64,000 nucleotides of DNA from the NCBI RefSeq assembly GCF_025641885.1, contig NZ_JAOTQN010000001.1, positions 1,264,547 to 1,328,546 on the forward strand, read 5' to 3'. How positions within the stretch are numbered: position 1 is the first letter of the stretch; each line of letters begins with the position of its first letter. This stretch comes from Pyrobaculum sp. 3827-6 (GTDB lineage: Archaea; Thermoproteota; Thermoprotei; Thermoproteales; Thermoproteaceae). The position numbers were made by a program, and so were the translations under genes. Under the pieces are notes generated by a model. That model was not told the DNA's origin. It did no database searches and worked only from the letters and a program-made list of their open reading frames with translations. Positions 1-64,000 of the stretch are shown here, piece by piece.

Positions 1-93
1 GCGGCGAAGCAACCCATACACCACGTATCTCCCTACGTTTTATGTGCTGTATGTATTGGTTGTATATGTGGGTTTTCTAAAAGTTTTGCCTAC

Positions 94-105
94 CATTTAT
101 AAACA
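94..105 (+). promoter_or_regulatory. TATA box for the coiled-coil/nuclease-like gene
   Basis: TTTATAAAC lies about 30 bp before the GTG at 133. This is an archaeal TATA box placed so that transcription would start at or just before the start codon. The remaining DNA from 1 to 93 shows nothing recognisable. Confidence 0.5.
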
Positions 106-132
106 ACTACTAGCAGAGTACCACGGGGCTCT

Positions 133-762
133 GTGGAAAAGTTTTTAACACAGCTGGCGTCTGTTTTCGTGAGTCTCGACTGGGGTAGGCTTGAGGAGGT
201 CGTCGAGAGGGCTGTTAGGAGGGCTAGGTCTGAGGAGCTTAGGGAGATGGCCGACGCCGTGAAGACCCTAGCCGAGTATATGAAGACGGGGTTCCAAGAG
301 ACAAACAAAAGAATAGAAGAGCTAGCCAAGAGAGTAGAAGAGTTAAGTAAAACCGTCGCTGAGCTTAAGGTTGCCATGGGCTCCCTCGGCCGTAGGTGGG
401 GCCGCGACTTGGAGCGCACAGTTCTCGAGATCTACCGAGACGCTCTTGAGAAGAGGGGTGTAGAGCCCGGGAGGGTGGAGAGGTTCGTCTACACAGACGT
501 CGACGGCCGCTTCATGAGGCCGGGTGCCCGTATTGAGGTCAATGTCTACATACACGACGGGAGGACATACCTCTTGGAGGTCAAGTCCCACGCCGAGCTT
601 GAAGATGTGGAGTGGTTTGCCCAAAAGGCGGCCGCCGTGGAGAAGATACTCGGCCGTAGGGCGGACCGCCTAATAATCGTGGCAGTAAACATAGACAAAG
701 AGGCGCTGGAAAGAGCTACACAGCTGGGGATAGACGCGGTGTATGGGGCGGTGATAGAATAG
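133..762 (+). CDS. Coiled-coil protein with PD-(D/E)XK nuclease-like C-terminal domain (DUF3782-like)
   Basis: A 209-residue protein. Residues about 15-85 form a charged amphipathic helix with heptads of the type KRIEELAKRVEEL. Residues about 95-209 resemble a PD-(D/E)XK fold: an acidic strand around IEVNVYI followed by YLLEVKS, whose E and K fit the E-x-K half of the active site. Proteins of this build are common in Thermoproteales and have no proven role; nuclease activity is inference. The GTG start is set by the upstream TATA box. A distant relative of the same build lies at 20634-21488. The gene stands alone on this strand with no operon partner. Confidence 0.75.
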   Translation: MEKFLTQLASVFVSLDWGRLEEVVERAVRRARSEELREMADAVKTLAEYMKTGFQETNKRIEELAKRVEELSKTVAELKVAMGSLGRRWGRDLERTVLEIYRDALEKRGVEPGRVERFVYTDVDGRFMRPGARIEVNVYIHDGRTYLLEVKSHAELEDVEWFAQKAAAVEKILGRRADRLIIVAVNIDKEALERATQLGIDAVYGAVIE

Positions 763-900
763 GGGTTTAGCTGTATTCCTTACAACTCTCGCTGTCTTGC
801 GTGTTTTGGCTGCCTTAGGCCGCCTGTTTTGTTGGCTGTTTTTGGCGGCTGTGTGGGTGGGGGTGTTGGGCGTTTTATAGTAGACGCCGCGGTGTTCCAT

Positions 901-1635
901 ATGCGTAATTTTTATAAGGTGTGGGGGTTTGTGGCTGGGGTGTATAGGAGGGTTTTTCTGGGGTCTGTGGTGGGTGTTGGGTTGCTGGGGGCTGTGGGGG
1001 CGGCGTCTGTGGGTGTGGAGGTACGCCGGCTTGACCTCGGCCTTGGGCGCCGGGTTGTCTTCGTGTCCGACCTCCACATACACGGCGTGTCTAGGCTGGA
1101 GCTTCCGGAGTACGACGTTCTTCTAATCGGCGGCGACATATACGACCGCCGCACGCCTGGGGCGTGGGCTGTGGTGGAGGCGCTGGCGCCGCTGAAGGGG
1201 CCGAAGATAGCGGTGCTGGGCAACCACGAGTACTGGGATAGACGGCGCGTCCCGCTGGGGGAGGGGCTGAGGGCGCTGGAGGAGGCGGGGGTGCACGTCC
1301 TTAGAGACGACTGGGTGCAGGTGGGGCCGCTGAGGGTCTACGGCCTAGACTGGCGGGAGGACCCGAGGACCTACCCCGCGGTTAGAGACGCCGACGTGGT
1401 GCTCGTCCACTCGCCAGACGCCTTCCAGCATGCTGTGGGGGGCCTCTACCTCGCCGGCCACACACACGGGGGGCAGTTCTGCCTCCCCGGGGGCATCCCG
1501 CTTATTACCAACAGCTACTACGGATACACCCAGGGCATATACAGGAGGGGGGAGGCTGTGATGTACGTGTCGCGGGGGATGGGGGAGATGCTCCCCCGCC
1601 TGTGGTGCAGCAGAGAAGTAGTGTTAATAACCTAA
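901..1635 (+). CDS. Membrane-anchored metallophosphoesterase (YaeI/LpxG-like)
   Basis: Calcineurin-like metallophosphoesterase of about 244 residues. Metal-binding motifs appear in order: SDLHIHG, GGDIYD, LGNHEYW, a later histidine in LVHSPD, and GHTHGGQ. A hydrophobic stretch near residues 15-35 would anchor the catalytic domain to the membrane, as in YaeI-type phosphodiesterases. The open frame reaches back to 829, but ATG 901 sits about 25 bp after a TTTTATAG box at 872-879, which supports a leaderless start there. The physiological substrate is unknown; relatives act on phospholipid or nucleotide phosphodiesters. Confidence 0.85.
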   Translation: MRNFYKVWGFVAGVYRRVFLGSVVGVGLLGAVGAASVGVEVRRLDLGLGRRVVFVSDLHIHGVSRLELPEYDVLLIGGDIYDRRTPGAWAVVEALAPLKGPKIAVLGNHEYWDRRRVPLGEGLRALEEAGVHVLRDDWVQVGPLRVYGLDWREDPRTYPAVRDADVVLVHSPDAFQHAVGGLYLAGHTHGGQFCLPGGIPLITNSYYGYTQGIYRRGEAVMYVSRGMGEMLPRLWCSREVVLIT

Positions 1636-1675
1636 AGCCCGCAGAAGGTTTTAAACCTGCCCCACGTACGTAGAT

Positions 1676-2133
1676 GTGGAGGTTTTGGAGAGGCCTCTCC
1701 CGAAGCCCTCTGCCGAGGACTACGTCTCGGCGCGTCTTCTGGAGACCCTGGTGGAGGCTGGGCTCGCTCTTGAGTACCTCCGCCGCGGCCTTGTGAGAAA
1801 CGCCGCCGGCAAAGCCTTCCAGGCGTGGAGGGCGCTGATGGCGGCTCTGCTTAGGCTTGAACTTGACAAATTGAAATCTCTCGCCAAGACTGAGGAGGAG
1901 AGGCGGTGGCTTGAGTCGACGGCGACCAGTACCACGGGCCGGATCCCGACATGGCCCTGTCGAAGTACCGTGGTAGGGAGGAGGCGGCTGGTGACATCCT
2001 ATTGTTATTGAGGGAGCTCGCCGAGAGGGTAGAGGCGCTGAGGGGTAGGGCCAGGTGGGGCGGAGAGCTGGAGAAGGCGCTGGGGGAACTGAGGAGCGCG
2101 CTCCAGCGAGTTGCCCCTGCCGGGCGTCTTTGA
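1676..2133 (+). pseudogene. PaREP1-like gene with internal deletion and frameshift
   Basis: The first part, from GTG 1676, encodes VEVLERPLPKPSAEDYV and continues like the intact copies at 26280-26825 and 36066-36608 up to a WLEST motif. The match then jumps to QYHGPDPDMALSKYR in another frame and runs on to 2133. Against the intact copy about 37 codons (roughly 110 nt) are missing near 1925, which also shifts the frame. A TATA box at 1648-1657 lies 25 bp before GTG 1676, so the relic keeps its promoter. The family is HEPN-like and of unknown function. Confidence 0.8.
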
Positions 2134-2529
2134 TCTCCGCGCCGCCGTTTGTGAGGTCGGCGCTTGGCTGGGGGCCCCGGCAACTTCCTGGGCGTGTGCC
2201 ATGGGGGTGGCGGCTAGCCGCGGGGCGGAGGTGCCGTTTGGGGGTGTGCTGGGTGTAGGTCTTGGCGGTGGCCACGGGGCGGGCTCTCTGCGCGGGCTCC
2301 GTAGGTCGCTCGCCCCGCCTGGCGGGTGGCTAATCCTACGGGCTTCGCTCGGCGCGGCCTTGGCCAAGTTTCGGGCTCCTTGATCGGCGCCGGCGGCCGC
2401 CAGCCTGGACGAGGTGTTGAAGTGCCTCAACTCCACGGCCGATGCCTGCAAACGCCAAACGCGTCTCAACAGGAGGCAGGCTACCTCCCGCGGAGAAGGC
2501 CGATACCTCAACTCTAGCCCCGCCGCGCC
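2134..2529. other. No recognisable gene (GC-rich spacer after PaREP1 relic)
   Basis: About 400 bp of GC-rich DNA. Open frames exist on both strands, but their composition (Arg, Pro, Ser and Gly runs) is typical of non-coding high-GC sequence. It probably belongs to the decayed PaREP neighbourhood. Confidence 0.4.
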
Positions 2530-2907
2530 TCAGCTCTTCCTGGCAATCTCCACCAACAGCTTCTGTATGTCAAGAAGCAACGCATACACCCCATCAATCC
2601 TCTTATTCGTCTCATCTATCCTCCTACCCAGCTCCTGGGCTATCGCGTCAATACGCTTATTCGTCTCGTCAATACGCCTACCCAACTCTTGAGCTATCGT
2701 GTCAATCCGTCTGTTTGTCTGGTCTATTCTCTGGTTTACCTCGGCGATCTCCCTCCTAATCTCGTCAAGCTCCTTTCCTATTGTCGCCAAGTAGAGGAGG
2801 AAGATGTCTTCAGTGGACAGCTTCTTACCCTCCCTCAACTTGCCGAGGACAGACTCCACAGCCACCCTAAGCGCCTCCTGCGCCAAAGCCCCCAGCTCCC
2901 CGGACAC
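2530..2907 (-). CDS. Heptad-repeat coiled-coil protein
   Basis: A 125-residue protein. Residues 1-45 form a helical cap containing GKKLSTEDIFLLYL. From about residue 50 on there are repeated IDETNKRIDAIAQELGRR units that predict a long coiled coil. It is a paralogue of the genes at 19925-20389 and 21666-22196, which share the cap pattern (GEKLKPEDLAVLTI) and the RIDETNKRID repeats. GTG 2907 lies about 20 bp after the TATA-like TTTTTATTTAGG (plus coordinates 2924-2935). No catalytic motif is visible. A structural or interaction role is likely, but the partner is unknown. Confidence 0.7.
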   Translation of the reverse strand: MSGELGALAQEALRVAVESVLGKLREGKKLSTEDIFLLYLATIGKELDEIRREIAEVNQRIDQTNRRIDTIAQELGRRIDETNKRIDAIAQELGRRIDETNKRIDGVYALLLDIQKLLVEIARKS

Positions 2908-2936
2908 AGTACTGAAAACCCCCCTAAATAAAAATC

Positions 2937-3536
2937 TTCAAAAGAGCCAAGCGCCGCCAGGCCGCGCAGAGGCGCCAAGCTTCTCTCCACCATACGCCGA
3001 TAAGCTAGACGGCGGGCCTCCACCCCCCGCAACGCCCAGCCACGAAACGGCGCCCCCCACAGAAGACGCCAAGAGACCCCGCGCCGCCGCGAGGCCGCGC
3101 AACGGAATACTCGGCTAGTTTGAAGATTTAGATCGCTGTGTATTTCGCGGCGGCCGGCGCGGCTAGCCTCAGCCACCTGGCTAGGTGCACCGCGGCTTTG
3201 AAGGGGGTGCCCCCGTCCTAGGGCGCGGCAGGAGTCGGTGGCGGCGTCGTCGTCCCTCCAGATGAGGTCGCGGCCGTCGTGTACTGAGAAGCCGAAGGCA
3301 GGCGTCAGCTAGGGGCTCGCGGTGTATATGCGATCGCCGCCACAGCCCCCGCGGACATGAGACACAGAAAAGACAGAGAAATCCAGCCAGGAGCCCCAAC
3401 CCCCGCCACGGAAGCCCACAGCCCCCGCATCAAGCCGGAAAACTAGGCCGAGCCGCCCCGCTGATACCCAAAACCGCGGTCCCAACAAGACGGCGCCAGC
3501 ACCCAGGCAACGCCGACCCGCGGCCTTAAGTTGCAC
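2937..3536. other. Spacer with possible decayed gene fragment
   Basis: About 600 bp without an intact gene. On the minus strand around 3300-3200 a frame reads FGFSVHDGRDLIWRDDD. One frame away, around 3200-3125, another reads GTPFKAAVHLARWLRLAA and ends at a stop. This may be one gene with a frameshift, but I do not recognise the family and coding status is uncertain. Confidence 0.3.
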
Positions 3537-4088
3537 TTAAAATTTCGGGAGAACTCCCAAATCCGCCAAAAACCCCAACAGCCTCCCCACACTCACCTCG
3601 ACGGGGACCCCCTCGTTGACGAGGACAAGGTCGGGGCTCTCAGGCTCCTCGTAGGGGTCGTCGACGCCGGTGAAGTTCTTAATCTCCCCCGCCAGCGCCC
3701 TTCTGTAGAGGCCCTTCGGGTCGCGCCTGACGGCCTCACCGAGGGAGACCTTGACATAGACCTCGAAGAAAGGCACCTCCTCCTCCACTATCCTCCTCAC
3801 CTCAGCCCTCACGTCCCTGTAGGGAGAGACAAATGCGGCGAAGACCGCCACGCCGTTCCTCGCCAAGAGGCGCGCAACCCACGCAACCCGCAGGAGGTGG
3901 CGGCGCCTGTCCTCCCTAGAGAAGCCCACGTCGGTGTTAATCGTTGAGCGCACCCAGTCCCCATCCAGCACCTCCGCCCTCACCCCCGCCTCCCTCACCC
4001 GCGCCGCCGCCAGCTGGGCAATCGTCGTCTTGCCCGCCGCCGGCAGGCCGGTCAGCCAAACCACAAAGCCCCTGTCGAGACACCTCAT
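3537..4088 (-). CDS. cysC: Adenylylsulfate (APS) kinase
   Basis: Phosphorylates adenylyl sulfate to PAPS using ATP. The protein is 183 residues, the usual size for a stand-alone APS kinase. The P-loop GLPAAGKTT is near residue 13, and LDGDWVRSTINTDVGFSREDRRRH is the family pattern of substrate-binding residues. FVSPYRDVRAEVR and the FTGVDDPYEEP segment near the C-terminus also match. The frame opens at 4154, but ATG 4088 (MRCLDRGFVVWLTGLP) gives the proper N-terminus and overlaps the stop of the upstream phosphodiesterase relic as ATGA, implying former translational coupling. The pairing suggests a role in sulfate or sulfonucleotide metabolism. Confidence 0.9.
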   Translation of the reverse strand: MRCLDRGFVVWLTGLPAAGKTTIAQLAAARVREAGVRAEVLDGDWVRSTINTDVGFSREDRRRHLLRVAWVARLLARNGVAVFAAFVSPYRDVRAEVRRIVEEEVPFFEVYVKVSLGEAVRRDPKGLYRRALAGEIKNFTGVDDPYEEPESPDLVLVNEGVPVEVSVGRLLGFLADLGVLPKF

Positions 4089-4545
4089 AGGACAGACTCG
4101 AGAAACCGCGCCACGTCGAGGGCGTGGATATCCCGCTTCCTCGCGTCCCCCCACGTGGCGGCGTAGAACCCGTTGAAGCTGTGTAGCGAGTCGTCGGGGC
4201 CCCGGTCGTTCCCCTCAAGCCAAGGCGACCCGTACCCCACCGTCTGCACCGGCCTAACCCGCAGAGAGTCGAAGTAGACCATGAGGTCGGGGAAGTCCCC
4301 CCTCACCGACCGGTAGAGCTCCCCCGGCTCGTAGACAGCGTTCTGGACATAGCCCCACGGCGCCTTGAGCACGCGGAGCCTCCTCCTCAGCTCCCTCCTC
4401 AGATCCTCAGCCTCCTCCCTAGAGACCACTCCACGCGGCCTATCCACCGAACAGCCGGGCGTAGTACCCACCCCACGCCACCACCTTCGTCCCCCCCCCC
4501 CCAGTCCACCACAGACTCCCCTCCTCCCGTGGGCCCCGACTAGAA
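4085..4545 (-). pseudogene. C-terminal remnant of an alkaline-phosphatase-superfamily phosphodiesterase
   Basis: The open end encodes RGVVSREEAEDLRRELRRRL, PDLMVYFDSLRVRPVQTVG and GPDDSLHSFNGFYA, a typical C-terminus of archaeal type I phosphodiesterase/nucleotide pyrophosphatase-like proteins. Upstream the frame breaks twice. One extra G near 4447 separates TKVVAWGGYYARLF from VDRPRGVV. The run of 12 C at 4491-4502 (G on the coding strand) puts SVVDW out of frame; 11 or 14 residues would restore it. The N-terminal two-thirds, including the metal and nucleophile sites, are missing, so the product cannot be an active enzyme. Confidence 0.7.
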
Positions 4546-5521
4546 GGGAAAAACACACATCGCCAGAAACCGCGGCCGCGAGCATGTAAAGATTATACAA
4601 AAATACAGATACGGAAACTTCTCACCACCGCCATTATAACCCCCACTAGTTGCAAAAAATACGCACCAACCTCTCCCAGATTTTGCACCTTGTCCATGGA
4701 TCTCCAGAAGACGCCGCTACACACCACAGCCTCCAGCCCTCTCCTCCAAGCCAGTTAAGAAACATCGTCTCCTAGACATCCCCCATGAAATGTCCCAAGA
4801 AAAATACAGCCACAGCCCCTCCCTAAAGAGGAGACTAACACAAGCTTTGATCCGCCGAAGAATTACTGCCCAGAGCTCCATAGCCGTAATACATAGCTCC
4901 CAACCTCGGCAAAATTTTAGAAACGCCTTGCGAGCCAAGTAGACGCCCGCAGACGCACCCCCCTCTCTATAGGCCACACCGGCTTGCCATACGCTAATAA
5001 GCCAGTTCGAAAAACACACTTCTCAGGAGCCAGATCAGCCGCGGCAAGCGCGGGCAATACGTTGTTCCCAAAGAAGAACCACTCCTCAACACATGACATG
5101 CAAGTACAACTGCACCCCTAGATGCACTACAGCTCCGACATTACCCCTACAGAGAGACCCCCGACCCACACGCAAGCGCCCATGCCCCACACATGATACC
5201 CAACCTCAACACCGCCAGAACCCTCAGCCCCCCTACCCGCTGAAACTCCTCAACAAACTCACCAATACGCGTACCAACTTGCCACAAATCACTAAGTTCA
5301 GTCCAGATGGACATCGTAAACATTCACCCATACCGTGAAGACGGCCCCAAAGCGCCCTTAGACATAAGAAACACGGGAGAACCTGCAGACTCCTTTCATG
5401 ATCTAAAAGACGGCGAAAAAAGTAAAAAACCTCAACCAAATGACTTAACGATAAATCTTAAAAAGAGAGAGATGCGTCAAGGACATGCCGATGTCTGCAT
5501 ATTTCTGGCCGACGTTACTGA
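4546..5521. other. Gene-free, decayed stretch
   Basis: Nearly 1 kb, richer in A and T than its surroundings. Two overlapping minus-strand frames (5099-4917 and 5019-4717) might be one decayed gene, since they share an LARR/LARKAFLKFCRGWEL junction. I cannot assign a family and see no promoter. It probably holds remains of the lost 5' part of the phosphodiesterase region and other debris. Confidence 0.35.
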
Positions 5522-5703
5522 CACTCAAGTCGCTACAAGGCCGCGGAGGAGGTGCTCAGGTTGGCGGCCCCCCTCAGGCTCCTGGCCAAGGCAGTGGGGC
5601 TGGCGATAGCCCGCGCCAGGGGGGTCGAGGTAGACGAGGAGAGGGCCATAGCGCTCGGAATACAGTGGCTGAATACGCCAAGGAGGTGGAGGCGCTGATA
5701 TGA
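5522..5703 (+). pseudogene. Fragment of a PaREP1/HEPN-like gene
   Basis: From 5534 a frame reads YKAAEEVLRLAAPLRLLAK and later VEVDEERAIALGI; one frame away it finishes as AEYAKEVEALI and a stop at 5703. The YKAAEEV core is the hallmark of PaREP1-type HEPN proteins such as the gene at 24403-24909, which has LYKAAEEAVKAL. The N-terminus is absent and there is a frameshift near 5660, so it is a relic just before the glycosyltransferase block. Confidence 0.4.
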
Positions 5704-5734
5704 AAAACAACGGGTTAGGGCCTGTGGCATCTCT

Positions 5735-6658
5735 GTGCCGACGCGGCTCTCGGTAGTCATCCCGACGCTCAACGAGTGCGGAAATATCGGTACAGCAATA
5801 GACATGGTCGGCCGCTATTTAGGAACCGACGTGGAAGTAATAGTAGTAGACGGCGGATCCACCGACTGTACAGTAGCCGAGGCCACCGAAGCCTCCAGAA
5901 AAAATGGACTACGCCTCAAGGTAATACGCCAGAAGACCTGTTGCGGCAAGCCAGGCGCCTTAATAGACGGATTCAAGGAGGCTCAGGGAGACTACGTAGC
6001 GGTCATAGACGCCGACATGGAGTTCCACCCCAAGTACCTCGCCGCCCTGTACGAGCAACTCCAAGGCGCAGACCTCGTGCTAGGCTATAGGCGCGACAAG
6101 AGGCCAATACACAGAAGGATCATAAGCTCCGGAGCCAGACTACTCGCCAAAATAGCTATACCGAAAACCAGGAAGTTGAAAGACCCAACCACCGAGCTCT
6201 ACATATTCAGGAGAGAGCTGGCGTGTGTGGACAAGATGAAGCCCAGGATCAAGCCCATATTAGAGATATTAGCAAAATGTAATTTCTCTACAACTAAAGA
6301 AATAGAAATAGAACAAACATATAGAGCGATAGGACAAAGCAAATTTAAGATATCATGGATATTCAACTATCTATATCAGCTGGGCGAGCTCACCGACTGG
6401 TTCACCGTGAAGTACATCGCGGTAGCGCTGGCGGCTGGGATAGTCGCGGGCCTGCTCTCCCCCTACCTCGGCCTTTGGGCAGTGGCGGTGAGTATATTGG
6501 GGAGGTGGGCCCCCCTCAGGAAATACGTAGGGCTTCCCCAGATAGCCGCCGCCGAGCTGGCCTCGATAGCGGTGAAATACGCCCTGGCGTATATACCAGC
6601 GATTTGGTTCGTAAAAGCCGCCGTGGAACTACTGCTCATCCACATACTGAGGCGGTGA
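5735..6658 (+). CDS. Family 2 glycosyltransferase with C-terminal membrane segments (polyprenyl-phosphate sugar transferase type)
   Basis: Probably moves a sugar from a nucleotide donor to a polyprenyl phosphate on the cytoplasmic face. Residues 5-200 form a GT-A domain: SVVIPTLNECGN, VIVVDGGSTDCT, and the metal-binding DAD in VAVIDADMEF. Residues about 220-307 contain two or three hydrophobic segments (KYIAVALAAGIVAGLLSPYL and another near the end), as in DPM1/GtrB-like enzymes. The GTG start puts SVVIP at the usual distance. It is followed after one base by the GT4 gene at 6660, so the two form an operon. Confidence 0.85.
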   Translation: MPTRLSVVIPTLNECGNIGTAIDMVGRYLGTDVEVIVVDGGSTDCTVAEATEASRKNGLRLKVIRQKTCCGKPGALIDGFKEAQGDYVAVIDADMEFHPKYLAALYEQLQGADLVLGYRRDKRPIHRRIISSGARLLAKIAIPKTRKLKDPTTELYIFRRELACVDKMKPRIKPILEILAKCNFSTTKEIEIEQTYRAIGQSKFKISWIFNYLYQLGELTDWFTVKYIAVALAAGIVAGLLSPYLGLWAVAVSILGRWAPLRKYVGLPQIAAAELASIAVKYALAYIPAIWFVKAAVELLLIHILRR

Positions 6659-6659
6659 C

Positions 6660-7745
6660 ATGAGGATACTGTTCGTCGGCCACCGAGATCCGAAACACCC
6701 AGCGGCGGGCGGCGCCGAGGAGTACGTGTTCCAGATAGCCAAGAGGCTCGCGGCGAAGGGATACGACGTCACCATACTCGCCGAGAGGCCCGACGGGCTA
6801 CCCGCGACCGAGGTCCTAGACGGCGTAAAGATAGTAAGGAAGGGAGGATTCGCCACACTCCACCTATACGCCCCGCTGTACGTAAGCCGGCACGAATACG
6901 ACGTAGTGGTGGACAACGTGGCCCACGTCTTCCCCTTCGCAAGCCCCCTATTCACCAAGGCGAGGACTGTGGCCATCATACACCATATCAACGGCCCAGC
7001 CATACGGAAAGTCATGCCCCTCCCGCTAGCTCCCGCCGGCGCGCTCGCCGAGAAGATGCACCCAAAGATATATAAGATAATAGTCGCGCCATCACGATTC
7101 ACCAAAGAGGAGTTGGTCAAACTAGGCGCGAGAGAGGAGGCTGTGCACGTAGTCCCGCCAGGAGTAGATCACGAGATCTACAGGCCGGGGCCCAAGGCAG
7201 AAAAACCGACAATAGTGTGGATCAACCGCTTCGTCCGTTACAAAAACCCAGACCACGCCATCAAGGCCTTCGCCCTAGTGAAGAAACAGGTGCCAGACGC
7301 CCACATGATCATGATAGGCGGAGGACCTCTCCTCCAGAAAACACAACAGCTCGCCCAGAGGCTAGGCCTCGACATAGAGTTCACCGGCAGGGTAGCACTC
7401 GAAAAGAAAGTGGAATATCTACAACGGGCCTGGGTCTGCCTATACACTTCAGAGATAGAGGGCTTTGGCCTAGTGACACTTGAGGCGGCCGCCTCGGGCA
7501 CCCCGTGCGTGGGATACGCCGTTGGCGGACTAAGAGAAGGTATCAAAGACGGAGAGACGGGGTACCTGGTGTCAAAAGGAGATATAACAAGACTCGCCAA
7601 CATAGTGACCAGAATCTTAATAGACAGGCAACTACTTGACAAACTATCGAGAAATAGTATAGAATATGCTAAGAAATACAGCTGGGACACGTCAGCAGAA
7701 AGATTTGAAAGTATCTTGTCCACGCAACTCGCGTCGGATCCATAG
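6660..7745 (+). CDS. Family 4 glycosyltransferase (GT-B)
   Basis: A retaining GT4 enzyme of 361 residues. The N-terminal Rossmann half begins MRILFVGHRDP and has the acceptor-side loop AAGGAEEYVFQIAKRLAAKGYDV. The C-terminal donor half carries IVWINRFVRYKNPD, GGGPLLQK and the E-x7-E element in EIEGFGLVTLEAAASGTP. It is coupled to the GT2 gene upstream with a 1-bp gap. A convergent GT2 gene ends 25 bp downstream of it. The sugar and acceptor cannot be told from sequence; context implies N-glycan or surface polysaccharide assembly. Confidence 0.88.
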   Translation: MRILFVGHRDPKHPAAGGAEEYVFQIAKRLAAKGYDVTILAERPDGLPATEVLDGVKIVRKGGFATLHLYAPLYVSRHEYDVVVDNVAHVFPFASPLFTKARTVAIIHHINGPAIRKVMPLPLAPAGALAEKMHPKIYKIIVAPSRFTKEELVKLGAREEAVHVVPPGVDHEIYRPGPKAEKPTIVWINRFVRYKNPDHAIKAFALVKKQVPDAHMIMIGGGPLLQKTQQLAQRLGLDIEFTGRVALEKKVEYLQRAWVCLYTSEIEGFGLVTLEAAASGTPCVGYAVGGLREGIKDGETGYLVSKGDITRLANIVTRILIDRQLLDKLSRNSIEYAKKYSWDTSAERFESILSTQLASDP

Positions 7746-7770
7746 CTGTACGGCACCGAGCCCCCGGCTC

Positions 7771-8625
7771 CTACCGACTTCTACGGTTGGTGTTCCTATA
7801 TGGATCTGTAGACAGCCCCAAGACGGCGCCTACGCCAGCCACAAAGAACTGAACTAGTTTTAGGCCAATTACGAAGTATATACCCAAAGGCCACCTACTT
7901 CCCAGATACGAGAGATAGCGGCGGGAGAAAAACGTAGGCCTGACAGGACTCATGTGAAGCGGATCGCGCCACTTTCTGAAATACGCCACGGTGTTTCTAC
8001 CATAGTAGAGAGACTTCAAGACCAGATCCCGGAAGGTGTATTCGTCAATATGTATTTCAAAGGCGTTTATATAGCCGACGCGCGCACCAGACGCCACAAT
8101 TCTCTTATGCAAGTCGTAGTCCTCGTTGGAGTAGAGGCTCTCATCAAAGCCGCCGATCTTGAAAAATACCTCCCGCTTCATGCAACGCGCCGCCTCGTAC
8201 ACCCCGCTCCCCAGATACGACAGCCTTTCGAAATACCGCGCCCTCGCCACCAGCCCCCTCCTCGGGTTGCTTATGTTAGGCACCACCACCGCGTCGAAGC
8301 CCTCCGCAATCTTCTCAACACACTCCTCCACGACCCTCGGCGAAATCCAGAAATCACCGTTGGTAAAGTATAGTACATCACCCCGAGCCACCCGCGCCCC
8401 GAAATTCATCTGCGCCGTCCTCTCGGGGCCGTAGCTATACACCCGCGCCCCAAAGCGCCTCGCGACGTCCGGCGTCCCGTCGACGCTGAAGTTATCCACC
8501 ACGATCACCTCTACCTCACGATAGGTCTGCCTCCGCAACGACTCGAGAGTCAGCCCAAGCGTCGCCGCGGAGTTCCTCGTCGGGATAACCACCGACACCA
8601 GCCAACGCGCCACGCCGCTAGGCAC
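7771..8625 (-). CDS. Family 2 glycosyltransferase, atypical metal motif
   Basis: A 284-residue GT-A enzyme: VSVVIPTRNSAATLGLTLES, VIVVDNFSVDGT, then EDYDLHKRIVASGARVGYI near residue 170. Where most GT2 enzymes have D-x-D, this one reads FTNGDFWIS, so only one acidic residue is in place; activity or metal use may differ. A hydrophobic stretch near residues 245-270 suggests membrane association. The start at 8625 lies 76 bp inside the 3' end of the upstream membrane-protein gene; an internal GTG near 8596 would still overlap it. Same strand and overlap indicate one transcript. Confidence 0.82.
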   Translation of the reverse strand: MPSGVARWLVSVVIPTRNSAATLGLTLESLRRQTYREVEVIVVDNFSVDGTPDVARRFGARVYSYGPERTAQMNFGARVARGDVLYFTNGDFWISPRVVEECVEKIAEGFDAVVVPNISNPRRGLVARARYFERLSYLGSGVYEAARCMKREVFFKIGGFDESLYSNEDYDLHKRIVASGARVGYINAFEIHIDEYTFRDLVLKSLYYGRNTVAYFRKWRDPLHMSPVRPTFFSRRYLSYLGSRWPLGIYFVIGLKLVQFFVAGVGAVLGLSTDPYRNTNRRSR

Positions 8626-11279
8626 ACAGACAGTATAAATACATAGCCAGCCGAGGCCACCACCGCAATTCGTTGCACGTCGCTGAGCACATACCTCAGC
8701 TCGCAGACCCCGCCCACATCTACAAAATACCCATTAACAAGACCAAAAGCCTTAACCGGCCTGTATTCCCGGCCGCCGCAGTCCAAAACCCAAAACGGGT
8801 CATACAAAACATTAAACTGCAGAAAGCCGCGCCCCACGCTAAACCTCCCCACACACGAGACGTTCCGCACCCACAAGCGCTCCCAGAAGTCCCGCGAAAT
8901 GAAAAGTACATACGACACCCGCGTCTTGACGAAGTCAAGCACCTCGCCCCCCCGCACCACCGACCCGTTCCCCACCACGCCCTCCCGTCCAAGCACGGGG
9001 CCCCCCTCCACGCGCAGAAACACTACATATTCCCCCTCCCCCGGCACCCGGAGGAAGCCGCTGAAGCCAGCCGCGACACCCAGCGGAGACGACAAATCCC
9101 TATACTTCGGCCCCGGCAGGTCGTACGGCGTTATTATAAACACCCGCGGCGGGGGGGACTCGCCGGGCTCCATAAAAGCCAGCCCCCCAACAGCCACCAA
9201 CCCCCCCGAGAAAACCGCCTCCACAGGCACGGCACCTCCCCGCCAGGAAAGCCGGCCCGCGTACACCCAGCGGAAGCGCGACTCGCCCGACCGCATGCTG
9301 ACGACAAAGACCTCCCCACCCAGCCTAAGCTCGAGGACCCCACTCACATTAGACACAAGCCCCCTCACATACACATCGTAGACCCCGGCCGGGAGCTCCA
9401 CAGACCCCACCACCCGGCCCCCCTCGCCGTACACAAAGACGTCTACAGGGTCAAAAGACCACAAGCCCCCACGCCGCTTAAGCTCCCGGTAAAAGACGTC
9501 GTAGATGATGCCGGTCCCCCCGGCCAGCCCCTCCACACGCATTTCCCGAAACGTGGCAACCGCCGCCACCCGGCCGGGGAGGAGGTCAGCCCCCTGAACC
9601 GCCGAAGCGTTCACGTAGCCAAAGACGACGGGCGGCGTCCTCCAACCCAGCACCGAGTAGAGGACAGCCACCGCCGGGTAGCCGCCGGACAAGACAAGCG
9701 GCTCCCCCACGCGGCAGAGCGGCGCGTCGGCGATTTTGTAAACCGCAAGCGCCTCCGAGCTCACCACAGCCTCGCCCACGTGCGAGAAGTAGGCCGCGGC
9801 GTCCCCCAGAGCGCGGCCGAGATCACTATATGCCCCAGCCCACACCCTATCTCTAACTATCCCGACGTAGTCCACCCCCACCACCCCATACGCCACCCCA
9901 GGATCCACAGAAACCAAGGCAAAGGGAAACGCCGTGTAGTTGATATAGTTAAAAAAGGCGAAGTACTGCGACAAGAGGCCTGTATATATGTGGGAGAGGG
10001 CGGGCCCGCCCCAGCTCCTCACCTCCACAATCCCCGTGGGCCCCCACACCTCAGACACCCAGCCCGGCCTGCCGCAGGCAACCCACGTAGCCCTAAACTC
10101 GCCCATCCCGGGGAGCCAAAGCGCCTTCCCCACGAAGCTTGGTAGGTCCCAGTAAGCCCGGGGCGGCGTAGAGGCGCACCAGTAGCCCCACATATCGCCA
10201 GAGAAGTAGACGGGCCCGTAGAAAAGGGCCGGCGCCGCCACCACGGCCAAGACGGCGCCGCGCCTCTCCAGACGCGTCAACACAATCAAAAACCCCAAAA
10301 GAGTAACAACCCCGTTCCAATACGGCTGCCTCAACAGACGGCCCAACACCGGCACCACCCCCAGCAGGAAATCCACATTAACAGTCGACGTCAGCAACAT
10401 GCCCACAGCCACAAACACAGCCCCCAGAAGCACCACCCAGTCCCTCCCCCGCCTAGCCAAAACAATAGCGAAACTCAGCACCACCGGAGCAAAGCCGTAG
10501 TCAAGGACGCCAGCCGTGACCTTCTCAAATAAGTCGCCCGGGTAGTAGTACCTAAGCACCAACGCGCTGAAGACGTCAACCCTACGGAAGTACTCAGTGA
10601 CGCCGAAGGTAGCTAGCGCGAGGCTACCTGCCCCGGCCATGTGGATCACAGCGGGGAGTGTCCTGGGAAGCGAGAGGACAGCCCCCGTGGCCAGGGCCAG
10701 GGCCACGTGTCCCCATCTGACGCCCCCCCTCAGCCTCCACGCCAGCAGTAAAAGAGCCGCCGCGCCGAACACCGCGTAGAACCTGTAGCTGGCCATAGAG
10801 AGCACCAACGCAAGGCCAAGTGAGGCGGCCAGCCGCCCCTCAGACGCCCCCAGCAACAGGTGGAGCGCCGTAGGGAAAAGGGCATACTCAAACCGGAACT
10901 GGACATCCCGCGGCTGATTTATAAACAGAGGGTTAAAGACGTAGAGCAGAGCCAGAAGCCACCCCCACCTAGAAAACCTCCTCAAGAAAACCGCCGCGGA
11001 GAGGTACGCCAAGGCCCCCGGCAACCCCAGCGCCAGAACCTGCAACACCTTGTAATCCCCCAGAGACACGCCGTACAGGAGGAGGTAGAGGTAGAGCTTG
11101 CCCAGATCAACCTCGCTGAAGATCTCCGTGTTTGGCCAGAGAGAAGACACGTCAAGAAACTGCCGCGCGTCCAAAACCTCGAACTGCTCAGCCAGAAAGA
11201 CGTAGCCGCCCGACGCCGAAAAGCGCCACACAGACCCGGCGAAAAGCACCAAAGCCACAACCAGAGCAACCGGACGCAT
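8550..11279 (-). CDS. Large polytopic membrane protein, probable GT-C-type glycosyltransferase or YfhO-like
   Basis: A 909-residue protein. Residues 1-390 hold about ten hydrophobic segments, starting with a signal-anchor (ALVVALVLFAGSVW). Residues about 400-880 are soluble and rich in beta strands, with several N-x-S/T sequons, and would face outside. A last hydrophobic helix is at about 880-900. Short acidic motifs follow the first membrane segment (EVLDARQF), as expected for lipid-linked sugar transferases. The shape recalls arabinosyltransferase-like or YfhO-like families, but I cannot assign one. ATG 11279 lies 25 bp after TGTATAAATAGG, so transcription is leaderless. Confidence 0.75.
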   Translation of the reverse strand: MRPVALVVALVLFAGSVWRFSASGGYVFLAEQFEVLDARQFLDVSSLWPNTEIFSEVDLGKLYLYLLLYGVSLGDYKVLQVLALGLPGALAYLSAAVFLRRFSRWGWLLALLYVFNPLFINQPRDVQFRFEYALFPTALHLLLGASEGRLAASLGLALVLSMASYRFYAVFGAAALLLLAWRLRGGVRWGHVALALATGAVLSLPRTLPAVIHMAGAGSLALATFGVTEYFRRVDVFSALVLRYYYPGDLFEKVTAGVLDYGFAPVVLSFAIVLARRGRDWVVLLGAVFVAVGMLLTSTVNVDFLLGVVPVLGRLLRQPYWNGVVTLLGFLIVLTRLERRGAVLAVVAAPALFYGPVYFSGDMWGYWCASTPPRAYWDLPSFVGKALWLPGMGEFRATWVACGRPGWVSEVWGPTGIVEVRSWGGPALSHIYTGLLSQYFAFFNYINYTAFPFALVSVDPGVAYGVVGVDYVGIVRDRVWAGAYSDLGRALGDAAAYFSHVGEAVVSSEALAVYKIADAPLCRVGEPLVLSGGYPAVAVLYSVLGWRTPPVVFGYVNASAVQGADLLPGRVAAVATFREMRVEGLAGGTGIIYDVFYRELKRRGGLWSFDPVDVFVYGEGGRVVGSVELPAGVYDVYVRGLVSNVSGVLELRLGGEVFVVSMRSGESRFRWVYAGRLSWRGGAVPVEAVFSGGLVAVGGLAFMEPGESPPPRVFIITPYDLPGPKYRDLSSPLGVAAGFSGFLRVPGEGEYVVFLRVEGGPVLGREGVVGNGSVVRGGEVLDFVKTRVSYVLFISRDFWERLWVRNVSCVGRFSVGRGFLQFNVLYDPFWVLDCGGREYRPVKAFGLVNGYFVDVGGVCELRYVLSDVQRIAVVASAGYVFILSVCLAAWRVGWCRWLSRRGTPRRRLG

Positions 11280-11365
11280 ATATCAAAGGAAATCGTCGCC
11301 TATTTATACACGTCCACATGATTTTTCTAAGCGAAACATTTAAAAAGACACCCGTTCCACTGGTT
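11280..11365. promoter_or_regulatory. Divergent promoter between membrane-protein and glycoprotein genes
   Basis: The 86-bp space holds two oppositely directed TATA boxes: TATTTATACA (11301-11310), reading leftwards to ATG 11279, and TTTAAAAAG (11340-11348), reading rightwards to ATG 11366. Each is about 25 bp from its start codon. Both genes are therefore leaderless and could share regulation. Confidence 0.7.
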
Positions 11366-13753
11366 ATGCCTAACTCAAAACTAATGTTAGCGGTGCTAGC
11401 CACCGCATTAATAGCCATGGCAACATCAATATGGCCCGATAAGATAGAAATCGCTGCTGTCCCCGGGACAAACCCAACAGTTCTCTACAACACGTGCTAC
11501 CCCAACGCATGCACAGGCAACCTCTGGTACGACCACTGGCCCTTCGGCGGCACTCCGCCGCTCGCTCTAGTGGCTATCGGAAGCCCCGCCTACGGCGACT
11601 TCTACAACATCACAAGACAACTAGTAGCCCTAGGGCTAAATGTTGACCCGAGCTTTGTCAAGAGATTCAACAATAATGGTACAAACACAATTGGGATAGG
11701 CTTCACACAGTTCGGCGAGTTCGCCGCAACTATTAACTACATGGGGCAACCCCTTGGCGGCGGGCTTTCCTTCGCAGACTACAATAGACCAAACCTCCTA
11801 TCCAGATACGAGACCTGGACCACGCAAATCGTACAGCCAAAAGACTGGATAAACGGCTGGACACTATCTCTAAATATCACATTCATCCCAAATGACCCAA
11901 CGCTAGTTAACTACAAGTACATCACGATACATGCATTTGCCACCTACAGCAACAGAACACACGCCGGCGGAGGCAGAGGCGTGGTTCTAAATATAACAAA
12001 CACCCAAACGCCGACTCCACCTAACCCACTTACGTTAAAGAATTGGATTTACTTCCCTCTACAGAGCAGTGGGCTTAGAATAATATACGACTCTCCCAGG
12101 CTTCTGGTAGCTAACGGCTCATCCTACGCAAGTATCAACTTGGAGAGTATTGACCCGACGCTACCTATAACTGTTAATCTCAAGGTGTGGTACACCTTAA
12201 TATTCCCCAAGGCATGGCCCTATGCCATCATATACTACAACTATACCGTGTCAGTTACGCAGGGCAAGCTGACGGCTGGCGGCCAAATTTATCTAAACTC
12301 GACGGCCTTCTCTATAAGATACGAGATAGACCAAGTCAACGCCGCAGGTCCTGCGTCTTCGAACGCTACGATATTCGCAAAACAACAATTCTGCGGCAAG
12401 CAGGCCGACATCCTCCACGCCTTGCCATCAGCAACGCAGTTTAGAAACATAACCATGTTCACCGTGGTGTACCCATCGGCCACAGAGTACTCAGTATACG
12501 CGCCCGACTACATAGCCCCGGTTTCAATACCGTTCAACTACAGAATTGTGCTACCCACAGGCACCGCGAGAGCCACCTACTCACCAGCGCCGTTTATACC
12601 CTTCGTAATCCACCAGTGGAAGTATAGGTTAGATAAGCTGGTACCCGCACCGGGCGCCGCCACCTACAGCGGCGGTGCAATGTTTATATACGGATACACC
12701 AGAAACATGACAAATTGGGCAGAGCTAAACAAGCCTGATTTGTATATCTCGAGCTTAGTCGAGTACACAATCTTAGGAATACCGAAACTATACTTACCTT
12801 CGTTTGGCGATCCAGCCCTCGGCTCCTCTCCAGGTGGAAACCCGTATCACAATAAGACATATCCGCATATATTAACCTGTAGTGGAGTTCGTTATATACC
12901 TTGTCCGCAGGGTGGTGCTTGTATAATAGAAATACCAGGTTACGAGCCCGTTTATGGTGTTGTGGGAGCTTATTCGTTTGTTGGTGATGTTTTGGCGCTT
13001 GGCTTTGTCACGAGGGTTACTTACTACATGGCTTTTGATGTTGCGCCGACTGACTACGCCGGTAGCTATCCGCCTGCCGCTATTAACTTGCCCAACTTCG
13101 GCGGGTTTGCCGTGGTTCTAGGCCTGTATCCGGGCGGTAGCTTTATTGATAACTACGGTAGGGCTGGACTGGCGAGGACTATATTCGCTGGTAGGTTTAA
13201 TGTGTCTTCGACTTCTATAGTCACCGTGGGTGGTCCTGTTCCTAACTTGATGACGCGCTATGCTCAGGACTTCTTCTGGTTTGTGCCGTTTGTCGCAGAT
13301 TACGCTGGCGTGAAGGTATACGCCCCGCCGGGCACCTACTACGCGGACAGTGCCTTCAAGTCGAGGCTAGTTCCAACTGTCTGGAACAACATGACGCTAC
13401 TGCCTGCAAACACGGCCTGGCCGCCGCAGTACGGCGGCAATAGGGGACTGGGCGTAGTTGGATCTACAATAGATCCCAACGGCACCGTAATCGTGCAGGT
13501 CTGGGGTATGTCTGCGCAGGATACCTACTGGACCGCGTGGGCTCTGCAGTACTTACCTTCAAACATTCCTGGATACTATGGCTACAATGCATATCTGTTC
13601 AGCATAACATACTACACAAGTGGCCCGTATACCTACTTGCCGCAGAGGGTTGATGTCTATGTTGTTGACCCGGTGGTTGGTATTAGACCTCTAGGTACTC
13701 TGACGTTCGGCAAGTTGATACCGCCTAAGCTACTGTATCATAGCTGGACGTAA
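11366..13753 (+). CDS. Large secreted surface glycoprotein (S-layer-like)
   Basis: About 795 residues. An N-terminal signal (KLMLAVLATALIAMATS) is followed by an Asn-, Tyr-, Pro- and Thr-rich beta-type sequence with many N-x-S/T sites (NIT, NGT, NRT, NMT, NVS). No C-terminal anchor is seen. Residues about 617-770 contain TVGGPVPNLMTRY and, later, VIVQVWGMSAQDTYWTAWA. The same two motifs occur twice in the protease at 14521, so they mark a shared surface domain resembling archaeal S-layer modules. The frame opens at 11132, but ATG 11366, 25 bp after a TATA box, gives a proper signal peptide. Codon use changes near 12880, from C-ending to T-ending codons. Confidence 0.8.
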   Translation: MPNSKLMLAVLATALIAMATSIWPDKIEIAAVPGTNPTVLYNTCYPNACTGNLWYDHWPFGGTPPLALVAIGSPAYGDFYNITRQLVALGLNVDPSFVKRFNNNGTNTIGIGFTQFGEFAATINYMGQPLGGGLSFADYNRPNLLSRYETWTTQIVQPKDWINGWTLSLNITFIPNDPTLVNYKYITIHAFATYSNRTHAGGGRGVVLNITNTQTPTPPNPLTLKNWIYFPLQSSGLRIIYDSPRLLVANGSSYASINLESIDPTLPITVNLKVWYTLIFPKAWPYAIIYYNYTVSVTQGKLTAGGQIYLNSTAFSIRYEIDQVNAAGPASSNATIFAKQQFCGKQADILHALPSATQFRNITMFTVVYPSATEYSVYAPDYIAPVSIPFNYRIVLPTGTARATYSPAPFIPFVIHQWKYRLDKLVPAPGAATYSGGAMFIYGYTRNMTNWAELNKPDLYISSLVEYTILGIPKLYLPSFGDPALGSSPGGNPYHNKTYPHILTCSGVRYIPCPQGGACIIEIPGYEPVYGVVGAYSFVGDVLALGFVTRVTYYMAFDVAPTDYAGSYPPAAINLPNFGGFAVVLGLYPGGSFIDNYGRAGLARTIFAGRFNVSSTSIVTVGGPVPNLMTRYAQDFFWFVPFVADYAGVKVYAPPGTYYADSAFKSRLVPTVWNNMTLLPANTAWPPQYGGNRGLGVVGSTIDPNGTVIVQVWGMSAQDTYWTAWALQYLPSNIPGYYGYNAYLFSITYYTSGPYTYLPQRVDVYVVDPVVGIRPLGTLTFGKLIPPKLLYHSWT

Positions 13754-14147
13754 GATTGTTTTAAAAAATCGTTTTTTTGGATTTTCCTTTTTCTTCTTTG
13801 TTTATTTAGGTTGCGAGTTTGTGTTTTTGGAAGTCTTTTAGGGCTGTGGCCTGCGGTTTGTGTCGAGTCTGTCGGGGGCTGTGAGGAATTTGGCGGCGCT
13901 TTGCTAATCCTGCTACGTACTGCAATGGGCTACCGTTGATGGCCATTGTGGAGATCAGAGAGCTTCTTTCTCGCCTAATTAGGGTATATTTATTGACTAA
14001 TAGCTATCGTCCGTAATTTTTATATGTATTATGTTTGTTGTGTTATGAGGTAGCTGGTGAGTTTAGCAATGCGGCGGCTTCTGAGGTGGTGTTTTGGGAT
14101 CGCCTCGTGTTTGATAAAATTTAAATAGTCATACCTTAGATACTGAT
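13754..14147 (+). promoter_or_regulatory. Terminator-like T tracts and promoter of the protease operon
   Basis: Just after the glycoprotein stop come several T-rich runs (13757-13800), a usual archaeal termination signal. The rest has no gene. AAATTTAAAT at 14117-14127 lies 25 bp before ATG 14148 and serves as TATA box for the two-gene unit downstream. Confidence 0.6.
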
Positions 14148-14528
14148 ATGAAGCTGGTTTATGTTCTGGGGGTTGTTGTAATTATAATCGCCGTCGTGTT
14201 GGCTAGTATGGGTGGTGGTTCTGGGAGGGGGGCCGCGTCGCCTACATCGACGGCTGGGGAGGTTGTGCTGAGGGGATTGATTGCGGCTGTTGTGCATGAC
14301 CCTGCGTGTGTCTGGCCGCCTCCCCCCGGCGTGACTTGGACTCCTCCGGCTAACTGTACTTCCCGTACGGACTACTTCCTCCAGCTGGGTAACGGCACAA
14401 ATGTGCCTCTCGACGTGTCTAACGCCACTTGGAGGGTCAGCGCGCCGGTGGTGGGGACTGGGAGGCTGGTGTACGTTAGGGGCTACTGGAGGGGTGGGGT
14501 TTTTGTGGCGAGGGAGGTCTATGAGTAG
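14148..14528 (+). CDS. Small secreted or membrane-anchored protein sharing a domain with the adjacent protease
   Basis: A 126-residue protein with an N-terminal hydrophobic helix (LVYVLGVVVIIIAVVLAS) and a Gly/Ser linker. Its soluble part has sequons and a small beta domain: CTSRTDYFLQLGNGTNVPLD, then RLVYVRGYWRGGVFVARE. The N-terminal 60 residues of the mature protease next door are similar (GTSRTELFFMFENGTLIPL, then VKVYAVVEGG). The genes overlap (ATGAGTAG), so both products are probably made together. The domain may bind the protease or a common partner; function unknown. Confidence 0.7.
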   Translation: MKLVYVLGVVVIIIAVVLASMGGGSGRGAASPTSTAGEVVLRGLIAAVVHDPACVWPPPPGVTWTPPANCTSRTDYFLQLGNGTNVPLDVSNATWRVSAPVVGTGRLVYVRGYWRGGVFVAREVYE

Positions 14529-16905
14529 GGCGTTACTAGCCCTTGTCCTAGCCGCCGTCTGGGGGCTGGCGGCTTACAGCGGCTGGGTGGTGGGGTATGT
14601 CACAGACTACGTCAACGGGACGTCGCGGACCGAATTGTTTTTTATGTTTGAAAACGGCACCCTCATCCCCTTGGCGGGCGAGGTGCCGTGGGGGTTGGTG
14701 GGCTCCGGCGTGAAGGTTTACGCAGTGGTCGAGGGGGGCGTGGCTAGGGTTGTGGGGCCGCCTGAGGCTTTGCAGACTACGCCGCTGGTCCAGTCGCCTG
14801 TGCGAGGCCCCCAGCTGGTAACCGTCGTCGCGGCTAAGTTCAAGGACGCCCCCTATGAGCCTTACAACTATTCGTATATCCACGACGTTGTATTCGGCCC
14901 GTTTCCCTCTGTGAGGGATTTCTGGGAGGTGGTGTCTGGCAGAGGGATAAGGATTAGGCCGTATTATACACATTGGGGCTGGGTGTCGCTACCTAAGTCG
15001 GCTTCTGAGTACTGTGGTATGGGATCTCTGTCCGCTGTGTTGCAGGCATTGGCTTCTGATGTAGTTAATATTCTTTACCAGAGGGGTGTTCAGTTGCCTA
15101 ATGGGTCCTATCTGTTTGTGGTGTTGAATTCTGGGCTTCCTTGTGATGGGGGTGGTGGTAGGGGCACTATTAGGTTTTGGCGTTTTTCAACGCCTTACGG
15201 GGAGAGGTTCCTCGCCGTGTCTTGGATATATAACTGGGATAACTCCACACGTGTAAATCCGCCGGCTTTGGCGTACATCCACGAGTTTGGGCATAACCTC
15301 GGTCTTCACCACAGCGGTACTGTGTTGGAGGAGTATGATAATTTCTGGGATGTAATGGGCCAGGGGCTTTACCACTGGGTGGATGGCTGGTGGCTATGGA
15401 CTGGGTATTGGCTTCCGGGGGGCTTGTCGCTCCCTCACAAGTGGTATCTTGGATGGGGATCTGTGGAGCGTGCCTCCGGTGGGGCTTTCTACGTCTCGGG
15501 GGGCGCCGGAGCGTACTGGGAGGGAAGCGACGGGACGTATACCGCGGAGTACCGCTGTGGGGGTGTTTATGAGCAGTATATCGACTTCTGCGGCGTTATT
15601 TTTCACAAGTTGGGGAGTCCTTTGTCTAGCGGGAGGTGGGTGTTTTTTGTGCCGGTTTTTAACGTGACTGAGAGGTGGTCTTCTGGGGCTAATTTCCTCG
15701 ATGTGGGGCAGTCGGCGTGGGTGGGTGGGCAGAGGGTGTCTGTGGTGTGGCGGAACTCGACGCATACCAAAATCGTCTTAGGCGACCCTACGCTTGACCA
15801 GCTTGTGGGTGCAAACGCCACCTTTGTAGTGGGGGCGGGAGCGGCGACGATCGACTCTGTGGCGGCTGTCTATATCCGCTCGGTAATGGGGCCTAGTATT
15901 GCGCGGACGAAGCCTCTCGTGAGCTACCTGGCCCCGTTTGCATATCTAGACGGCGGCTTTTCTGTGCAACAAGTCAGGAGAGCGTTTGACAGTATGTGGA
16001 ATGTGAAGTGGGTGGTGGTACCCTACCCCGGCGTGGTGGTTTCTGTGGGGGGTCCGCTGGCTAATGGGCTGACGCGGGCTCTTAACCCGCCCGATCGGCC
16101 GGGGGTGGGGGGTCTTCCCTTCTTTTTCGACTCGGGGGCCGGCGGGATTAGAGATGCGAGGACCGGCCAGCTGTGGAGGGGGAGCGCGGCGGTGGTGGCC
16201 GCTGTGGCTAACGGGAGCCGGGTCTACCTCCTGGTGTGGGGGCTGAGCGGGGAGGACACCCGGCGGGCGGGGAGGTGGCTTGCTGAGTGCGTTCCTCCGC
16301 GGGTGAGGGCTGTGGTCATAAATACGACTGATTTCCGCATCCTCGCGTCTTGGCCTTCTGGGGCTGAGGGGCCTAGCGTCTGCCCCGGCTACGCCTACAC
16401 ATCGGCGGCTGTGGTGGGGGCTGGGGCGGCCTCTATCGACGCCGTGGGGGCCGCGATGGTTGCCGGCGGCGTGGGGGTGCTCGACGCCGAGGCTGACTTG
16501 GCTAGGTTGCCTCCGGTGGTGTACTCCGTCGGGGGGCCGCTGGCCAACCGCTTCACGGCGCAGTTCAACCCCGTTGGCGGCCCGGGATACGGTGGGTTGC
16601 CCTTCTACTACGACCCCTCCGCCGGAGGGATTAGGGACGCGAGGACCGGCGCACCGCTCTGCACCTCTAACTGCTTCGTAGTGGCTAAGCTACAAGTCGG
16701 CCCCAGGACTGTGTACCTCGTCTGGGGCCTCGGCGGTGAGGACACCAGAGCCGCGGCGGCCTACCTCTTCCATAGGGGCAGTTGGCTCACGGCGGCTAGG
16801 GGACACGCCGCCGTCGTGGCGCGGTGGTCTTACATACAGCACACCTTGTCAAGTGGATCTGTGAATGTGGGGCTGAGTTTCGTGGAGATTTCCAGATGGC
16901 CGTGA
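14521..16905 (+). CDS. Secreted zinc metalloprotease, metzincin type (gametolysin/M11-like), with S-layer-like repeats
   Basis: About 794 residues with a signal peptide (ALLALVLAAVWGLAAYS). The zinc site HEFGHNLGLHH at residues 254-264 fits HExxHxxGxxH, and a Met-turn (WDVMGQ, Met279) follows, as in metzincins. Spacing and the HNLGLHHSGT context recall peptidase family M11. Residues about 505-590 and 665-755 are two copies of a domain beginning VGGPLAN with GGLPF, GIRDARTG and VWGLSGEDTR motifs; the surface glycoprotein at 11366 has a third copy. ATG 14521 overlaps the upstream stop by 8 bp. Likely role: processing or anchoring in the surface layer, or extracellular protein degradation. Confidence 0.85.
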   Translation: MSRALLALVLAAVWGLAAYSGWVVGYVTDYVNGTSRTELFFMFENGTLIPLAGEVPWGLVGSGVKVYAVVEGGVARVVGPPEALQTTPLVQSPVRGPQLVTVVAAKFKDAPYEPYNYSYIHDVVFGPFPSVRDFWEVVSGRGIRIRPYYTHWGWVSLPKSASEYCGMGSLSAVLQALASDVVNILYQRGVQLPNGSYLFVVLNSGLPCDGGGGRGTIRFWRFSTPYGERFLAVSWIYNWDNSTRVNPPALAYIHEFGHNLGLHHSGTVLEEYDNFWDVMGQGLYHWVDGWWLWTGYWLPGGLSLPHKWYLGWGSVERASGGAFYVSGGAGAYWEGSDGTYTAEYRCGGVYEQYIDFCGVIFHKLGSPLSSGRWVFFVPVFNVTERWSSGANFLDVGQSAWVGGQRVSVVWRNSTHTKIVLGDPTLDQLVGANATFVVGAGAATIDSVAAVYIRSVMGPSIARTKPLVSYLAPFAYLDGGFSVQQVRRAFDSMWNVKWVVVPYPGVVVSVGGPLANGLTRALNPPDRPGVGGLPFFFDSGAGGIRDARTGQLWRGSAAVVAAVANGSRVYLLVWGLSGEDTRRAGRWLAECVPPRVRAVVINTTDFRILASWPSGAEGPSVCPGYAYTSAAVVGAGAASIDAVGAAMVAGGVGVLDAEADLARLPPVVYSVGGPLANRFTAQFNPVGGPGYGGLPFYYDPSAGGIRDARTGAPLCTSNCFVVAKLQVGPRTVYLVWGLGGEDTRAAAAYLFHRGSWLTAARGHAAVVARWSYIQHTLSSGSVNVGLSFVEISRWP

Positions 16906-17343
16906 GGACGCTGGGGGTTGCCTCTAGGGAGCTGGCGTAGATCTGTAAGAGGACTTTTTAAGGATTTTTTCTGCGTCTATTGAGGGGCGGAATCTGCCGA
17001 TGTGGCTCTTTGGTGCGGGGATGCTTGGCGTCTTCGCGTATGTGTCAGTATGGTTTGTTAGGGGCACTCCGTGGGGGGATCTCGGGCTGTGTAGATGTGG
17101 CTGGCGTTGTGGTATGGGGCTTTTGCGAGGGGTGGCTGGCCGCGGCGGCGCCGTGTTGGTGTAGGTGGGGGCTGGTGGGGGTGTGGCGTATCGCTGGCGG
17201 CGTCGTGTTTTTCCCGCGCCGGTTGCTGTCTTGTGGGGTGGGCCGGGCTTCGCGGCGGTTTCTGGGGGACGGCTTGTGGGGCCGTTTGGGGCGCGTGTGT
17301 CGTGCCGAGTTTGGGTCTCCCGGTGTCGAGCGTCTCGCGGCGG
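16906..17343. other. No recognisable gene
   Basis: About 440 bp, very rich in G on the plus strand, with frames dominated by Gly, Trp, Cys and Arg that do not look coding. It separates the protease from the PaREP1 gene that ends at 17344. Confidence 0.4.
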
Positions 17344-17895
17344 CTAGCGGAGGCTTGTCTTGAGCTCTTCCAGTGCCTTTTCCAGTTCTTGGCTCCACTT
17401 GACGCGGGGTTTGAGGGCCTCGGCGTATCTAATCACTCCCTGGACTAGCTTGACCACGTCGTAGGCGGCTTCGCCGCTGTTTCTATATTTCGACAAAGCC
17501 ATATCTGGATCCGGCCCGTGGTACTGGTAGTCGTGTAGCTTAAGTGCCATGGCTGTCCACAGAGAGATGTCTGTATAGCCTATCTGCTCTAGCATCTGGG
17601 AGAGTGTGGTTAATCTGCTGGTGGGGACGCGGGGGATTGCCACGGATTCGAGCCATCTCCTCTCGTCCTCCGACTTGGCCGTAGCCCTCAGTTTCTCGAG
17701 CTCGAGTCTTAATAGGGCGGCCATTAGGGCTTTCCACGCCTGGAAGGCCTTGCCGGCGGCGTTTCTGACGAAGCCCTCTTTCAGAAACCTCAGGGCTAGC
17801 TGGGCCTCCACCAGGGCCTCTAGGAGGCGGGCTGTTACATAGCCTTCGCTGGTGGGTTTCGGCAATGGAGCCTCTAATGCTTTGACCTGCTCCAC
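17344..17895 (-). CDS. PaREP1-like HEPN family protein
   Basis: 183 residues, helical throughout. Key motifs are LEAPLPKPTSEGYVTARLLE, FVRNAAGKAFQAWKALMAAL, ERRWLESVAIPRVPTSRL and DYQYHGPDPDMALSKYR. It is the most diverged of the three intact copies in the window (others at 26280 and 36066; a relic at 1676). The GTG start is fixed by a GATATAAAC box (plus 17914-17922) 25 bp upstream, and the same spacing recurs in the other copies. The RNAAGKAFQAWKA helix resembles HEPN folds, but no R-x4-6-H nuclease motif is visible. Function unknown. Confidence 0.75.
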   Translation of the reverse strand: MEQVKALEAPLPKPTSEGYVTARLLEALVEAQLALRFLKEGFVRNAAGKAFQAWKALMAALLRLELEKLRATAKSEDERRWLESVAIPRVPTSRLTTLSQMLEQIGYTDISLWTAMALKLHDYQYHGPDPDMALSKYRNSGEAAYDVVKLVQGVIRYAEALKPRVKWSQELEKALEELKTSLR

Positions 17896-17992
17896 GTCCC
17901 GTGCGGCGAATCTGTTTATATCTATTTTGCCTATCTGCGCAGGTTCGCGGCGTGTGCAGAGTTGCGTCAGGCCGGTTGCGTAGGCTCCGCGC

Positions 17993-18004
17993 GGGGGGGG
18001 GGGA
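17993..18004 (+). repeat. Run of 12 G
   Basis: Uninterrupted G12 between the PaREP1 gene and the broken FkbM gene. Runs of 11-12 also occur at 4491, 19058 and 48271. It lies about 75 bp upstream of the PaREP1 TATA box, so length changes could at most affect spacing. Confidence 0.95.
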
Positions 18005-18044
18005 CTGCCCTGTCCTGCGCTGGTCGGCGCCTGAGTGGTCTGCC

Positions 18045-18903
18045 TCAGGTCCGGGTGCCTTTGACTATCGTCACTGTGGGGGCGGCTGTATGTGACGCGG
18101 TGAGTCTGTAGAGGGCGACTAGTAGGCCGTAGCTCCTCGGCCTCATCCTGAGCCACGCAGTGGCCAGGTTGCTCCTTGTGTTGTAGGTGCGTATCTCCGT
18201 GTGGATCTTGAGGGTCCTCGCCAAGTCGGCGGGGTCGCCGTGTGCCTCTATTGATATCGCCCGCACGCCTCTCAGAGTCGAGCTCCTCAGCACCTCGTAC
18301 TCGGCGCCCTTGTGTCCATCTTCGCTATCGCGTCGCCGCCGGCCTCTTTGAGGATCTCGTCGAGGGTGAAGGCCTTGACCCGTAGCCGGCGGCCGCGTGG
18401 TCTGTCGCCGACGGTGTGGGCCTCGCTCCACGAGAGCTCGAGATAGATGTCGCCTTCCGACCTCCACACGGCGCCTCTCAATATCTTTACGCGGAGCCTC
18501 TTCTGCTTGATGAGCCGGCGGATTGAGCTGAGGTTTTCCGCGCAGAGCTCCGCGGCCAGCGGGTTGGGCTCGACGGCGACTATCGCGGAGCCCGGGGGGA
18601 CTTGAGTGCTGCATATACCGAGAACGAGCAGTGGTGTGCCCCTAGGTCGATTACCGCGCCGGCGTCTCTAATCTCGCCGTCTGTGAAGTAGATGCTGAAT
18701 ATGTTCTCCTCTATCGACCCAAAGCCGTCGCTGAACACGTGGAGAGACAGGGGGCCCACCTCCAGCGTCGTGGTGCGCCCGAATAGGGCGTTCAGCAGGT
18801 TGATGTAGATTCTCTTCGCCCGATCCAGCGGGGGTGTGGGGGGCGGCGGGTGCGCCGGCCTTCCCGCGGATCCTCCTAAGGGATCGTCTGCGGCTACAGC
18901 CAC
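18045..18903 (-). pseudogene. FkbM-family SAM-dependent methyltransferase, frameshifted
   Basis: Three frames combine into one recognisable gene. The first runs from about 18903 to 18600: GSIEENIFSIYFTDGE, then AGAVIDLGAHHCSFSVYAAL, the SAM-binding motif I. The second runs from about 18600 to 18315: SAIVAVEPNPLAAELCAENL, then TLDEILKEAGGDAIAKMD. The third runs from about 18315 to 18045: KGAEYEVLRSSTLRGVRAIS. In intact FkbM proteins KMD is followed by IEGAEYEVL, so the second break is a one-base shift near 18315; the first lies at CCCCCC near 18597. A TATA box (18922-18931) points to GTG 18903 as the old start. It probably once served the neighbouring glycan genes. Confidence 0.75.
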
Positions 18904-19057
18904 ACCGCCGACTCCGGTGGGTTTTATATCCCTTGTATACGCGGCCCTCTGAGGGCAGAATAGCAACGCGGCTTCGGCCGGGTTGCGTAGCTGGCGGCGA
19001 GAGGCGGAGCTCCGAGGCGCCGGGGAGGTGGTGAGGACTCCTAGGGGCGGCCGGCCA

Positions 19058-19068
19058 CCCCCCCCCCC
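19058..19068 (+). repeat. Run of 11 C
   Basis: Eleven C in a row, upstream of the FkbM relic promoter. It lies in no recognisable gene. Confidence 0.9.
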
Positions 19069-19107
19069 GCCGGAGACGCCGGTGTCGACGGGGGTGGTCA
19101 TCGACAT

Positions 19108-19924
19108 CTTCGGGCGTGGAAAGTTGCGGGAGATTAAAAAGACGTTTTTGTAAATTCTTAGAGGCGGCGTTGCTTATAGACTTCGCCGATTACGTGGCGT
19201 GTCTTGTACGTCTCCGCGGGCACGGCCTGTCTGTCTCCGGATCCCCCCGAGGGGGGGCCCCGTCGCCGGGTTTCCGCCTGTAGAGCTCCTCGAACCCGCC
19301 TCTCGACGTAGGTGTTGTGTCGGCTCATCTGTGTCGGCCGGTCTTTCTTTTCGACGGACCCCCGCCGGCGGCGGCCGCGATTTTTTCGTACTTGGCTGGG
19401 GGCGCTCTGGTGGGTTGGCGACGCCTCTGTGCACACCGCCGGCTCTCTGGCCTCGATTCGTCGACGGCCGCGGCGGCTTTTCCTCTGGCGGCTCCGATCG
19501 CCTCCTTGGCGGCGTCGAGGGCAGGCTGGCGGATCTGGCGGGGGTTTGTTGGCTGGTCGCCTCGGCGGCTGAGGTGAGGGGCTTGTTCTTCAGATCGGCG
19601 GTTTTGAGCCCGGCGGTTACCCCCCCTCGGGCGTGTTCGCGTAGGTGGCATCGAAGCCCGGCCCTTGGGAGCTCCGCCGGCTCCCTGAGCCGAGCCGCCT
19701 TTCCGCAACTCTCAGCTCTGTATACCGCATGTACGGGTGCGTGCTTTCCTCTGTCGCTCCTCCACGCCTCTGAGGGCGGCCTCCTGTCTACGAGCTGTCC
19801 GTCGTGTCCGCGAACCCCCCGACCCTCGCCTTCTTGGTCCCCTTCTGGGCTGAGGTCCCCGGCGCCTATCCCCCGTAGGGCCCGGGGCTACTGTCCACGT
19901 CCGGCAGGTGCCTCCCGGCGGGGG
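19108..19924. other. No recognisable gene
   Basis: About 800 bp of GC-rich DNA. A 331-codon open frame crosses it on the plus strand, but its composition is Arg/Pro/Ser-rich and its end is antisense to the coiled-coil gene, so it is not treated as real. The minus strand shows equally unconvincing Arg/Pro frames. Confidence 0.45.
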
Positions 19925-20389
19925 CTAGCGGCTTGCCAGCCTTGTCTTTATCTCGCTGATGTCGCTTCTGAGCTGGACGATCTCTCTATACATCTCAGCC
20001 ATGAGCTTCTGCATGTCAAGCATAGTCTTCTGCATCTCCGCAACCGTCCTCTGAGTCTCGGCAATAGTCCTCTGCATATCAGCAATAGTTTTTTGAAGCT
20101 CACCAATCTGCTGGTAAACCCCATCAATCCTCCTACCGAGAGAATCAGCCACAGCGTCTATTCTTTTATTCGTCTCGTCTATTCTCCTGCCTAGATATTC
20201 CGCGACAGCATCAATCCTCCTGTTAGTCTCGTCAATCCTCTTATTCGTCTCGTCTATTCTCTTGTTTAGATCCCTCACCACGGCGATTGTCAAAACGGCG
20301 AGGTCCTCAGGCTTGAGTTTTTCGCCTTTTTCCAGCTTCTTCATAACAACTTCAAGAGCCTTATCCAAGGCGAGCGAAAGATACTCCAC
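19925..20389 (-). CDS. Heptad-repeat coiled-coil protein (inverted-repeat copy A)
   Basis: 154 residues. A short cap (YLSLALDKALEVVMKKLEKG, then EKLKPEDLAVLTIAVVRDLN) is followed by four RIDETNKRID-type units. The C-terminal coil has undecapeptide-like repeats (QRTIAETQRTVAEMQKTMLD). The GTG start at 20389 begins the same VEYLSLALDKALEVV sequence as copy B at 21666. The final 66 codons or so are identical in DNA to copy B: 19953-20152 is a perfect inverted repeat of 21969-22168. Coiled-coil proteins of this sort are common in Pyrobaculum; no function is known. Confidence 0.75.
   Translation of the reverse strand: MEYLSLALDKALEVVMKKLEKGEKLKPEDLAVLTIAVVRDLNKRIDETNKRIDETNRRIDAVAEYLGRRIDETNKRIDAVADSLGRRIDGVYQQIGELQKTIADMQRTIAETQRTVAEMQKTMLDMQKLMAEMYREIVQLRSDISEIKTRLASR
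19953..20152 (-). repeat. 200-bp perfect inverted repeat, left arm
   Basis: The reverse complement is identical, base for base, to 21969-22168. It lies within the 3' half of coiled-coil gene copy A. Just outside, single mismatches appear (GACGCT against GACGCC; GCGAGATAAA against GCGAAATAAA). Perfect identity within otherwise diverged genes implies recent gene conversion or duplication. Confidence 0.95.
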
Positions 20390-20633
20390 GTAAAGAAATA
20401 CTTGCGTATTTAAATAACTGACGCACCCCGGCGGCGCGCCGGCGCCCACTCCCCGCTCCCCCACACAGACAACCCCCCAGACGAGCCCACCCCCCACAAA
20501 CCCGCGCGCCGGGTCGCTCCCCGGGCCTTAAGTTGCTCAAAGACCCGCCAGCGGCGGCGCGCCCCAGCAACCATCTGCACGGAGCCGGCGCTACACGCCG
20601 ACGACCCGCCTACGGAGGCGGCGACGGCGGGCC

Positions 20634-21488
20634 CTAGCCGCCCCCGCCCGCGGCCCCCGCCTCCTCCGGCTTCACAATCCTTATCCCCATCCTCCCAGCC
20701 GCGGCCTCCACCAGCGCCGGGTTCTTGTCGTGGATAAACGCCGTGATTATGAGGACCCTGTCCACCTTTCTGCCGGACGCGCGCTCGTACAGATCGGCCT
20801 TCCTCCTCACCACCGCCAGATCCCCCCTCTTAACCGCCGCCGTGATCTCCACAGCGAACACCAAGCCGTCCCTCACCACCACGTCCAGCTCCACCTCCGC
20901 CGGGTGGCCGTAGACGTAGCCCTCGGAGTCGAAGTAGACCCACCTCTCCACCGAGAAGCCCGCCTCCCTAAGAAGCTCCCTAACCCCGGCCCTAAACGCC
21001 TCCTCACTCCACACACCCCACCGCGCCCCCAGCGCCTCAATCCTAAGACCAAGCATGCGCTCCACCTCCCCAATCCTCTTCTCCAGCCTCGCAACGTCGC
21101 CCTTCAACACAGCGACGTCGCTCTTCAGTGTGGCGACGTCACCTTTAAGAACCTCCATGTCGCTTTTCACAGCCGCCACGTCGCTCTTCAACACAGCGAC
21201 ATCGCTCTCCAATCTCGCCACGTCGCCCTTCAGTGTAACAACATCGCCCTTAAGAGTTGCCACGTCGCTCTTCAGAACAGTCACGTCGTTTTTAAGAGCG
21301 GCCACGTCGCCCCTCAGCGCCGCTATCCCCCCCTCCAGCCTCGCCACGTCCTCCTTGGTGGCCAGCTTCTCCCACGGCGCAACCTTCGCCAGCGCCTCGT
21401 AGAGGATCTGCGGCCTAGCCGTCAACACCTCCACCAGAATCTCCGGATGCTCCAGCAAAACACGCCTCACCTCCTCAGCAACAGACAC
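20634..21488 (-). CDS. Long coiled-coil protein with PD-(D/E)XK-like C-terminal domain
   Basis: About 284 residues from GTG 21488 (VSVAEEVRRVLLEHPEI). After a helical head, residues about 45-150 are strict heptads of the form LKSDVATLKGDV, a long parallel coil. The C-terminal 130 residues contain RAGVRELLREAGFSVERWVY, then AEVELDVVVRDGLVFAVEIT and KADLYERASGRKVDRVLIIT. This is the layout of PD-(D/E)XK-like domains, although the usual E-x-K reads E-I-T here. It is the only gene between the two inverted-repeat arms. Function unknown; nuclease activity is doubtful given the altered site. Confidence 0.72.
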   Translation of the reverse strand: MSVAEEVRRVLLEHPEILVEVLTARPQILYEALAKVAPWEKLATKEDVARLEGGIAALRGDVAALKNDVTVLKSDVATLKGDVVTLKGDVARLESDVAVLKSDVAAVKSDMEVLKGDVATLKSDVAVLKGDVARLEKRIGEVERMLGLRIEALGARWGVWSEEAFRAGVRELLREAGFSVERWVYFDSEGYVYGHPAEVELDVVVRDGLVFAVEITAAVKRGDLAVVRRKADLYERASGRKVDRVLIITAFIHDKNPALVEAAAGRMGIRIVKPEEAGAAGGGG

Positions 21489-21665
21489 AAAAAACCCCAC
21501 ACACAACTATAAAAACATAACCACCCCACAAGACGACCCCCCACCCACGGCAACACACCACCACACCCAACAAGCACCCGCAGACAGGGGCGCCGGAGGA
21601 ACGGACAACCCCCCAAGCCAGAGCAACCGTGCGTAAGGTACTTAAATACCACCACAACTCCATAC

Positions 21666-22196
21666 GTGGAGTATCTGTCGCTCGCCTTGGACAAGGCTCT
21701 TGAGGTAGTGGTGAAGAAGCTTGAGAGGGGAGAGAAGCTCAAGCCGGAGGACCTCGCCATCTTAACAATCGCAGTGGTGAGAGACCTAAACAAGAGAATA
21801 GACAACCTCGCCGATTCACTAAACAAACGCATAGACGAAACAAACAAGAGAATAGACGCCGTAGCCGAAGCCCTCGGCAAGAGAATAGACGAGACCAACA
21901 AGAGGATTGACGCTGTTGCGGAGCATCTAGGCAAGAGAATAGACGAGACGAACAGGAGAATAGACGCCGTGGCTGATTCTCTCGGTAGGAGGATTGATGG
22001 GGTTTACCAGCAGATTGGTGAGCTTCAAAAAACTATTGCTGATATGCAGAGGACTATTGCCGAGACTCAGAGGACGGTTGCGGAGATGCAGAAGACTATG
22101 CTTGACATGCAGAAGCTCATGGCTGAGATGTATAGAGAGATCGTCCAGCTCAGAAGCGACATCAGCGAAATAAAAACGAGGCTAGCCAACCGCTGA
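21666..22196 (+). CDS. Heptad-repeat coiled-coil protein (inverted-repeat copy B)
   Basis: 176 residues, 22 longer than copy A because it has more RIDETNKRID units (KRIDNLADSLNKRIDETNKR, then AVAEALGKRIDE). Cap and C-terminal coil match copy A. The TATA-like GTACTTAAATAC (21637-21648) lies about 25 bp before GTG 21666, and copy A has a similar TATTTAAATA box. The DNA from 21969 to 22168 is identical to copy A. A small aspartic-protease-like gene follows 61 bp downstream on the same strand. Confidence 0.75.
   Translation: MEYLSLALDKALEVVVKKLERGEKLKPEDLAILTIAVVRDLNKRIDNLADSLNKRIDETNKRIDAVAEALGKRIDETNKRIDAVAEHLGKRIDETNRRIDAVADSLGRRIDGVYQQIGELQKTIADMQRTIAETQRTVAEMQKTMLDMQKLMAEMYREIVQLRSDISEIKTRLANR
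21969..22168 (+). repeat. 200-bp perfect inverted repeat, right arm
   Basis: Mate of 19953-20152; the two arms enclose 1816 bp containing the 284-residue gene and the 5' halves and promoters of both coiled-coil genes. Confidence 0.95.
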
Positions 22197-22257
22197 GCCG
22201 CGGACGCGGCAACGCCAGGGAGCGTAAGGTATATATTCATTATGGACAGGCATGTTT

Positions 22258-22602
22258 ATGGGCATTGCATTTGCGGAGGCTGTGATAAACGGCGTGAGGT
22301 TCAAGGCCCTTGTTGACACCGGCTTCAATGGCGATGTATTGGTAAGGCGTGAGGTCGCCCAGAGGCTTGGGCTACACATAATTGGGAAAACCAAGAGGAG
22401 GACTGTGGACAACAGAGTCGTCGAGCTGGACGTCTCCTATGCAAAGCTCGGGCTCTACGGCGAGGAGGGCTATGTCATAGTTGAGGTAATAGAGGACTCG
22501 CCGGTAGACGTCCTCATCGGGGTGAGGGCCCTCGAAGCCCTGGGGTTCGTGGTGGATCCAGCCACCGGCACCCTTAAGAAAATAGGCCTAATAGCGGTAT
22601 AA
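22258..22602 (+). CDS. Clan AA (retroviral-type) aspartic protease-like protein
   Basis: A 114-residue single-domain protein. ALVDTGFNGDVLV carries the catalytic D-T-G triad of pepsin/retropepsin folds, and VDVLIGVRALEALGFVVD is the second hallmark (hydrophobic, hydrophobic, Gly, before the C-terminal strand). It would act as a dimer. A TATA box (GGTATATATTC, 22228-22237) is 25 bp before ATG 22258; ATG 22252 is an alternative. Substrate unknown. Its 3' end overlaps the convergent TOPRIM gene by 15 bp. Confidence 0.75.
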   Translation: MGIAFAEAVINGVRFKALVDTGFNGDVLVRREVAQRLGLHIIGKTKRRTVDNRVVELDVSYAKLGLYGEEGYVIVEVIEDSPVDVLIGVRALEALGFVVDPATGTLKKIGLIAV

Positions 22603-23385
22603 ACCCGACGCCTGCCAGACGGCGCAAAACCGCTGACTGTCCGTAGGGCCACGGCTCTGGCAGGTGCGGTGGATCCGTCGACGTAGAGTAGTCAAAAGAC
22701 TCGGCCGAGTCAAAACCAGCTTAACTAACTCATCAAACGACCGCCTGCCGCGGATTTGTAGCTGGGAATCTGGGGGTGGTGGCGGTTGCTGGCTACGTTG
22801 TGTGGGTTTCATATGGCTGGTTATTAACTCAATGAGTTGGGCGAGGGTTGGGTCGAGTTGCCTTGCTTTGTTGCCCAGCTCCAGGCCTACTACGTGGTAG
22901 AAGTCGTGGATCGTGGTCCAGTAGTCGCCGACGGGTGTGTTGAATGCGGAGTGGCGGTGTTTCCAGGTGAGGTACATGGCAGGGTATGCCTTCTTTTTGC
23001 CGTCTTGGTTGTGCCTCTCTTGCTCCAACATGGCGGCGGCCTCGGGGATGTCTTTGAGGAGTAGCGGCGCCGCTTTGAATATTAGGTGGTCGAGGCTTCT
23101 GTGGTTTAGGTAGTGCATCTGGACGGCGCCGCCGCAGTCGACGTCTCTCGCGTCGCCGTCGGGGAGGGTGTGTATTTCAAGCCCGGCGCCGTAGTCCTGC
23201 AACATCGCCGCTGCTCTGTTGCATATCTGGTCTTTGCCGCCGCCGTCGCATATGCAGACCGCCTCTTGTATGCAGCAGCACTCGTACTTGTACCTCCTAT
23301 CTCTGTGGCTTCTTGTGGAGCGTATGCCTAATACGCCGAGTAGGAACATCAAGTCGCTTTTCCCCTCGACGAAGATAATGATCAT
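22588..23385 (-). CDS. TOPRIM-domain protein (DUF3226/DUF4435-like), partner of the ATPase upstream
   Basis: 265 residues. The TOPRIM signature is visible: FVEGKSD (Glu7), CDGGGKD (Gly48-50), and LPDGDARD (Asp76 and Asp78, the D-x-D). Such domains bind Mg and cut or modify nucleic acid in OLD, Gabija and PARIS-type defence systems. Residues about 205-265 are an odd tail with PPPPPDSQ and a basic stretch, perhaps read-through into formerly non-coding DNA. ATG 23385 overlaps the ATPase stop by one base (TAATG), so the two proteins are translated together. Assignment as nuclease is inference from the motif set and the partner. Confidence 0.75.
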   Translation of the reverse strand: MIIIFVEGKSDLMFLLGVLGIRSTRSHRDRRYKYECCCIQEAVCICDGGGKDQICNRAAAMLQDYGAGLEIHTLPDGDARDVDCGGAVQMHYLNHRSLDHLIFKAAPLLLKDIPEAAAMLEQERHNQDGKKKAYPAMYLTWKHRHSAFNTPVGDYWTTIHDFYHVVGLELGNKARQLDPTLAQLIELITSHMKPTQRSQQPPPPPDSQLQIRGRRSFDELVKLVLTRPSLLTTLRRRIHRTCQSRGPTDSQRFCAVWQASGLYRY

Positions 23386-24398
23386 TATGGGCAGTTGCCT
23401 CTTAGGTCTTCGTCTAGTTTTGTAAGGGCTTTGTAGGCGGTTTCTCCGTCGTAGAGGCGTAGGGTGCCCCTGGCGCCTGTCTCTATTAGGAGGATTTGGC
23501 TGAGATCCGCCTTTTCGAGGAGGGCTTGTAGCATTTCTCTACTCTGCGTAGATATGATCCACTGGACGTCTTGTGTGTTAGCTATGAGCTCAGCCGCTTT
23601 TTCCATGAGCCAGGGGTGGAGGTGGAGCTCGACGTTGTCGTAGATGACTATGTCTCTGGTGGCGGCTAGCACCATTAGCACCAAGGCGGCGTATCCACTG
23701 CCTAGGTAGTGGATTGGTATGTCTCTGTTTTTGGCTATGACTACTATGTTTTGTCTGTCAAATTCGTCAGTTTTGAGGCCTACGAATTTTATCTCTAGCT
23801 CTTTTAAAAACTTGGTGAACAGCTCGGCGGCTCTGTAGTAGTTTATTAATTTCGTCAGCGAAATTATGAAGGGCTGGGCTAGGGGGTTCGGCGTAGACAG
23901 CGCGACGAAGTTGTAGCTGGGGATGCTGATTTTACCCGCCCTGGTGACGTCAAGCCGGGGCTGTCCTGGGAGGTATTCAACTTTTAGATACGCCGTCTCA
24001 CGGCCGTTTTGGGCTTGTAGTCCTCTTGTGTATGGGCTACGGGGGGCTAGGATGGGCATCTGCTGTGCGATTTGGGCCAGCTCTTCGGGGGTCAGCCCGC
24101 CTTTGAAGTCTACGCCGTCTATCGATATTTCAAAGCCGTCGTTTAACAGCTTGTAGAGCCATAGGTCGTCCATTCTGAGGCTTGAGGCGATGGTGGAGAG
24201 AGACGGCACTTCTTCGGGGTTTGCGAGGAGTAGGAGCGAGGCCGTGGCAGCCTCTAGTATCGAGGTCTTGTAGGCGCCGTTGCACCCCGTGACTACGTTG
24301 ACTCTCCTCAGCTCGATTTCGCCTCCGGGGCGTCCGGCGACTGTGAACTCCGCCGCCCTTATCCTTTTTATGGCAATCTTCTTAATGGGGGTCGGCAT
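23385..24398 (-). CDS. OLD/PARIS AriA-like ABC-type ATPase (AAA_15/AAA_21)
   Basis: 337 residues. Walker A is GCNGAYKTS near residue 39, the ABC-signature-like LGSGYAAL is near 233, and Walker B is DIVIYDNVELHLHP near 250. Here the usual Asp-Glu at the end of Walker B reads Asp-Asn, with Glu two positions later. The H-loop region is QWIISTQSREML. It lacks a C-terminal TOPRIM; that domain is supplied by the next gene, as in PARIS (AriA plus AriB) and unlike single-chain OLD proteins. It lies 4 bp after the PaREP1/HEPN gene. The expected role is a sensor ATPase controlling the TOPRIM effector. Confidence 0.78.
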   Translation of the reverse strand: MPTPIKKIAIKRIRAAEFTVAGRPGGEIELRRVNVVTGCNGAYKTSILEAATASLLLLANPEEVPSLSTIASSLRMDDLWLYKLLNDGFEISIDGVDFKGGLTPEELAQIAQQMPILAPRSPYTRGLQAQNGRETAYLKVEYLPGQPRLDVTRAGKISIPSYNFVALSTPNPLAQPFIISLTKLINYYRAAELFTKFLKELEIKFVGLKTDEFDRQNIVVIAKNRDIPIHYLGSGYAALVLMVLAATRDIVIYDNVELHLHPWLMEKAAELIANTQDVQWIISTQSREMLQALLEKADLSQILLIETGARGTLRLYDGETAYKALTKLDEDLRGNCP

Positions 24399-24402
24399 AT
24401 GT

Positions 24403-24909
24403 CTAGTAGCCGCCGACTATTTTTAGGGCTTCCTGGACTATTTTCTCCACATCTGGTAGTCTTTCACCTACGCCCTCGGCGTCTAGCTTGGCCTCGTGGA
24501 AGCCCCACACGTGGAGTACCCACGCCGCGTCCCAGGACTGCCTAAACCACCTGCCCACTTTTTTCGATATCTCGGCGACGGCCTTCTCTAGGTCCGTGAC
24601 TGTCCACCTCCCCCTCTCCTCAACCCTAGACAGTACGTCTTTTAGGTTGTAGTGTTGTGTTAAGGCCTTGACCGCCTCCTCGGCGGCTTTGTAGAGCTTC
24701 TCGCTGGCTTGAGCTGGATCTCTGTGTGCCAGCTCTCTGCCCTCCTCTAGGTACTTCACAGCTAGGTCAAGCCTGGCTTTTGCGCAGGCTTGGGGGTCTA
24801 GGTTGAGGGCTTTTGCCAACGCCGCCACCTCCAGCTCGCCTATGTCGAGGCCCCTCTTCGCGGCCTCCTCGTATAGGGATCTCGGGATCTCAACGGCTAC
24901 TGTGCCCAC
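24403..24909 (-). CDS. PaREP1/PaREP8-family HEPN-like protein
   Basis: 168 residues. The N-terminus (VAVEIPRSLYEEAAKRGLDI) resembles a small DNA-binding or ribbon-like segment. The core has ASEKLYKAAEEAVKALTQHY and WVLHVWGFHEAKLD, diagnostic of the PaREP1/PaREP8 group, which folds like HEPN. No clear R-x4-6-H motif is visible. It sits third from the end of a four-gene operon, 16 bp after the AAA ATPase and 4 bp before the AriA-like ATPase, which argues that it works with them, perhaps as regulator or effector. Confidence 0.78.
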   Translation of the reverse strand: MGTVAVEIPRSLYEEAAKRGLDIGELEVAALAKALNLDPQACAKARLDLAVKYLEEGRELAHRDPAQASEKLYKAAEEAVKALTQHYNLKDVLSRVEERGRWTVTDLEKAVAEISKKVGRWFRQSWDAAWVLHVWGFHEAKLDAEGVGERLPDVEKIVQEALKIVGGY

Positions 24910-24925
24910 GCCAACAACTACGCAG

Positions 24926-25927
24926 TTAGTTATATGTCTTTAACGCCCGCTTGACGGCTTCTCTGTGGAGGGGTGTCTGCCACGCCACGTATCTCCCGAT
25001 GCCGAGCTCTGGATCTCTCTCGGGCGGCGGCTGATCTATCCAGCTCTCGGGGCTTCTCTCTGGGAGGTGGTATATGATGAGGTTTTTCTCGACTAGTTCG
25101 TCAACTAACTCCCTGGACGCGCTGCGCCAGAGGTGGTCGGGATCCTCGACGGCTTCTCTAAGGTGGTTTTCCCACCTCTTGAGGAAGTGGTGTGTGAGTC
25201 CCTTTTCTCTGATTATGCTGTTTGTGACCCGGCTGTGGTCCCAGCGCGCCTCGTAGAGTTTTGCCAGGGCTCTGGGGTTTCCGCCTGTCAGCCGCCACGC
25301 CTCTTCGGGGCTGGGCTTCTCGCCGGGCAACCGGCTGTACAGCTCTTCAAACCCGTCTCTCGGCATGTTCCACATGGGGTCTGTGGTAGACCATAGATGT
25401 CTCCCTATCTCGCGGAGGCTTACCCCCTCGCTTGTTGCTACTACGGCTATTATCTTGTCGTAGCTGGCGGGTGGGTGCTCTAATATGCCGAGGAGGCCTT
25501 TTACGTAGAGCGCCGCCTTGTCTAAGCCGATGGCTTGGAAGGCGTCGTCGATTATTAAGGCGAGTCTCCCCCTTCTCCTCCTAATCAACTCCTTGGCCAC
25601 GTCTACCGCCACCCACGCCGCCCTGGCCCACGCCTCGCTTGAAGACTCCCGGAGGCTTTCCAGAAGCCTCTTTCTCAACTCCCCAACCCCCACCTCGGCC
25701 GACACCTCCTGCTCCACCGGGTTTATGTACACAACATCGAAGCCCAGCTCTCTCAGCAACTGAGCCGACTGCCTCAGCCAAGCAGTCTTGCCGCAACCCT
25801 CAGGGCCGTAGACCACGTGGGGGAGGGCGGTACCCCTCTCTGCCCACTCCTCTACCTTCCGGAGTGCCTTCTCTCTATCTACAAACTCGACTTCAAGGTT
25901 GGCGAAGCCGAGTTTGATTTTTTTCAT
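24926..25927 (-). CDS. Archaeal AAA+ ATPase (ATPase_2/STAND-like)
   Basis: 333 residues. Walker A is GPEGCGKT at about residue 43, Walker B is LALIIDDA at about 124, and sensor-1-like IIAVVATSEG is at about 161. RLTGGNPRALAKLY is the GxP-type motif common in archaeal ATPase_2 and STAND proteins. The C-terminal 100 residues form a winged-helix-like region (ASRELVDELVEKNLIIY). It is the first gene of the operon that continues with PaREP1, the AriA-like ATPase and the TOPRIM protein. Families like this are frequent beside mobile and defence genes in crenarchaea. Confidence 0.8.
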   Translation of the reverse strand: MKKIKLGFANLEVEFVDREKALRKVEEWAERGTALPHVVYGPEGCGKTAWLRQSAQLLRELGFDVVYINPVEQEVSAEVGVGELRKRLLESLRESSSEAWARAAWVAVDVAKELIRRRRGRLALIIDDAFQAIGLDKAALYVKGLLGILEHPPASYDKIIAVVATSEGVSLREIGRHLWSTTDPMWNMPRDGFEELYSRLPGEKPSPEEAWRLTGGNPRALAKLYEARWDHSRVTNSIIREKGLTHHFLKRWENHLREAVEDPDHLWRSASRELVDELVEKNLIIYHLPERSPESWIDQPPPERDPELGIGRYVAWQTPLHREAVKRALKTYN

Positions 25928-26279
25928 GTCTCTGGAAGATCTCGTGGGCTTAGTTGCGGGGCTCCGGCGCCGGTTGCTACCTCCAGCGCCTTTCTGGGGG
26001 TGGGGTGGGGGCGCTCCACGTCTAGAGGGGTGGAGGTGTTTTAAGTATCTTACGCGCGTTGTAAACCCCCAGTGGGGGTTTTCGGCTTGTTAGACGGCCA
26101 CTGGCCTGGGCGTTCTGCGGCGGGGGCTTGCCGCGGTTTCTGGGGGTTCCGGTGCCGCCTCCGTCTGCGGCGCTGGCGGCGGATCTCTGCGGCTGGTTTG
26201 CTGTCACGTGCGGTTTGGAGCTTGGGCGCGCCGCCTGCAACGCGGCGCTGACGTGGCCAGAGCCGTCTGGGGCCTGCGG
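25928..26279. other. No recognisable gene
   Basis: About 350 bp of GC-rich DNA between the ATPase operon and a PaREP1 gene. No promoter for the operon start at 25927 is obvious. Frames are Arg/Pro-rich and unconvincing. Confidence 0.4.
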
Positions 26280-26825
26280 CTAGGCGTATAGCTGTCTCTT
26301 CAGGTCTTTTAGGGCGTTTTCCAGCTCTGGAGTCCACCTAATCCTTTCTCTTAGGTCTTCGACTTTCTGGATGAGCTCTTTGAGGAGTAGTAGGATGTCT
26401 TTTGCGGCTTCTTCTCTTGTGCGGTATTTCGACAACGCCATGTCGGGGTCTGGGCCGTGGTACTGGTAGTCGTGTAGCTTAAGTGCCTTGTCTGTGGCGA
26501 AGGAAAGTTTTGTGTGGCCTGTGTCTTCAAACATCTGCGACAGCGCGGTCATTCTGCTGGTGGGCACCCGAGGCACGGCTGTTGTCTCCAGCCACTTCCT
26601 CTCCTCTTCGCTTCTCGCCACAGCCTTCAGCTTGCCTAGCTCCAGCCTTAACAAGGCTGCCATCAGCGCCCTCCACGCCTGGAAGGCCTTGCCGGCGGCG
26701 TTTCTAACTAGGCCGCGGCGGAGGTACTCAAGAGCCAGCCCAGCCTCCGCCAAAGCCTCTAGTAAACGCGCCTTGACGTAGTCCTCGGCGGAGGGCTTCG
26801 GGAGAGGCCTCTCCAAAACCTCCAC
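26280..26825 (-). CDS. PaREP1-like HEPN family protein (left flank of polysaccharide island)
   Basis: 181 residues, with the family motifs VEVLERPLPKPSAEDYVKAR, LVRNAAGKAFQAWRALMAAL, VPTSRMTALSQM and YQYHGPDPDMALSKYR. Although the frame opens a few codons earlier, TTTTTAAAAG (plus 26845-26854) is 25 bp from GTG 26825, the same spacing as the other copies. The first 150 bp of the gene are shared almost perfectly with the copy at 36066-36608, while the rest has diverged, so the 5' part was probably homogenised by recombination. Function unknown. Confidence 0.75.
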   Translation of the reverse strand: MEVLERPLPKPSAEDYVKARLLEALAEAGLALEYLRRGLVRNAAGKAFQAWRALMAALLRLELGKLKAVARSEEERKWLETTAVPRVPTSRMTALSQMFEDTGHTKLSFATDKALKLHDYQYHGPDPDMALSKYRTREEAAKDILLLLKELIQKVEDLRERIRWTPELENALKDLKRQLYA

Positions 26826-26834
26826 ATCCACGTA
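26672..26834 (-). repeat. 163-bp direct repeat, left copy (PaREP1 5' region)
   Basis: Matches 36455-36617 in the same orientation with one difference (CCGCC against CCACC near 26750). It covers the first part of both PaREP1 genes. The repeats bracket the 26.9-35.5 kb polysaccharide island. Confidence 0.9.
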
Positions 26835-26920
26835 TGAGTGGTGTTTTTAAAAGCTTGTGCAGGGTGTGTTGAGGTCGGTGTTTGTCGTGAATGTTTTTAT
26901 ACTGTGGTGGGGTGGGCGGC

Positions 26921-28189
26921 GTGGAGAGGGTGCTTGGTAGCGCTGTGTGGATTACGGCTGGGGGTGTGGTGATGTCTGTTGCTGGGTTGGTGTTTTGGGG
27001 TGTTGTGGCGAGGGTTTTGGGGCCTGTGGGGCTGGGGGAGGTGGCCTCGGCGGTGAGTTTGGCGAATGTGGCGTCTGCGCTTCTTAATTTGGGTTTTCAG
27101 CAGTTTGTGCTTCGCTTCGTGCCTTCGGCTGGGGGGTCCGCCTTCTGGGCTGGTTTTCTGGGGTCGGCGGCTGTGGGGGTGGCGGCGTTTTCGGCGCTGG
27201 GGCTGGTGGGGTCTTTTTGGAGTGGTGTTTTGGCTTTTCTCTTTTTGACGTCGGGGGCGGCGCTGGGGGGGCTTATCGCGCTGGGGAGGGCGAGGCTTTA
27301 CTTCGCGGCGGTTTCGCTTGGGGCTGTTTTGAAGGTGGTTTTGGCGGCCCTCCGCTTTCCGCCTATGCTGGTGTTTGTGGGGACTTCCGCCCTTTCGCTG
27401 GCTGTGGCGCTTTTGGGGGTGGTCTCTGTGGTGGGGTGGTCGAGGCCGGCGGGTTGGCGGAGTCTGCTGGCGTCGGCCGTGGCTAACTATCCGCTGAATT
27501 TCTCAGCTTCTTTCGGCGTCTCCGTAGGTGTGCTTTTGGTGAGGTGGGTGGCGGGTGCTGAGGTTGCTGGGGTTTTCTACCTCCTCTCCACTGCAGTGCT
27601 GGCGGTGGGGTCAGTGTCGGGGGCGCTGGCGACGTCGAGTATTCCGGTGATGGCGGCGGGTGGGACGGGGCTGGTGGGGAGGGGGGCGCGAATTGCGGTG
27701 GGGGTCAACGTGCCTCTTGTGGTGGGGGCGGGTGGGGCGTCTCACTTCCTTCTTTCCATCCTTGGGCGGGGGTACGTGGGCTATGGCTTGGATCTGGCGC
27801 TGGCGTTGCCGGCGGCTGTGGGGCTGGCGGCTGTCTCCCTCGCCTCGGCCCTCTACAACGTGGAGGGGAGGTGGCTTAAGCTCGGGGGGCTGGGCCTCCT
27901 GTCGGCGGCTTCTGTGACTGCGGCGTCGCTGGCGGTGCCTCACATTGGCGTCGGCCCGGCGGTTCTGCTGGGGGCTCTGCCCCCCGCCCTGGTGGGGGGG
28001 CGCGACGTGGGGCTGTGGCCGTTTGTGGTGGGGCTTGGGGTGTCTGCCGTGCTGTCTCCTGTCGCGGCTTTGTGGATAGCCGCGGCGCCGGCGGCCGTCG
28101 GGGCTTCTGTGGCCCTGCTCCACGTCTCTGGCGTGTTTAGGCTGGGGGAGTACCGCGACGTGGCGCGGCTTGTCCTCCGCTCTTTATGA
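26921..28189 (+). CDS. Polysaccharide/lipid-linked sugar flippase (Wzx, MOP superfamily)
   Basis: About 422 residues with twelve or more hydrophobic helices and almost no soluble part. The N-terminus RVLGSAVWITAGGVVMSV, then VVARVLGPVGLGEVASAVSL, is the classic pattern of Wzx/polysaccharide biosynthesis exporters. It would flip lipid-linked oligosaccharides to the outer face. The frame opens at ATG 26891, but TTTTTATA at 26893-26900 is better read as the TATA box for a leaderless GTG start at 26921. Its stop overlaps the next start (ATGA at 28186). Confidence 0.85.
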   Translation: MERVLGSAVWITAGGVVMSVAGLVFWGVVARVLGPVGLGEVASAVSLANVASALLNLGFQQFVLRFVPSAGGSAFWAGFLGSAAVGVAAFSALGLVGSFWSGVLAFLFLTSGAALGGLIALGRARLYFAAVSLGAVLKVVLAALRFPPMLVFVGTSALSLAVALLGVVSVVGWSRPAGWRSLLASAVANYPLNFSASFGVSVGVLLVRWVAGAEVAGVFYLLSTAVLAVGSVSGALATSSIPVMAAGGTGLVGRGARIAVGVNVPLVVGAGGASHFLLSILGRGYVGYGLDLALALPAAVGLAAVSLASALYNVEGRWLKLGGLGLLSAASVTAASLAVPHIGVGPAVLLGALPPALVGGRDVGLWPFVVGLGVSAVLSPVAALWIAAAPAAVGASVALLHVSGVFRLGEYRDVARLVLRSL

Positions 28190-29280
28190 TTGAGCTGTCG
28201 CTGGTGTCTGCGCTTGCGGCGGCGAGGCGGTGGGGGTACGCGGAGGGGGTTTTGGCTACGTACGTCACCTACGTAGCCGCGTCGCTGAGCCCGTGGCTGG
28301 GGGCGGCCGCCGCGGGGTTCTTCCTCGCGCTGGGGAGGGGGGTTAGGCTGGATAGGCTGGGGGCGCTGGCCGTGGGGCTTGCCTCGGCTAAGTTTCTCCT
28401 GGCTCCGTATGTGCTGGGGAGGGCCCTTCCCTACTACGAGGCTCTTTTCTACGCCATGCGGCAGTCTCCTCTGTGGCAGAGCTACGCGCCTTTGACGTAC
28501 CTCCCCGGGGTCCCGCCTCTGGAGCTGGCTTTTGGGGGGACTCTGCTGGTGGTGGTGCTGTCTGCGCTGGCGGGGAGGGCCCTTGCGGAGGTTCTGGGGC
28601 CTCGGGCTGTGTACTGGCCCCTCCTGGCGACGGAGCCTCTGTACTTCGGCCACTTCTACATGTCGGCGCCGCTTGCGTGGGTCGCCGTCTACTACGCGGC
28701 CCGGGGCAGGCCGTGGCTGGCGTTGGGGTCGGGTGCGCTGGCGCTGGGCTTCCACGTGTATGGCGGCCTCCTGGCCTTCTTCTCAGCGGCGCTGTGGGGA
28801 CTGTGGTGGATCCTCCCGCTGGTGCCGGTTGCTTTTCTCCTGCCGCAGTCTTGGGTACTTTTTAGCTACGCGGCGAGGGTTCCGGGGCTGGACCCCTCTT
28901 CTGCCCTGCACCTTTTTCACTACAGCGCGCCTCTGTGGCTTGTGAAGGTTGTGGTTGAGGGGGTGTTTCTAGTCCTCATGGCGCTTATGTCTGGGAGGAT
29001 GGCTGTGGTTCCCGCGGTGGGTCTTGTGGCTACTCTGCTGGTGGCTAGGTCTTCTGTTGAGTTTGGGGGGCTGTTGTATAGGCACTTTTTCTTGGTGTTT
29101 CCTTTTGCTGTGGTGAGGCTGGGTTTCAGGGGGCTTGTTGCCTCGTCGGTGTTATCTCTGGCTGTTTTCGCCGTGGTGGTTTGGTTTTTTGGTCTTGACT
29201 GGGGGTGGGCTGTGGCTTATGCCTCGGGGAGGGTGGCGTGGGGGCCTGTGGAGGAGGCGTATAGGCAGATTTACGGGTGA
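28186..29280 (+). CDS. Polytopic membrane protein, probable polysaccharide polymerase (EpsG/Wzy-like)
   Basis: 364 residues, about ten membrane spans. It lies between a flippase and glycosyltransferases and overlaps the flippase stop by 4 bp, the classic position of a Wzy or EpsG polymerase, or of a GT-C transferase. Loops with aromatic residues (SAPLAWVAVYYAARGRPWLA, then LGFHVYGG) recall EpsG-like proteins, but no diagnostic motif is certain. Function is inferred from context. Confidence 0.65.
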   Translation: MIELSLVSALAAARRWGYAEGVLATYVTYVAASLSPWLGAAAAGFFLALGRGVRLDRLGALAVGLASAKFLLAPYVLGRALPYYEALFYAMRQSPLWQSYAPLTYLPGVPPLELAFGGTLLVVVLSALAGRALAEVLGPRAVYWPLLATEPLYFGHFYMSAPLAWVAVYYAARGRPWLALGSGALALGFHVYGGLLAFFSAALWGLWWILPLVPVAFLLPQSWVLFSYAARVPGLDPSSALHLFHYSAPLWLVKVVVEGVFLVLMALMSGRMAVVPAVGLVATLLVARSSVEFGGLLYRHFFLVFPFAVVRLGFRGLVASSVLSLAVFAVVVWFFGLDWGWAVAYASGRVAWGPVEEAYRQIYG

Positions 29281-29310
29281 ATTTTTTAAATTGGGTGTGC
29301 TTGATGCGCC

Positions 29311-30483
29311 GTGTGTGTGACTGTTGTGTTGCCGACTTTTAACGAGGCGGAGGGGTTGCCTAGGGTGGTGGAGGAGCTTAGGGCGGCGGGGTTTGACAAG
29401 ATTTTGGTGGTGGATGGGGGGTCTACCGACGGGACTGTGGAGGTGGCTAAGTCTCTTGGGGTGGTGGTGGTTAGGCAGGTGGGGAGGGGGAAGGGGATGG
29501 CGTTGCGCACGGCGCTGATGTATGTTGACACGCCGTACGTGGCGGTGCTGGACGCGGACTACACTTACCCCCCGTCTGAGCTGAAGAGGCTTCTCGCGCT
29601 TTTGAGGTACTACGACTTGGTGCTGGGGGCGAGGCGGGGGGAGATGCCTTTGGTGTACCGCGTGGGGAACCGGGTTATTGGGTGGTTCTTCAACATGCTC
29701 TTCGGGGCCGACCTCTCGGATCCCCTTACCGGCATGTACGTGGCGCGGACTGAGTTTCTGCGTCGGCTGTATCTCGAGGCTCGGGGTTTCGACGTGGAGG
29801 TGGATATCTTGGCCAAGGCGCTGGCGGAGGGCGGGCGGGTGGCTGAGGTGCCCGTCTCGTACAGGAGGCGGGTGGGTAAGAAGAAGCTGAGGCCGTGGCA
29901 CGGCTTCCACATCGTGGGGAGGATCTTCTCCCTTGCGTATAGGCTCAACCCGGCGCTTGCCCTGTTTCTGTTTGGAGTCCTCCTCCTTGTGCCGGGGGTG
30001 GCGCTGGGGGCTTGGGTGGCTTATAGGCTGTTCTACGCAGGTGTTCCGCACTACATACTTGGGATGGGGGCGTTTATGCTCCTCCTCCTCGGCGGGCTGT
30101 CCCTCGCCATGCTCCCCCTCGCGGCTTCTCTAGTTAGGCTCCAGGCGTCGGTGTTTAGGGCGTCTAGGCAGTTGGAGCCGCCGGGGGACGGGTGCCTCCC
30201 GCCGCTTGAGCCGGAGGCCCCAGCCGCGGCGCAACAGCCAGCGGCGGGGCCTGGTGAGCCGGAGACCGTGTTTGCCCAGGTTGGGAGGGGGTTTGTGGTT
30301 GCTTTTATGGCGTTGCTGGGGGCCGCGGCTTATTTCCTGGGGGTGGGGGATGTATCCACTGCGAATAGGCTGGCGGAGTGGGCCTACTACGCGCTTGCTG
30401 GGGGGGTGTTGTCTATGCTTGTGGACTTGGCGCTGGCAGAGAGGCGGGGGAGGGGTGGGACTGGGGGCGGGCCTCAGCCGTGA
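29311..30483 (+). CDS. GT2 polyprenyl-phosphate glycosyltransferase with extended membrane C-terminus
   Basis: 390 residues. The GT-A domain spans 1-210: VTVVLPTFNEAEGL, ILVVDGGSTDGT, VAVLDADYTYPPSEL (D-x-D), DLSDPLTGMYV, and VEVPVSYRRR-like AEVPVSYRRRVG. This matches dolichol-phosphate mannose synthase and GtrB types. Residues 215-285 hold two membrane segments, 290-325 is a Pro/Ala-rich linker, and 330-380 holds two more segments of small GtrA-like appearance. TTTTTTAAAT at 29282-29291 is 25 bp before GTG 29311, so a second promoter lies inside the island. Its stop overlaps the next start as GTGA. Confidence 0.85.
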   Translation: MCVTVVLPTFNEAEGLPRVVEELRAAGFDKILVVDGGSTDGTVEVAKSLGVVVVRQVGRGKGMALRTALMYVDTPYVAVLDADYTYPPSELKRLLALLRYYDLVLGARRGEMPLVYRVGNRVIGWFFNMLFGADLSDPLTGMYVARTEFLRRLYLEARGFDVEVDILAKALAEGGRVAEVPVSYRRRVGKKKLRPWHGFHIVGRIFSLAYRLNPALALFLFGVLLLVPGVALGAWVAYRLFYAGVPHYILGMGAFMLLLLGGLSLAMLPLAASLVRLQASVFRASRQLEPPGDGCLPPLEPEAPAAAQQPAAGPGEPETVFAQVGRGFVVAFMALLGAAAYFLGVGDVSTANRLAEWAYYALAGGVLSMLVDLALAERRGRGGTGGGPQP

Positions 30484-31466
30484 GGTTGCTTTTCGTCGCG
30501 CCGCGGTACCGCCCCCACGTGGGTGGTGTGGAGCGGGTGGTGGAGGCGCTGGCGTCGCGGGCGGCCGCCCTCGGCCACGAGGTGGTAGTGCTGGCGGGGG
30601 AGCCGGGGATCGACAGGCCCCGGGAGGAGGTGGCTGGGGGAGTTTGGGTGGTTAGGTGGCCTGTCTACAGCCCTGGTGGGGCTTACCACGTGCCGAGGAG
30701 GAGGGGGGATCTCGATGCGTGGCTTGGGAGGGTTGGGGCGGAGGTAGTGCATATCCACGGGGCGCACGCCGTATTTACCGTGTATGTGGGGGAGAGGGCG
30801 GCTGGGAGGGCTAGGGTTGTTTTTTCGCCTCACTACCACGGCGGGGGGCACACCGCGTTTAGGGATTTGCTGTGGCGTCTCTACTGGCGTAGGGCCGTGG
30901 CGCGGGTTGTGGAGAGTAGCGATGTGGTGCACGTGGTGAGCCCCGTGGAGGCCGGCTGGGTGCTCGCCCACTTTCCCCGCGTAGCTGGGAAGCTCGCTGT
31001 GGTTCCCAACGGGGTGGAGGGGGACGTGTTTAGCTACAGGTGGAGGGGTGCCGACAGCGGCTACGCGGTGTATGGGGGGAGGCTTGAGGGGTATAAGAGG
31101 CTGTTGGAGGCGGCTGACCTCGTCAGGGGGCTGGGGCTGAGGTTTGTGGTGGTGGGGGAGGGGCCGGTGGGGAGGCGTCTGGCTGGGCTCCGGGGGGTGG
31201 AGGTGAGGCCTTTCCTCCCCCGCGGCGAGTTCCTGGACTTGGTGGCTGGGGCTAGGTACGCCGTAAACCTCAGCTTGAGGGAGGCGTTCAGTGTGTTTAT
31301 CGCGGAGGCGTTGGCGATGGGTGTACCGTCTCTGGTTAGCGACGTGGTGGCCAGGGCCCTCGGGGCCGTGGTGGCGGGCCGGGTGGGGGGCGCGTTGGTG
31401 GCGACGGGCGCCCCGGTGAAGACCTGGGACGAGCTGATGCCGCGGTTTCTCAAGCTGTATGGCTAG
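30480..31466 (+). CDS. Family 4 glycosyltransferase (GT-B)
   Basis: 328 residues from GTG 30480, which overlaps the preceding TGA. N-terminal motif RLLFVAPRYRPHVGGVERVV; the donor half has YAVYGGRLEGYKRLLEAADL, VVVGEGPVGRRL and the E-x7-E region REAFSVFIAEALAMGVPSLV. A membrane-linked acceptor is likely from the flippase and polymerase context. The gene end overlaps the next start by 8 bp, so translation is coupled along the operon. Confidence 0.87.
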   Translation: MRLLFVAPRYRPHVGGVERVVEALASRAAALGHEVVVLAGEPGIDRPREEVAGGVWVVRWPVYSPGGAYHVPRRRGDLDAWLGRVGAEVVHIHGAHAVFTVYVGERAAGRARVVFSPHYHGGGHTAFRDLLWRLYWRRAVARVVESSDVVHVVSPVEAGWVLAHFPRVAGKLAVVPNGVEGDVFSYRWRGADSGYAVYGGRLEGYKRLLEAADLVRGLGLRFVVVGEGPVGRRLAGLRGVEVRPFLPRGEFLDLVAGARYAVNLSLREAFSVFIAEALAMGVPSLVSDVVARALGAVVAGRVGGALVATGAPVKTWDELMPRFLKLYG

Positions 31467-32631
31467 CGGCCGCCTCCTCGTGGTGTCGGAGCGGTACTTC
31501 CCCGAGGGGGGCGGCGGGGAGCTGGCGACGCACCTAATAGTGGGCATTCTGAGGCGGCGTTTTGAAGTGACTGTAGTGACAGGCACGGCGAGGCCCGAGG
31601 TCCACCCCGAGGTGCGGTACGTCTACGAGCCCGCGCTGGCGGGGGGATCTAAGCTGTCGCTGTGGCTCGGCTCGGGGAGGCTGGCGGAGCGGGACTACTT
31701 TATGCGTCTAGTGAGGGAGAGCGACGTGGTTTACGTGCCTAGGTTCGCCTACCCAGTGGTGCCCCTGGCGAAGAGGCTGGGGAGGCGGGTGGTGGTGCAC
31801 CTCCACGGCTACTCCCCCATTTCCTACACGGCCGCCGTCCTGGCGCCGTACGAGAGGCGCAGGTTGGTGCGCGACGACGTCTCTATCGAGTGCGGCAAGG
31901 GGGTTGGGCACTGCGCCGGGGTGCTGGCTTTTTGGTGGCTTCCGAGGCTGGCTAGGAGGTGGGTGGCGATGGCTGACGTCGTCCTCTGCGTGTCGAGACG
32001 CCAGGCCGGGATCATCGGCGACGCCGCCCCCGAGCTGAGGGAGAAGATGCGGGTTGTGTACAACCCGCCTCCGCCGATCCGCGTGGAGAGGCGCGCCGCC
32101 GAGGTGCCGACTTTTCTCTACGCCGGGGGTGGGGACCGCTTGAAGGGTTTTTACGCCGTGGTGGCCGCGGCGCGTAGGCTGGGGAGGAGGGGGATAAGGG
32201 CAAGGTTTGTCTTTGTCAACGAGTACGGCGGGGAGGCCGCGCGGGTTCTGCGCGCTCTGGGCCGGGGCCTAGGCTCGGTTGAGCTGGAGGTGAGGGGCAG
32301 GGTGCCCCGCGGAGAGTTGATGCGGTTGCTCGGCGGGGCGTGGGCTTTGGTTTTCCCCTCTCTCTGGGAGGAGCCTCTTCCCTACGTGGTTGTGGAGGCG
32401 GCTCTGGCGGGGGTTTTGCCCATGGCGTCTCCGGTGGGGGGCGTGCCGGAGCTGTTGGCGGGTTCTCCGGCTGAGGGGTTCATGGGGGGGCCCGGCGATT
32501 TGGCGGGGCGGGTTGAGGAGTTGGCTAGGATGGGGCCGCGTGAGGTTGAGGAGTTGGGGAGGGCCACCCGGGATGTGGTGTTTGAGAGGTTGAGGGGGGT
32601 GGAGGGTGGCCTAGCCGCCGTGTTTGGCTAG
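31459..32631 (+). CDS. Family 4 glycosyltransferase (GT-B)
   Basis: 390 residues. N-terminal LLVVSERYFPEGGGGELATH, a middle VVVHLHGYSPIS, and the donor site FLYAGGGDRLKGFYAVVAAA and WEEPLPYVVVEAALAGVLPM (E-x7-E). An insertion of about 40 residues with a Cys pair (SIECGKGVGHCAGVL) is unusual and may bind metal or form a disulfide. It is the last gene of the rightward operon. It ends 21 bp inside the 3' end of the convergent membrane-protein gene at 32611. Confidence 0.87.
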   Translation: MASGRLLVVSERYFPEGGGGELATHLIVGILRRRFEVTVVTGTARPEVHPEVRYVYEPALAGGSKLSLWLGSGRLAERDYFMRLVRESDVVYVPRFAYPVVPLAKRLGRRVVVHLHGYSPISYTAAVLAPYERRRLVRDDVSIECGKGVGHCAGVLAFWWLPRLARRWVAMADVVLCVSRRQAGIIGDAAPELREKMRVVYNPPPPIRVERRAAEVPTFLYAGGGDRLKGFYAVVAAARRLGRRGIRARFVFVNEYGGEAARVLRALGRGLGSVELEVRGRVPRGELMRLLGGAWALVFPSLWEEPLPYVVVEAALAGVLPMASPVGGVPELLAGSPAEGFMGGPGDLAGRVEELARMGPREVEELGRATRDVVFERLRGVEGGLAAVFG

Positions 32632-33960
32632 GTAGAGGGTTGTTTCTCCGTATTTGGCTAGGGGGGCGCCGGGCGGCGGTGGGGCGTTGGCGATGCATGG
32701 GAGATACCACTGAGCGGGGTCCGGGGGCGTGTATATGTAGTACTGGGCTCTGGTCCAGTTGCACAGAGTTATTGTTATGTTGAGATCAGGTCTGTACGCC
32801 TTGGCTAGGGGGAGGACCCACAGGTCTAGGCTCCACATAATTTCGACGCTGGCGTTGGGGGGTAGCTGGCTGAGTATTGCGTGGTAGGCGGCCAGCTTCT
32901 GGGGAGTTATTCTCTCTACTGGGGCGAATAGGGCGGGGAGGTGGCCCGCGGCCCATGCCCACCCGGCGGCGGCGGGGCCGGCGAGGTATGCGGCGAGTGC
33001 GAGGAGGAGGACCCGTCTGTGGCCCAGCTCGATGGCCGACGCCGCGACTGCGGCAGGCACTAGTATGGAGGCGACCCTGACCAGCCTCTCGCCGTAGGCT
33101 TGGGATATGAGAGACGCCGCGACCACAACAAGCGCCGTGGCTAGTAGCGGTCTCGCCCTCCTGGCCTTGGGCAGGTAGTAGGCGGCTAGGGGGATGAGGA
33201 GAAGTGGGGAGGGGCCGTAGAAGCCGTAGATTAGGCCCCAGAGGGGGCTCCAGTTGAAGCCCGGCGATGCCTGGAACTGGGATGTTATGGTTAGTATTGT
33301 GAGAAATTTGTGCCCAGTTAAGACGAGCCCCGCGGCGACGAGGAAGGCAAAGGTGATTTTGGCCTTCCGGGTGCCGAATAGGGCTTGGAAGGCGGCGAGG
33401 GCGCCGGCGTATGCTACGCCGAGGAAGTTAGTGAAGAGAGACGCCCCGGCGACGAGGAGGGCGGTGATTTGCCGGCCTCTTGCGTATAGGTAGAGGGAGG
33501 TGGGTACCAGCACTAGGAGGACTGTTTTGTCGGCTATTTGGCCGTCAACTATGCCGGCGAGCGTCCTTACGGATCCGACCACCGCGGCGGCTGAGGCGGC
33601 GAGGGCCTGGGGGAGGCTGGCGCCTAGGGCTTTGAAAAACAGAGCGTAGAGGACAACGCCGGCGGCGATGAGGAGGGCGCCGTATACGGCGTATATGCGG
33701 CCTAGGGCCACCGGGTCTCCTGTTAGGAAGCCGATTAGGTGTATGACTCCTGGGTACTCTCCCGGCGATGTGAACAAGGCGGCTGGATCGCCCCTCTCTA
33801 CGAGGGCGAAGTAGACGTGGAAGGCGTAGTCGTCGCCTAGGGGGAGCCACGCTATGTTTTTCCACAGCTGGGCGGCGTATAGGTATAGGTAAGGTATAAG
33901 TAGTAGCGCTATTAGAACTGCAATGAAGCGCGGCGTCTTGATTACTGCTGTGGTGGCCAC
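32611..33960 (-). CDS. Polytopic membrane protein, probable GT-C-type glycosyltransferase
   Basis: About 449 residues. The first membrane helix (FIAVLIALLLIPYLYLYAAQ) is followed by an exposed acidic loop, PLGDDYAFHVYFALVERGDP, similar to the D-D and E motifs of GT-C transferases such as oligosaccharyl transferase or PMT types. About ten further spans follow, then a 100-residue soluble C-terminus. The frame opens at 34053, but a TATATTAA box (near 33980-33988) fits a leaderless GTG at 33960. That start still overlaps the divergent gene at 33923 by 38 bp. Confidence 0.72.
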   Translation of the reverse strand: MATTAVIKTPRFIAVLIALLLIPYLYLYAAQLWKNIAWLPLGDDYAFHVYFALVERGDPAALFTSPGEYPGVIHLIGFLTGDPVALGRIYAVYGALLIAAGVVLYALFFKALGASLPQALAASAAAVVGSVRTLAGIVDGQIADKTVLLVLVPTSLYLYARGRQITALLVAGASLFTNFLGVAYAGALAAFQALFGTRKAKITFAFLVAAGLVLTGHKFLTILTITSQFQASPGFNWSPLWGLIYGFYGPSPLLLIPLAAYYLPKARRARPLLATALVVVAASLISQAYGERLVRVASILVPAAVAASAIELGHRRVLLLALAAYLAGPAAAGWAWAAGHLPALFAPVERITPQKLAAYHAILSQLPPNASVEIMWSLDLWVLPLAKAYRPDLNITITLCNWTRAQYYIYTPPDPAQWYLPCIANAPPPPGAPLAKYGETTLYLAKHGG

Positions 33961-34453
33961 GGCGTACACACTAGCCGCCTTAATATACACACTTCTGCCT
34001 CCTCTCGACTTTCTAGACTCGGTGAGAGGTGGAGTATACACGGCGTATTTCACCTGGGGGCTGGTGTCTGCAGACGGGAGCCACGCGTATGCCGAATTCC
34101 ACGGCTATAAAATCGCGGTGAACCTGTGGAAGGTGGTTATATGCGATCCCTCCGGCGTCTGCAGAAGCCAGGAGATCAACGCAATCGCGATGTACCTAGG
34201 CCTCAAGGCCTCGGGGGCTCTGGCTGTGGAGAGCACGGGTCAGAGGTGTTACGCTGTTAAGCTGAGGCCGACTGAATTCGCTGGGCACGTAATTTCCTTC
34301 GACGGCGAGGTTTGTCTAAATCCCGACGGCTCCCCGCGGAGAATCTCCGGCGTCTTTACTCTTGACGGCAAAACCTGGCGGCTGGCCGACAGTCCGCAGA
34401 GAGTGGATAAGGTGTTCCTATTTGACAGTTACTATAAGATACACGGCGACTAA
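33923..34453 (+). CDS. Membrane-anchored hypothetical protein
   Basis: 176 residues with an N-terminal hydrophobic helix (VLITAVVATAYTLAALIYTL) and an exported domain of about 140 residues rich in beta strands, with three Cys (VICDPSGVC, QRCYAV, EVCLNPDG). It resembles no family I know. A GGTATAAGT box at 33891-33899 lies about 28 bp before ATG 33923. Its 5' end overlaps the divergent gene and its 3' end overlaps the convergent GT2 gene by 4 bp. Confidence 0.65.
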   Translation: MKRGVLITAVVATAYTLAALIYTLLPPLDFLDSVRGGVYTAYFTWGLVSADGSHAYAEFHGYKIAVNLWKVVICDPSGVCRSQEINAIAMYLGLKASGALAVESTGQRCYAVKLRPTEFAGHVISFDGEVCLNPDGSPRRISGVFTLDGKTWRLADSPQRVDKVFLFDSYYKIHGD

Positions 34454-35544
34454 CGCCGGCTGGCTGTTGCAGTTTTCTCCTCCTTGCGCCACGCCAGGTC
34501 TCTCGTCCATAGATTCCTCACGGCGCCGGCCATTAGGTATAGTTGCATGGCTACCCAGGCTCTGTAGGGCTTGTAGAGCAACGCCGCCAGCCCGGCGCCT
34601 AAAAGAGCCAGGGCTGGAAGCCCGCCTGACGCGGCTAGGGACGTAGCGGCTCCTGGGAGTAGCCACGGATTTACGAGGTGGAGGTAAGCCTCTGCGTACA
34701 GCGGTAGCTTGAAGCGCCGCGGCGTCTTTAGCCTCAGCGAGGCGGCGAAGTGTTGCACCAGGTGTTGGGCCCTCCTAACCCTCCACCGCCAGTACTGCCT
34801 TGGCACTAGCTCGACGCAGTGGAGATCCTCTGGGGCGATGGCCCTATACCCAGACGCCGCGATGAGGACAGCTGTGTGGCTGTCGTCTGCGCCGAGGTGG
34901 GCGGGGAAGCCGCCGATCTTCTCCAACAGCTCCTTCTTGAAGGCGGCGAGCTCTCCGTGGAAGATGGGCGTGGCCCACATCTTGCTCTCGGCCAGCCTCA
35001 AGACGTTGTAATAGTCGCGGTAGGCGGCCTCCACGCCCCCACCGCCAGCCGGCTTCTTGAGACAAGTCACCGCGGCGACCGTCGGGTCGGAGAGCCACTT
35101 AGCAACTCTCTTTAGAGTGAGCGGATCGGGCCACAGCGAGTCGACGTCGGTTATAACCACTATTTCGCCGCTGGCGTGTTTTAGGGCGTAGTTGAGGGCG
35201 TGTGCCTTGCCCCGCCTGGCCTCTTCTCTCAAGACCTTTATAGAGGCGCCGCGCCTCTTGGCCCATTCCTCGGCCCTTTCTGGAGTGCCGTCGGTGGACG
35301 CCGAGTCTACGACGATTATCTGGAACTTCTCCAATGGATAAACTTGCCTAGCCAGGTCGTCGAGTTTAGCCTCTATGAGGTGCGCCTCGTTGTATGTGGG
35401 AACCACCACGGTGATCTGCGGAACGTAGCCCTCCCTTGTCTTGACATCCCACGGCTTTTTAAGCCACCGCCTGGCATAGGCGTAGTATGCTAGTGGTACG
35501 CCGAAGTGCACCGCGGACAAGAGTAGAGCTACGGTAATGTACAT
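34450..35544 (-). CDS. Processive-type family 2 glycosyltransferase (cellulose/PgaC-synthase-like)
   Basis: 364 residues. A leading membrane helix is followed by VVVPTYNEAHLIEAKLDDLA, IIVVDSASTDGT, VVITDVDSLW (D-x-D), GADDSHTAVLI (catalytic Asp) and the product-binding QYWRW (Q-x-x-R-W) motif. This full set is typical of processive polymerising GT2 enzymes. Two or three membrane segments close the protein (ALALLGAGLAALLYKPYRAW). It could synthesise an exopolysaccharide backbone, extruding it as it grows. It is the last gene of the island before the PaREP1 flank. Confidence 0.85.
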   Translation of the reverse strand: MYITVALLLSAVHFGVPLAYYAYARRWLKKPWDVKTREGYVPQITVVVPTYNEAHLIEAKLDDLARQVYPLEKFQIIVVDSASTDGTPERAEEWAKRRGASIKVLREEARRGKAHALNYALKHASGEIVVITDVDSLWPDPLTLKRVAKWLSDPTVAAVTCLKKPAGGGGVEAAYRDYYNVLRLAESKMWATPIFHGELAAFKKELLEKIGGFPAHLGADDSHTAVLIAASGYRAIAPEDLHCVELVPRQYWRWRVRRAQHLVQHFAASLRLKTPRRFKLPLYAEAYLHLVNPWLLPGAATSLAASGGLPALALLGAGLAALLYKPYRAWVAMQLYLMAGAVRNLWTRDLAWRKEEKTATASRR

Positions 35545-35672
35545 GGCGCATCCCCCCGGAACTTGTTGAGAAACTTTTTACAGAGTTGCATCTACGTCAA
35601 CTCTACGTGCTATTTTTAAACAACAAAAGCAACATCTCAGACGTTCCCGGGAGTTATTAGGAGGGGAGGAGT

Positions 35673-35969
35673 ATGAACAGGTCGGTGGGGGATCTACTGG
35701 GGGCGGCTGTGGTAAATAGGTGGAACTTTTTCGATGCAGAGGGCTACCTCTACGGGCACTCCGCCGTGCTGTAGGCCGACGTAGGTTGTAAAGACGGCGT
35801 CAGCACCCTCGCCAGAGTTGAGTCCAGCGTAGTCAGGTGCGACGTTGTGGCCCTGGAGAATTGACAGGTTGTACCAAACGCCGCTGGGATAGCTAGAAAA
35901 TGGAGTGTAAATAATAGAAAGACCTCCCTCACGACACCTAAGCCTACGGCTCACGCCGGAGGTAGGTGA
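35673..35969 (+). pseudogene. PRC-barrel-like small protein with two in-frame stops
   Basis: From ATG 35673, which has a good GGAGGGGAGG ribosome-binding site, the frame reads NRSVGDLLGAAVVNRWNFF, then DAEGYLYGHSAVL and a TAG at 35772-35774. It continues in the same frame as ADVGCKDGVSTLARVESSVV, RCDVVALEN, a TGA at 35862-35864, and QVVPNAAGIARKWSVNNRK to a stop ending at 35969. Protein-like composition on both sides of each stop indicates a recently inactivated gene. PRC-barrel assignment is tentative. Confidence 0.5.
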
Positions 35970-36017
35970 GGCGCAAGGCGCCTCTGCTCGGCGGCGAGCG
36001 CCGCGTATTTATCTTCG

Positions 36018-36033
36018 CCGTGCCTCAGCACGG
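36018..36033. repeat. Small perfect hairpin
   Basis: CCGTGC-CTCA-GCACGG forms a 6-bp stem with a 4-base loop, in the gap between the stop-ridden gene and the PaREP1 gene. It has no T tract, so it is not an obvious terminator. Confidence 0.5.
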
Positions 36034-36065
36034 TGCGTGGTCTGTTGGTTAACGCCTTCACGACT

Positions 36066-36608
36066 TTAGGCTACCTCCTTCCTTAGCGTCTGGAGCGTTT
36101 TTTCAAGTTCTGGGCTCCACCTCACTCTGTCCTTTATCGCCTCGACCCTCTCCCCAAGCTCTCTCAATAGTAAGACCACGTCCCTCGCCGCCTCATCTCT
36201 CGTGCGGTATTTCGACCACGCCATGTCGGGATCAGGACCGTGATACTGGTACTCGTGGAGGCTCAGCGCCACAGAAGTCCACGCAGAAAAATCCTTATAC
36301 CCAACCCCAACTAGTAGATGAGACAGCGCCTTCATACGGTTCGTCGGCACTCTAGGCACGGCGGTTGTCTCCAGCCAGCGCCTCTCCTCGTCGCTTTTGG
36401 CGACTCCCTTAAGACTATCCAGCTCAAGCCTGAGGAGTGCCGCCATCAGCGCTTTCCACGCCTGGAAGGCCTTGCCGGCGGCGTTTCTAACTAGGCCGCG
36501 GCGGAGGTACTCAAGAGCCAGCCCAGCCTCCACCAAAGCCTCTAGTAAACGCGCCTTGACGTAGTCCTCGGCGGAGGGCTTCGGGAGAGGCCTCTCCAAA
36601 ACCTCCAC
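36066..36608 (-). CDS. PaREP1-like HEPN family protein (right flank of polysaccharide island)
   Basis: 180 residues, closely similar to the copy at 26280-26825 at the 5' end (VEVLERPLPKPSAEDYVKAR) and more divergent after residue 60 (VGVGYKDFSAWTSVALSLHE). TATA box GTTTAAAAT (plus 36628-36636) lies 25 bp before GTG 36608, although ATG 36620 is also possible. Intact and probably expressed. It occupies the right boundary of the polysaccharide island. Confidence 0.75.
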   Translation of the reverse strand: MEVLERPLPKPSAEDYVKARLLEALVEAGLALEYLRRGLVRNAAGKAFQAWKALMAALLRLELDSLKGVAKSDEERRWLETTAVPRVPTNRMKALSHLLVGVGYKDFSAWTSVALSLHEYQYHGPDPDMAWSKYRTRDEAARDVVLLLRELGERVEAIKDRVRWSPELEKTLQTLRKEVA

Positions 36609-36617
36609 ATCCACGTA
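36455..36617 (-). repeat. 163-bp direct repeat, right copy (PaREP1 5' region)
   Basis: Mate of 26672-26834, 162 of 163 positions identical, same orientation, start points 9783 bp apart. Confidence 0.9.
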
Positions 36618-36683
36618 CATGTGACAAGTTTAAAATCTTCTGTGTGGACGTGTGAGGCGCCTCTTGTATCGTTGTTTGTATTG

Positions 36684-37399
<716 letters not shown>

Positions 37400-37617
37400 A
37401 CGTATATACGTAGTATATAAACTTTTCGAGGTGACCAGCAACCGCCGGGTTGCCGGGAGGGCGTCTGATGACAGTTATGTCTCATGGCCGGCACCGAGTC
37501 TTGGGGCTTAAGCTGGACATCTTGCCGCTCCGCGGCTGGCGGCGAGTCCGGCCAATTAGTCTGCGCCGCGGCGCCCCCGTTGTGGTGATGTTTTTATGGG
37601 TGATTCGGCTTTGTGCC

Positions 37618-38231
37618 GTGGAGTGTCGGGAGGTGAGGCTGGATTTGCCGTGGCCGCCTAACCAGGCGAGAGCGCACCGCTTTGTGGTTTACGACGTGTT
37701 TGACCCGCCGGAGATTTCTTTTGACCAGCATGTAATCGGGGTGGTGGGGTTGGTGGAGCGGCCTCTGGAGATTCCATTGAGGGAGCTGGCGGCTAAGTAT
37801 CCGTGTGTGGACGTCGTGGCGCCTTTCCACTGCGTCACCGGCTGGTCTGTGGAGGGGGTTGTGTGGAGGGGGTGCAGACCAAAGTTTTGCTGGAGGAGGC
37901 GCGGCCCTTCGGCCGGTTCGCCCTCGCCTGGGGGGTGGACGGCTACAGCGCCGCTCTCCCGCTGGAGGCTTTGATGGAGGAGGGGTCGGTCATCGCCTGG
38001 GCGATGAACGGGGAGCCTCTGCCGAGGAAGCACGGGGCGCCGGCGCGGCTGGTGGTGCCGACGCGCTACGCGTGGAAGAGCGTGAAGTACTTCGGCACCT
38101 TGGAGGTGCTGGAGGATGCGGTGCCGGGGTACTGGGAGGTCGTGGGCTACTCCGTCAATGGCGACCCGTGGCGGGAGGAGAGGTTCGACTTCGGGCGGCC
38201 TCAGATGAGGGGGCGGCGCGTCTCGCTGTGA
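37618..38231 (+). pseudogene. Sulfite-oxidase/YedY-like molybdopterin oxidoreductase with a single frameshift
   Basis: Two frames join into one Oxidored_molyb domain of about 204 residues. The first part, from GTG 37618, has VRLDLPWPPNQARAHRFVVY and FHCVTGWSVEGVVWRG, where Cys is the expected molybdenum ligand. The second, after the G5 run at 37868-37872, has VQTKVLLEEARPFGRFALAW, WAMNGEPLPRKHGAPARLVV, RYAWKSVKYFGTLEVLED and GYWEVVGY. One added G at the run restores a single frame. TTTTTATG at 37590-37597 gives a leaderless GTG 37618. It is either a very recent mutation, a length-variable site or a sequencing error. Confidence 0.75.
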
Positions 38232-38411
38232 CCCCCAGCCGCGGGCCGAGGCGCCGGCTGAGGCACGGGGAAGGGCGAGGCAACGGCCCCCACGCCAAGT
38301 TCTAAACCTGCCTTTGACGCAACTCATCCAGATGGAGCACCTGTTCACTACAGTACAATAATTCTCTTACTTAATATCTTAATAAATTGACTTTATCGGG
38401 TAGCTTTATGT

Positions 38412-38726
38412 TTAGGTGTTTTTACTAAGATTTCGAAGGGTTGGAGGGTGTTGTGGTGATGTCTGGGCTAGCCACTTGTCGAGTTTCGCCAGGGCCTCGG
38501 CTGTCTTGATCACCGCCTCGTCCCTGGCTAGTCTGTACAGCTTCATACGTCCTATTTGCCTAACCTCCACCACTCCGTAGCGGATTAGCTGGTTTAGCTG
38601 TTCTATGGTTGTGCGGTGGGTTGTCCCCACCCTCTTTACCAGCTCAGTTAAGTTCATCTCGCCGTGTTGCTGGAGGGTGAGTATGATCTTGATCTTGGTG
38701 GGGGATCCCAAAACCCGTTCAATCAC
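38412..38726 (-). CDS. Winged-helix transcriptional regulator (ArsR/MarR-like)
   Basis: 104 residues. KIKIILTLQQHGEMNLTELV, then THRTTIEQLNQLIRYGVVEV, is a helix-turn-helix followed by the wing, QIGRMKLYRLAR. No metal-binding cysteines. The GTG start begins VIERVLGSPTKIKI. It is separated from the CC1-like gene by 22 bp on the same strand and could be cotranscribed with it. Target unknown. Confidence 0.75.
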   Translation of the reverse strand: MIERVLGSPTKIKIILTLQQHGEMNLTELVKRVGTTHRTTIEQLNQLIRYGVVEVRQIGRMKLYRLARDEAVIKTAEALAKLDKWLAQTSPQHPPTLRNLSKNT

Positions 38727-38748
38727 AGTGGGGAAAAAAGGGGGGTGT

Positions 38749-38919
38749 TTATTTCTTCTTTCCTAGGAGTCTGTAGACTTTTATGTTTGTGTAGGGGGAC
38801 GTGGCCACTGCGAACATCATTGGGCCGCGGGCTGTCTTCTTCTCAATAACCTCGTACTTGTCTGTTTCGAACGCCTTTCTGGCTTTTATGTCGTAGAATT
38901 TTAGTTTTTGCTTCGACAT
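38749..38919 (-). CDS. CC1-like crenarchaeal chromatin protein
   Basis: A 56-residue, Lys-rich protein: MSKQKLKFYDIKARKAFETD, then KYEVIEKKTARGPMMFAVAT, ending VYRLLGKKK. Size, charge and sequence match my memory of CC1, a small DNA-binding protein found in Thermoproteales that lack classical histones. The frame opens 18 codons earlier, but a TTTTTAAA box (plus 38939-38946) lies inside that extension and 23 bp before ATG 38919, so the short form is right. It is likely an abundant, constitutive DNA-coating protein. Confidence 0.75.
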   Translation of the reverse strand: MSKQKLKFYDIKARKAFETDKYEVIEKKTARGPMMFAVATSPYTNIKVYRLLGKKK

Positions 38920-39029
38920 GCCTTCTGGCACGTGCCCCTTTAAAAAGCCGTCGTTTATTTTAAAAGATTTCATGGAGAGGACCTGCGGTCTCTCGGGAAA
39001 ATTTATTAGGTGTATTTAACCACCTGTTT

Positions 39030-39521
39030 ATGCATACTAGAAAACTTGCTTATGTGGCTGTTTTCACAGGGCTGGGGCTGGCGCTGGCCCCGCTGAGCTT
39101 CCCCGTGGGCCCCACAAGGGCTTTTCCAGGCCAGCACTTTGTAAACGGGCTGGCTGGGGTGCTTGTAGGCCCCTGGGCGCTGGTGGTCGCCTTTCTAATC
39201 TCGTCGCTGAGGAATATGCTCGGCCTAGGGACGTTGTTCGCCTTCCCCGGCAGCCTCCCGGGGGCGTTGGTTGTGTGGCTAGTAGGCGTCGTCCTTAGGC
39301 GCTTTGGGAAGGCGCACTACGCGCCGCTTTTCGAGCCCCTTGGCACCCTCGGGCTGGGGTTCCCCACGGCGGCGTATGTCGTGGCGCCGCTTCTGGGCGT
39401 CGGGGAGAGGTTTGCCGCGGGCTTTATACCTCTGCTGGCTGGGTGGGCGGCGTCTACCTTTACCGGCAGCGTGGCGGCCTTCGCCGTCGCCTCTGCGTGG
39501 AGGAGGCTTGGCCGTCTATAG
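39030..39521 (+). CDS. thiW: ECF transporter substrate-binding (S) component ThiW
   Basis: A 163-residue membrane protein with about five spans. GPTRAFPGQHFVNGLAGVLV and SLRNMLGLGTLFAFPGS are the ThiW family signature. ThiW is thought to take up a thiamine precursor such as hydroxyethylthiazole. The gene starts the unit that continues with a P-loop protein, the energising ABC subunit and the T component, so the whole ECF transporter is encoded here. ATTTATTAGGTG near 39000-39011 lies 25 bp before ATG 39030. Confidence 0.88.
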   Translation: MHTRKLAYVAVFTGLGLALAPLSFPVGPTRAFPGQHFVNGLAGVLVGPWALVVAFLISSLRNMLGLGTLFAFPGSLPGALVVWLVGVVLRRFGKAHYAPLFEPLGTLGLGFPTAAYVVAPLLGVGERFAAGFIPLLAGWAASTFTGSVAAFAVASAWRRLGRL

Positions 39522-40017
39522 GCTGTTAATCGTGGGGGACGTTGGGAGGGGGAAGACTCTGTTGCTGGCTAAGATGTTGAAGGCGCTGGCGGCCGTCAAC
39601 GCCTCTATCACTGTGCTGGACTTCGCGCCTGAGAGGATGGGGGTGGGGGCGAAGCTGACGAGGTACGTGGACGTGGCGGGGGTTAGGTACTTGACGGACG
39701 TCTTCCGGGCTCCGCGTCTGGAGGGGAGGGACGCGGGGGAGGAGCTGGCCCTGGCGAGGGAGAACGCGGAGAGGGCGGCGGCGCTTATTAGGCAGTTCCT
39801 GGCGAGCCCCACGCCGGTGCTGGCCGTCAACGACCTGACCATATACCTCCACGCCGGCGACCCGGCGCTGGTGGAGGAGGCGATTGACGCGGCGGATGTG
39901 TTTATCGCCACTGCGTACTACGGCTCCGCGCTGAGGGACAAGGGGTCTGGCATCTCCGGGCGCGAGCGCCGCGCTGTTGAAGAGCTGATGAAGAGGTGCG
40001 ACGTGTTTCGGCTGTGA
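39508..40017 (+). CDS. Small P-loop NTPase of the thiamine-transporter operon
   Basis: About 169 residues. The Walker A motif is GDVGRGKTLLL near residue 11, and LAVNDLTIYL near 110 may be Walker B. The TTG start at 39508 lies 14 bp inside thiW and follows GGAGGAGG, a strong ribosome-binding site that decides the start. The end overlaps the ABC gene (GTGA). It is not part of a canonical ECF transporter. It may regulate transport or act on thiamine salvage; I do not recognise the family. Confidence 0.65.
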   Translation: MAVYRLLIVGDVGRGKTLLLAKMLKALAAVNASITVLDFAPERMGVGAKLTRYVDVAGVRYLTDVFRAPRLEGRDAGEELALARENAERAAALIRQFLASPTPVLAVNDLTIYLHAGDPALVEEAIDAADVFIATAYYGSALRDKGSGISGRERRAVEELMKRCDVFRL

Positions 40018-41111
40018 TTGAGGCCCGCTGCCTAACGGTGTACGCCGGAGGGGAGCCGGTGGTTAAATGCGCAAGTTTTAGGGTGGGGCCTGGGGAGCTG
40101 GCTGTTCTATACGGGCCGACGGGAGGGGGGAAGTCTAGCATCGTGAAGGCCTTGGCCGGCATCTATAGGCACAGCGGGGAGGTCCGCCTCGAGAGGCCCT
40201 ACTTCATATTCCAGGACGTAGATTTCAACCTCCTGTTCGCCTATACAGACGAGGAGACGAGGTCCGTGGCGTGCCGGCCGGCGGAGAGGCGGGAGATCGC
40301 CAAGATGTCGCCGGGGCAACGGCAGCTGTTCGCCGTCAGGCTCGCCGTGGAGTCCGGCGCGTCGGCTGTGGTGCTGGACGAGCCTCTCGCGTTTCTAGAC
40401 CCCGCCTCCGCGCTGGAGGTGGCCGAGGCTATCAAGAGGCTGAGGGACGGGGGCCTCGGCGTGCTCGTAGCGGAGCACAGACTGGAGTTTTTCCTAGACG
40501 CAGACCGCTTCTACCTGGTAGACGGGGGGGTGGAGGAGCTGGGGCTCGAGGATCTGCTCATTGAAGCGTCTAGGAGGGGCTACGGGCCCTACTTCACCCG
40601 CCACAGCTTCAGGCCCCCGGCGGCGCCGAGGGGCGAGGGGTGCGGTGTGGAGATCGGGGGGAGGCCCTACCCCCCTGGGTCAAAAATCGCGTTGACAGGC
40701 CCCGTGGGGTCCGGCAAGACCTACACCCTCTACGCCCTGGCGGGCGTGGTGAAGAAGGCGGGCGTCCGGGGGTGCAGGCCGGCGGGCTTCGTGCCGCAGA
40801 ACCCCTACCTCTACTTCGGCGAGGTGGATCTATCAAAGGCGCCTAGGGAGGTTCTGGAGTGGCTGGGGCTCGGCCCGGGGGACAGCTCCCTGCGCCTATC
40901 CTACGGCGAGGCCCGGCTCCTGGCCGTGCTGTGGGAGCTGTGGAGGAGGCCCCGCCTGTTGCTACTTGACGAGCCCACGGCGGGGGTGGACAGGCGCTAT
41001 GCCGAGGCTGTTGGCGAGCTCATATCCGCCTACGGAGGCACCGTGGTGTTCGCCACACACGACCCCGTGTTCGCGGAGAGGTATGGGGAGTACAAGATCA
41101 GGCTTGGGTAA
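40014..41111 (+). CDS. ECF transporter energising component, two fused ABC ATPase domains
   Basis: About 365 residues with two ABC domains. The first has YGPTGGGKSS, MSPGQRQLFAVRLA as signature, and AVVLDEPLAFLD as Walker B. The second has TGPVGSGKTYT, LSYGEARLLAVLW as a weak signature, and LLLLDEPTAGVD. Usual ECF transporters have separate A and A' proteins; the fusion occurs in several archaea. GTG 40014 overlaps the preceding stop. The asymmetry between the signatures suggests one site is catalytic and the other structural. Confidence 0.85.
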   Translation: MIEARCLTVYAGGEPVVKCASFRVGPGELAVLYGPTGGGKSSIVKALAGIYRHSGEVRLERPYFIFQDVDFNLLFAYTDEETRSVACRPAERREIAKMSPGQRQLFAVRLAVESGASAVVLDEPLAFLDPASALEVAEAIKRLRDGGLGVLVAEHRLEFFLDADRFYLVDGGVEELGLEDLLIEASRRGYGPYFTRHSFRPPAAPRGEGCGVEIGGRPYPPGSKIALTGPVGSGKTYTLYALAGVVKKAGVRGCRPAGFVPQNPYLYFGEVDLSKAPREVLEWLGLGPGDSSLRLSYGEARLLAVLWELWRRPRLLLLDEPTAGVDRRYAEAVGELISAYGGTVVFATHDPVFAERYGEYKIRLG

Positions 41112-41700
41112 GCTCCTCCTGCTGGTGTACCCGTTGCTAGACGTCTCCTCCCTAGCGGTGCTTGTACCCCTGTCTCTTCTGAGGCGGGAGGTTTTGAAGA
41201 CGGTGGGGGTGTTCGCCGCCGTGTTTTTTCTCTTTTCTCTACTGTCGGCCCCCGCCAGCGACGCGGCGGCGGCCTCCCTCGCCCTTTTTAAAAACCTCCT
41301 GGCGCTGGGGCTCTTCTTCCGCCTTCTGGAGCCTGGGGAGGTGGCGTGGTTTTTGGAGAAGCTCGGCGCGAGAGGGGCCTCCGCCTACATACTCGTAATT
41401 TCGCTCAGGGCGGCGGACGTCGTGTCGAGAGAGGTCAGGGCCTTCACGGCGGCGCAGAGGGCGAAGGGCGCCGGCGGCGTCGCGGCCATTCTGAAGAGCG
41501 GACTCCCGCTGGTTGTCTACTCCATGGAGTACGCCGAGTACCTAGCCGTACAGCTGGGGCAACGCAACTTTAGATGCCTCTCTGAAAAGCCGCCGCTGTT
41601 TACAAAGCTAGATGCTGTAATCGCGTCGGCGACCGCCGCCGCCGTCGCTATGCACTGGGCGTGGGGGACGCTGGCCACCCCGCTGGCCGGGGCTGTTTAA
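41083..41700 (+). CDS. ECF transporter transmembrane (T) component
   Basis: About 205 residues with four or five spans. Residues LRAADVVSREVRAFTAAQRA, then KGAG, form the cytoplasmic coupling helix with the A-R-G-like motif typical of EcfT proteins. ATG 41083, preceded by GGAGAGG, overlaps the ABC gene by 29 bp; TTG 41104 is an alternative. Together with ThiW and the double ABC protein it completes the transporter. Confidence 0.8.
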   Translation: MGSTRSGLGKLLLLVYPLLDVSSLAVLVPLSLLRREVLKTVGVFAAVFFLFSLLSAPASDAAAASLALFKNLLALGLFFRLLEPGEVAWFLEKLGARGASAYILVISLRAADVVSREVRAFTAAQRAKGAGGVAAILKSGLPLVVYSMEYAEYLAVQLGQRNFRCLSEKPPLFTKLDAVIASATAAAVAMHWAWGTLATPLAGAV

Positions 41701-42047
41701 ATGTACCCTCGCCGAGCGGTCTTCCGTGCCATTCTCCAAAAGAGGCAACTCATACGCCGCTTTTTGTGAGGTCGCCGGCGAGGCCCCTCTCTGCATATCT
41801 GGCGCATGCGGAGTCCGCGACGCCCGCGGCTTAAAATGCGGGAGCTCCCCAGCCGAGCTTATCCAGCCACCTCCGGCGGGTGCTGTGGTGGGCCTTGCGT
41901 CGTCTACCCTAGATGGGGGCGGCGGTGGCGAAGTTCCCGTCTTCTGGCAACGCGGCGGCTACCTTGCCGCCAGTGCGGGGAGTCTGCTCGAAAGTTGTGT
42001 CTGCCGTGGTGGGCAAAAGTTATTAATTGGTGCGTAATTGAGTTTTT
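41701..42047. promoter_or_regulatory. Spacer with thiD-thiN promoter
   Basis: About 350 bp. AGTTATTAAT at 42018-42027 is a TATA box 25 bp before ATG 42048. A 103-codon open frame (41726-42037) runs across the stretch but has Gly/Ser/Cys-rich, unconvincing sequence and overlaps the promoter. I see no clear thiamine riboswitch fold. Confidence 0.5.
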
Positions 42048-43397
42048 ATGTGGAGGGTTGCTATAACAATTGCCGGGCTTGACTCCGGCGGGGGGGCGGG
42101 GATCCACGCCGATGTCAAGACCTTCGCCGCGATGGGCGTCCACGGCGTGACGGCGCTGACGTGCGTAACGGCGCAGAACACCTACGAGGTTAGGGAGGTG
42201 CAGTGCCTCAGCCCGGCTATGGTTAGGGCCCAGATTCTTGCCGTGTGGGACGACATGGGGATAGACGCCGGGAAAACCGGCATGCTGGGGACGAGGGAGA
42301 TAATTGAGGAGGTGGCGGCCACCGTGGCGAAGCTAGGCTTCCCCCTGGTGGTGGACCCGGTGATGGTGGCCAAGTCCGGCGCGCCGCTGATATCCGACGA
42401 CGCCGTCGACGTGTTGAAGAAGAGGCTGTTGCCGGTGGCTAAGGTGGCGACTCCCAACAGGCCAGAGGCGGAGAGGCTCACCGGCATGTCCATAGCCTCG
42501 GAGAGAGACGCCGAGAGGGCGGCGGAGTACATCCACAGGGAGTACGGGACTGAGGTGGTTATCGTAAAGGGCGGCCACCTCGCGGGCGGTGAGGCGGTGG
42601 ACGTGGTGTACTACAGAGGCGCGGTGCACAAGTTCTCGACCCCCAGGCTGGACTCCAGGTCGACCCACGGCACCGGTTGCGCCTTCTCCGCGGCCATAGC
42701 GGCGGGGCTGGCGAGGGGGCTGGACCCCTTGGAGGCTGTCAAGACGGCGAAGCAGTTTATCTACACAGCTATTAAATACGGAGTGGCCAGGGGCAAGGGC
42801 CACTGGGCAGTCAACCCCACCGCCTGGGTGGAGATACCCGCGGAGAGGTGGAGAGCTGTGGAGGAGCTGGGGGCCGCGCTTGAGCTGGTGAGGAGCAACG
42901 CGGAGAGGCTTGCCAAGGCCATCCCCGAGGTGCAGAGCAACCTCGGCTACGTGATCGACCTGCGCTACGCCCGGGACGCGGGGGACGTGGCGGCGGTGCC
43001 TGGACGCATTGTGAACTACATGGGCGAGGCGAGGCCCTCCGGGCCGCCCACCTTTGGGGCCAGTAGCCACATAGCAAGGAAAATCCTGGCCCTCGCGTCG
43101 CGTGACCCCCGCGCCAGGTCGGCGATGAACATCCGCTACGACCCGGAGCTTGTGGAGAGGGCCAAGGCCCTCGGCTTCAGGTTAGCGGCGGTGGACAGGA
43201 GGCGGGAGCCGGAGGAGGTGAAGAAGAGGGAGGGGGGCACCATGCAGTGGGTTGTGGAGGAGGCGCTGAGGCAGACAGGCGGGGCGGCCCCCGACTTGAT
43301 TGTCGACTTGGGTGACTGGGGCAAGGAGCCGCAGATCACTGTCGTGGGGAGGACCCCCACGGAGGTGGTTGAAAAGGTGCTGAAGATCCTGCTCTGA
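42048..43397 (+). CDS. thiD: Bifunctional HMP/HMP-phosphate kinase and thiamine-phosphate synthase (ThiD-ThiN fusion)
   Basis: 449 residues. The ThiD part (1-265) has [48 protein letters not shown] and the anion hole [20 protein letters not shown]. The ThiN part (about 275-449) has [40 protein letters not shown] and [14 protein letters not shown], which is the archaeal replacement for ThiE. The enzyme phosphorylates HMP twice and then couples HMP-PP to the thiazole phosphate. Its place next to the ECF-ThiW genes fits salvage of thiamine precursors. Confidence 0.93.
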
Positions 43398-43456
43398 CAT
43401 CGCCGCCCAGCACGCCCACGCCACAGCTTTAAATCCTCGACTGTTGACTAATTGAC

Positions 43457-43807
43457 ATGTGGCGCACTGCCGCAACCGTGGTTGCGGCCGCGGTGGCCCT
43501 CGTCGGCTTGGTTTACCTAATCAACTTGGCGGCCCCCTCTGCCATTAAATACGCCGACAGCTACAACAAGGACTTGGTGCTGGAGGTGAGCGCCAGCAAT
43601 GTCCTTTTCGCAGACAGGGTCAGCGCGACCCTCCGAAATCTAAAAAACGGGAGCTTGGTGTATAGAGTGGAGTGCACCCGCCACTCTATCTACGGCGGGT
43701 TTAGATACGCCAGATTTCTCTGCAACGCCAGCGCGGTTGAGCCCGGGATATATGCGATAGAGATCAGCTGGCCGCTACACCTCGAAGGCACGGTGGTGGT
43801 GAGGTAG
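43457..43807 (+). CDS. Membrane-anchored small hypothetical protein
   Basis: 116 residues: an N-terminal helix (ATVVAAAVALVGLVYLINLA) and an exported beta domain with two N-x-S sites and two Cys. CTTTAAATC at 43428-43436 lies 25 bp before ATG 43457. No family recognised. It lies alone between thiD-thiN and a convergent toxin-antitoxin unit. Confidence 0.6.
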   Translation: MWRTAATVVAAAVALVGLVYLINLAAPSAIKYADSYNKDLVLEVSASNVLFADRVSATLRNLKNGSLVYRVECTRHSIYGGFRYARFLCNASAVEPGIYAIEISWPLHLEGTVVVR

Positions 43808-43808
43808 C

Positions 43809-44030
43809 TCACGGAATCCACACCCCGGCCTCTCTCAACACCTCTATAAACTCCTCCAGCCCCAGCCCCGAGAGCCTCTGCGAAAGCCGCAGATCGCCCG
43901 TCTCAATAAACAGAACGACGGCCGCCCTGACCCTCGGCGGCAGGCCGTTTATAAACTCCCAATTAGCCTCCCTCCTCCTCATCTCCCGGGCCTCCTCCTC
44001 ACGCTCTACGTACCAGGCAGGTAGCGCCAT
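43809..44030 (-). CDS. Small antitoxin-like protein (UPF0175-like), second copy
   Basis: 73 residues. The central REEEAREMRRREANWEFING is nearly identical to that of the 73-residue protein at 44511-44732 (LAREEEAREMRRREANWEFI). The C-terminal RLSQRLSGLGLEEFIEVLRE resembles the helix-turn-helix end of UPF0175 proteins. It follows the PIN-like gene with a 25-bp overlap. Two related antitoxins around one toxin is unusual; one may bind the toxin and the other may control expression. Confidence 0.6.
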   Translation of the reverse strand: MALPAWYVEREEEAREMRRREANWEFINGLPPRVRAAVVLFIETGDLRLSQRLSGLGLEEFIEVLREAGVWIP

Positions 44031-44521
44031 ATCCTCTCTAGATCTCTTCGCGGAAATTTATGTCTTGTCTCCCGTTCGTAAATGAGGAAGTCGTCCCTAC
44101 CCACGAGGCCCCGCCTCGCCAGCTCTCCCAAGACCTCAAGCGCCCTCCAAACCCTAGCCCTCGCGTAGAGGTGTTGCGACGCGTAGGCGGCGCCGTTCTC
44201 CGACAGCACGACGAAGCCTCTGTCGCCAGCCACGGCGATGCAGTAGGCCTCTGGGTAGTCAAGCCGCCTTACTGGGTACCGGCCGCTCAGCTCCATTAGA
44301 CGAAGCGCCTCCTCTCTGTAATTCGGCAACTCCGGAAACAGCGCAATTCTCCCCCGCGCCATGTTTTCAGACACCCACATCACCGTCCCCTCTGAGTGCA
44401 ACTCGGCGAGCACAGGCTCCGACACCCAAACAACCTCAAACACGTCAAATAATAAATCTCTCTTCCCATATCTGGCCCAATCGATGAGGAAAGAGGCGTC
44501 GGCAATGGCGTTAGTTGACAT
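44006..44521 (-). CDS. PIN-like toxin (DUF3368-like)
   Basis: 171 residues: AIADASFLIDWARYGKRDLL (first Asp), EPVLAELHSEGT (Glu), DYPEAYCIAVAGDRGFVVLS (acidic cluster with Glu and Asp) and LARRGLVGRDDFLIY. This order matches DUF3368/PIN proteins, which usually pair with UPF0175 antitoxins. It overlaps the upstream antitoxin-like gene by 11 bp and the downstream one by 25 bp. RNase activity is expected from the fold but unproven. Confidence 0.7.
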   Translation of the reverse strand: MSTNAIADASFLIDWARYGKRDLLFDVFEVVWVSEPVLAELHSEGTVMWVSENMARGRIALFPELPNYREEALRLMELSGRYPVRRLDYPEAYCIAVAGDRGFVVLSENGAAYASQHLYARARVWRALEVLGELARRGLVGRDDFLIYERETRHKFPRRDLERIWRYLPGT

Positions 44522-44732
44522 GGGGGATGTTTGCCCTTATCCTCAGCTCGTTAAACTCCTCCATCTTCATCCCAGCTATTCTCGACGCCACGTATAAATC
44601 CCCGGTCTCGATGTAGTATACCAGCGCCGCCCTAAGCCGGGGAGGCAAGCTGTTTATAAACTCCCAATTAGCCTCTCTCCTCCTCATCTCCCGGGCCTCC
44701 TCCTCGCGGGCGAGGATCTCCTCAATCTCCAC
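44511..44732 (-). CDS. Small antitoxin-like protein (UPF0175-like)
   Basis: 73 residues from GTG 44732 (VEIEEILAREEEAREMRRRE, then ANWEFINSLPPRLRAALVYY and IAGMKMEEFNELRIRAN). The frame is open further upstream, but a GCTTATAAG box (plus 44752-44760) 25 bp before GTG 44732 sets the start and gives the same length as the second copy. It is the first gene of the three-gene toxin-antitoxin unit. Confidence 0.62.
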   Translation of the reverse strand: MEIEEILAREEEAREMRRREANWEFINSLPPRLRAALVYYIETGDLYVASRIAGMKMEEFNELRIRANIPHVN

Positions 44733-44760
44733 GTATCTAAAGGCGTGCCGTCTTATAAGC

Positions 44761-45196
44761 TTTGTCTCTTCGGCTACGCCCCATTTCTGCTCTCCCGGCG
44801 TTCCGGAGCACGGGATCCGGCGGGCGCCGAGGCGCGCGCGGGCGTGGCCGCCCGGAGGACTTTCGCCGCACACTCCGACAAGCTGATTAGCGTAGCCCCC
44901 CCCGCCATTGCTAGCTGGGAGGCGGGGCAGGCCTCAGTAAACACATCTCATGTGAATCAGCCGAAGCGGGATATTCGCAGGATGCATCAGATATTTCCAT
45001 GGCTCAATCTGACTGCCTCAATCGGGGCGGACGGCTGTTTTTCACATGGCTTGCTCATGAGAATAGTGCGGGGAGGCCTCAATCGGGGCGGACGGCTGTC
45101 GGCTCTATGTGGCGTTGCAGAATCTCGGCTTTTCTTTGCCTACGTTGGCTAGAGGGGATAGCCACAGCTAGTATAAAAATTAAATAATGTCTAGAT
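44761..45196. other. Spacer with a 24-bp direct repeat and permease promoter
   Basis: No gene is recognised. GCCTCAATCGGGGCGGACGG plus CTGT occurs at 45015-45038 and again at 45076-45099. TATAAAAATT at 45171-45180 is the TATA box of the permease, whose GTG follows about 20-25 bp later. Confidence 0.55.
45015..45099 (+). repeat. Pair of exact 24-bp direct repeats, 61-bp period
   Basis: Two identical 24-bp units are separated by 37 bp of unique DNA. The dimensions fall within those of crenarchaeal CRISPR units, but only two copies exist and neither end resembles known Thermoproteales repeats (no GAAAG or CTTTC end). A small tandem duplication or a regulator-binding pair is equally possible. 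Confidence 0.85.
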
Positions 45197-46516
45197 GTGG
45201 CACGGCGTGGGGAGCTGTCGCGTCAGTGGCTGAGGAGGAAGCTCGGCGTTTTTGACATGTACGCCTTGGTGCACGCCGACTCGCAGAGCACCTTCTACTT
45301 CGTGGTTGGGTACGTGGCGCTGGCGGCGGGGCTGTGGAGCTTCGTGGGCACTATCTACGGGGTTCTGCTCATGGCCGCCATAGCGCTCACCTACGGCGAG
45401 ATGGGGTCACGCTTCCCGGAGACCGGCGGCTCCTACCTCTACGTCAAGTACTCCTTCGGCGCAGCCGCGGCCTACCTATCCACGTGGTTGCTCGCCTTTG
45501 ACCAAGTGGTGATGGTGGGGTACGGCACGATAGATGCGGCGAGGACTGTGCTGAAGCTTCTGTTCGGAGCGACGGGCTGGGGCGACATACCGCTAGCCCT
45601 CCTCTTCTCCGGCGTCCTCTTCCTCCTCACCCTCGTGGGGATTAGGGAGTCCGCGGCGTTGGGGAAGCTGGTGGCGGTGATGGACTTGACTTTGATGTTT
45701 TCGCTAATAGCCGCCTCCCTCGTCCTGAGGCCGTCCCCGCCCCCCTTCTTCAACTGGGGGGGCGTGGAGGCGGCGAACCTCGTCTTCGCCCTCTCCCTCC
45801 TCTCCAGAGGCTTCACTGGGCTAGACGCCATTGGTCAACTGGCGGGGGAGGCGAGGGAGCCGCTGGTGCAGGTGCCCAGGGCTACGGTGCTTTTGATAGC
45901 CATCGGCGCGCTGGGCGCCCTGGGCCTTATGGCGTCTATAATGTCTGTGCTGACGCCACAAGACTTGGCGGACCCCGCCATTGCGCCGGTGCTACTCGCC
46001 GAGAAGGTGCACCCCGTCTTGTACTACCTCGTGGCTGTCAACATCTTCTCAATAATGCTCACCGCGGCGCTGACTGGTTACATAGCCTTCTCCCGGCTCA
46101 CGTATATCCTAGCCGACGAGGGCTTGCTACCTCCCGTCTTCCGCAAGCTCCACAAGAGATTTAGAACTCCCCACATATCCCTCACAATAGCATTCGCCAC
46201 ATCTCTCCTGCTTATCTACGTAGGAGAGGTGAAGATAATACTCGCAATATACGCCTTGGGTTCCCTCATTAACTACCTACTAGTAGCCCTCGCCCTGGCC
46301 AAGGCCTCGAGAAGCGGGACGCTACACGGCGCCTTCAGCACACCCCTCGTCGCCGGAGTCCCCCTCTCCGCGTGGATAGCCATGGCGCTGATACCCATCG
46401 GCATCGCCCTGACCCTGATAGAGAAGTACCCCTACCTCTGGGCGTGGGGCCTCTGGATAGCCGCAGGCTTAATACTGTACTACTACAGAAAGACAGCCGC
46501 TAGGAGCCACCCCTAG
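45197..46516 (+). CDS. APC-family amino acid permease
   Basis: 439 residues and twelve predicted spans. SRFPETGGSYLYVKYSFG is the APC substrate-site signature in helix 3 region; RKLGVFDMYALVHADSQSTF leads into helix 1. SRGFTGLDAIGQLAGEAREP corresponds to the helix 6 and acidic-loop region. The gene imports amino acids or related amines; specificity cannot be read. It starts without leader after the TATA box at 45171 and stands alone. Its end overlaps the convergent PaREP1 relic by 17 bp. Confidence 0.87.
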   Translation: MARRGELSRQWLRRKLGVFDMYALVHADSQSTFYFVVGYVALAAGLWSFVGTIYGVLLMAAIALTYGEMGSRFPETGGSYLYVKYSFGAAAAYLSTWLLAFDQVVMVGYGTIDAARTVLKLLFGATGWGDIPLALLFSGVLFLLTLVGIRESAALGKLVAVMDLTLMFSLIAASLVLRPSPPPFFNWGGVEAANLVFALSLLSRGFTGLDAIGQLAGEAREPLVQVPRATVLLIAIGALGALGLMASIMSVLTPQDLADPAIAPVLLAEKVHPVLYYLVAVNIFSIMLTAALTGYIAFSRLTYILADEGLLPPVFRKLHKRFRTPHISLTIAFATSLLLIYVGEVKIILAIYALGSLINYLLVALALAKASRSGTLHGAFSTPLVAGVPLSAWIAMALIPIGIALTLIEKYPYLWAWGLWIAAGLILYYYRKTAARSHP

Positions 46517-46980
46517 CCACAAGCTCCGCCACCTTCCTCAAACCCCGCTCGATGTAAGGCACGCGGTCAGCCACGTCCTCCAGCGTAAGCCGCGCCTCGT
46601 GGAACCCCTCCACGTGCAGAAACCAGCCCTCAGCAAAAGCCAGCCTAAACTCCTCCCCCAGTGCCCCAGCCAGCTTTCTCACAGCCGAGAAGAAGATCCT
46701 CGCCTCCCACCTCCCCGCCCTCGCTGCCTCCCCGGCCTTTGGCAACCCTAAAACAACGGCCGCCGCCTTCACAGCCTCCTCCACAGCTTTGTACAGCTTC
46801 TCAGAGGTCTGCACAGGATCGCTCTGCGCCTTGCCCTCTTCTAAATACTTAAAGGCCATCTCTAAATGGATCCTCCCCTCTTCCGAAGGGTCAAGACTCA
46901 GAAGTGTAGCCAGCGTCCCTAGTGATAACATACTCCACATCTATCCCCCTCGCCTCGGCCTCCCTCAACAGCGCCTCCAT
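46500..46980 (-). pseudogene. PaREP1/PaREP8-family gene with N-terminal frameshift
   Basis: The main frame (46500-46940, 146 codons) has GRIHLEMAFKYLEEGKAQSD, TSEKLYKAVEEAVKAAAV and WFLHVEGFHEARLTLEDV, diagnostic of the PaREP1/PaREP8 group. The true N-terminus lies one frame away: ATG 46980, two bases after the Nudix stop, encodes MEALLREAEARGIDVE, then goes out of frame near 46943. A one-base change there joins the parts. Starting at ATG 46940 instead would give a shortened but otherwise complete protein, so it may still be made. Confidence 0.65.
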
Positions 46981-46982
46981 GG

Positions 46983-47495
46983 CTACAGGAGGCCCCTGGC
47001 CCGCGCAGCGAGAAACGCTATTATCGTCTTGCCGTCCCTCACCTCGCCGCTCTCAATCATGCGGAGCACCTCCCCCGGCGTCTTGAATACGACCTCCATA
47101 TCCACCTCTCCGGGGTCCCTCTCCCCCACCCCCACGTACTCCACGGCGTCTGTGAAGTAGAGCCTAATTAGCTCGTCGCTGAGGCCCGGGCTCGGGTAGA
47201 ACTCCAGCAGGGGGACAAGCCTCACCGGCCGGTAGCCAGTCTCCTCAACCATCTCCCTAACCGCCGCCTCCTCGGGGCTCTCCCCACCGTCAAGCGTGCC
47301 GGCGGGTATCTCCAAGGTCCAGCTCCTAAGCGCCGGCCTAAACTGCCTCACCAACACCGCCTTCCCATCCACCACCGCAAGGACCCCCACCGCCCCTGGG
47401 TGGACCAGGTACTCCCCCCACACTACGCGGCCCCCCACCTCCCTCGCCCTCCTCACCAGCGTAAACTTCCTCGCCCTGTAGATCACCTCATCCAC
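46983..47495 (-). CDS. Nudix hydrolase, ADP-ribose pyrophosphatase type
   Basis: About 170 residues. The Nudix box [19 protein letters not shown] is intact, preceded by [13 protein letters not shown] and followed by [15 protein letters not shown], the pattern of ADP-ribose pyrophosphatases (a Pro about 15 residues after the box). It would hydrolyse ADP-ribose to AMP and ribose phosphate. GCTTATAAAC (plus 47515-47524) is 25 bp before GTG 47495 ([14 protein letters not shown]), so that start is preferred over the earlier ATG at 47537. The frameshifted PaREP1 gene follows directly. Confidence 0.88.
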
Positions 47496-47527
47496 GCCGC
47501 AACCACAAACCCCGTTTATAAGCTCTG

Positions 47528-47610
47528 CTAGGCGCAAAAGCCAAGCATCCCCCAGACGGGCTCTAAACGGGCAAAGACGACCAAGGCGTCCCTCCCCAAG
47601 CCCCCTTTAT
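47528..47610 (-). pseudogene. C-terminal fragment of a PaREP2b gene
   Basis: The minus-strand frame ends [15 protein letters not shown] and a stop, like the end of the intact PaREP2b gene at 49175 (LMRLEPVCAALGQC). Only about 25 codons can be aligned by eye. The stop lies immediately before the Nudix TATA box. The upstream sequence to about 47767 stays open but is not recognisable. Confidence 0.45.
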
Positions 47611-47953
47611 CAAAGCCCCCCCATTTTTCCGTTATCCCTAGGGCGCTCAGCCATGCGACGGTTCCAATGCACCGGCCCCCCGGCGCCGTCCCTCGTAATC
47701 TGCCGAATAACCCTTCAATACGGCGCCACCCAGCCGCCAACCGAGGCTCGTAGCTGGATGTCCCCAACCTACCTAGAAATCAGCGATCAGAAACCGTCCC
47801 CATCCGTCGGCGCCCTGGGTATCGTCACCCACAGCCACGCAACACACGAAGTTTAAACCTTTCCTCAAATAAAACGCCGAGTTGCGGAGACGGCGGGGTT
47901 TGCCGAGTGATCACGGCGTCTACGCGGCCTGTGCGCTCACGCCGCTCTCCGCG
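47611..47953. other. No recognisable gene
   Basis: About 340 bp without a supported gene, probably older remains of the PaREP2b element upstream of the fragment at 47528. Confidence 0.35.
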
Positions 47954-48366
47954 TCATACCCCTCTGGGAAGCCAGCCGCTCCTCGTCCTTGTGAGCCCCC
48001 TCTCCTCCACATATCTAAAAACCCTCCTCTTCACCTCCTCAAAGATGGACGAGTCGCCGCACAGCGGCTTCCCATCAGCCACCGCGTCTAGGACAACCAT
48101 CGACCACCCGAGCACCTCATCCAGCTTGTCGAGGGGGAGCCACACCACCTGTCCGACCCCCCTGTGCTCCACCCGGTAGTCGCCTCGCTCCACTATCGCC
48201 AGCAGATCCCAGTCGCTGAGAGGCGTGTAGTCACCCCTGGCCCTGGAGCCGAAAAGCGCAACCACCAGCGCCCCCCCCCCCCGCAGAGCTCCTCCACAAG
48301 CCTACGGGCCTCCTCCTCCCTAGCCCGCGAAACCTCACGCAAAGCCTCCAGCCACCTCTCGAACAT
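47954..48366 (-). pseudogene. MNT-type nucleotidyltransferase (antitoxin of HEPN/MNT pair), frameshifted at a C12 run
   Basis: The N-terminus from ATG 48366 reads FERWLEALREVSRAREEEAR, then VEELC and a string of Gly codons. After the run of 12 C (48271-48282; G on the coding strand) the catalytic part is in another frame: VALFGSRARGDYTPLSDWDL with the GS and D-x-D signature of Pol-beta nucleotidyltransferases. Ten or thirteen G would restore one frame. The gene overlaps the HEPN gene by 32 bp. MNT partners silence HEPN toxins, so run-length change would switch the antitoxin on or off. Confidence 0.78.
48271..48282 (+). repeat. Run of 12 C inside the MNT gene
   Basis: The homopolymer lies exactly where the reading frame of the nucleotidyltransferase breaks. 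Confidence 0.95.
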
Positions 48367-48721
48367 AGCCCCACACCACCTCCATACACTTAACAGCCTC
48401 CTCCGCCTCCCACCTCCTGTAGTCATTCAGCCGCGCGTCCGGATACCTAGCCTGCACGTAGTGAGACTCCAGACTCTCCGCACACCTCACAACATCCTCA
48501 GGAAGGGACCTCCCGAAGACCTTAGCCACGTAGCTAAGAAGCTCGGAGATGGAGTGAGACAGGGGCCTGGAGCCGGTGGCCCTGATCAACACAGCCTCAA
48601 GCAAAAACTCAGCCGCCTGCTGGGCGAAAAAAGCCGCCGAGTCGTACCTCCCACTCCTCAAATCCTCCCCAGCATACTCCCTAAACCTCAACGCCCTCCT
48701 CACCCAAGCCTCGTAACTCAC
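48335..48721 (-). CDS. HEPN-domain protein (toxin of HEPN/MNT pair)
   Basis: 128 residues, all helical. YDSAAFFAQQAAEFLLEAVL, RPLSHSISELLSYV and SHYVQARYPDARLNDYRRWE are family landmarks of the COG2250-type HEPN proteins (A-E-x-x-L-K helix, P-x-x-H loop, RYPD motif). No strict R-x4-6-H nuclease motif is seen, which is common for this subgroup. The MNT gene follows with a 32-bp overlap. An ACTGGTGTGTAGAGG region precedes GTG 48721; no clear TATA. Confidence 0.78.
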   Translation of the reverse strand: MSYEAWVRRALRFREYAGEDLRSGRYDSAAFFAQQAAEFLLEAVLIRATGSRPLSHSISELLSYVAKVFGRSLPEDVVRCAESLESHYVQARYPDARLNDYRRWEAEEAVKCMEVVWGYVREVAGGFA

Positions 48722-49060
48722 ACACCTCTACACACCAGTATATAGACTTACCCAGCCAGAACAAACTCCGAAACCGCCGGGGGCGCCTTCGGGGGCAACA
48801 ACCCCAGGGGCGGGCGCCTCCCGCAGACCCCTTAAGTGGCGAAAAAACTATGGGCAGACACGGCGACGCGGAACTCCGCGAGGAGGCTAACACACCGCGC
48901 TGAGGACCCCCGGCGCCCCAGTCAATTATACAGCGCCTACATTTCCCCGGGAAGCCAGACGCGGAAAGTCTAGCAACGGGTGGTGCGCACGTACACAAAG
49001 CCCCAGCATATACACCACTACCTCTGCATAAGGCGTACAACTCGAAACCGAATAGGAGAG
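48722..49060. other. No recognisable gene
   Basis: Spacer between the HEPN gene and the 3' end of tRNA-Ala. Open frames on the minus strand run into the tRNA and are not coding. Confidence 0.45.
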
Positions 49061-49152
49061 TGGTGGACCGGCCGGGATTCGAACCCGGGATCTCCCGCGT
49101 GCCCGGGGGAACACCGCGCGAGGCGGGCATCCTTCCGCTAGACGACCGGCCC
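49061..49152 (-). tRNA. tRNA-Ala (anticodon CGC) with short intron
   Basis: On the minus strand the acceptor is GGGCCGG paired with CCGGTCC, including the G3-U70 pair that marks alanine tRNAs, followed by an encoded ACCA end. The anticodon stem is CCCGC/GCGGG, and the T arm CCGGGTTCGAATCCCGG. The anticodon loop is 24 nt instead of 7, so an intron of about 17 nt interrupts it next to the anticodon CGC; this is the canonical archaeal position. The promoter TTTTTAAG box lies at 49172-49179. Confidence 0.9.
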
Positions 49153-49170
49153 TTTACATATACAGTATGT

Positions 49171-49184
49171 GTTTTTAAGTTTTT
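49171..49184 (-). promoter_or_regulatory. tRNA-Ala promoter overlapping the PaREP2b stop codon
   Basis: GTTTTTAAGTTTTT (AAAAACTTAAAAAC on the coding side) is the TATA element of the tRNA. The TAA that ends the PaREP2b gene (49175-49177) lies inside it. The tRNA-Pro promoter at 51418-51432 has the same core. Confidence 0.75.
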
Positions 49185-50896
49185 CTGCATTGGCCTAGGG
49201 CGGCGCATACGGGTTCTAGGCGCATGAGGGTGTCTAGGGCGCCGCCGCTGAGTAGTATCTGTTCTGGCTTTCTGCTCCACCTCTCTACTCCTAGTGCTTT
49301 AAGCACCGCCACGGTCCTTAGGTGTTCGGCTTCGCGTCCTCCCTCGGCGCCGGCGTGTATGATTACGTAGCCCTTAATCTTGTCGCCACTCTTGAAGAAC
49401 CTGGCCTCTTTCTCCACTGCCGCTTCGCTGTTCCCTTCAATCACCTTTGCCCGTATCTTGACGACTAGGTGTTCCCTCGTCTTGCTTTTCTCTTTCCAAG
49501 CCTCCACCTCCTCGACGCGGACCCTCACCCGTCTGCCCTCTACCTCTACCTCTTTCTCAATGGGCGGCTTTACGGAGCCCCACTGCTCGCCTTCGCGGAA
49601 GTATTGCATTAGGCGTTGGCGCACCACCTCCCCCCTCGCCTCCTTTAGGAGCATTTCTTTCAGCCACTGCGCTCTCTCGTTGCCGTGTAGCGCCAACCAG
49701 CCGATGTACCTAAGGCCGTCTGTCGTTATGCGGACGAAACCAAGCCTGCCGCCCTCCGGCTCCCTTGCGGTGAAGTGGATAAAGCACCAGTCGCCTTCAC
49801 AGCTGTCCCCCATCCCCAGCCCCCGCAGAAGCTCCACAGCCTTGTTGAAGGACTCCAGATCGCTGGGCTGATATATTACTTCTATAGTGCCGTATTTTCC
49901 CAGCTTAACGGAAAATCTAATTTCGCCCCACTCCGGCACGCCTTTCTCGAACTTCTTGACTAGGCGATCGTAGGTGTCCGCTGACAACACCCTCACCTCT
50001 CTGCACTGTTTGAGGAATTCTACCACCGCCTTTCTAACCGCCTCGTGTACGGAGTCGGCGGCCAGCGCGTTGGTGGTTACGGCTATTTGCCACATGTCGC
50101 GGTTGTGGTATTTGTCGTAGGTCTTCTTCACCTCAGCTCTCACCCCCACAGCCCTAAGCACCGCCGCCCTCCGCTCAGCCTCCTCGCGATCGGTTGTGCT
50201 AAAGTGAAGCTCCACGGCGTTGTTTTTATGCAGGCGTATTGAATACTCGGCCACGTCTCCGCCCAGCCTCACCACAAGCTTGGCCCTGGGCCTCTTGCCC
50301 GCTGTGGTGAAGTTCTCTAGGCGGGCTTCCACGCCCACGACCTCCAGCGCCCTAGAGTACTTAATCCTTATCTCGTCGCTTCCGCCGGCCAGCTCCACGG
50401 CGTACAGCCAGAGAGACGCGCTGGACAGAAAGCCCTTAGCCTTATCGACGCTCCACGCCAGCTCAAACCACCTGCTCTTCCCGTCGGCCTTGGCGTATAC
50501 CCTCTCCGGCTCGTGCCCGGCCGCCTTCAAGACGCCCAGCGCCAGCGCCGTCTTGTGGACGTGGGTTATGGTCTCAGCCTCTTCCTCTTTTGCCCTGGCT
50601 CCGCCAGCGCCCTCTTGACCAGCCTCGTCCTCCTCTTCCCTCGTGGAGAATTTGCCTATGGTCAGCGTCACTTTTTCAGTCTGTATACTCCCGTCTCCCA
50701 TCACAGCGGCGGTGATGAAGACGGCCACGGCCTTCTCGTCGCCCTCCACCGCCCAGAGGTACGCAGACAGCCAGGAGAGGAAGTACCGCGTCAGAGAGGC
50801 GTTTTCGAAGGCCATATTCTCTGCCACCTTGGCCCAGTGGGGCTTGCCGGAGAGCGGCTCCGCGGCTGGGACCGGCCGCATCGGCGCCTCCACCAT
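49175..50896 (-). CDS. PaREP2b protein, possibly LAGLIDADG-endonuclease-derived
   Basis: 573 residues. The family name rests on the overall sequence, for example SRKPEQILLSGGALDTLMRL near the end. Residues about 45-85 read FLSWLSAYLWAV, then FITAAVMGDGSIQTEKVTLT and IG: a helix ending in G-D-G-S-I followed by a beta strand, as in the active-site helix of LAGLIDADG homing endonucleases. HVHKTALALGVLKAAGHEPE and KSRWFELAWSVDKAKGFL continue that resemblance. A second, weaker half (KLVVRLGGDVAEYSIRLH, then AVLRAVGVRAEVK) could be a degenerate repeat. Residues 85-105 are a Glu/Ala-rich insertion. The last codons and the stop fall in the tRNA-Ala promoter. Confidence 0.75.
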   Translation of the reverse strand: MVEAPMRPVPAAEPLSGKPHWAKVAENMAFENASLTRYFLSWLSAYLWAVEGDEKAVAVFITAAVMGDGSIQTEKVTLTIGKFSTREEEDEAGQEGAGGARAKEEEAETITHVHKTALALGVLKAAGHEPERVYAKADGKSRWFELAWSVDKAKGFLSSASLWLYAVELAGGSDEIRIKYSRALEVVGVEARLENFTTAGKRPRAKLVVRLGGDVAEYSIRLHKNNAVELHFSTTDREEAERRAAVLRAVGVRAEVKKTYDKYHNRDMWQIAVTTNALAADSVHEAVRKAVVEFLKQCREVRVLSADTYDRLVKKFEKGVPEWGEIRFSVKLGKYGTIEVIYQPSDLESFNKAVELLRGLGMGDSCEGDWCFIHFTAREPEGGRLGFVRITTDGLRYIGWLALHGNERAQWLKEMLLKEARGEVVRQRLMQYFREGEQWGSVKPPIEKEVEVEGRRVRVRVEEVEAWKEKSKTREHLVVKIRAKVIEGNSEAAVEKEARFFKSGDKIKGYVIIHAGAEGGREAEHLRTVAVLKALGVERWSRKPEQILLSGGALDTLMRLEPVCAALGQCRKT

Positions 50897-51326
50897 CTTC
50901 TCACACTCGGGGGTGTCTAGACGTTCTAAACCGGCGCCTCAGCGCCGAATTTCAAAACCCCCATAAGGATATGTAGCGCCGAGAAGCGGCTGAGAGGTAG
51001 CGGGCGTAGGCGGCGCGCCGAAGTCTACGACACGTGCTGGGGGCCCGCCACGTGAGGACAGGCGCCGGGCGCGGCGGGGGTCGAAGCAATCAATCAAACT
51101 CCTATGCCGATCCGGGGGTAGAGACACATGTGAAAACTACGCAATGCCAAGCGGTGAAGCCGCAGAGACAACCCACACCACACCCCCACAAACCCCAGAA
51201 CAGAACCCCACGACGGCGCCACACGGCTAGGGCCGACACCCTCCGTAGTGTTAAAAACACCACAGCCACCACACAGCAACCCCAAAACGGACAGACCCCC
51301 CACCCCGAGACACCAAAACTAAGTAG
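50897..51326. other. No recognisable gene; PaREP2b promoter
   Basis: About 430 bp between PaREP2b and tRNA-Pro. GGTTTAGAAC on the minus strand (plus 50927-50936) may be the PaREP2b TATA box. The rest is A/C-rich on the plus strand without a supported gene. Confidence 0.4.
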
Positions 51327-51400
51327 TGGGGCCGCCGGGATTTGAACCCGGGATCACGCGGACCCGAACCGCGCATCCTACCAGGCTAGACTACGGCCCT
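51327..51400 (-). tRNA. tRNA-Pro (anticodon CGG)
   Basis: No intron is seen. D arm GTCTAGCCTGGTAGGAT, anticodon stem CGCGG/CCGCG with loop TTCGGGT (anticodon CGG), T arm CCGGGTTCAAATCCCGG. Six acceptor pairs form between GGGCCG and CGGCCC, and the seventh position would be A1 against C72, a mismatch. The DNA continues ACTACTT, so CCA is not encoded. Either maturation starts at an unusual place or the terminal pair is mutated. Confidence 0.85.
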
Positions 51401-51417
51401 TTACAAATTTTGTGTGT

Positions 51418-51540
51418 GTTTTTAAGTTTTTCCTCGGTATCTAGGCGTGTGAGGGTGTCTAGGGTGCCGCTGGCGAGTTTTATCTGCTTAGGTTTCTCTC
51501 TTTGTTCGCCGTCTGCCTCTCTATGCCTTGTCCTAATCAC
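51418..51540 (-). pseudogene. C-terminal relic of PaREP2b beside tRNA-Pro
   Basis: Reading leftwards, the sequence is EADGEQREKPKQIKLASGTL, then DTLTRLDTEEKLKNT, aligning with KPEQILLSGGALDTLMRLEP of the intact gene. The nucleotide similarity to 49171-49270 includes the tRNA promoter and the AGGGTGTCTAGGG block. Here the match ends in the tRNA-Pro promoter without a stop. Upstream of about 51540 no PaREP2b sequence is visible. Confidence 0.6.
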
Positions 51541-51804
51541 CTACGTAAGACACGTGGACAGGCTTGTATCCACGGCCGTCGTAATATGCGAGAGGCGGTA
51601 TCTCAAAATCCCCCTCTACCAGCACCACAGCACCTCCCCCAATAGCTAACACAAGGGCTGTAACTAACAACACTATTTGGTATTGTCTTTGTCAACAGAA
51701 TTGACTCAAAAAGATAGCTTTTTAAGTATCACGCTGGGCATCAAGTGTAATAGAATGTAGTTTTTGTCGTGGATTATCAAAATTCTGATTTATTGTGTTA
51801 AATG
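51541..51804. other. No recognisable gene
   Basis: Contains a CTTTTTAAG box near 51717-51725 that points to the right, but no gene start follows it. The rest shows nothing. Confidence 0.35.
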
Positions 51805-52314
51805 TTATAGATTTGAAACTACTTGTTTTATTGCTGTTTTTAGGTATTGGAGGAATGCCTCCTGCTCTCCGAGGGGTGGCAGGAGTTTTGCGTTGCATCT
51901 GGCGTATTTCTGGGCTATTTTCTTGTATATGTATCCCCGGGTGAGGACGACGGGGGCGGCGGTCTCTACGCATGGCGCCTCGTCTAGGCTGGGCTCGCCT
52001 TCTAGAAACGCGACTGGTAGCCCCAGCTTTGTCTCTCCTCTGTCTGGTCCGTTGAATATATATAGCTCCGCCCCCAGCGACTTGAGGTAGTCGACAAAGC
52101 CTGGCCACTTTATCAGAGGGGGCGTTTTTATCGAGGAGAGCTCCAGGGCCTTTCTGTAGTCGTCGCCGTCCGAGATGAACATGGGTATGCCCGGCCCGCC
52201 TGTGAAGCGGGGCTCGACGTATAGAAACGCGTATTGCAAGCCGATGGCCCGCGCTATCTCTGCCGCATGTTCGTTGTGGTCAGCGTCGCGGGACCCGTGG
52301 AAGATTAGTATCAC
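51805..52314 (-). CDS. CbiX/SirB-like chelatase, divergent
   Basis: 169 residues. The N-terminus ILIFHGSRDADHNEHAAEIA, then RAIGLQYAFLYVEP, matches the first half of small CbiX chelatases (catalytic His in H-G-S-R, then the NxxxxxxA helix). The second half is less typical (VAFLEGEPSLDEAPCVETAA, then VVLTRGYIYKKIAQKYARC). Next to ahbD and hemL it most likely inserts iron into sirohydrochlorin, making siroheme, the starting point of the Ahb heme route. Related proteins insert cobalt for cobamide; nothing else here points that way. Confidence 0.6.
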   Translation of the reverse strand: MILIFHGSRDADHNEHAAEIARAIGLQYAFLYVEPRFTGGPGIPMFISDGDDYRKALELSSIKTPPLIKWPGFVDYLKSLGAELYIFNGPDRGETKLGLPVAFLEGEPSLDEAPCVETAAPVVLTRGYIYKKIAQKYARCNAKLLPPLGEQEAFLQYLKTAIKQVVSNL

Positions 52315-52357
52315 AGAGAGGAGTCGTGTGGAATTTTTATTATATAGCGGCGCGGGT

Positions 52358-53470
52358 CTAAGTTGCTAGCTTGTATATACAGGCGGGGTCCTCTGCGAGG
52401 GGGTCTTTGTAGTAGGCGTAGGCCCTGGCTCTGGAGCCGCCGCATATGTCTCTGTATTCGCAGACGCCGCACCGCCCTCCGAATTCCCCCCTCCGCATCT
52501 TTAGGAGGAGGGGGTGCTCTCTGTAGATCTTGGCGAGGCTCTGCCTCCTCACGTTGCCCAGGGGAAGTGGGAGAAAGCCGCTTGGATGCACAGTGCCGTC
52601 GTAGGCGATGAATATTATGCCGAAGCCGTCGCGGGTTGGCACCACGGTGGGGTCCACGCCGCGGGTCGGGGGCCCCAGGAGGCTCCTCAGCCTCTCCACC
52701 AGCTTCTGGTAGAGGGGGTCTTCGTACCTCGCCCCCTTGAGCCTCTGCATCTTCGCCCTGCGGTAGAAGGGGGCCTCGACGGTCCTCACCTGGAATCCGT
52801 ACGTCGACACGTCTACGAGGAACTGCACCGCGGCTTCGTACTGCTCTGGGGTTATGTCCAGCTCCTCCCTGGCGCGCCCCGTCACAATTAGGAAGAAGAC
52901 CTCCCAGACCCTAACCTCCAGTTGCCTGAGGAGGTGGGCCACGTCCGGCAACTCATGGAGCGACTTCCTCCACACCACGGTGTTCACCTGGACAGGTAGG
53001 CCTATCTCCACGGCGGTCTTGATGGCGTTTATAGTCTCTCTGTAGCTTCCGGGGACGCCTCTGAGCTCGTCGTGTGTCTCCGGCGCGGCGCCGTCGAGGC
53101 TGATGGATATGGACTTGACGCCGCTGTCTCTCACCTCCTTCATGACATCGGCGTTTAGGTTGGGGGACACGGCGGGGGCCAGCGACACGGGGACGGCGAG
53201 TGAGTTGGCGTAGTCCACCAGCTCGAAGAGGTCGGCCCTCATCAGGGGGTCGCCCCCGGTTATTATCAAGAGCGGCTTGGGGTCTCCGAACTCAGCCACC
53301 TGCTCAATCAGCCGCTTCCCCTCCTGCGTCGTCAACTCGCCCGGGAGGGGTTTTAAAATGGCGTCTGCCCTGCAGTGTTTACAAGCGAGGGGACACGCCT
53401 TCGTCGACTCCCAGAAAACTAGGAGGGGGGCTTGGTGGAAGCGTTTTATGAGCTCCTCAACGGACCGCAC
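52358..53470 (-). CDS. ahbD: Radical SAM heme synthase (AhbD-like)
   Basis: 370 residues. VFWESTKACPLACKHCRADA carries the CxxxCxxC iron-sulfur site in the form typical of AhbD. LLIITGGDPLMRADLFELVD and SISISLDGAAPETHDELRG are radical SAM core motifs. The C-terminus CGVCEYRDICGGSRARAYAY, followed by DPAC, is a SPASM-type auxiliary cluster site. AhbD decarboxylates the two propionates of Fe-coproporphyrin III to give heme. GTG 53470 follows the hemL stop by 5 bp. Confidence 0.85.
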   Translation of the reverse strand: MRSVEELIKRFHQAPLLVFWESTKACPLACKHCRADAILKPLPGELTTQEGKRLIEQVAEFGDPKPLLIITGGDPLMRADLFELVDYANSLAVPVSLAPAVSPNLNADVMKEVRDSGVKSISISLDGAAPETHDELRGVPGSYRETINAIKTAVEIGLPVQVNTVVWRKSLHELPDVAHLLRQLEVRVWEVFFLIVTGRAREELDITPEQYEAAVQFLVDVSTYGFQVRTVEAPFYRRAKMQRLKGARYEDPLYQKLVERLRSLLGPPTRGVDPTVVPTRDGFGIIFIAYDGTVHPSGFLPLPLGNVRRQSLAKIYREHPLLLKMRRGEFGGRCGVCEYRDICGGSRARAYAYYKDPLAEDPACIYKLAT

Positions 53471-53475
53471 GTCTA

Positions 53476-54747
53476 CTACCCGATTTGGCTTTTTAATTCT
53501 GTAAAGGCCTTCTCGAGGGCGGCTATGGTCTCCTCCACTACCTCCCTGGTGTGGGCCGCCGAGGTGAAATTCACCTCATACTGAGAGGGGGTTAGGTAGA
53601 CGCCGTGTTTAATAGCTAGTTCGTGGAGTTTGAGGTAGAGCCTCTCGTTGCTTTCTCTCACGTCTTGCGGCGTCTTCACGTCTCCTTTTTTGAAATAGAG
53701 CTGGAACATGGAGGCAATCTGCTTCACCACGACGTCGAACCCGGCGCGTCCAGCTACGTCCTCCACGGCCTTGGCTATCTTCTCCGCCGCCTCGTTCGCA
53801 GTCTTGTAGGGCTGGCCGGTCTCAAGCTCCCTCAGCGTCGCCAGGCCCGCGGCGACCGAGACCGGGTGGGCGTTGAAGGTCCCGGCGTTGTACACCGGGC
53901 CGCTGGGGGCCACCAGATCCATCACGTCCCCCCTCCCGCCGAAGACGCCGATGGGGAAGCCCCCGCCTATCACTTTCCCCAGGGTGGTCAGGTCGGGCTT
54001 GACGCCGAAGTGCCCCTGGGCGCCGCCGAGCCCCACTCTAAAGCCTGTGATTATCTCGTCAAATATCAAGAGGGCCCCCACGCGCTCCGTCTCCTCCCTA
54101 AGCGCTTTTATGAAGTCGCGGTCGGGTATGATTAAGCCGTAGTTGCCCGCTATGGGCTCCACGATAACAGCCGCGAGCCTCTCCCCCACCTCCCTCACCG
54201 CTTTATAGAAGGCCTCTGTGTCGTTGTAGGGAGTCACAACTGTAAGCTTCACCACGTCCTGCGGTATGCCGGCGCTTGTGGGCACCCCCCAGGTGGCGGC
54301 TCCCGACCCGGCCTTGACCAAGACGTAGTCGTGGGAGCCGTGGAAGTTCCCGTCGAACTTTATGATGACGTCTCTCTTGGTGTAGCCCCTGGCCAGCCTC
54401 ACGGCGTTCATAGTGGCCTCGGTGCCGGTGTTTACAATACGCATCTTCTCCACAGAGGGGACGTGCCGCCGGATCCTCTCGGCGAATTCCACCTCCTGCT
54501 CCGTGAGGAGTGCGTATATCCAGCCCCGCCTCAGCTGGGCCTCGACGGCCTCCCTCACCCGTGGGTTGCCGTGGCCGAGGATCACCGCGCCGAACGCCAG
54601 GCAGTAGTCCACGAGCCTCCCCCTGTCTGTGTAGAGGTAGGGCCCCTCGGCGCCTTGGGCCACCAGAGGCGCGGGCAGGTGCTTCAGGGCGCGCGCCGGG
54701 GAGTTGACGCCGCCTGGAAACACTCTCCTAGCTCTGTCAAACACCAT
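53476..54747 (-). CDS. hemL: Glutamate-1-semialdehyde 2,1-aminomutase
   Basis: 423 residues. RRVFPGGVNSPARALKHLPA at the N-terminus, NTGTEATMNAVRLARGYTKR, LLIFDEIITGFRVGLGGAQG and the PLP lysine in TLGKVIGGGFPIGVFGGR are all diagnostic. It makes 5-aminolevulinate from glutamate semialdehyde, the second step of the C5 pathway. The first step (hemA) is not in the window. The promoter faces that of cobA across 94 bp (54748-54841). Confidence 0.95.
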   Translation of the reverse strand: MVFDRARRVFPGGVNSPARALKHLPAPLVAQGAEGPYLYTDRGRLVDYCLAFGAVILGHGNPRVREAVEAQLRRGWIYALLTEQEVEFAERIRRHVPSVEKMRIVNTGTEATMNAVRLARGYTKRDVIIKFDGNFHGSHDYVLVKAGSGAATWGVPTSAGIPQDVVKLTVVTPYNDTEAFYKAVREVGERLAAVIVEPIAGNYGLIIPDRDFIKALREETERVGALLIFDEIITGFRVGLGGAQGHFGVKPDLTTLGKVIGGGFPIGVFGGRGDVMDLVAPSGPVYNAGTFNAHPVSVAAGLATLRELETGQPYKTANEAAEKIAKAVEDVAGRAGFDVVVKQIASMFQLYFKKGDVKTPQDVRESNERLYLKLHELAIKHGVYLTPSQYEVNFTSAAHTREVVEETIAALEKAFTELKSQIG

Positions 54748-54841
54748 GACCTAGTAATTAGTCTAGTTTTTAGGTTTCAAGGCGCTGTCTTTGACGGGGC
54801 ATGTAGCGGCCAAGTTGATATATACACCTGTTTGACTTGGA

Positions 54842-55567
54842 GTGGGTCGTGTGTATATCGTCGGCGCGGGGCCGGGGGACCCCGAGCTTATTACTGTAAG
54901 AGGACTCCGCCTGATCGAAACCGCCGATGTCGTCCTTCACGACAGGCTCGTCCCTAGGGAGTTGCTCGCCAGAGTTAAGCCCGGGGCGCTGGTGGTGGAC
55001 GTGGGGAAGAGCCCCGGAGGCGTGGGCCCCTCGCAGGAAGAGATAAACGAGCTGTTGTATAAATACGCGCAACTGTACGACGTGGTGGTGAGGCTCCACG
55101 GCGGGGATCCGCTGGTATTCGGGAGGGGGTTTGAGGAATGTGAATACCTGGTGGCTAGGGGGGTGCGGTGCGAGTTCGTGCCGGGGGTGACCAGCGGGCT
55201 GGCGGCGCCGGCGAGATTCTACATACCCCCCGTGGTTAGGGGGACCGCCAGCTCGGTGGCGCTGGTCACTGGGAGGGAGGACCCCTCAAAGGGGAGGCGC
55301 CAGGTGGACTTCAGAAAACTGGCGGGGGCGGTGGACACGATTATCGTCTACATGGGCGCCTCCGCCGCCGGGGAGATCGCGGGGGAGCTTCTCGCTGGCG
55401 GTCTGCCGCCGGATACGCCGGTGGCTGTTATAAAATCGGCGTACCGCCCCGACGAGGAGTGTCTAAAAACTACACTCGGCTCCCTCGGCCCGGTGCCCAG
55501 CCCAAGCATAATCGTGATTGGCAGGGTGGTGGAGAGGGGGCTTGCGCTATGGAGCCGCAGGTGGTAG
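54842..55567 (+). CDS. cobA: Uroporphyrinogen-III C-methyltransferase (SUMT)
   Basis: 241 residues. VYIVGAGPGDPELITVRGLR is the N-terminal SAM-site motif, VVVRLHGGDPLVFGRGFEEC the second, followed by EFVPGVTSGLAAPA and TIIVYMGAS. It methylates uroporphyrinogen III at C2 and C7 to precorrin-2, the entry to siroheme. A TATA-like GTTGATATATAC (54814-54825) lies 23 bp before GTG 54842. hemD overlaps its end by 19 bp. Confidence 0.94.
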   Translation: MGRVYIVGAGPGDPELITVRGLRLIETADVVLHDRLVPRELLARVKPGALVVDVGKSPGGVGPSQEEINELLYKYAQLYDVVVRLHGGDPLVFGRGFEECEYLVARGVRCEFVPGVTSGLAAPARFYIPPVVRGTASSVALVTGREDPSKGRRQVDFRKLAGAVDTIIVYMGASAAGEIAGELLAGGLPPDTPVAVIKSAYRPDEECLKTTLGSLGPVPSPSIIVIGRVVERGLALWSRRW

Positions 55568-56223
55568 TAGTCAGGCTTAAGGAGGGGCCCTGCCCCGGGG
55601 GGGCCCTCTGCGTCGCGGTGGGGGGCGTGGAGCCCCGGAGGGGCGTGGAGATCCCCGATGGGGACTATCTAGTCGTCATGAGCCCCGTGGTGGCCGACGC
55701 TGTGGATATCGCCGAGGTGAGGCGGAAGTTTAGGTGCGTCATCTGTGTGGGGCCTTCGACTGCCGAGAGAGTGGGGGACTGCGTGGTTCCCCGGGAATAC
55801 ACGAGCTACGGCGTCGCCCGCCTGCTGAGGGAGCTTGCGCCGGGGAGGGTGGTGGTGCTTAGGTCAAGCCGGGGCAACGAAGTTCTGAGGAGATTGATTC
55901 CCAACGTGGTGGAGGTGCCGGTTTACGACGTCAAGGTGGACACGGCGCGGTTGAGGGAGGCGGCTGGCCTCATCTCGAGGGCGAAGGCCGTGGTGCTCAC
56001 CAGCTCCACGGTGGCTGAGCTGGCCGCAAACGTTGCAGATCTGAGGGGTAAGGTAGTGGTGGCAATCGGTAGGGTGACGGCGGAGAGGCTTGCCGAGCTC
56101 GGCATTCCGCACATCACCGCCGACGAGGCCACTATCGAGAGCGCGGTGAGGACGGCCCTAAAGGCGCTGGGGGGTGGGTCAGTTGTTTCTGGCCCCCTCC
56201 CCGCCCCTCGGGGCGGGTCGTAG
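55549..56223 (+). CDS. hemD: Uroporphyrinogen-III synthase
   Basis: 224 residues; the fold is two similar halves with low sequence conservation. VVLRSSRGNEVLRRLIPNVV, VYDVKVDTARLREAAGLISR and AVVLTSSTVAELAANVADLR, then VVAIGRVTAERLAELGIPHI, are typical. ATG 55549 lies inside cobA. The last 17 residues or so (GGGSVVSGPLPAPRGGS) look unrelated to the family and fall in the end of the TnpB element, which reads in from the other side. Confidence 0.85.
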   Translation: MEPQVVVVRLKEGPCPGGALCVAVGGVEPRRGVEIPDGDYLVVMSPVVADAVDIAEVRRKFRCVICVGPSTAERVGDCVVPREYTSYGVARLLRELAPGRVVVLRSSRGNEVLRRLIPNVVEVPVYDVKVDTARLREAAGLISRAKAVVLTSSTVAELAANVADLRGKVVVAIGRVTAERLAELGIPHITADEATIESAVRTALKALGGGSVVSGPLPAPRGGS

Positions 56224-57603
56224 GCGCCCTCCGTCCCCGGCCGGGGTCACCGCCGCCTCGCCCGGCGGGGTCATGGGGCTGGCCCGGGCCAGCACATCGG
56301 GCCATTGGGCCTTAGCGGTACGCTCAACGCTCAGCATAGCCTCAGTCCACATCTCCAGTTGCTTTTCGTCCAATATGGACATCGCATTTTTGACCGCCTC
56401 GGCGTATGTAGGTTCCAGCTTCTCCACAGCCCTCATCAGCATGTTCAGCACAGCCGCCACATCTCTGTGTACCCGATGTCCCCTGGGGCAGTGGCCCACC
56501 TTGGCTCCCGTCGGGAAGGAGAGTTGCATATAGTGTAATGGACAAGTCTGGGAGTTCTTGTACGAGGACACCAACAGAAGCCTCAAGCCGCGTTCAGCGG
56601 CTTTGTCCCTCGCCTTCTCCACAACCGCCTTCATAGGCGTCTGCTTTATCCGGTGCCTCAGCTGTGGACTTATCTTTTTCTGAGCTATCTCCTCCTGGGG
56701 CTTTTTTCCCAATTCCTCAGTTACGAGTACGGCGGGCTCCTTCGTGAGCTCGTGGGCGATTTTATAGACGCGGTCTTTCTTTCGGTTGCGTTCCCTTAGC
56801 CTCTTGACCTTCTTTCTATACTCCCTAGTGTGGGCGCCGGAGAGCTTCCTCCCGTTTATCTCCACGGTCAGCTCCTTAGCCCACTTCCTTCTAATTGAAT
56901 CATATCTCTTTGCTAAGCGGCCGAAGTCGGTGCGGAACACCCTAATCGAAATGGGCGGAGATATCCACTCTCTGTTCCACTGGGCAACTCTGTCTACCGT
57001 GGCCTTCAGGTAAACTCTAGCCGCTACAACCGTGTTCTCGTTGACGTCGAAGGCGACCACCGCCTCCGGCTCCCTCGGCGGCTCCGGCTCCAGCTCATAT
57101 ACGAAGACGGCGTACACTCTGTTTTTGATGCGCTTAAGACGTATCGTAGACGCCCTCTTGGCCCTCCCCGTCCTCACCAGCCACTCAAACCTCCAGAACC
57201 TCTTGTGCGGCCACAGCTCTACCACATGCCTACTGGACATGAGGCGTATGGATAGCGACGTGAGGGAGGCGAGGCGCCACGCGGTATCGGCGACATAGGG
57301 CGCCGCGTGCCTGACCGCGGGAGGCCTTCCGCCAGCCTCAGCCCAGCCGTTGTACGTCTCCACGGCATCCTTCACCGCCTGTGTCTGGTAGGCAGATGGC
57401 AATCCCATCTGCCTCACAAGGTCCTTCACTTCGTGCCAGGCCTTGAAGAAGCCAACCCTCCTCCCACCATACTTCTCCACTAAGTGGTCTACCACCAGCC
57501 GCTTAACCCTCTTGTACCCCCTCTCAAGCTCAAGGAAGTCCAGAAACTGGTTGCCATCCAGCAGAAGCGGAACAGCCACAGAACGCCTAGCCACCATATT
57601 CAA
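56179..57603 (-). CDS. tnpB: TnpB RNA-guided endonuclease of a lone IS605/IS1341-type element
   Basis: 474 residues. The RuvC-like site is complete: Asp186 in FDVNEN, Glu296 or Glu297 in VTEELGK, Asp381 in HRDVAAVLN. The zinc knuckle is C354-x2-H357 and C372-x3-H376, with histidines replacing two of the usual cysteines. The N-terminal half is the recognition region. TnpB cuts DNA guided by an omega RNA made from the element's 3' end. No TnpA is nearby, so the element depends on a transposase elsewhere. The last 35 residues (Pro/Gly/Ala-rich) are encoded by the palindrome-rich end. Confidence 0.9.
   Translation of the reverse strand: MNMVARRSVAVPLLLDGNQFLDFLELERGYKRVKRLVVDHLVEKYGGRRVGFFKAWHEVKDLVRQMGLPSAYQTQAVKDAVETYNGWAEAGGRPPAVRHAAPYVADTAWRLASLTSLSIRLMSSRHVVELWPHKRFWRFEWLVRTGRAKRASTIRLKRIKNRVYAVFVYELEPEPPREPEAVVAFDVNENTVVAARVYLKATVDRVAQWNREWISPPISIRVFRTDFGRLAKRYDSIRRKWAKELTVEINGRKLSGAHTREYRKKVKRLRERNRKKDRVYKIAHELTKEPAVLVTEELGKKPQEEIAQKKISPQLRHRIKQTPMKAVVEKARDKAAERGLRLLLVSSYKNSQTCPLHYMQLSFPTGAKVGHCPRGHRVHRDVAAVLNMLMRAVEKLEPTYAEAVKNAMSILDEKQLEMWTEAMLSVERTAKAQWPDVLARASPMTPPGEAAVTPAGDGGRLRPAPRGGEGARNN
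56200..56293 (-). ncRNA. Probable omega RNA region at the TnpB element end
   Basis: Three strong palindromes cluster here: CCCGCCCC-TC-GGGGCGGG (56200-56217), CCCCGGCCGGGG (56235-56246) and GCTGGCCCGGGCCAGC (56278-56293). Omega RNAs of TnpB elements come from the tnpB 3' end and fold into such stems; the guide would continue into flanking DNA, here the hemD 3' end. Structure and limits are inference. Confidence 0.5.
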
Positions 57604-57689
57604 AATGAGACTCTGTTAAAAGCCTACCCCGACCAAAAAGGTCGATGTGCTTATAAGCGCAAGTTGTTTAAAAAGGGGGGGATATATAC

Positions 57690-57890
57690 GTGAAGAAGAG
57701 GGGCGCGATTCTGGTGGAGGAGGTGCTCCTGTTGCTGGTGGCAATTGCGCTAATCAGCGCATTTGCGCTGACCGTCACGGGGGTTGTAAAAGGCGCCGTA
57801 AACGAGATACTGGGGTTCCGCAACGCCACGAACAACTTCCTCAACGGCCTGCTCGACGCTGTTAAGCAGCTGGTGGGGCTCTCCAAGTAG
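57690..57890 (+). CDS. Small type IV pilin-like protein
   Basis: 66 residues. The N-terminus KKRGAILVEEVLLLLVAIAL has the class III signal pattern of archaeal pilins: basic residues, Gly, then a hydrophobic helix with Glu at position 5 after the expected cleavage. The rest is an amphipathic helix with an N-x-T site. It would be processed by a PibD-type peptidase. TTTAAAAAG (57667-57675) lies before the GTG start. It follows the TnpB element and precedes sirC by 29 bp, an unexpected place for a surface-filament gene. Confidence 0.6.
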   Translation: MKKRGAILVEEVLLLLVAIALISAFALTVTGVVKGAVNEILGFRNATNNFLNGLLDAVKQLVGLSK

Positions 57891-57919
57891 GCTTTAAAAC
57901 AAACCCATTTTTTCCTATA

Positions 57920-58582
57920 GTGAAAATTCCACTCTGGATTGAGGCGTCTAGGCTAAGGGTGTTGGTATTCGGCGGCGGCTCCGTGGGGACGCGTAGGGCT
58001 AAGTTCTTCGCCTCCGCCGGCGCGTCGGTGAGGGTGTTGACTAGAGAAGCCACGCCGGAGCTGAGGGACGCCGGCGTAGAGATTAAGCTGGTGGATCTCT
58101 ACCATTACGATCCTGCGGGGGACGTGGAGTGGGCCGACGTTGTCGTAATTGCGGTGAACGACCCCGCGCTGGCTGAGAGGCTCTTTAAGATTGCGGAGGC
58201 CGCCGGGAAGCTGGTAAACGACGCCACAGACGCCTCTAGGACCCACGTCGTTGTGCCGTATGAAAGAGCCGTGAGCGGGCTTAGGGTGGCTGTGACAAGC
58301 GAAGGCGCCGCCGGGGCGCCGGCGCGGCTGTCCCTAGACATAATTGAGAACTGTCTGAAAAAAAGCTGGATACCGGCGTTTTACGAGGTATACAGAGAGC
58401 TGAAAAAAGTGGCGAAGGACGCCATAGGCGACGTAAAGACACGGCTTAAATTCTACCAGACTCTTAGCGAAGACGCCGAGTTCCTCGACCATGTAAAAAA
58501 CGGGAGGATACAAGAGGCGCTCGCCAGAGGGAGGCGGATCATGGGGGACCTGCTCTCGGCAGGTAGACAGCCCAGCCCGTAG
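57920..58582 (+). CDS. sirC: Precorrin-2 dehydrogenase (SirC/Met8-like)
   Basis: 220 residues. LRVLVFGGGSVGTRRAKFFA is the NAD-binding Rossmann motif, VVIAVNDPALAERLFKIAEA and GKLVNDATDASRTHVVVPYE are family signatures, and VAVTSEGAAGAPARLSLDII follows. It oxidises precorrin-2 to sirohydrochlorin; a separate chelatase (the CbiX-like protein at 51805) would add iron. hemB follows after 46 bp. In many archaea hemA lies next to sirC, but not here. Confidence 0.9.
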   Translation: MKIPLWIEASRLRVLVFGGGSVGTRRAKFFASAGASVRVLTREATPELRDAGVEIKLVDLYHYDPAGDVEWADVVVIAVNDPALAERLFKIAEAAGKLVNDATDASRTHVVVPYERAVSGLRVAVTSEGAAGAPARLSLDIIENCLKKSWIPAFYEVYRELKKVAKDAIGDVKTRLKFYQTLSEDAEFLDHVKNGRIQEALARGRRIMGDLLSAGRQPSP

Positions 58583-58628
58583 ATCTGGGGCATGTTGAAA
58601 ACTTAATTATCCACAGTCTTGCCGTCAT

Positions 58629-59639
58629 ATGAAGTTTCCGCTGGCTAGGCCCAGGAGGCTTAGGGCGAGCAAGATTATACGCGACGCAGTCGCCGAGACT
58701 TGGCTCGATCCCGGAGACTTTATCTACCCCATATTCGTAAAGCCCGCGGGGGGGAGGGAGCCGATACCCTCGATGCCGGGTCAGTACCGCTGGCCCGTGG
58801 GGGAGGAGCTGGTTAGACACGTAGAGGAGTCTCTCTCCCTGGGGGTCAACAAGGTCATCCTCTTCGGCGTGGTGCCCGACGAGGTAAAGGATCAGGTGGG
58901 CTCGCCGGGGTACGACCCACACGGCGTCGTGCCGAGGGCCATACGCCTCCTCAAAGAGACCTTCGGGGATAGGCTTCTGGTGTTCGCCGACGTGTGCCTT
59001 TGCGAATACACGGACCACGGCCACTGCGGCGTGGTTAGGCAGAAGGGGGGGAGGTGGTACGTGGACAACGACGAGACGGTGAAGCTCTACGCCAGGGAGG
59101 CCGTTGTGTACGCAGACGCAGGCGCGGACTTCGTGGCGCCCAGCGGCATGATGGACGGCCAAGTGGCGGAGATTAGGAAGGCGCTGGACGCCCACGGCTT
59201 CCACGAAGTGGGGATCATGGCCTACAGCGCGAAGTACGCCTCGGCCTTTTACGGGCCGTTTAGAGTCGCCGCGGCCTCGGCGCCGAAATTCGGCGACAGG
59301 AGGACGTACCAGATGGACCCGAGAAACGCCTATGAGGCTCTGAAAGAGGTGTCTATGGACCTGGAGGAGGGGGCCGACATCGTGATGGTGAAGCCGGCCC
59401 TCGCCTACCTCGACGTCATTAGGTTGGTAAAGACGCACTACCCCTGGGCCCCCCTCGCCGCGTACAACGTATCCGGGGAGTACTCAATGGTGAAGGCCGC
59501 CGCCTCCCAAGGCTACATCGACGAGAGGATCGTCACTCTAGAGATCCTCACCGCAATCAAGAGAGCAGGCGCCGACGTGATACTGACGTACCACGCCCTC
59601 GACGCGGCGAGGTGGCTCAGAGAGGGGGCACCATTTTAA
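58629..59639 (+). CDS. hemB: 5-aminolevulinate dehydratase (porphobilinogen synthase)
   Basis: 336 residues. Zinc ligands lie in VFADVCLCEYTDHGHCG. The active-site lysines are in MAYSAKYASAFYGPF and IVMVKPALAYLD, with VAPSGMMDGQVAEIR and NVSGEYSMVKAAA also conserved. Condenses two 5-aminolevulinate molecules to porphobilinogen. It is followed 21 bp later by the fused siroheme decarboxylase, so both belong to one operon. Confidence 0.96.
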   Translation: MKFPLARPRRLRASKIIRDAVAETWLDPGDFIYPIFVKPAGGREPIPSMPGQYRWPVGEELVRHVEESLSLGVNKVILFGVVPDEVKDQVGSPGYDPHGVVPRAIRLLKETFGDRLLVFADVCLCEYTDHGHCGVVRQKGGRWYVDNDETVKLYAREAVVYADAGADFVAPSGMMDGQVAEIRKALDAHGFHEVGIMAYSAKYASAFYGPFRVAAASAPKFGDRRTYQMDPRNAYEALKEVSMDLEEGADIVMVKPALAYLDVIRLVKTHYPWAPLAAYNVSGEYSMVKAAASQGYIDERIVTLEILTAIKRAGADVILTYHALDAARWLREGAPF

Positions 59640-59660
59640 TGTAGAGAACGGAGATAGCCC

Positions 59661-60638
59661 ATGGATTCGAGACTGGTCGACCTCCTTATGGAGGTGCAGT
59701 ACAGCTTTCCACTTGTGGAGAGGCCATACGCCGAGGTGGGGCGGAGGCTCGGCGCGGACGAGGAGTGGGTAATAGCGAGGCTTAGGGAGGCGGTTCTTGA
59801 AGGGGTTTTGAAGAGAATCGGCGCCATACTGAACTACAGGTCGAGGAGCCTAGTGGCGGCGCTGGTGGGCATGGCCGTGCCCGACGGCTTGATAGAAGAG
59901 GTGGCCGCCGAGGTGAACAGAGACCCCTACGTTAGCCACAACTTCCAGAGAGACTACAAGCCATACAACCTCTGGTTCGTGACAAAGGCCGGGAGCGCCG
60001 AGGAGCTGGAGGCCAAGGTGGCTGGCATCGCCAGGAGGTACGGCGTGGACTACATAGTGCTTTACTCGCTGAGGAGCTACAAAGTAGATGTCCGCTTCGA
60101 CTTGAGGAGGGGCATCTCCTGGACCAGGGGCTACGTAATGCCTGAAAACCCGCCATCTATAGGCGGGCTGGGGATACCCCACGCCTTTTTCAGCAAGATC
60201 AAGTCCCTGCCCCTCACCCCCGAGCCTTTTAGAGAAGCCGCCGCGGTGGTGGGGAGAAGTGTGCCGGAAACCCTCGACCTGATCAGAGAGCTGATTGGGA
60301 GGGGCGTCTTGAGGGAACTACACGGCACGCTGGACGGGGAGAGGGTCGGCTTTAGGGAAAACGCCATGGTTGTCCTCCGGAGGGGCGACGTCTGCGAGGC
60401 CGTGGCTAACATGCCCATCTCCACACACGTGGTGCTCCGCAACACGGTCCCCGGCAGGTGGGAGTACCCCTGCTACTTCATGGTGCACGGCGTGTCTCGG
60501 GACGTCATTGAGAGCTATGTAAAAGACGCCATGAAGAAGCTCGGCGTGGAGGACTACAGACTGCTGTACAGCGTCAGAGACTTTCTCGGCGGCCGCGAAA
60601 TGGCCCGGCGAGTAGAGAAAGTGGCCGAGGAGGGCTAG
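59661..60638 (+). CDS. ahbAB: Siroheme decarboxylase, AhbA-AhbB fused in one chain
   Basis: 325 residues made of two Lrp/AsnC-like units. Unit 1 (1-165) has [40 protein letters not shown], and [18 protein letters not shown]. Unit 2 (170-325) has [40 protein letters not shown] and [11 protein letters not shown]. The H-N-F-x-R-D-Y and N-L-W-F patterns are typical of AhbA/B, which remove two acetate carboxyls from siroheme. Most organisms encode two proteins; the fusion occurs in some Thermoproteales. The stop overlaps the convergent hemC stop in a CTAG. Confidence 0.88.
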
Positions 60639-61522
60639 CGCCTAAAGGCGTTTACAAGCGCCGCCGCCCTCCTCCCCACCTCCACGGGGTCGTCCCCATA
60701 GATCTTCACCACACGCGCCCTCCCCCCGTCTGCGTACCCCGCGGTGAACTCAATAGAGCCGGCTGGGAGAAGCCGCGCTAAGCCACCCACCGCCGTGTGG
60801 CAACCGGCGCCCACGGCCCGGAGGAACTCCCTCTCGGCAAGAGCCTCCGCCTTGGCGGCTGGATCGCTTGCCTTGTCGAGGAGGTCTACCAGCCACCCCT
60901 CGTCTTCTCTCGCGACGGCTACTACGATGCCCTGGCCGGGCGGGGGCGGCATAACCTCGGGGCGCAGTGGATATATCTTCACAGGGGGCGAGTCGCCGTA
61001 GAGCCTCACTATGCCGGCTGCGGCCATGACGGCGGCGTCGTAGCGCCCCTCCAGGATCTTCTTTACGCGGGTATCTACGTTGCCTCTGAGAGGCACCACC
61101 TCGACGTCTGGTCTAGCCGCCTTTAGAAACTCCGCGCGCCGCACGCTCGACGTCCCAACCACCGCCCCCCTCGGCAGGCTCTCCAAGTCGTAGCCCGCGG
61201 CGCTCGCCAGCGCGTCGTAGGGAGGGGCCCTCTTGGAGAAGCCCGCCAAGACAAGGCCGGGGGCCAGCTCAGACGGGAGGTCTTTGAGGCTGTGGACGGC
61301 GAAGTGGGCCTCCCCCCTCAGCACCGCCATATTCACCTCTTTTTCAAAAATCCCCTTGACCCCAATTTTGTAGAGAGGCTTGTCCTGCACCAAATCCCCC
61401 GTCGTTTTTACAATCTTGATGTCGAACTGGACGTCGGGCTCCACCGCCTTTATCCTTGAGAGGAGCTCCTCTGTCTGTAGCAGGCTGAGCCTCGACCCTC
61501 TAGTTGCGACCACCAGCCTCAT
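60635..61522 (-). CDS. hemC: Hydroxymethylbilane synthase (porphobilinogen deaminase)
   Basis: About 295 residues. [40 protein letters not shown], then [20 protein letters not shown] (catalytic Asp), [12 protein letters not shown] and [14 protein letters not shown] are diagnostic. The dipyrromethane cofactor cysteine is in [13 protein letters not shown] 61522 gives the standard N-terminus and overlaps ahbC by 23 bp; ATG 61528 is also possible. Confidence 0.95.
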
Positions 61523-62654
61523 TGCCAAACAGCGCGGGGATGGGGCAGAGGGGGTCGTCGCCGAACATGTCGCCAGACATGTAGTAGGCCCTCGCCCTGT
61601 CCCCGCCTTTGCAGAACTTCTTAAATGGACAGGCGGAGCACCTAGGCCCCCTCAGGTATTTATCAGTCTCGACGAAGGGAGCCAGCCTCTCGGGGGTCAG
61701 TATCTCCCTCAGCCTCTTCTCCCGCACGTTGCCCAGCTTGTAGAAGTCTATGAACTGGCACGGGTAGACGTCGCCGTTTGGGTATATTGATATGATCTTG
61801 CGGCCGCACCCACCGGTGGACTCCACAAACTCTAGGTATTTCGCGTCGCCCTCACCCACGGTGAGCGCTATATAGATCCCGTCGTACGGCGCGAGGGTCG
61901 TCTCGATTTCAAGCCTCCCGGCGTACTGCCTAGCCTTGGCGATGAGAGTCTCTATAAACTCCTGATACTGCCGGGGGGTGTACCACCAGTCCTCTGTCAG
62001 CTTCTGCGCCCGGCCCGCCGCAGATAGGTGGTAGAAGGTGATGCGTCTCACCCCCAGAGAGGCGGCAAAATCCACGTAGCTACCCACTTCGTGAATGTTC
62101 TTCGCTGTGACGACAAAGCGGAGCCCCACGTCGAGCCCCGCCGCGATGGCGTTTTTAATTCCTGCCAGAGCCGCGGCGAAGCTGCCGGCCACCCCTCTAA
62201 ACCTGTCGTGAAACTCAGCCGACGTCGAGTCGAGGCTCACCCCCACGTAGACCACCCCCACCTCCCTAAGCCTCTTCGCGACCTCTGGAGTTATCAGTGT
62301 ACCGTTTGTAGACAGCACCAGCCTAATCCCCCTCTCCCTCGCGTACCCAGCAATCTCGAAAAAGTCCGGCCTCGTCAAGGGCTCACCCCCAGTGAAGAGG
62401 ATCAAGGGCACGCCGACTTCAGCCATCTGATCGACCACGTCGAGGGCCTCCCTCGTGCTTAGCTCCCCCGCCTCAGCTGGGCCTGCGTCGATGTAGCAGT
62501 GGAGGCACTTGAGGTTGCACCGCCTAGTTATGTTCCAGCTCACGATAGGCCTAAACGGGGCTGAGAAGTCGCTCGGCTTATCCACCCCAAACCTCCCCTT
62601 CACCTTAAAAGAAGTGGTCCCCACCCCCGTGACCATGACGCTGATTGGAATCAC
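61500..62654 (-). CDS. ahbC: Radical SAM didecarboxysiroheme deacetylase (AhbC-like)
   Basis: 384 residues. [20 protein letters not shown], then IDAG, is the CxxxCxxC site in the AhbC/NirJ form. [20 protein letters not shown] and [20 protein letters not shown] are core motifs; the C-terminus has [33 protein letters not shown], and [20 protein letters not shown], a SPASM-like cluster site. It removes acetate side chains of 12,18-didecarboxysiroheme to give Fe-coproporphyrin III, the AhbD substrate. It is cotranscribed with hemC. NirJ of heme d1 synthesis is the alternative, but no other nir gene is present. Confidence 0.85.
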
Positions 62655-62831
62655 TTTAGTTAAGCAAAGACATAGATATAAATCTGTATCTCGAGGTGAC
62701 TCGGTGACGAGATAACCGGGGCTGAGGATGAGGACGGCATCCTGCGCCGATGTTCAAAGCTAGGCACGGCACTCGCCACGGACACGCCGAGCGGCCCTAG
62801 GCGCCCCGCCGCGTCTGCACTATGCCGCGGC

Positions 62832-63350
62832 CTACTCTCTATCTCCAGAACCTCTGCGCCGTCGCCGGGTGCCCTCTGGGGGGGCCGACGACCAGAGCGA
62901 CTTCAGCAACTTTCTCAACGCTATGTGTCTGTCGAAGTTGCCCGTCTTTATCCACCTCCCGCATGCCCTAAAAGGCGCTAGGACATACACATCGTATTGA
63001 CACGCCACGTCCTCCACAGCGATGTAGTACGCCTTGGTGACCACCAGAATCACCGTGTTTGCCTCCGCCAGCCTCCGGAGCGCAGTGTGCAACCCCACGG
63101 CGCGGGCCCACCTCTTAATCTCCTCGTGGCTCCTCCCGCTGAGAGTCTCGTCGTAGGGCTCGATCACGTCGTGCTCCCCAACCAGCCCGTAGCGGGCTGA
63201 TATAATGTAGAGAGAGACGGGCACCCCCTGTGACCTGGCCTCGTCGACAACCTTTACTATTCTTTGCACCGACGGCCCTCTGTAGAGATCCCTAGCCGGA
63301 CTTGCGAAATCGAGCTTCTCTCTAGTACAGTTAGTAACAACCGCGTACAC
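62832..63350 (-). CDS. DUF6884-like protein
   Basis: 172 residues. VTNCTREKLDFASPARDLYR, then SLYIISARYGLVGEHDVIEP, YDETLSG, is the family pattern (Cys near the N-terminus, P-A-x-D-L-Y, S-A-K/R-Y-G-L, P-Y-D). The rest is alpha-beta. The last 20 residues are Arg-rich (PPEGTRRRRRGSGDRE) and may be an unstructured tail. Members are found near DNA-modification and phage genes, and have no established activity. Confidence 0.65.
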   Translation of the reverse strand: MYAVVTNCTREKLDFASPARDLYRGPSVQRIVKVVDEARSQGVPVSLYIISARYGLVGEHDVIEPYDETLSGRSHEEIKRWARAVGLHTALRRLAEANTVILVVTKAYYIAVEDVACQYDVYVLAPFRACGRWIKTGNFDRHIALRKLLKSLWSSAPPEGTRRRRRGSGDRE

Positions 63351-63359
63351 GCCTCACCA

Positions 63360-63370
63360 CTTTTAAATGT
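63360..63370 (+). promoter_or_regulatory. TATA box for the polyprenyl-diphosphatase gene
   Basis: CTTTTAAATG is centred about 26 bp before ATG 63392, supporting a leaderless start. The preceding gene on the other strand starts at 63350, so this is a divergent intergenic region of only 41 bp. Confidence 0.6.
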
Positions 63371-63391
63371 ATATAACATGTAGCCCCTTCA

Positions 63392-64000
63392 ATGAACCTA
63401 GGAGACGCGTTGCTCCTCGGCGTGGTTCAAGGCGTTTCCGAATGGCTCCCCATAAGTAGCAAGACGCAGATCATGCTGATCTCCACGGCTCTGTTCAAAT
63501 CGCCGCCTCAATACGCCTACTCCCTAGGCCTCTTTCTAGAAGCCGCCTCAGTTATCGCCGCCCTCATATATTTCAGAGGGCTGTACCTAAAGGCGCTGAG
63601 GGGGCTCCTCGGCGACCGCGAAGGGAGGAGGTGGCTCACCTACATGGTGGTCACTACAATAGTCACCGGCGCCGTCGGCGTGCCCCTGTACTACATAGCC
63701 AGGAAGTCGCTACTAGCGGGCCAGAGCGCCGGGTGGCTAATGATAGCCCTCGGCGCCGCAGTGATGCTAAACGCCGTCATCCTCCAACGGGCAAAGTCGG
63801 CCGCCGGGCTCAAGAGCTTCGTCCAGATGTCTCTACGCGAGATGGCTCTAGTGGGCCTAGCCCAAGCCCTCTCGGTGCTCCCCGGCGTCAGCAGATCGGG
63901 GACCACCACCACAACGCTACTCCTCCTCGGCTACAAGCCAGAGGAGGCCTTCAAAGCCTCCTTCGTCTTGGTGCCCATAGCCGGGCTGGGCGCCACGGCT
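63392..64000 (+). CDS. uppP: Undecaprenyl/polyprenyl-diphosphatase (UppP/BacA family), 3' end beyond the window
   Basis: 203 codons are visible with the frame still open at the window edge. GVVQGVSEWLPISSKTQIML holds the E-x-x-P-I-S-S catalytic region, and LSVLPGVSRSGTTTTTLLLL the P-G-x-S-R-S-G motif. Several membrane spans lie between. It would dephosphorylate the C55-type (or archaeal C60-type) polyprenyl diphosphate that carries sugars. This links it to the glycan islands at 5.7-11 and 27-35 kb. Confidence 0.9.
   Translation, partial: MNLGDALLLGVVQGVSEWLPISSKTQIMLISTALFKSPPQYAYSLGLFLEAASVIAALIYFRGLYLKALRGLLGDREGRRWLTYMVVTTIVTGAVGVPLYYIARKSLLAGQSAGWLMIALGAAVMLNAVILQRAKSAAGLKSFVQMSLREMALVGLAQALSVLPGVSRSGTTTTTLLLLGYKPEEAFKASFVLVPIAGLGATA

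What the first reader, a model, noticed from the sequence alone, without database searches (positions are those of the whole stretch)
19953..22168. Perfect 200-bp inverted repeat could flip a 1.8-kb segment with a nuclease-like coiled-coil gene
I compared 19953-20152 (reverse complement) with 21969-22168 base by base and found no difference across 200 bp, while the flanking parts of the two coiled-coil genes differ. Homologous recombination between the arms would invert the interior, exchange promoters and N-terminal repeats of the two genes, and reverse the 284-residue gene. It could serve as a switch, or simply mark recent gene conversion.
Basis: seen in the sequence. Interest (0 to 1): 0.68.

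Follow-up and report, generated by a model that had tools for sequence, protein, structure and literature searches.

The report
Recombining twin genes around nuclease gene
In a heat-loving archaeon, two near-identical coiled-coil genes facing away from each other flank a nuclease-like gene; the stretch between them lies the other way round in the closest relative, so the twin genes recombine, but flipping the stretch hardly changes any protein and no switch is shown.

Summary
The 200-bp perfect inverted repeat is real in the assembly (19953-20152 / 21969-22168). It lies inside two divergently transcribed, homologous coiled-coil genes, A (20389-19925) and B (21666-22196). They flank a DUF3782/PD-(D/E)XK nuclease-like gene (about 21500-20634). 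The genome is Pyrobaculum sp. 3827-6, an Illumina 2x100 draft. The homologous locus of the nearest held relative (G003, presumably P. ferrireducens) is collinear outside the arms, but its interior is inverted, promoters included. Its arms are only about 82-84% alike, with a longest exact match of 41 bp. So the arms recombine on an evolutionary time scale, and the 200-bp block is best read as a recent gene-conversion tract. The same layout recurs at four other loci (exact repeats of 365, 591, 173 and 363 bp). At one orthologous pair, within-species identity of the arms exceeds between-species identity: concerted evolution. Arm sequences are unrelated between locus types and no recombinase gene is linked, so homologous recombination is the likeliest agent. 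A functional switch is not supported: flipping swaps promoters but alters only one residue (Ser/Asn) in each coiled-coil product. Caveat: the repeat is longer than the reads, so orientation in this strain needs a read-pair or PCR check.

The parts
19953..20152 (-). left 200-bp perfect inverted-repeat arm, inside gene A
   Evidence: exact match to 21969-22168 reversed
21969..22168 (+). right 200-bp perfect inverted-repeat arm, inside gene B
19925..20389 (-). coiled-coil gene A (154 aa, RIDETNKR-type heptads); GTG start next to a TTTAAATA element (leaderless, inferred)
21666..22196 (+). coiled-coil gene B (176 aa), divergent from A
   Evidence: only coiled-coil-type Pfam matches
20634..21500 (-). 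interior gene: long coiled coil + DUF3782 + PD-(D/E)XK (PDDEXK_10) domain
   Evidence: PF07788 E 4e-29, PF12644 E 1e-22; AlphaFold model with long helix 51-163 and a C-terminal alpha/beta domain
20252..21803 (.). segment that lies inverted in G003 (boundary inside the arms not resolvable)
   Evidence: window 20252-21858 aligns to L024 7908-6273 in reverse, flanks forward
21501..21665 (.). divergent promoter region of the nuclease gene and gene B, which moves with the inversion
   Evidence: G000 right upstream = G003 left upstream, 50/50 in the columns next to the gene
22252..22602 (+). retropepsin-like aspartyl protease gene next to gene B, outside the inverted segment, with a TATA-like element of its own
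   Evidence: PF13650 E 1e-8; upstream sequence
2523..2912 (-). right arm of a second inverted pair in the same genome (390 bp, 99.5%; left arm lies before the window start), enclosing another PDDEXK_10 gene near window position 529
   Evidence: L026 5452-5840 / 9070-9459; longest exact run 365 bp

Best explanation
The arms are two inverted copies of one coiled-coil gene that keep exchanging sequence by the cell's ordinary homologous recombination (RadA pathway, inferred). Most exchanges are gene conversions, which homogenise the repetitive coiled-coil coding sequence and left the 200-bp identical tract. Some resolve as crossovers, which invert the 1.8-kb interior. SHOWN: the identical bounded tract, opposite interior orientation in two related genomes' assemblies, concerted evolution at one orthologous locus pair, and recurrence of the layout around PDDEXK_10 genes. 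INFERRED: RadA as agent, the direction of conversion, and that the inversion is nearly neutral, because it swaps promoters between almost identical proteins while the nuclease keeps its own promoter.
For: The 200-bp block has 0 differences between denser differences on both sides. G003: outer flanks collinear, interior reversed, promoters exchanged; flipping the window in silico makes it collinear with G003. G003 arms are only about 82-84% alike, longest exact run 41 bp. G004/G005 orthologous locus: in arm columns 100-400 paralogues within G004 match 100/100 per block while orthologues between species match 95-96/100; in the catalytic part orthologues match 95-100% and paralogues 54-68%. Exact inverted repeats enclosing PDDEXK_10 genes: 200, 365, 591, 173 and 363 bp. 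Twenty control stretches of 20 kb hold one inverted repeat of 100 bp or more, at 81%, and none at 90% or above. Second locus: the single G003 gene joins the left copy's upstream flank to about 70 bp of the right copy's downstream flank, as expected of a recombinant junction. No tyrosine or serine recombinase match within several hundred kb of the locus. Three inversions at 17-35% frequency in P. oguniense, one bounded by inverted GluDH copies (PMC3558965).
Against: The window assembly is Illumina 2x100 only, so the join across a 200-bp perfect repeat could be wrong, and closely similar copies can be collapsed during assembly. In T. kodakarensis homologous recombination was reported for identical stretches of 500 bp or more (quoted in PMC5495485), longer than four of the five exact repeats. 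The G003 arms show no comparable recent conversion. The crossover point cannot be placed in the mosaic arms. Only one informative relative of this exact locus was found. Most PDDEXK_10 loci scanned (about 80 of 85) have no such repeat.
Confidence: 0.72

Rival explanations
1. Assembly artefact: the true orientation equals that of G003, and the assembler mis-joined through the 200-bp repeat (and perhaps collapsed differences in it).
For: 2x100-bp reads only, SPAdes/Unicycler; the repeat is longer than the reads; flipping at the block restores collinearity.
Against: The assembler joined the region inside a 1.41-Mb contig, which normally needs pair support (inference). In columns 350-450 the body of the right gene matches the right gene of G003 (97/100) although its promoter matches the left gene of G003, which points to a crossover upstream of the 200-bp block. 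The same layout with long exact repeats exists in genomes of one contig.
Confidence: 0.17
2. Functional switch (a recombinase-free shufflon): inversion at appreciable frequency changes which promoter drives which C-terminal part or neighbouring gene, giving population heterogeneity in nuclease or coiled-coil dosage.
For: Recurrent layout; at G004, G005 and G025 the arms are the 5' coiled-coil parts of two convergent genes with different C-terminal parts, so inversion would reassign promoters. Pyrobaculum populations carry inversions at 17-35%.
Against: In the window the products of both orientations differ by one residue. Both copies keep an intact reading frame and a TATA-like element in either orientation. 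G004 and G005 have the same arrangement relative to the shared flank. No expression or population data.
Confidence: 0.08
3. Site-specific inversion by a recombinase, possibly a relaxed archaeal integrase like that of plasmid pTN3, which acts on segments down to 104 bp.
For: A relaxed integrase is known in Thermococcus (PMC5495485); the genome has Phage_integrase matches.
Against: The nearest integrase match is more than 500 kb away, and G003, G004 and G005 gave no Phage_integrase match. Arm sequences are unrelated between locus types (RIDETNK, ATKEDLK and ENNKLWQE repeats), so there is no shared site.
Confidence: 0.03

Closest known systems
Population inversions in Pyrobaculum oguniense TE7 (GluDH, RAMP/paREP, C8; PMC3558965)
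   Same: Same genus; inversion bounded by inverted copies of genes; no dedicated recombinase reported; both orientations in one culture
   Different: Those segments are 22-173 kb; here 1.8 kb around a nuclease-like gene, with homogenised repetitive coiled-coil arms; population state unknown
hsdS inversions of Streptococcus pneumoniae (PMC4948785)
   Same: Inversion between inverted homologous coding parts of neighbouring genes exchanges gene parts; two of the three inversions there do not need PsrA
   Different: There the inversions change methylation specificity and phase; a recombinase gene lies in the locus; here almost no protein change and no linked recombinase
T. kodakarensis inversion between integrated elements TKV2 and TKV3 (as reviewed in PMC8371274)
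   Same: Archaeal homologous recombination between inverted related elements, modelled to make chimeric integrase genes
   Different: Large-scale chromosomal inversion between mobile elements; here short chromosomal gene copies
DUF3782 / PD-(D/E)XK proteins of crenarchaea (PMC4786415)
   Same: Interior gene belongs here by Pfam; sequence matches to solved DUF3782-type coiled coils 6h9l and 5apz
   Different: That paper treats coiled-coil structure; the search for terms on recombination or rearrangement found none in it

Membership tests
Homologous-recombination inversion between inverted gene copies | inverted homologous arms | tested here: met
Homologous-recombination inversion between inverted gene copies | interior orientation differs between related genomes | tested here: met
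   subject to the assembly caveat
Homologous-recombination inversion between inverted gene copies | both orientations in one population | not testable with these tools
   raw reads SRR21876913 not available here
Homologous-recombination inversion between inverted gene copies | dependence on RadA | not testable with these tools
   needs experiment
Gene conversion / concerted evolution | paralogues within a species more alike than orthologues between species, limited to a tract | tested here: met
   G004/G005 arms; bounded 200-bp block in the window
Recombinase-driven inverton / shufflon | linked site-specific recombinase gene | tested here: not met
   no Phage_integrase or Resolvase match nearby
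Recombinase-driven inverton / shufflon | short conserved recombination sites | tested here: not met
   arms are coding sequence and unrelated between locus types
Transposon with terminal inverted repeats | target-site duplication and transposase inside | tested here: not met
   no shared direct repeat above 5 bp at the outer edges; interior encodes a PDDEXK_10 protein, not a known transposase
PDDEXK_10 / DUF3782 (interior gene) | match above the curated Pfam cut-off | tested here: met
   100.7 and 80.3 bits against 21.2 and 24.4
PDDEXK_10 / DUF3782 (interior gene) | PD-(D/E)XK fold and D...ExK catalytic motif | tested here: inconclusive
   best fold matches are mostly PD-(D/E)XK enzymes but none at E 0.001 or better; motif reads ExT with a Lys four residues later

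The most novel reading that the evidence does not exclude
In Thermoproteales, inverted, homogenised coiled-coil arms around PD-(D/E)XK genes form a recombinase-free shuffling arrangement that reassigns promoters or partner nuclease domains within populations.
Probability: 0.1. Interest if true: 0.7.

Novelty: new variant of a known kind. Interest (0 to 1): 0.42.

Why it matters
It adds a short, testable case of inversion and concerted evolution by general recombination in hyperthermophilic archaea, and ties it to a recurrent gene layout around DUF3782/PD-(D/E)XK genes for which the paper searches here found no report. If both orientations coexist in cultures it would be a handle on archaeal recombination with short homology (173-591 bp exact), below the 500-bp figure quoted for T. 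kodakarensis in four of five cases.

Tried and rejected
A site-specific recombinase nearby: searched and not found. A transposon: no target-site duplication. Viral origin: one weak hit in viral contigs (35% identity), not followed. The pattern as a rule for all PDDEXK_10 genes: rejected, about 80 of roughly 85 loci scanned lack it. Placing the crossover exactly: not possible, the five gene copies are mosaics. Inversion between G004 and G005: looked for, not found; their arrangement relative to the shared flank is the same. More strains of the window's species: the genome collections searched hold one genome per species, and the named-genome scan returned neither G000 nor G003. A defence system around the window genes: the PADLOC matches are mostly generic AAA ATPase models plus one weaker PDDEXK-type model. 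First Python attempts failed because of a file name, a locus-id format and a protein file; rerun.

Full report
What was checked. The two arms are exactly complementary over 200 bp (19953-20152 and 21969-22168), within a longer homology of 316 nt at 94% and 141 nt at 86%. The homology is that of two whole coiled-coil genes, A (20389-19925, 154 aa) and B (21666-22196, 176 aa), transcribed away from each other. In the aligned 316 nt there are 19 differences, none of them in the 200-bp block; random placement of 19 differences never gave such a run in 200,000 trials.

Where it is. The window lies in a genome of 2,302,599 bp in 13 contigs. These figures and the N50 of 1,414,246 bp are exactly those of Pyrobaculum sp. 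strain 3827-6 (PMC9872711), sequenced with Illumina 2x100-bp reads only; its nearest cultivated relative is P. ferrireducens 1860. The repeat is thus longer than the reads.

What the interior holds. The interior gene (20634 to about 21500, minus strand, 288 aa) has a long coiled coil, a DUF3782 domain and a PDDEXK_10 domain. An AlphaFold model (mean pLDDT 74.6) shows one helix over residues 51-163 and a C-terminal alpha/beta domain. The best fold matches are mostly PD-(D/E)XK enzymes (EcoO109I, EndoMS, AF1548, NucC) but none reaches E 0.001. By sequence only DUF3782-type coiled coils are found in the PDB (6h9l, 5apz). In the motif the usual Lys is Thr (ExT), with a Lys four residues later. Among 30 distinct motif sequences fetched, 23 have T, S or M at the first position and K or R at the second; 5 have K at the first and S or T at the second; two, probably from another family, have K and R. 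Nuclease activity is therefore likely but untested.

Inversion between species. In G003 the homologous locus (L024) has the same outer flanks in the same order (window 19227-20080 to 5338-6189; 21663-26834 to 7768-12877), but the interior (20252-21858) aligns in reverse (7908-6273), and the nuclease gene is on the other strand. An alignment of five copies shows that the upstream regions are exchanged (left copy of the window with the right copy of G003 49/50; right with left 50/50), while the downstream regions are not (49/50 and 31/31). Flipping the window segment in silico gives full collinearity with G003. The breakpoint lies somewhere in the arms. The gene bodies are mosaics, so it cannot be placed. 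The right gene's body in columns 350-450 stays with the right gene of G003 (97/100), which argues for a crossover upstream of the 200-bp block and against a simple mis-join in it, but does not prove it.

Gene conversion. In G003 the two arms are only about 82-84% alike with a longest exact run of 41 bp, so the 200-bp identity in the window is recent. At the orthologous locus pair G004/G005 (genome sizes of P. islandicum and P. neutrophilum; names from memory) the coiled-coil parts of two convergent PDDEXK_10 genes match 100/100 per block within G004, against 95-96/100 between species in the same blocks. The catalytic parts behave normally: orthologues 95-100%, paralogues 54-68%. This is concerted evolution confined to the arms.

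Recurrence. Exact inverted repeats enclosing PDDEXK_10 genes were found at five loci: 200 bp (window), 365 bp (same genome, about 20 kb away), 591 bp (G004), 173 bp (G005) and 363 bp (G025, size of Vulcanisaeta distributa). Twenty 20-kb control stretches held one inverted repeat of 100 bp or more, at 81% identity, and none at 90% or above. A rough Fisher test gave p = 3e-5 with 65 loci and an assumed 430 control genes. Twenty further PDDEXK_10 loci scanned later had none, so the true figure is weaker, about 1e-4 by my estimate, and the hypothesis arose from some of the same loci. The pattern is a minority one, about 5 in 85. At the second locus of this genome the single G003 gene combines the left copy's upstream flank with about 70 bp of the right copy's downstream flank, a recombinant junction, although the wider region is further rearranged.

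Agent. Arm sequences at the different locus types are unrelated repeats (RIDETNK, ATKEDLK, ENNKLWQE). No Phage_integrase or Resolvase match lies near the locus. General homologous recombination is therefore the simplest agent. In P. oguniense three inversions occur in 17-35% of the population, one bounded by inverted glutamate dehydrogenase copies (PMC3558965). Against this, T. kodakarensis was reported to recombine identical stretches of 500 bp or more, and a relaxed integrase of plasmid pTN3 acts on 104 bp (PMC5495485).

Function. In the window a flip would leave all reading frames intact and alter only the penultimate residue (S/N) of each coiled-coil product; the nuclease gene keeps its own promoter region. 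Only the pairing of promoters with outer flanks changes. A switch is thus possible only through dosage or readthrough, for instance towards the aspartyl protease gene, which however has a TATA-like element of its own. I consider the inversion most likely a nearly neutral by-product of recombination that homogenises repetitive coiled-coil genes.

Limits. One relative, one draft assembly without long reads, no population data, and no expression data. The decisive test is a count of read pairs in SRR21876913.

Noticed in passing
window 20634-21500 and PDDEXK_10 relatives in Thermoproteales and Sulfolobales: The catalytic Lys of the ExK motif appears to have moved: ExT/M/S with K/R four residues later, or ExK with S/T four residues later (23 and 5 of 30 distinct motif sequences; the other two, K/R, are probably another family).
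   Followed up: partly
window 22588-24398 (minus): An AAA_15-type ATPase gene overlapping by one base a 265-aa gene without Pfam or PADLOC match that begins MIIIFVEGKSD; resembles ATPase-plus-partner defence pairs. In G003 the homologous region seems broken into shorter reading frames.
   Followed up: partly
window 22252-22602: Retropepsin-like aspartyl protease gene; best PADLOC model is the protease of Sulfolobales type III CRISPR operons (weak, E 1e-4). No intact reading frame of 90 aa or more at this place in G003.
   Followed up: no
window about 17990-18003 and 19060-19071: Long G and C runs in a stretch (about 17.1-19.9 kb) with many overlapping spurious reading frames, possibly decayed genes.
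   Followed up: no
L097 4825-14706 and L098 7535-13500: Further inverted pairs of RID-type coiled-coil genes in P. aerophilum-size G001 (about 90% alike) and Pyrobaculum sp. WP30 (79%), without a PDDEXK_10 gene inside.
   Followed up: partly

Follow-up and report, generated by a model that had tools for sequence, protein, structure and literature searches.

PaREP2, a repeat family of Pyrobaculum, is probably a target-repairing LAGLIDADG homing element of tRNA genes

Introduction

LAGLIDADG enzymes cut alleles without the intron or element, and repair of the break copies the element in. In described endonucleases such as I-Tsp061I, I-DmoI, PI-PfuI and I-SceI, two pseudo-symmetric halves with one motif aspartate each form a saddle of alpha-beta-beta-alpha-beta-beta units, and these enzymes are tied to specific insertion sites. 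WhiA, a LAGLIDADG-derived bacterial regulator with the same fold, has lost the catalytic acids and is not known to be a nuclease. The mORFs of fungal mitochondria (Allomyces atp6; Glomus atp6, atp9, cox2 and nad3) are free-standing LAGLIDADG ORFs inserted in a gene. They bring along a partial copy of the target gene, so that the native part is replaced and its remnant is left behind (PMC3630166).

The family PaREP2 (PaRep2b, PF07775) has been described as repetitive, and the P. oguniense genome paper refers to it as a putative transposon (PMC3558965). In the openly accessible literature naming PaREP2 that we searched, we found no nuclease, fold or tRNA link for it. This agrees with a preliminary description of the locus analysed here, according to which no such role has been described for PaREP2b.

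Like the LAGLIDADG endonucleases, full-length PaREP2 contains two pseudo-symmetric halves with a motif aspartate each, is predicted to adopt the same saddle and is tied to specific insertion sites. Unlike them, it lies outside introns and inteins, is associated with many target genes instead of one, and carries extra LAGLIDADG-like halves and a C-terminal module in open frames that can exceed 1,000-4,000 codons. With the fungal mORFs it shares the combination of an endonuclease-type ORF and a replacing gene piece, the swap being seen at the genes for tRNA-Lys, tRNA-Arg(CCT) and tRNA-Ala; common descent is not claimed. Whereas the mORFs are mitochondrial, target protein-coding genes and carry a 3' end, PaREP2 resides on an archaeal chromosome, targets tRNA genes and carries a promoter and a 5' end.

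The window, a stretch of 64,000 nucleotides, corresponds to C1:1264547-1328546 of the Pyrobaculum sp. 3827-6 genome (G000; 2.30 Mb, 13 contigs). We compared it with G004, a close relative that belongs to a different species and is 95-97% identical to G000 across shared stretches, and with further relatives. Named genomic stretches in these genomes carry L-numbers. G000 contains about two dozen whole or partial PaREP2b copies. Among 61 related genomes the family is confined to Pyrobaculum and one neighbouring genus, and many close relatives are without it.

Results and discussion

The window protein is related to LAGLIDADG endonucleases

The PaREP2b ORF of the window (49175..50896, minus strand) begins with ATG, encodes 573 amino acids and matches PF07775 with an E-value of 6.9e-21 (Pfam). 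Together, the ORF list, Pfam and the alignment mark it as a putative one-motif LAGLIDADG-derived protein that is 5'-truncated relative to full-length copies. The preliminary description had pointed to a helix-GDGS-strand order in this ORF, and both the ORF and the residues in their succession are borne out: FITAAVMGDGSIQTEKVTLT represents residues 60-79 of the protein, and KTALALGVLKAAGHEPE lies downstream in the order first described. The motif itself, FITAAVMGDGSI (residues 60-71; 50684..50719, minus strand), includes the aspartate D68 (codon 50693-50695), which falls on D21 of I-DmoI when VIA-align places residues 52-162 on I-DmoI 5-97. In a family alignment of 43 rows with 22-79% identity to the window copy, D68 is present in all rows covering the position (35/35), as is the next glycine, G69 (35/35); this was the conservation check suggested at the outset. 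The glycine preceding D68 drifts to tyrosine or phenylalanine in copies from the genomes taken as P. oguniense and P. aerophilum.

The LAGLIDADG_3 profile (PF14528) matches residues 220-277 of the window protein, in the half after the GDGS half, with an E-value of 0.0032, which is below the cut-off. The same profile reaches E<=1 in 18 of the 43 aligned family members (best 9.4e-7), and the match on the window protein is, judged from the sequences, more than chance. In L224, which the PaRep2b profile also matches, the GDG half scores above the curated PF14528 cut-off (28.5 vs 22.5 bits, E 1.9e-6). The profile-profile comparison that had been proposed was carried out with hhalign against nine ordinary Pyrobaculum LAGLIDADG endonucleases; it aligned motif on motif with a probability of 91 and an E-value of 1e-6, and paired the half after the GDGS half with the second half of ordinary LAGLIDADG proteins. 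The match was weaker (probability 69) with alignment A2, which covers the two-half region of 24 full-length proteins with 20-80% identity. A PDB-sequence profile search with alignment A1 did not find LAGLIDADG chains, because the sequence alone is too diverged there, and the window protein gave no match in an NCBIfam search or in a scan of the genome contigs. The weaker second half of the preliminary description is thus only partly retained. A LAGLIDADG-like half does follow, as detected by PF14528, but the following halves are motif-less, and the catalytic partner lies upstream and is absent from this copy.

Both parts of this relationship occur together in L220 of G004, a protein of 547 amino acids in which a two-motif LAGLIDADG domain, matched by PF14528 above its cut-off (E 5.6e-9), is followed in one frame by a PaREP2b-like part. 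The counterpart in G000, L028 (G000:C1:1236383-1239790), is split over two frames, of which the C-terminal one matches the window protein (1.8e-6). L220/L229 (G004:C1 ~1632234-1634400) and L028 interrupt a gene after GRRLG and before HGYAEL. This gene, which we take to be 5-formyltetrahydrofolate cyclo-ligase-like, is intact in most other Pyrobaculum genomes, and the inserted sequence may represent an intron of a protein gene or else a homing event that broke the gene.

Full-length copies are predicted to form a two-half saddle

The AlphaFold2 model of the window protein had a pLDDT of 84. All of its VIA-align matches with Z>=5 were LAGLIDADG proteins and spanned residues 36-188, with Z up to 7.0, a value that is not decisive alone because unrelated models can reach that range. 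This region represents half A, the LAGLIDADG half with GDGS, which hhalign also supports (50333..50791, minus strand). Weaker matches suggest two more motif-less halves in the model. Half B (residues 189-320; 49937..50332, minus strand) contains the PF14528 match and weakly resembles the second half of I-OnuI (Z ~4), and half C (residues 325-430; 49607..49924, minus strand) is a possible further LAGLIDADG-like half with equally weak matches to I-AabMI and I-OnuI (Z ~4). A beta-rich module modelled with a pLDDT of ~94 forms the C-terminus (residues 446-570; 49187..49561, minus strand). Foldseek with the whole 573-aa model returned nothing below 1e-3 and ranked an asparaginase first, and no match below 1e-3 was present in a viral structure library.

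Full-length PaREP2 copies, which occur in the same genome and in related genomes, extend upstream of the region retained in the window and contain there another LAGLIDADG half with a motif like GWLxSDV. The aspartate of this half is present in 23 of 24 rows, the exception being L100, in which unrelated sequence replaces that part; the only invariant columns in A2 are the two motif aspartates and two glycines. Full-length PaREP2 therefore has two LAGLIDADG motifs per chain and the window copy one, since the latter starts past the upstream half. Other short copies are also without the first motif half. By analogy with I-CreI, the window copy may act as a homodimer, or it may be decaying. Elsewhere (L065, L080, L081, L083, L108, L111 and others), open frames of 1,000 to ~4,700 codons have PaREP2b as their C-terminal part, and the long N-terminal part of one such giant frame matched no Pfam family above cut-off.

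A two-half model of 310 amino acids from a full-length copy gave a clear fold match where the 573-aa model had not. This model (pLDDT 88.9, pTM 0.88) matched PI-PfuI, I-Tsp061I and I-SceI with Z 12.7, 12.6 and 12.1, respectively. In total, 117 chains reached Z>=8, and the best 50 matches listed were all LAGLIDADG proteins; the top Foldseek match was I-Tsp061I (probability 1.00, E 8.7e-4). The saddle of two alpha-beta-beta-alpha-beta-beta halves, for which a structure prediction had been suggested, is thus found in the model of the two-motif form, and the window copy alone matches it with one half. The conserved aspartate, the structural matches and the profile homology support the original proposal that PaREP2b is a derived LAGLIDADG homing endonuclease, as judged by its predicted fold.

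PaREP2b ends in the promoters of tRNA genes

The stop codon of the window ORF (TAA, 49175-49177) falls within the promoter of a tRNA-Ala(CGC) gene with a 17-nt intron (49061..49152, minus strand), which ARAGORN and the comparison with G004 identify as the invaded target; the anticodon was assigned in the intron mode of ARAGORN and is ambiguous. The promoter (49153..49186, minus strand), with the TATA box CTTAAAAAC, is probably element-borne, as it differs from the native G004 promoter and the native one survives at L060. The comparison with G004 suggests that nt 1-12 of the tRNA (49141-49152, minus strand) also came with the element. A presumable remnant of the element's 5' leader is located at 50977..51041 (minus strand); its 65 bp align with the L060 leader at 80% identity. 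A second tRNA gene, tRNA-Pro(CGG) (51326..51400, minus strand), has a PaREP2b C-terminal fossil beginning with KPKQIKLASGTLDTLTRL directly upstream of its promoter (51439..51501, minus strand; E 7.5e-4, no control match below 1), which is also present in G004 (L131). Hence, both tRNA genes near the window ORF are linked to the family, tRNA-Ala with the full ORF and tRNA-Pro with the fossil.

The tRNA-Ala locus is further flanked by an HEPN/paREP1-like ORF (46500-46940) and a nucleotidyltransferase/HEPN-like pair (47954-48721), all named by eye. The T loop of tRNA-Pro(CGG) contains an insertion of ~16 nt in G004 (L131) that is absent in G000, an intron gain or loss between close species.

Of the 20 PaREP2b C-terminal ends in G000, 7 precede a same-strand tRNA gene by 17-57 bp, compared to an expectation of 0.02 within <=100 bp (binomial 6.5e-17). 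A C-terminal profile detected an intact, truncated or fossil PaREP2b C-terminus upstream of 10 of the 44 tRNA genes and gave no match below E 1 on reverse-complement and shuffled controls. The PaREP2b frame terminates inside the TATA box of the tRNA gene, typically as AAA ACT TAA AAA, and the same arrangement is present at tRNA-Leu (L118) in the genome taken as P. oguniense. None of the copies examined in P. aerophilum, G008 and G018 adjoins a tRNA gene.

Pyrobaculum tRNA genes are unusually intron-rich, and the preliminary description had hinted that the intron of the neighbouring tRNA gene is relevant to homing. While the 17-nt intron itself is confirmed, it is irrelevant to the insertion, as the element enters near the 5' end of tRNA genes, intron or not. 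The tRNA intron was rejected as a homing site because insertions lie at nt 12 and the intron-less tRNA-Arg(TCG) of G000 was also invaded.

Filled and empty sites define the insertion point

Five tRNA loci (Lys, Pro, Ala, Arg(CCT) and Arg(TCG)) are filled in one and empty in the other of G000 and G004. At the genes for tRNA-Lys and tRNA-Arg(CCT), G004 has the filled site, whereas G000 has no PaREP2b gene and retains just a short C-terminal fossil at tRNA-Lys. For tRNA-Pro (C1:872218), tRNA-Ala(CGC) of the window and tRNA-Arg(TCG), it is G000 that has the filled and G004 the empty site. Left ends are readable at three loci, namely GGGCCCGTAGCT (Lys, L082), GGGCTCGTAGCT (Pro, L069) and GGGCCGGTAGTC (Ala, L060). 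In each, tRNA nt 1-12 are followed by CTTAAC, which places the insertion between nt 12 and 13. A search of 11 Pyrobaculum genomes with this pattern, which was derived from the three loci, gave exact matches at these loci only. At the tRNA-Ala of the window, the displaced native promoter and the stump of nt 1-12 are found at C1:1335.2 kb (L060), ~22 kb off and beside another PaREP2b copy; therefore, this locus was rearranged since the insertion. In L084, a fourth copy, the 5' end is truncated, and the junction lies at the TATA box and involves a few shared bases. No insertion is very recent, because the copies are old (Ks > ~0.35 in this clade).

These sites also bear on whether PaREP2b acts as a nuclease. 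It could instead be a LAGLIDADG-fold DNA-binding protein like WhiA, with the family spreading by recombination between tRNA genes that share sequence, which we consider unlikely. WhiA is indeed among the matches of the two-half model (Z 11.6), and the copies and fossils present at numerous tRNA loci would offer substrates for recombination; one locus is clearly rearranged. However, both catalytic aspartates are invariant while nearly all else varies, which is unlike a fold used for binding only and unlike WhiA with its lost acids. Moreover, three loci show a precise left end, and entering empty tRNA loci takes more than an exchange between filled ones.

Ka/Ks between copies is 0.2-0.4 in this clade (0.29 for the window copy versus L060), which in sequence terms indicates purifying selection on PaREP2b copies, but is no proof of an active window copy because the estimate includes selection on ancestral copies. 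Such selection, together with the stop codon that many copies have fused to the TATA box of the tRNA gene, would also be in line with a host that keeps PaREP2b upstream of tRNA genes in order to regulate or mark their promoters. We regard this as very unlikely, since occupancy of a given tRNA gene varies between species that are 96-97% identical, many copies are truncated or fossil, and several related genomes do not contain any copy.

The element replaces the promoter of its target

The empty genes for tRNA-Lys and tRNA-Arg(CCT) in G000 have a common native promoter stretch, ACATGTATAATATTAGTAAAGG. In G004, where they are filled, both have ACACACAAAAAATTGTAAAGG instead and are identical to each other. 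A target-site duplication alone was rejected for tRNA-Lys, as the inner promoter is not native and equals that at another tRNA gene. In the filled copy of tRNA-Ala, the promoter and nt 9 of the tRNA differ from the native state. At tRNA-Arg(TCG) (L061:7888-7964, G000) the altered stretch extends to the anticodon loop, and the G004 gene (L143) has an intron that is absent in G000. The tRNA-Pro gene has kept its native promoter almost intact, and the outer copy has diverged before the 12-nt stump. A displaced native stump was found at tRNA-Lys and tRNA-Ala. The converted tract on the tRNA side thus ranges from none to the anticodon loop, a variability that is in keeping with tRNA-anchored recombination and not with a site-specific recombinase.

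Short elements measure 2.15-2.23 kb and are made up of the left end, ~400 bp of leader, the PaREP2b ORF and the promoter/tRNA end. The leader is common to L060, L062 and L082 (80-82% identity). Unlike DDE transposons, the elements have no terminal inverted repeats at the ends in L082 and L060, and the 2.2-kb element contains no large gene-like ORF besides PaREP2b, the remaining frames being antisense or short leader frames. Two PaREP2b insertions, L067 (G000:C4:114.3 kb) and L089 (G004:C1:436.3 kb), are located outside tRNA genes. The 3' end of L067 comprises a stray promoter and 18 nt of tRNA-like sequence; therefore, promoter and tRNA pieces travel with the element.

Direct repeats of ~40 bp flank both of these insertions, and simple homing gives no account of them. 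In combination with a fixed C-terminal end and scattered 5' ends, they recall an RNA-templated, LINE-like spread, which would give a fixed 3' end, variable 5' truncation and variable target duplications. To our mind this is marginally less probable than a role for the host, as the short elements are without a reverse transcriptase, the same left end occurs in three copies, two of them with the common leader, and two tRNA loci carry the promoter of the element and not a duplicate of the target. tRNA genes are the usual targets of integrases and integrase-like insertions do occur at other tRNA loci (L078, L084), but the movement of the element in trans by a tyrosine integrase or transposase is the least probable explanation and was rejected in view of the gene content, the ends and the entry site: the L078 and L084 insertions use the 3' part of the tRNA gene whereas PaREP2b inserts at nt 12 and restores the 5' end, the 2.2-kb element has neither an integrase gene nor another large gene nor inverted repeats, and the junction is not site-specific because the length of the tRNA-side tract varies.

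A model for homing with repair of the target

In our view, PaREP2 probably homes to archaeal tRNA genes as a LAGLIDADG element and repairs the target gene in doing so. This reading combines the homology, the fold, the conserved acids, the insertion point at three loci, the promoter replacement and the polymorphism between close species. Homing had been put forward from the start as the reason for the spread of the family, which is in line with the filled and empty sites and the replaced promoters; DNA cleavage, the exact cut site and the recombination route are inferred. The two LAGLIDADG halves of full-length PaREP2, with one invariant aspartate each, would form a DNA-binding saddle, and the protein would cut tRNA genes near nt 12, within the conserved A-box/D-arm region. 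With a filled locus as the template, repair would copy a unit that runs from the left end CTTAAC through the leader and the PaREP2 gene to the tRNA promoter and nt 1-12, and would displace the native promoter and the 12-nt tRNA stump to the far side of the element. As the copied unit ends in a promoter and nt 1-12, the invaded tRNA gene would be rebuilt with the promoter and 5' end of the element.

With less assurance, we lean towards regarding PaREP2 as the first known homing element with a whole range of tRNA genes in a cellular genome as its targets. The carried promoter and 5' end would make insertions harmless, so that tRNA promoters would be rewired genome-wide and the intron of tRNA-Arg(TCG) would perhaps have been removed. 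If true, this would provide a fold, an enzyme activity and a mode of spreading for an archaeal repeat family that has had none of these since it was named, and the target-repairing trick of fungal mitochondrial endonuclease elements would also exist in archaeal tRNA genes. Protection against mobile elements has been proposed as a reason for split and intron-bearing tRNA genes (PMC3218864), and PaREP2, by invading tRNA genes and converting their 5' portions, would make this idea testable.

Other rearrangements at tRNA loci

Three further arrangements were observed at tRNA loci of the two genomes. In L062 of G000, a tRNA-Thr gene and a degenerate second copy (8719-8812 and 11108-11200) flank a short PaREP2b element and represent a duplicated, decaying tRNA gene. 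An insertion of ~8 kb in G000 (L078:2504-10467, C3), recognised by comparison with L080 of G004, ends at the 3' end of tRNA-Leu(CAA), holds a PaREP2b fossil and has an ordinary integrase-type look. In G004, 1.7 kb of DNA interrupts the tRNA-Arg(CCT) gene (L084:10918-12601); the native 3' half is located at the distal end of this stretch, and an alternative 3' half lies upstream.
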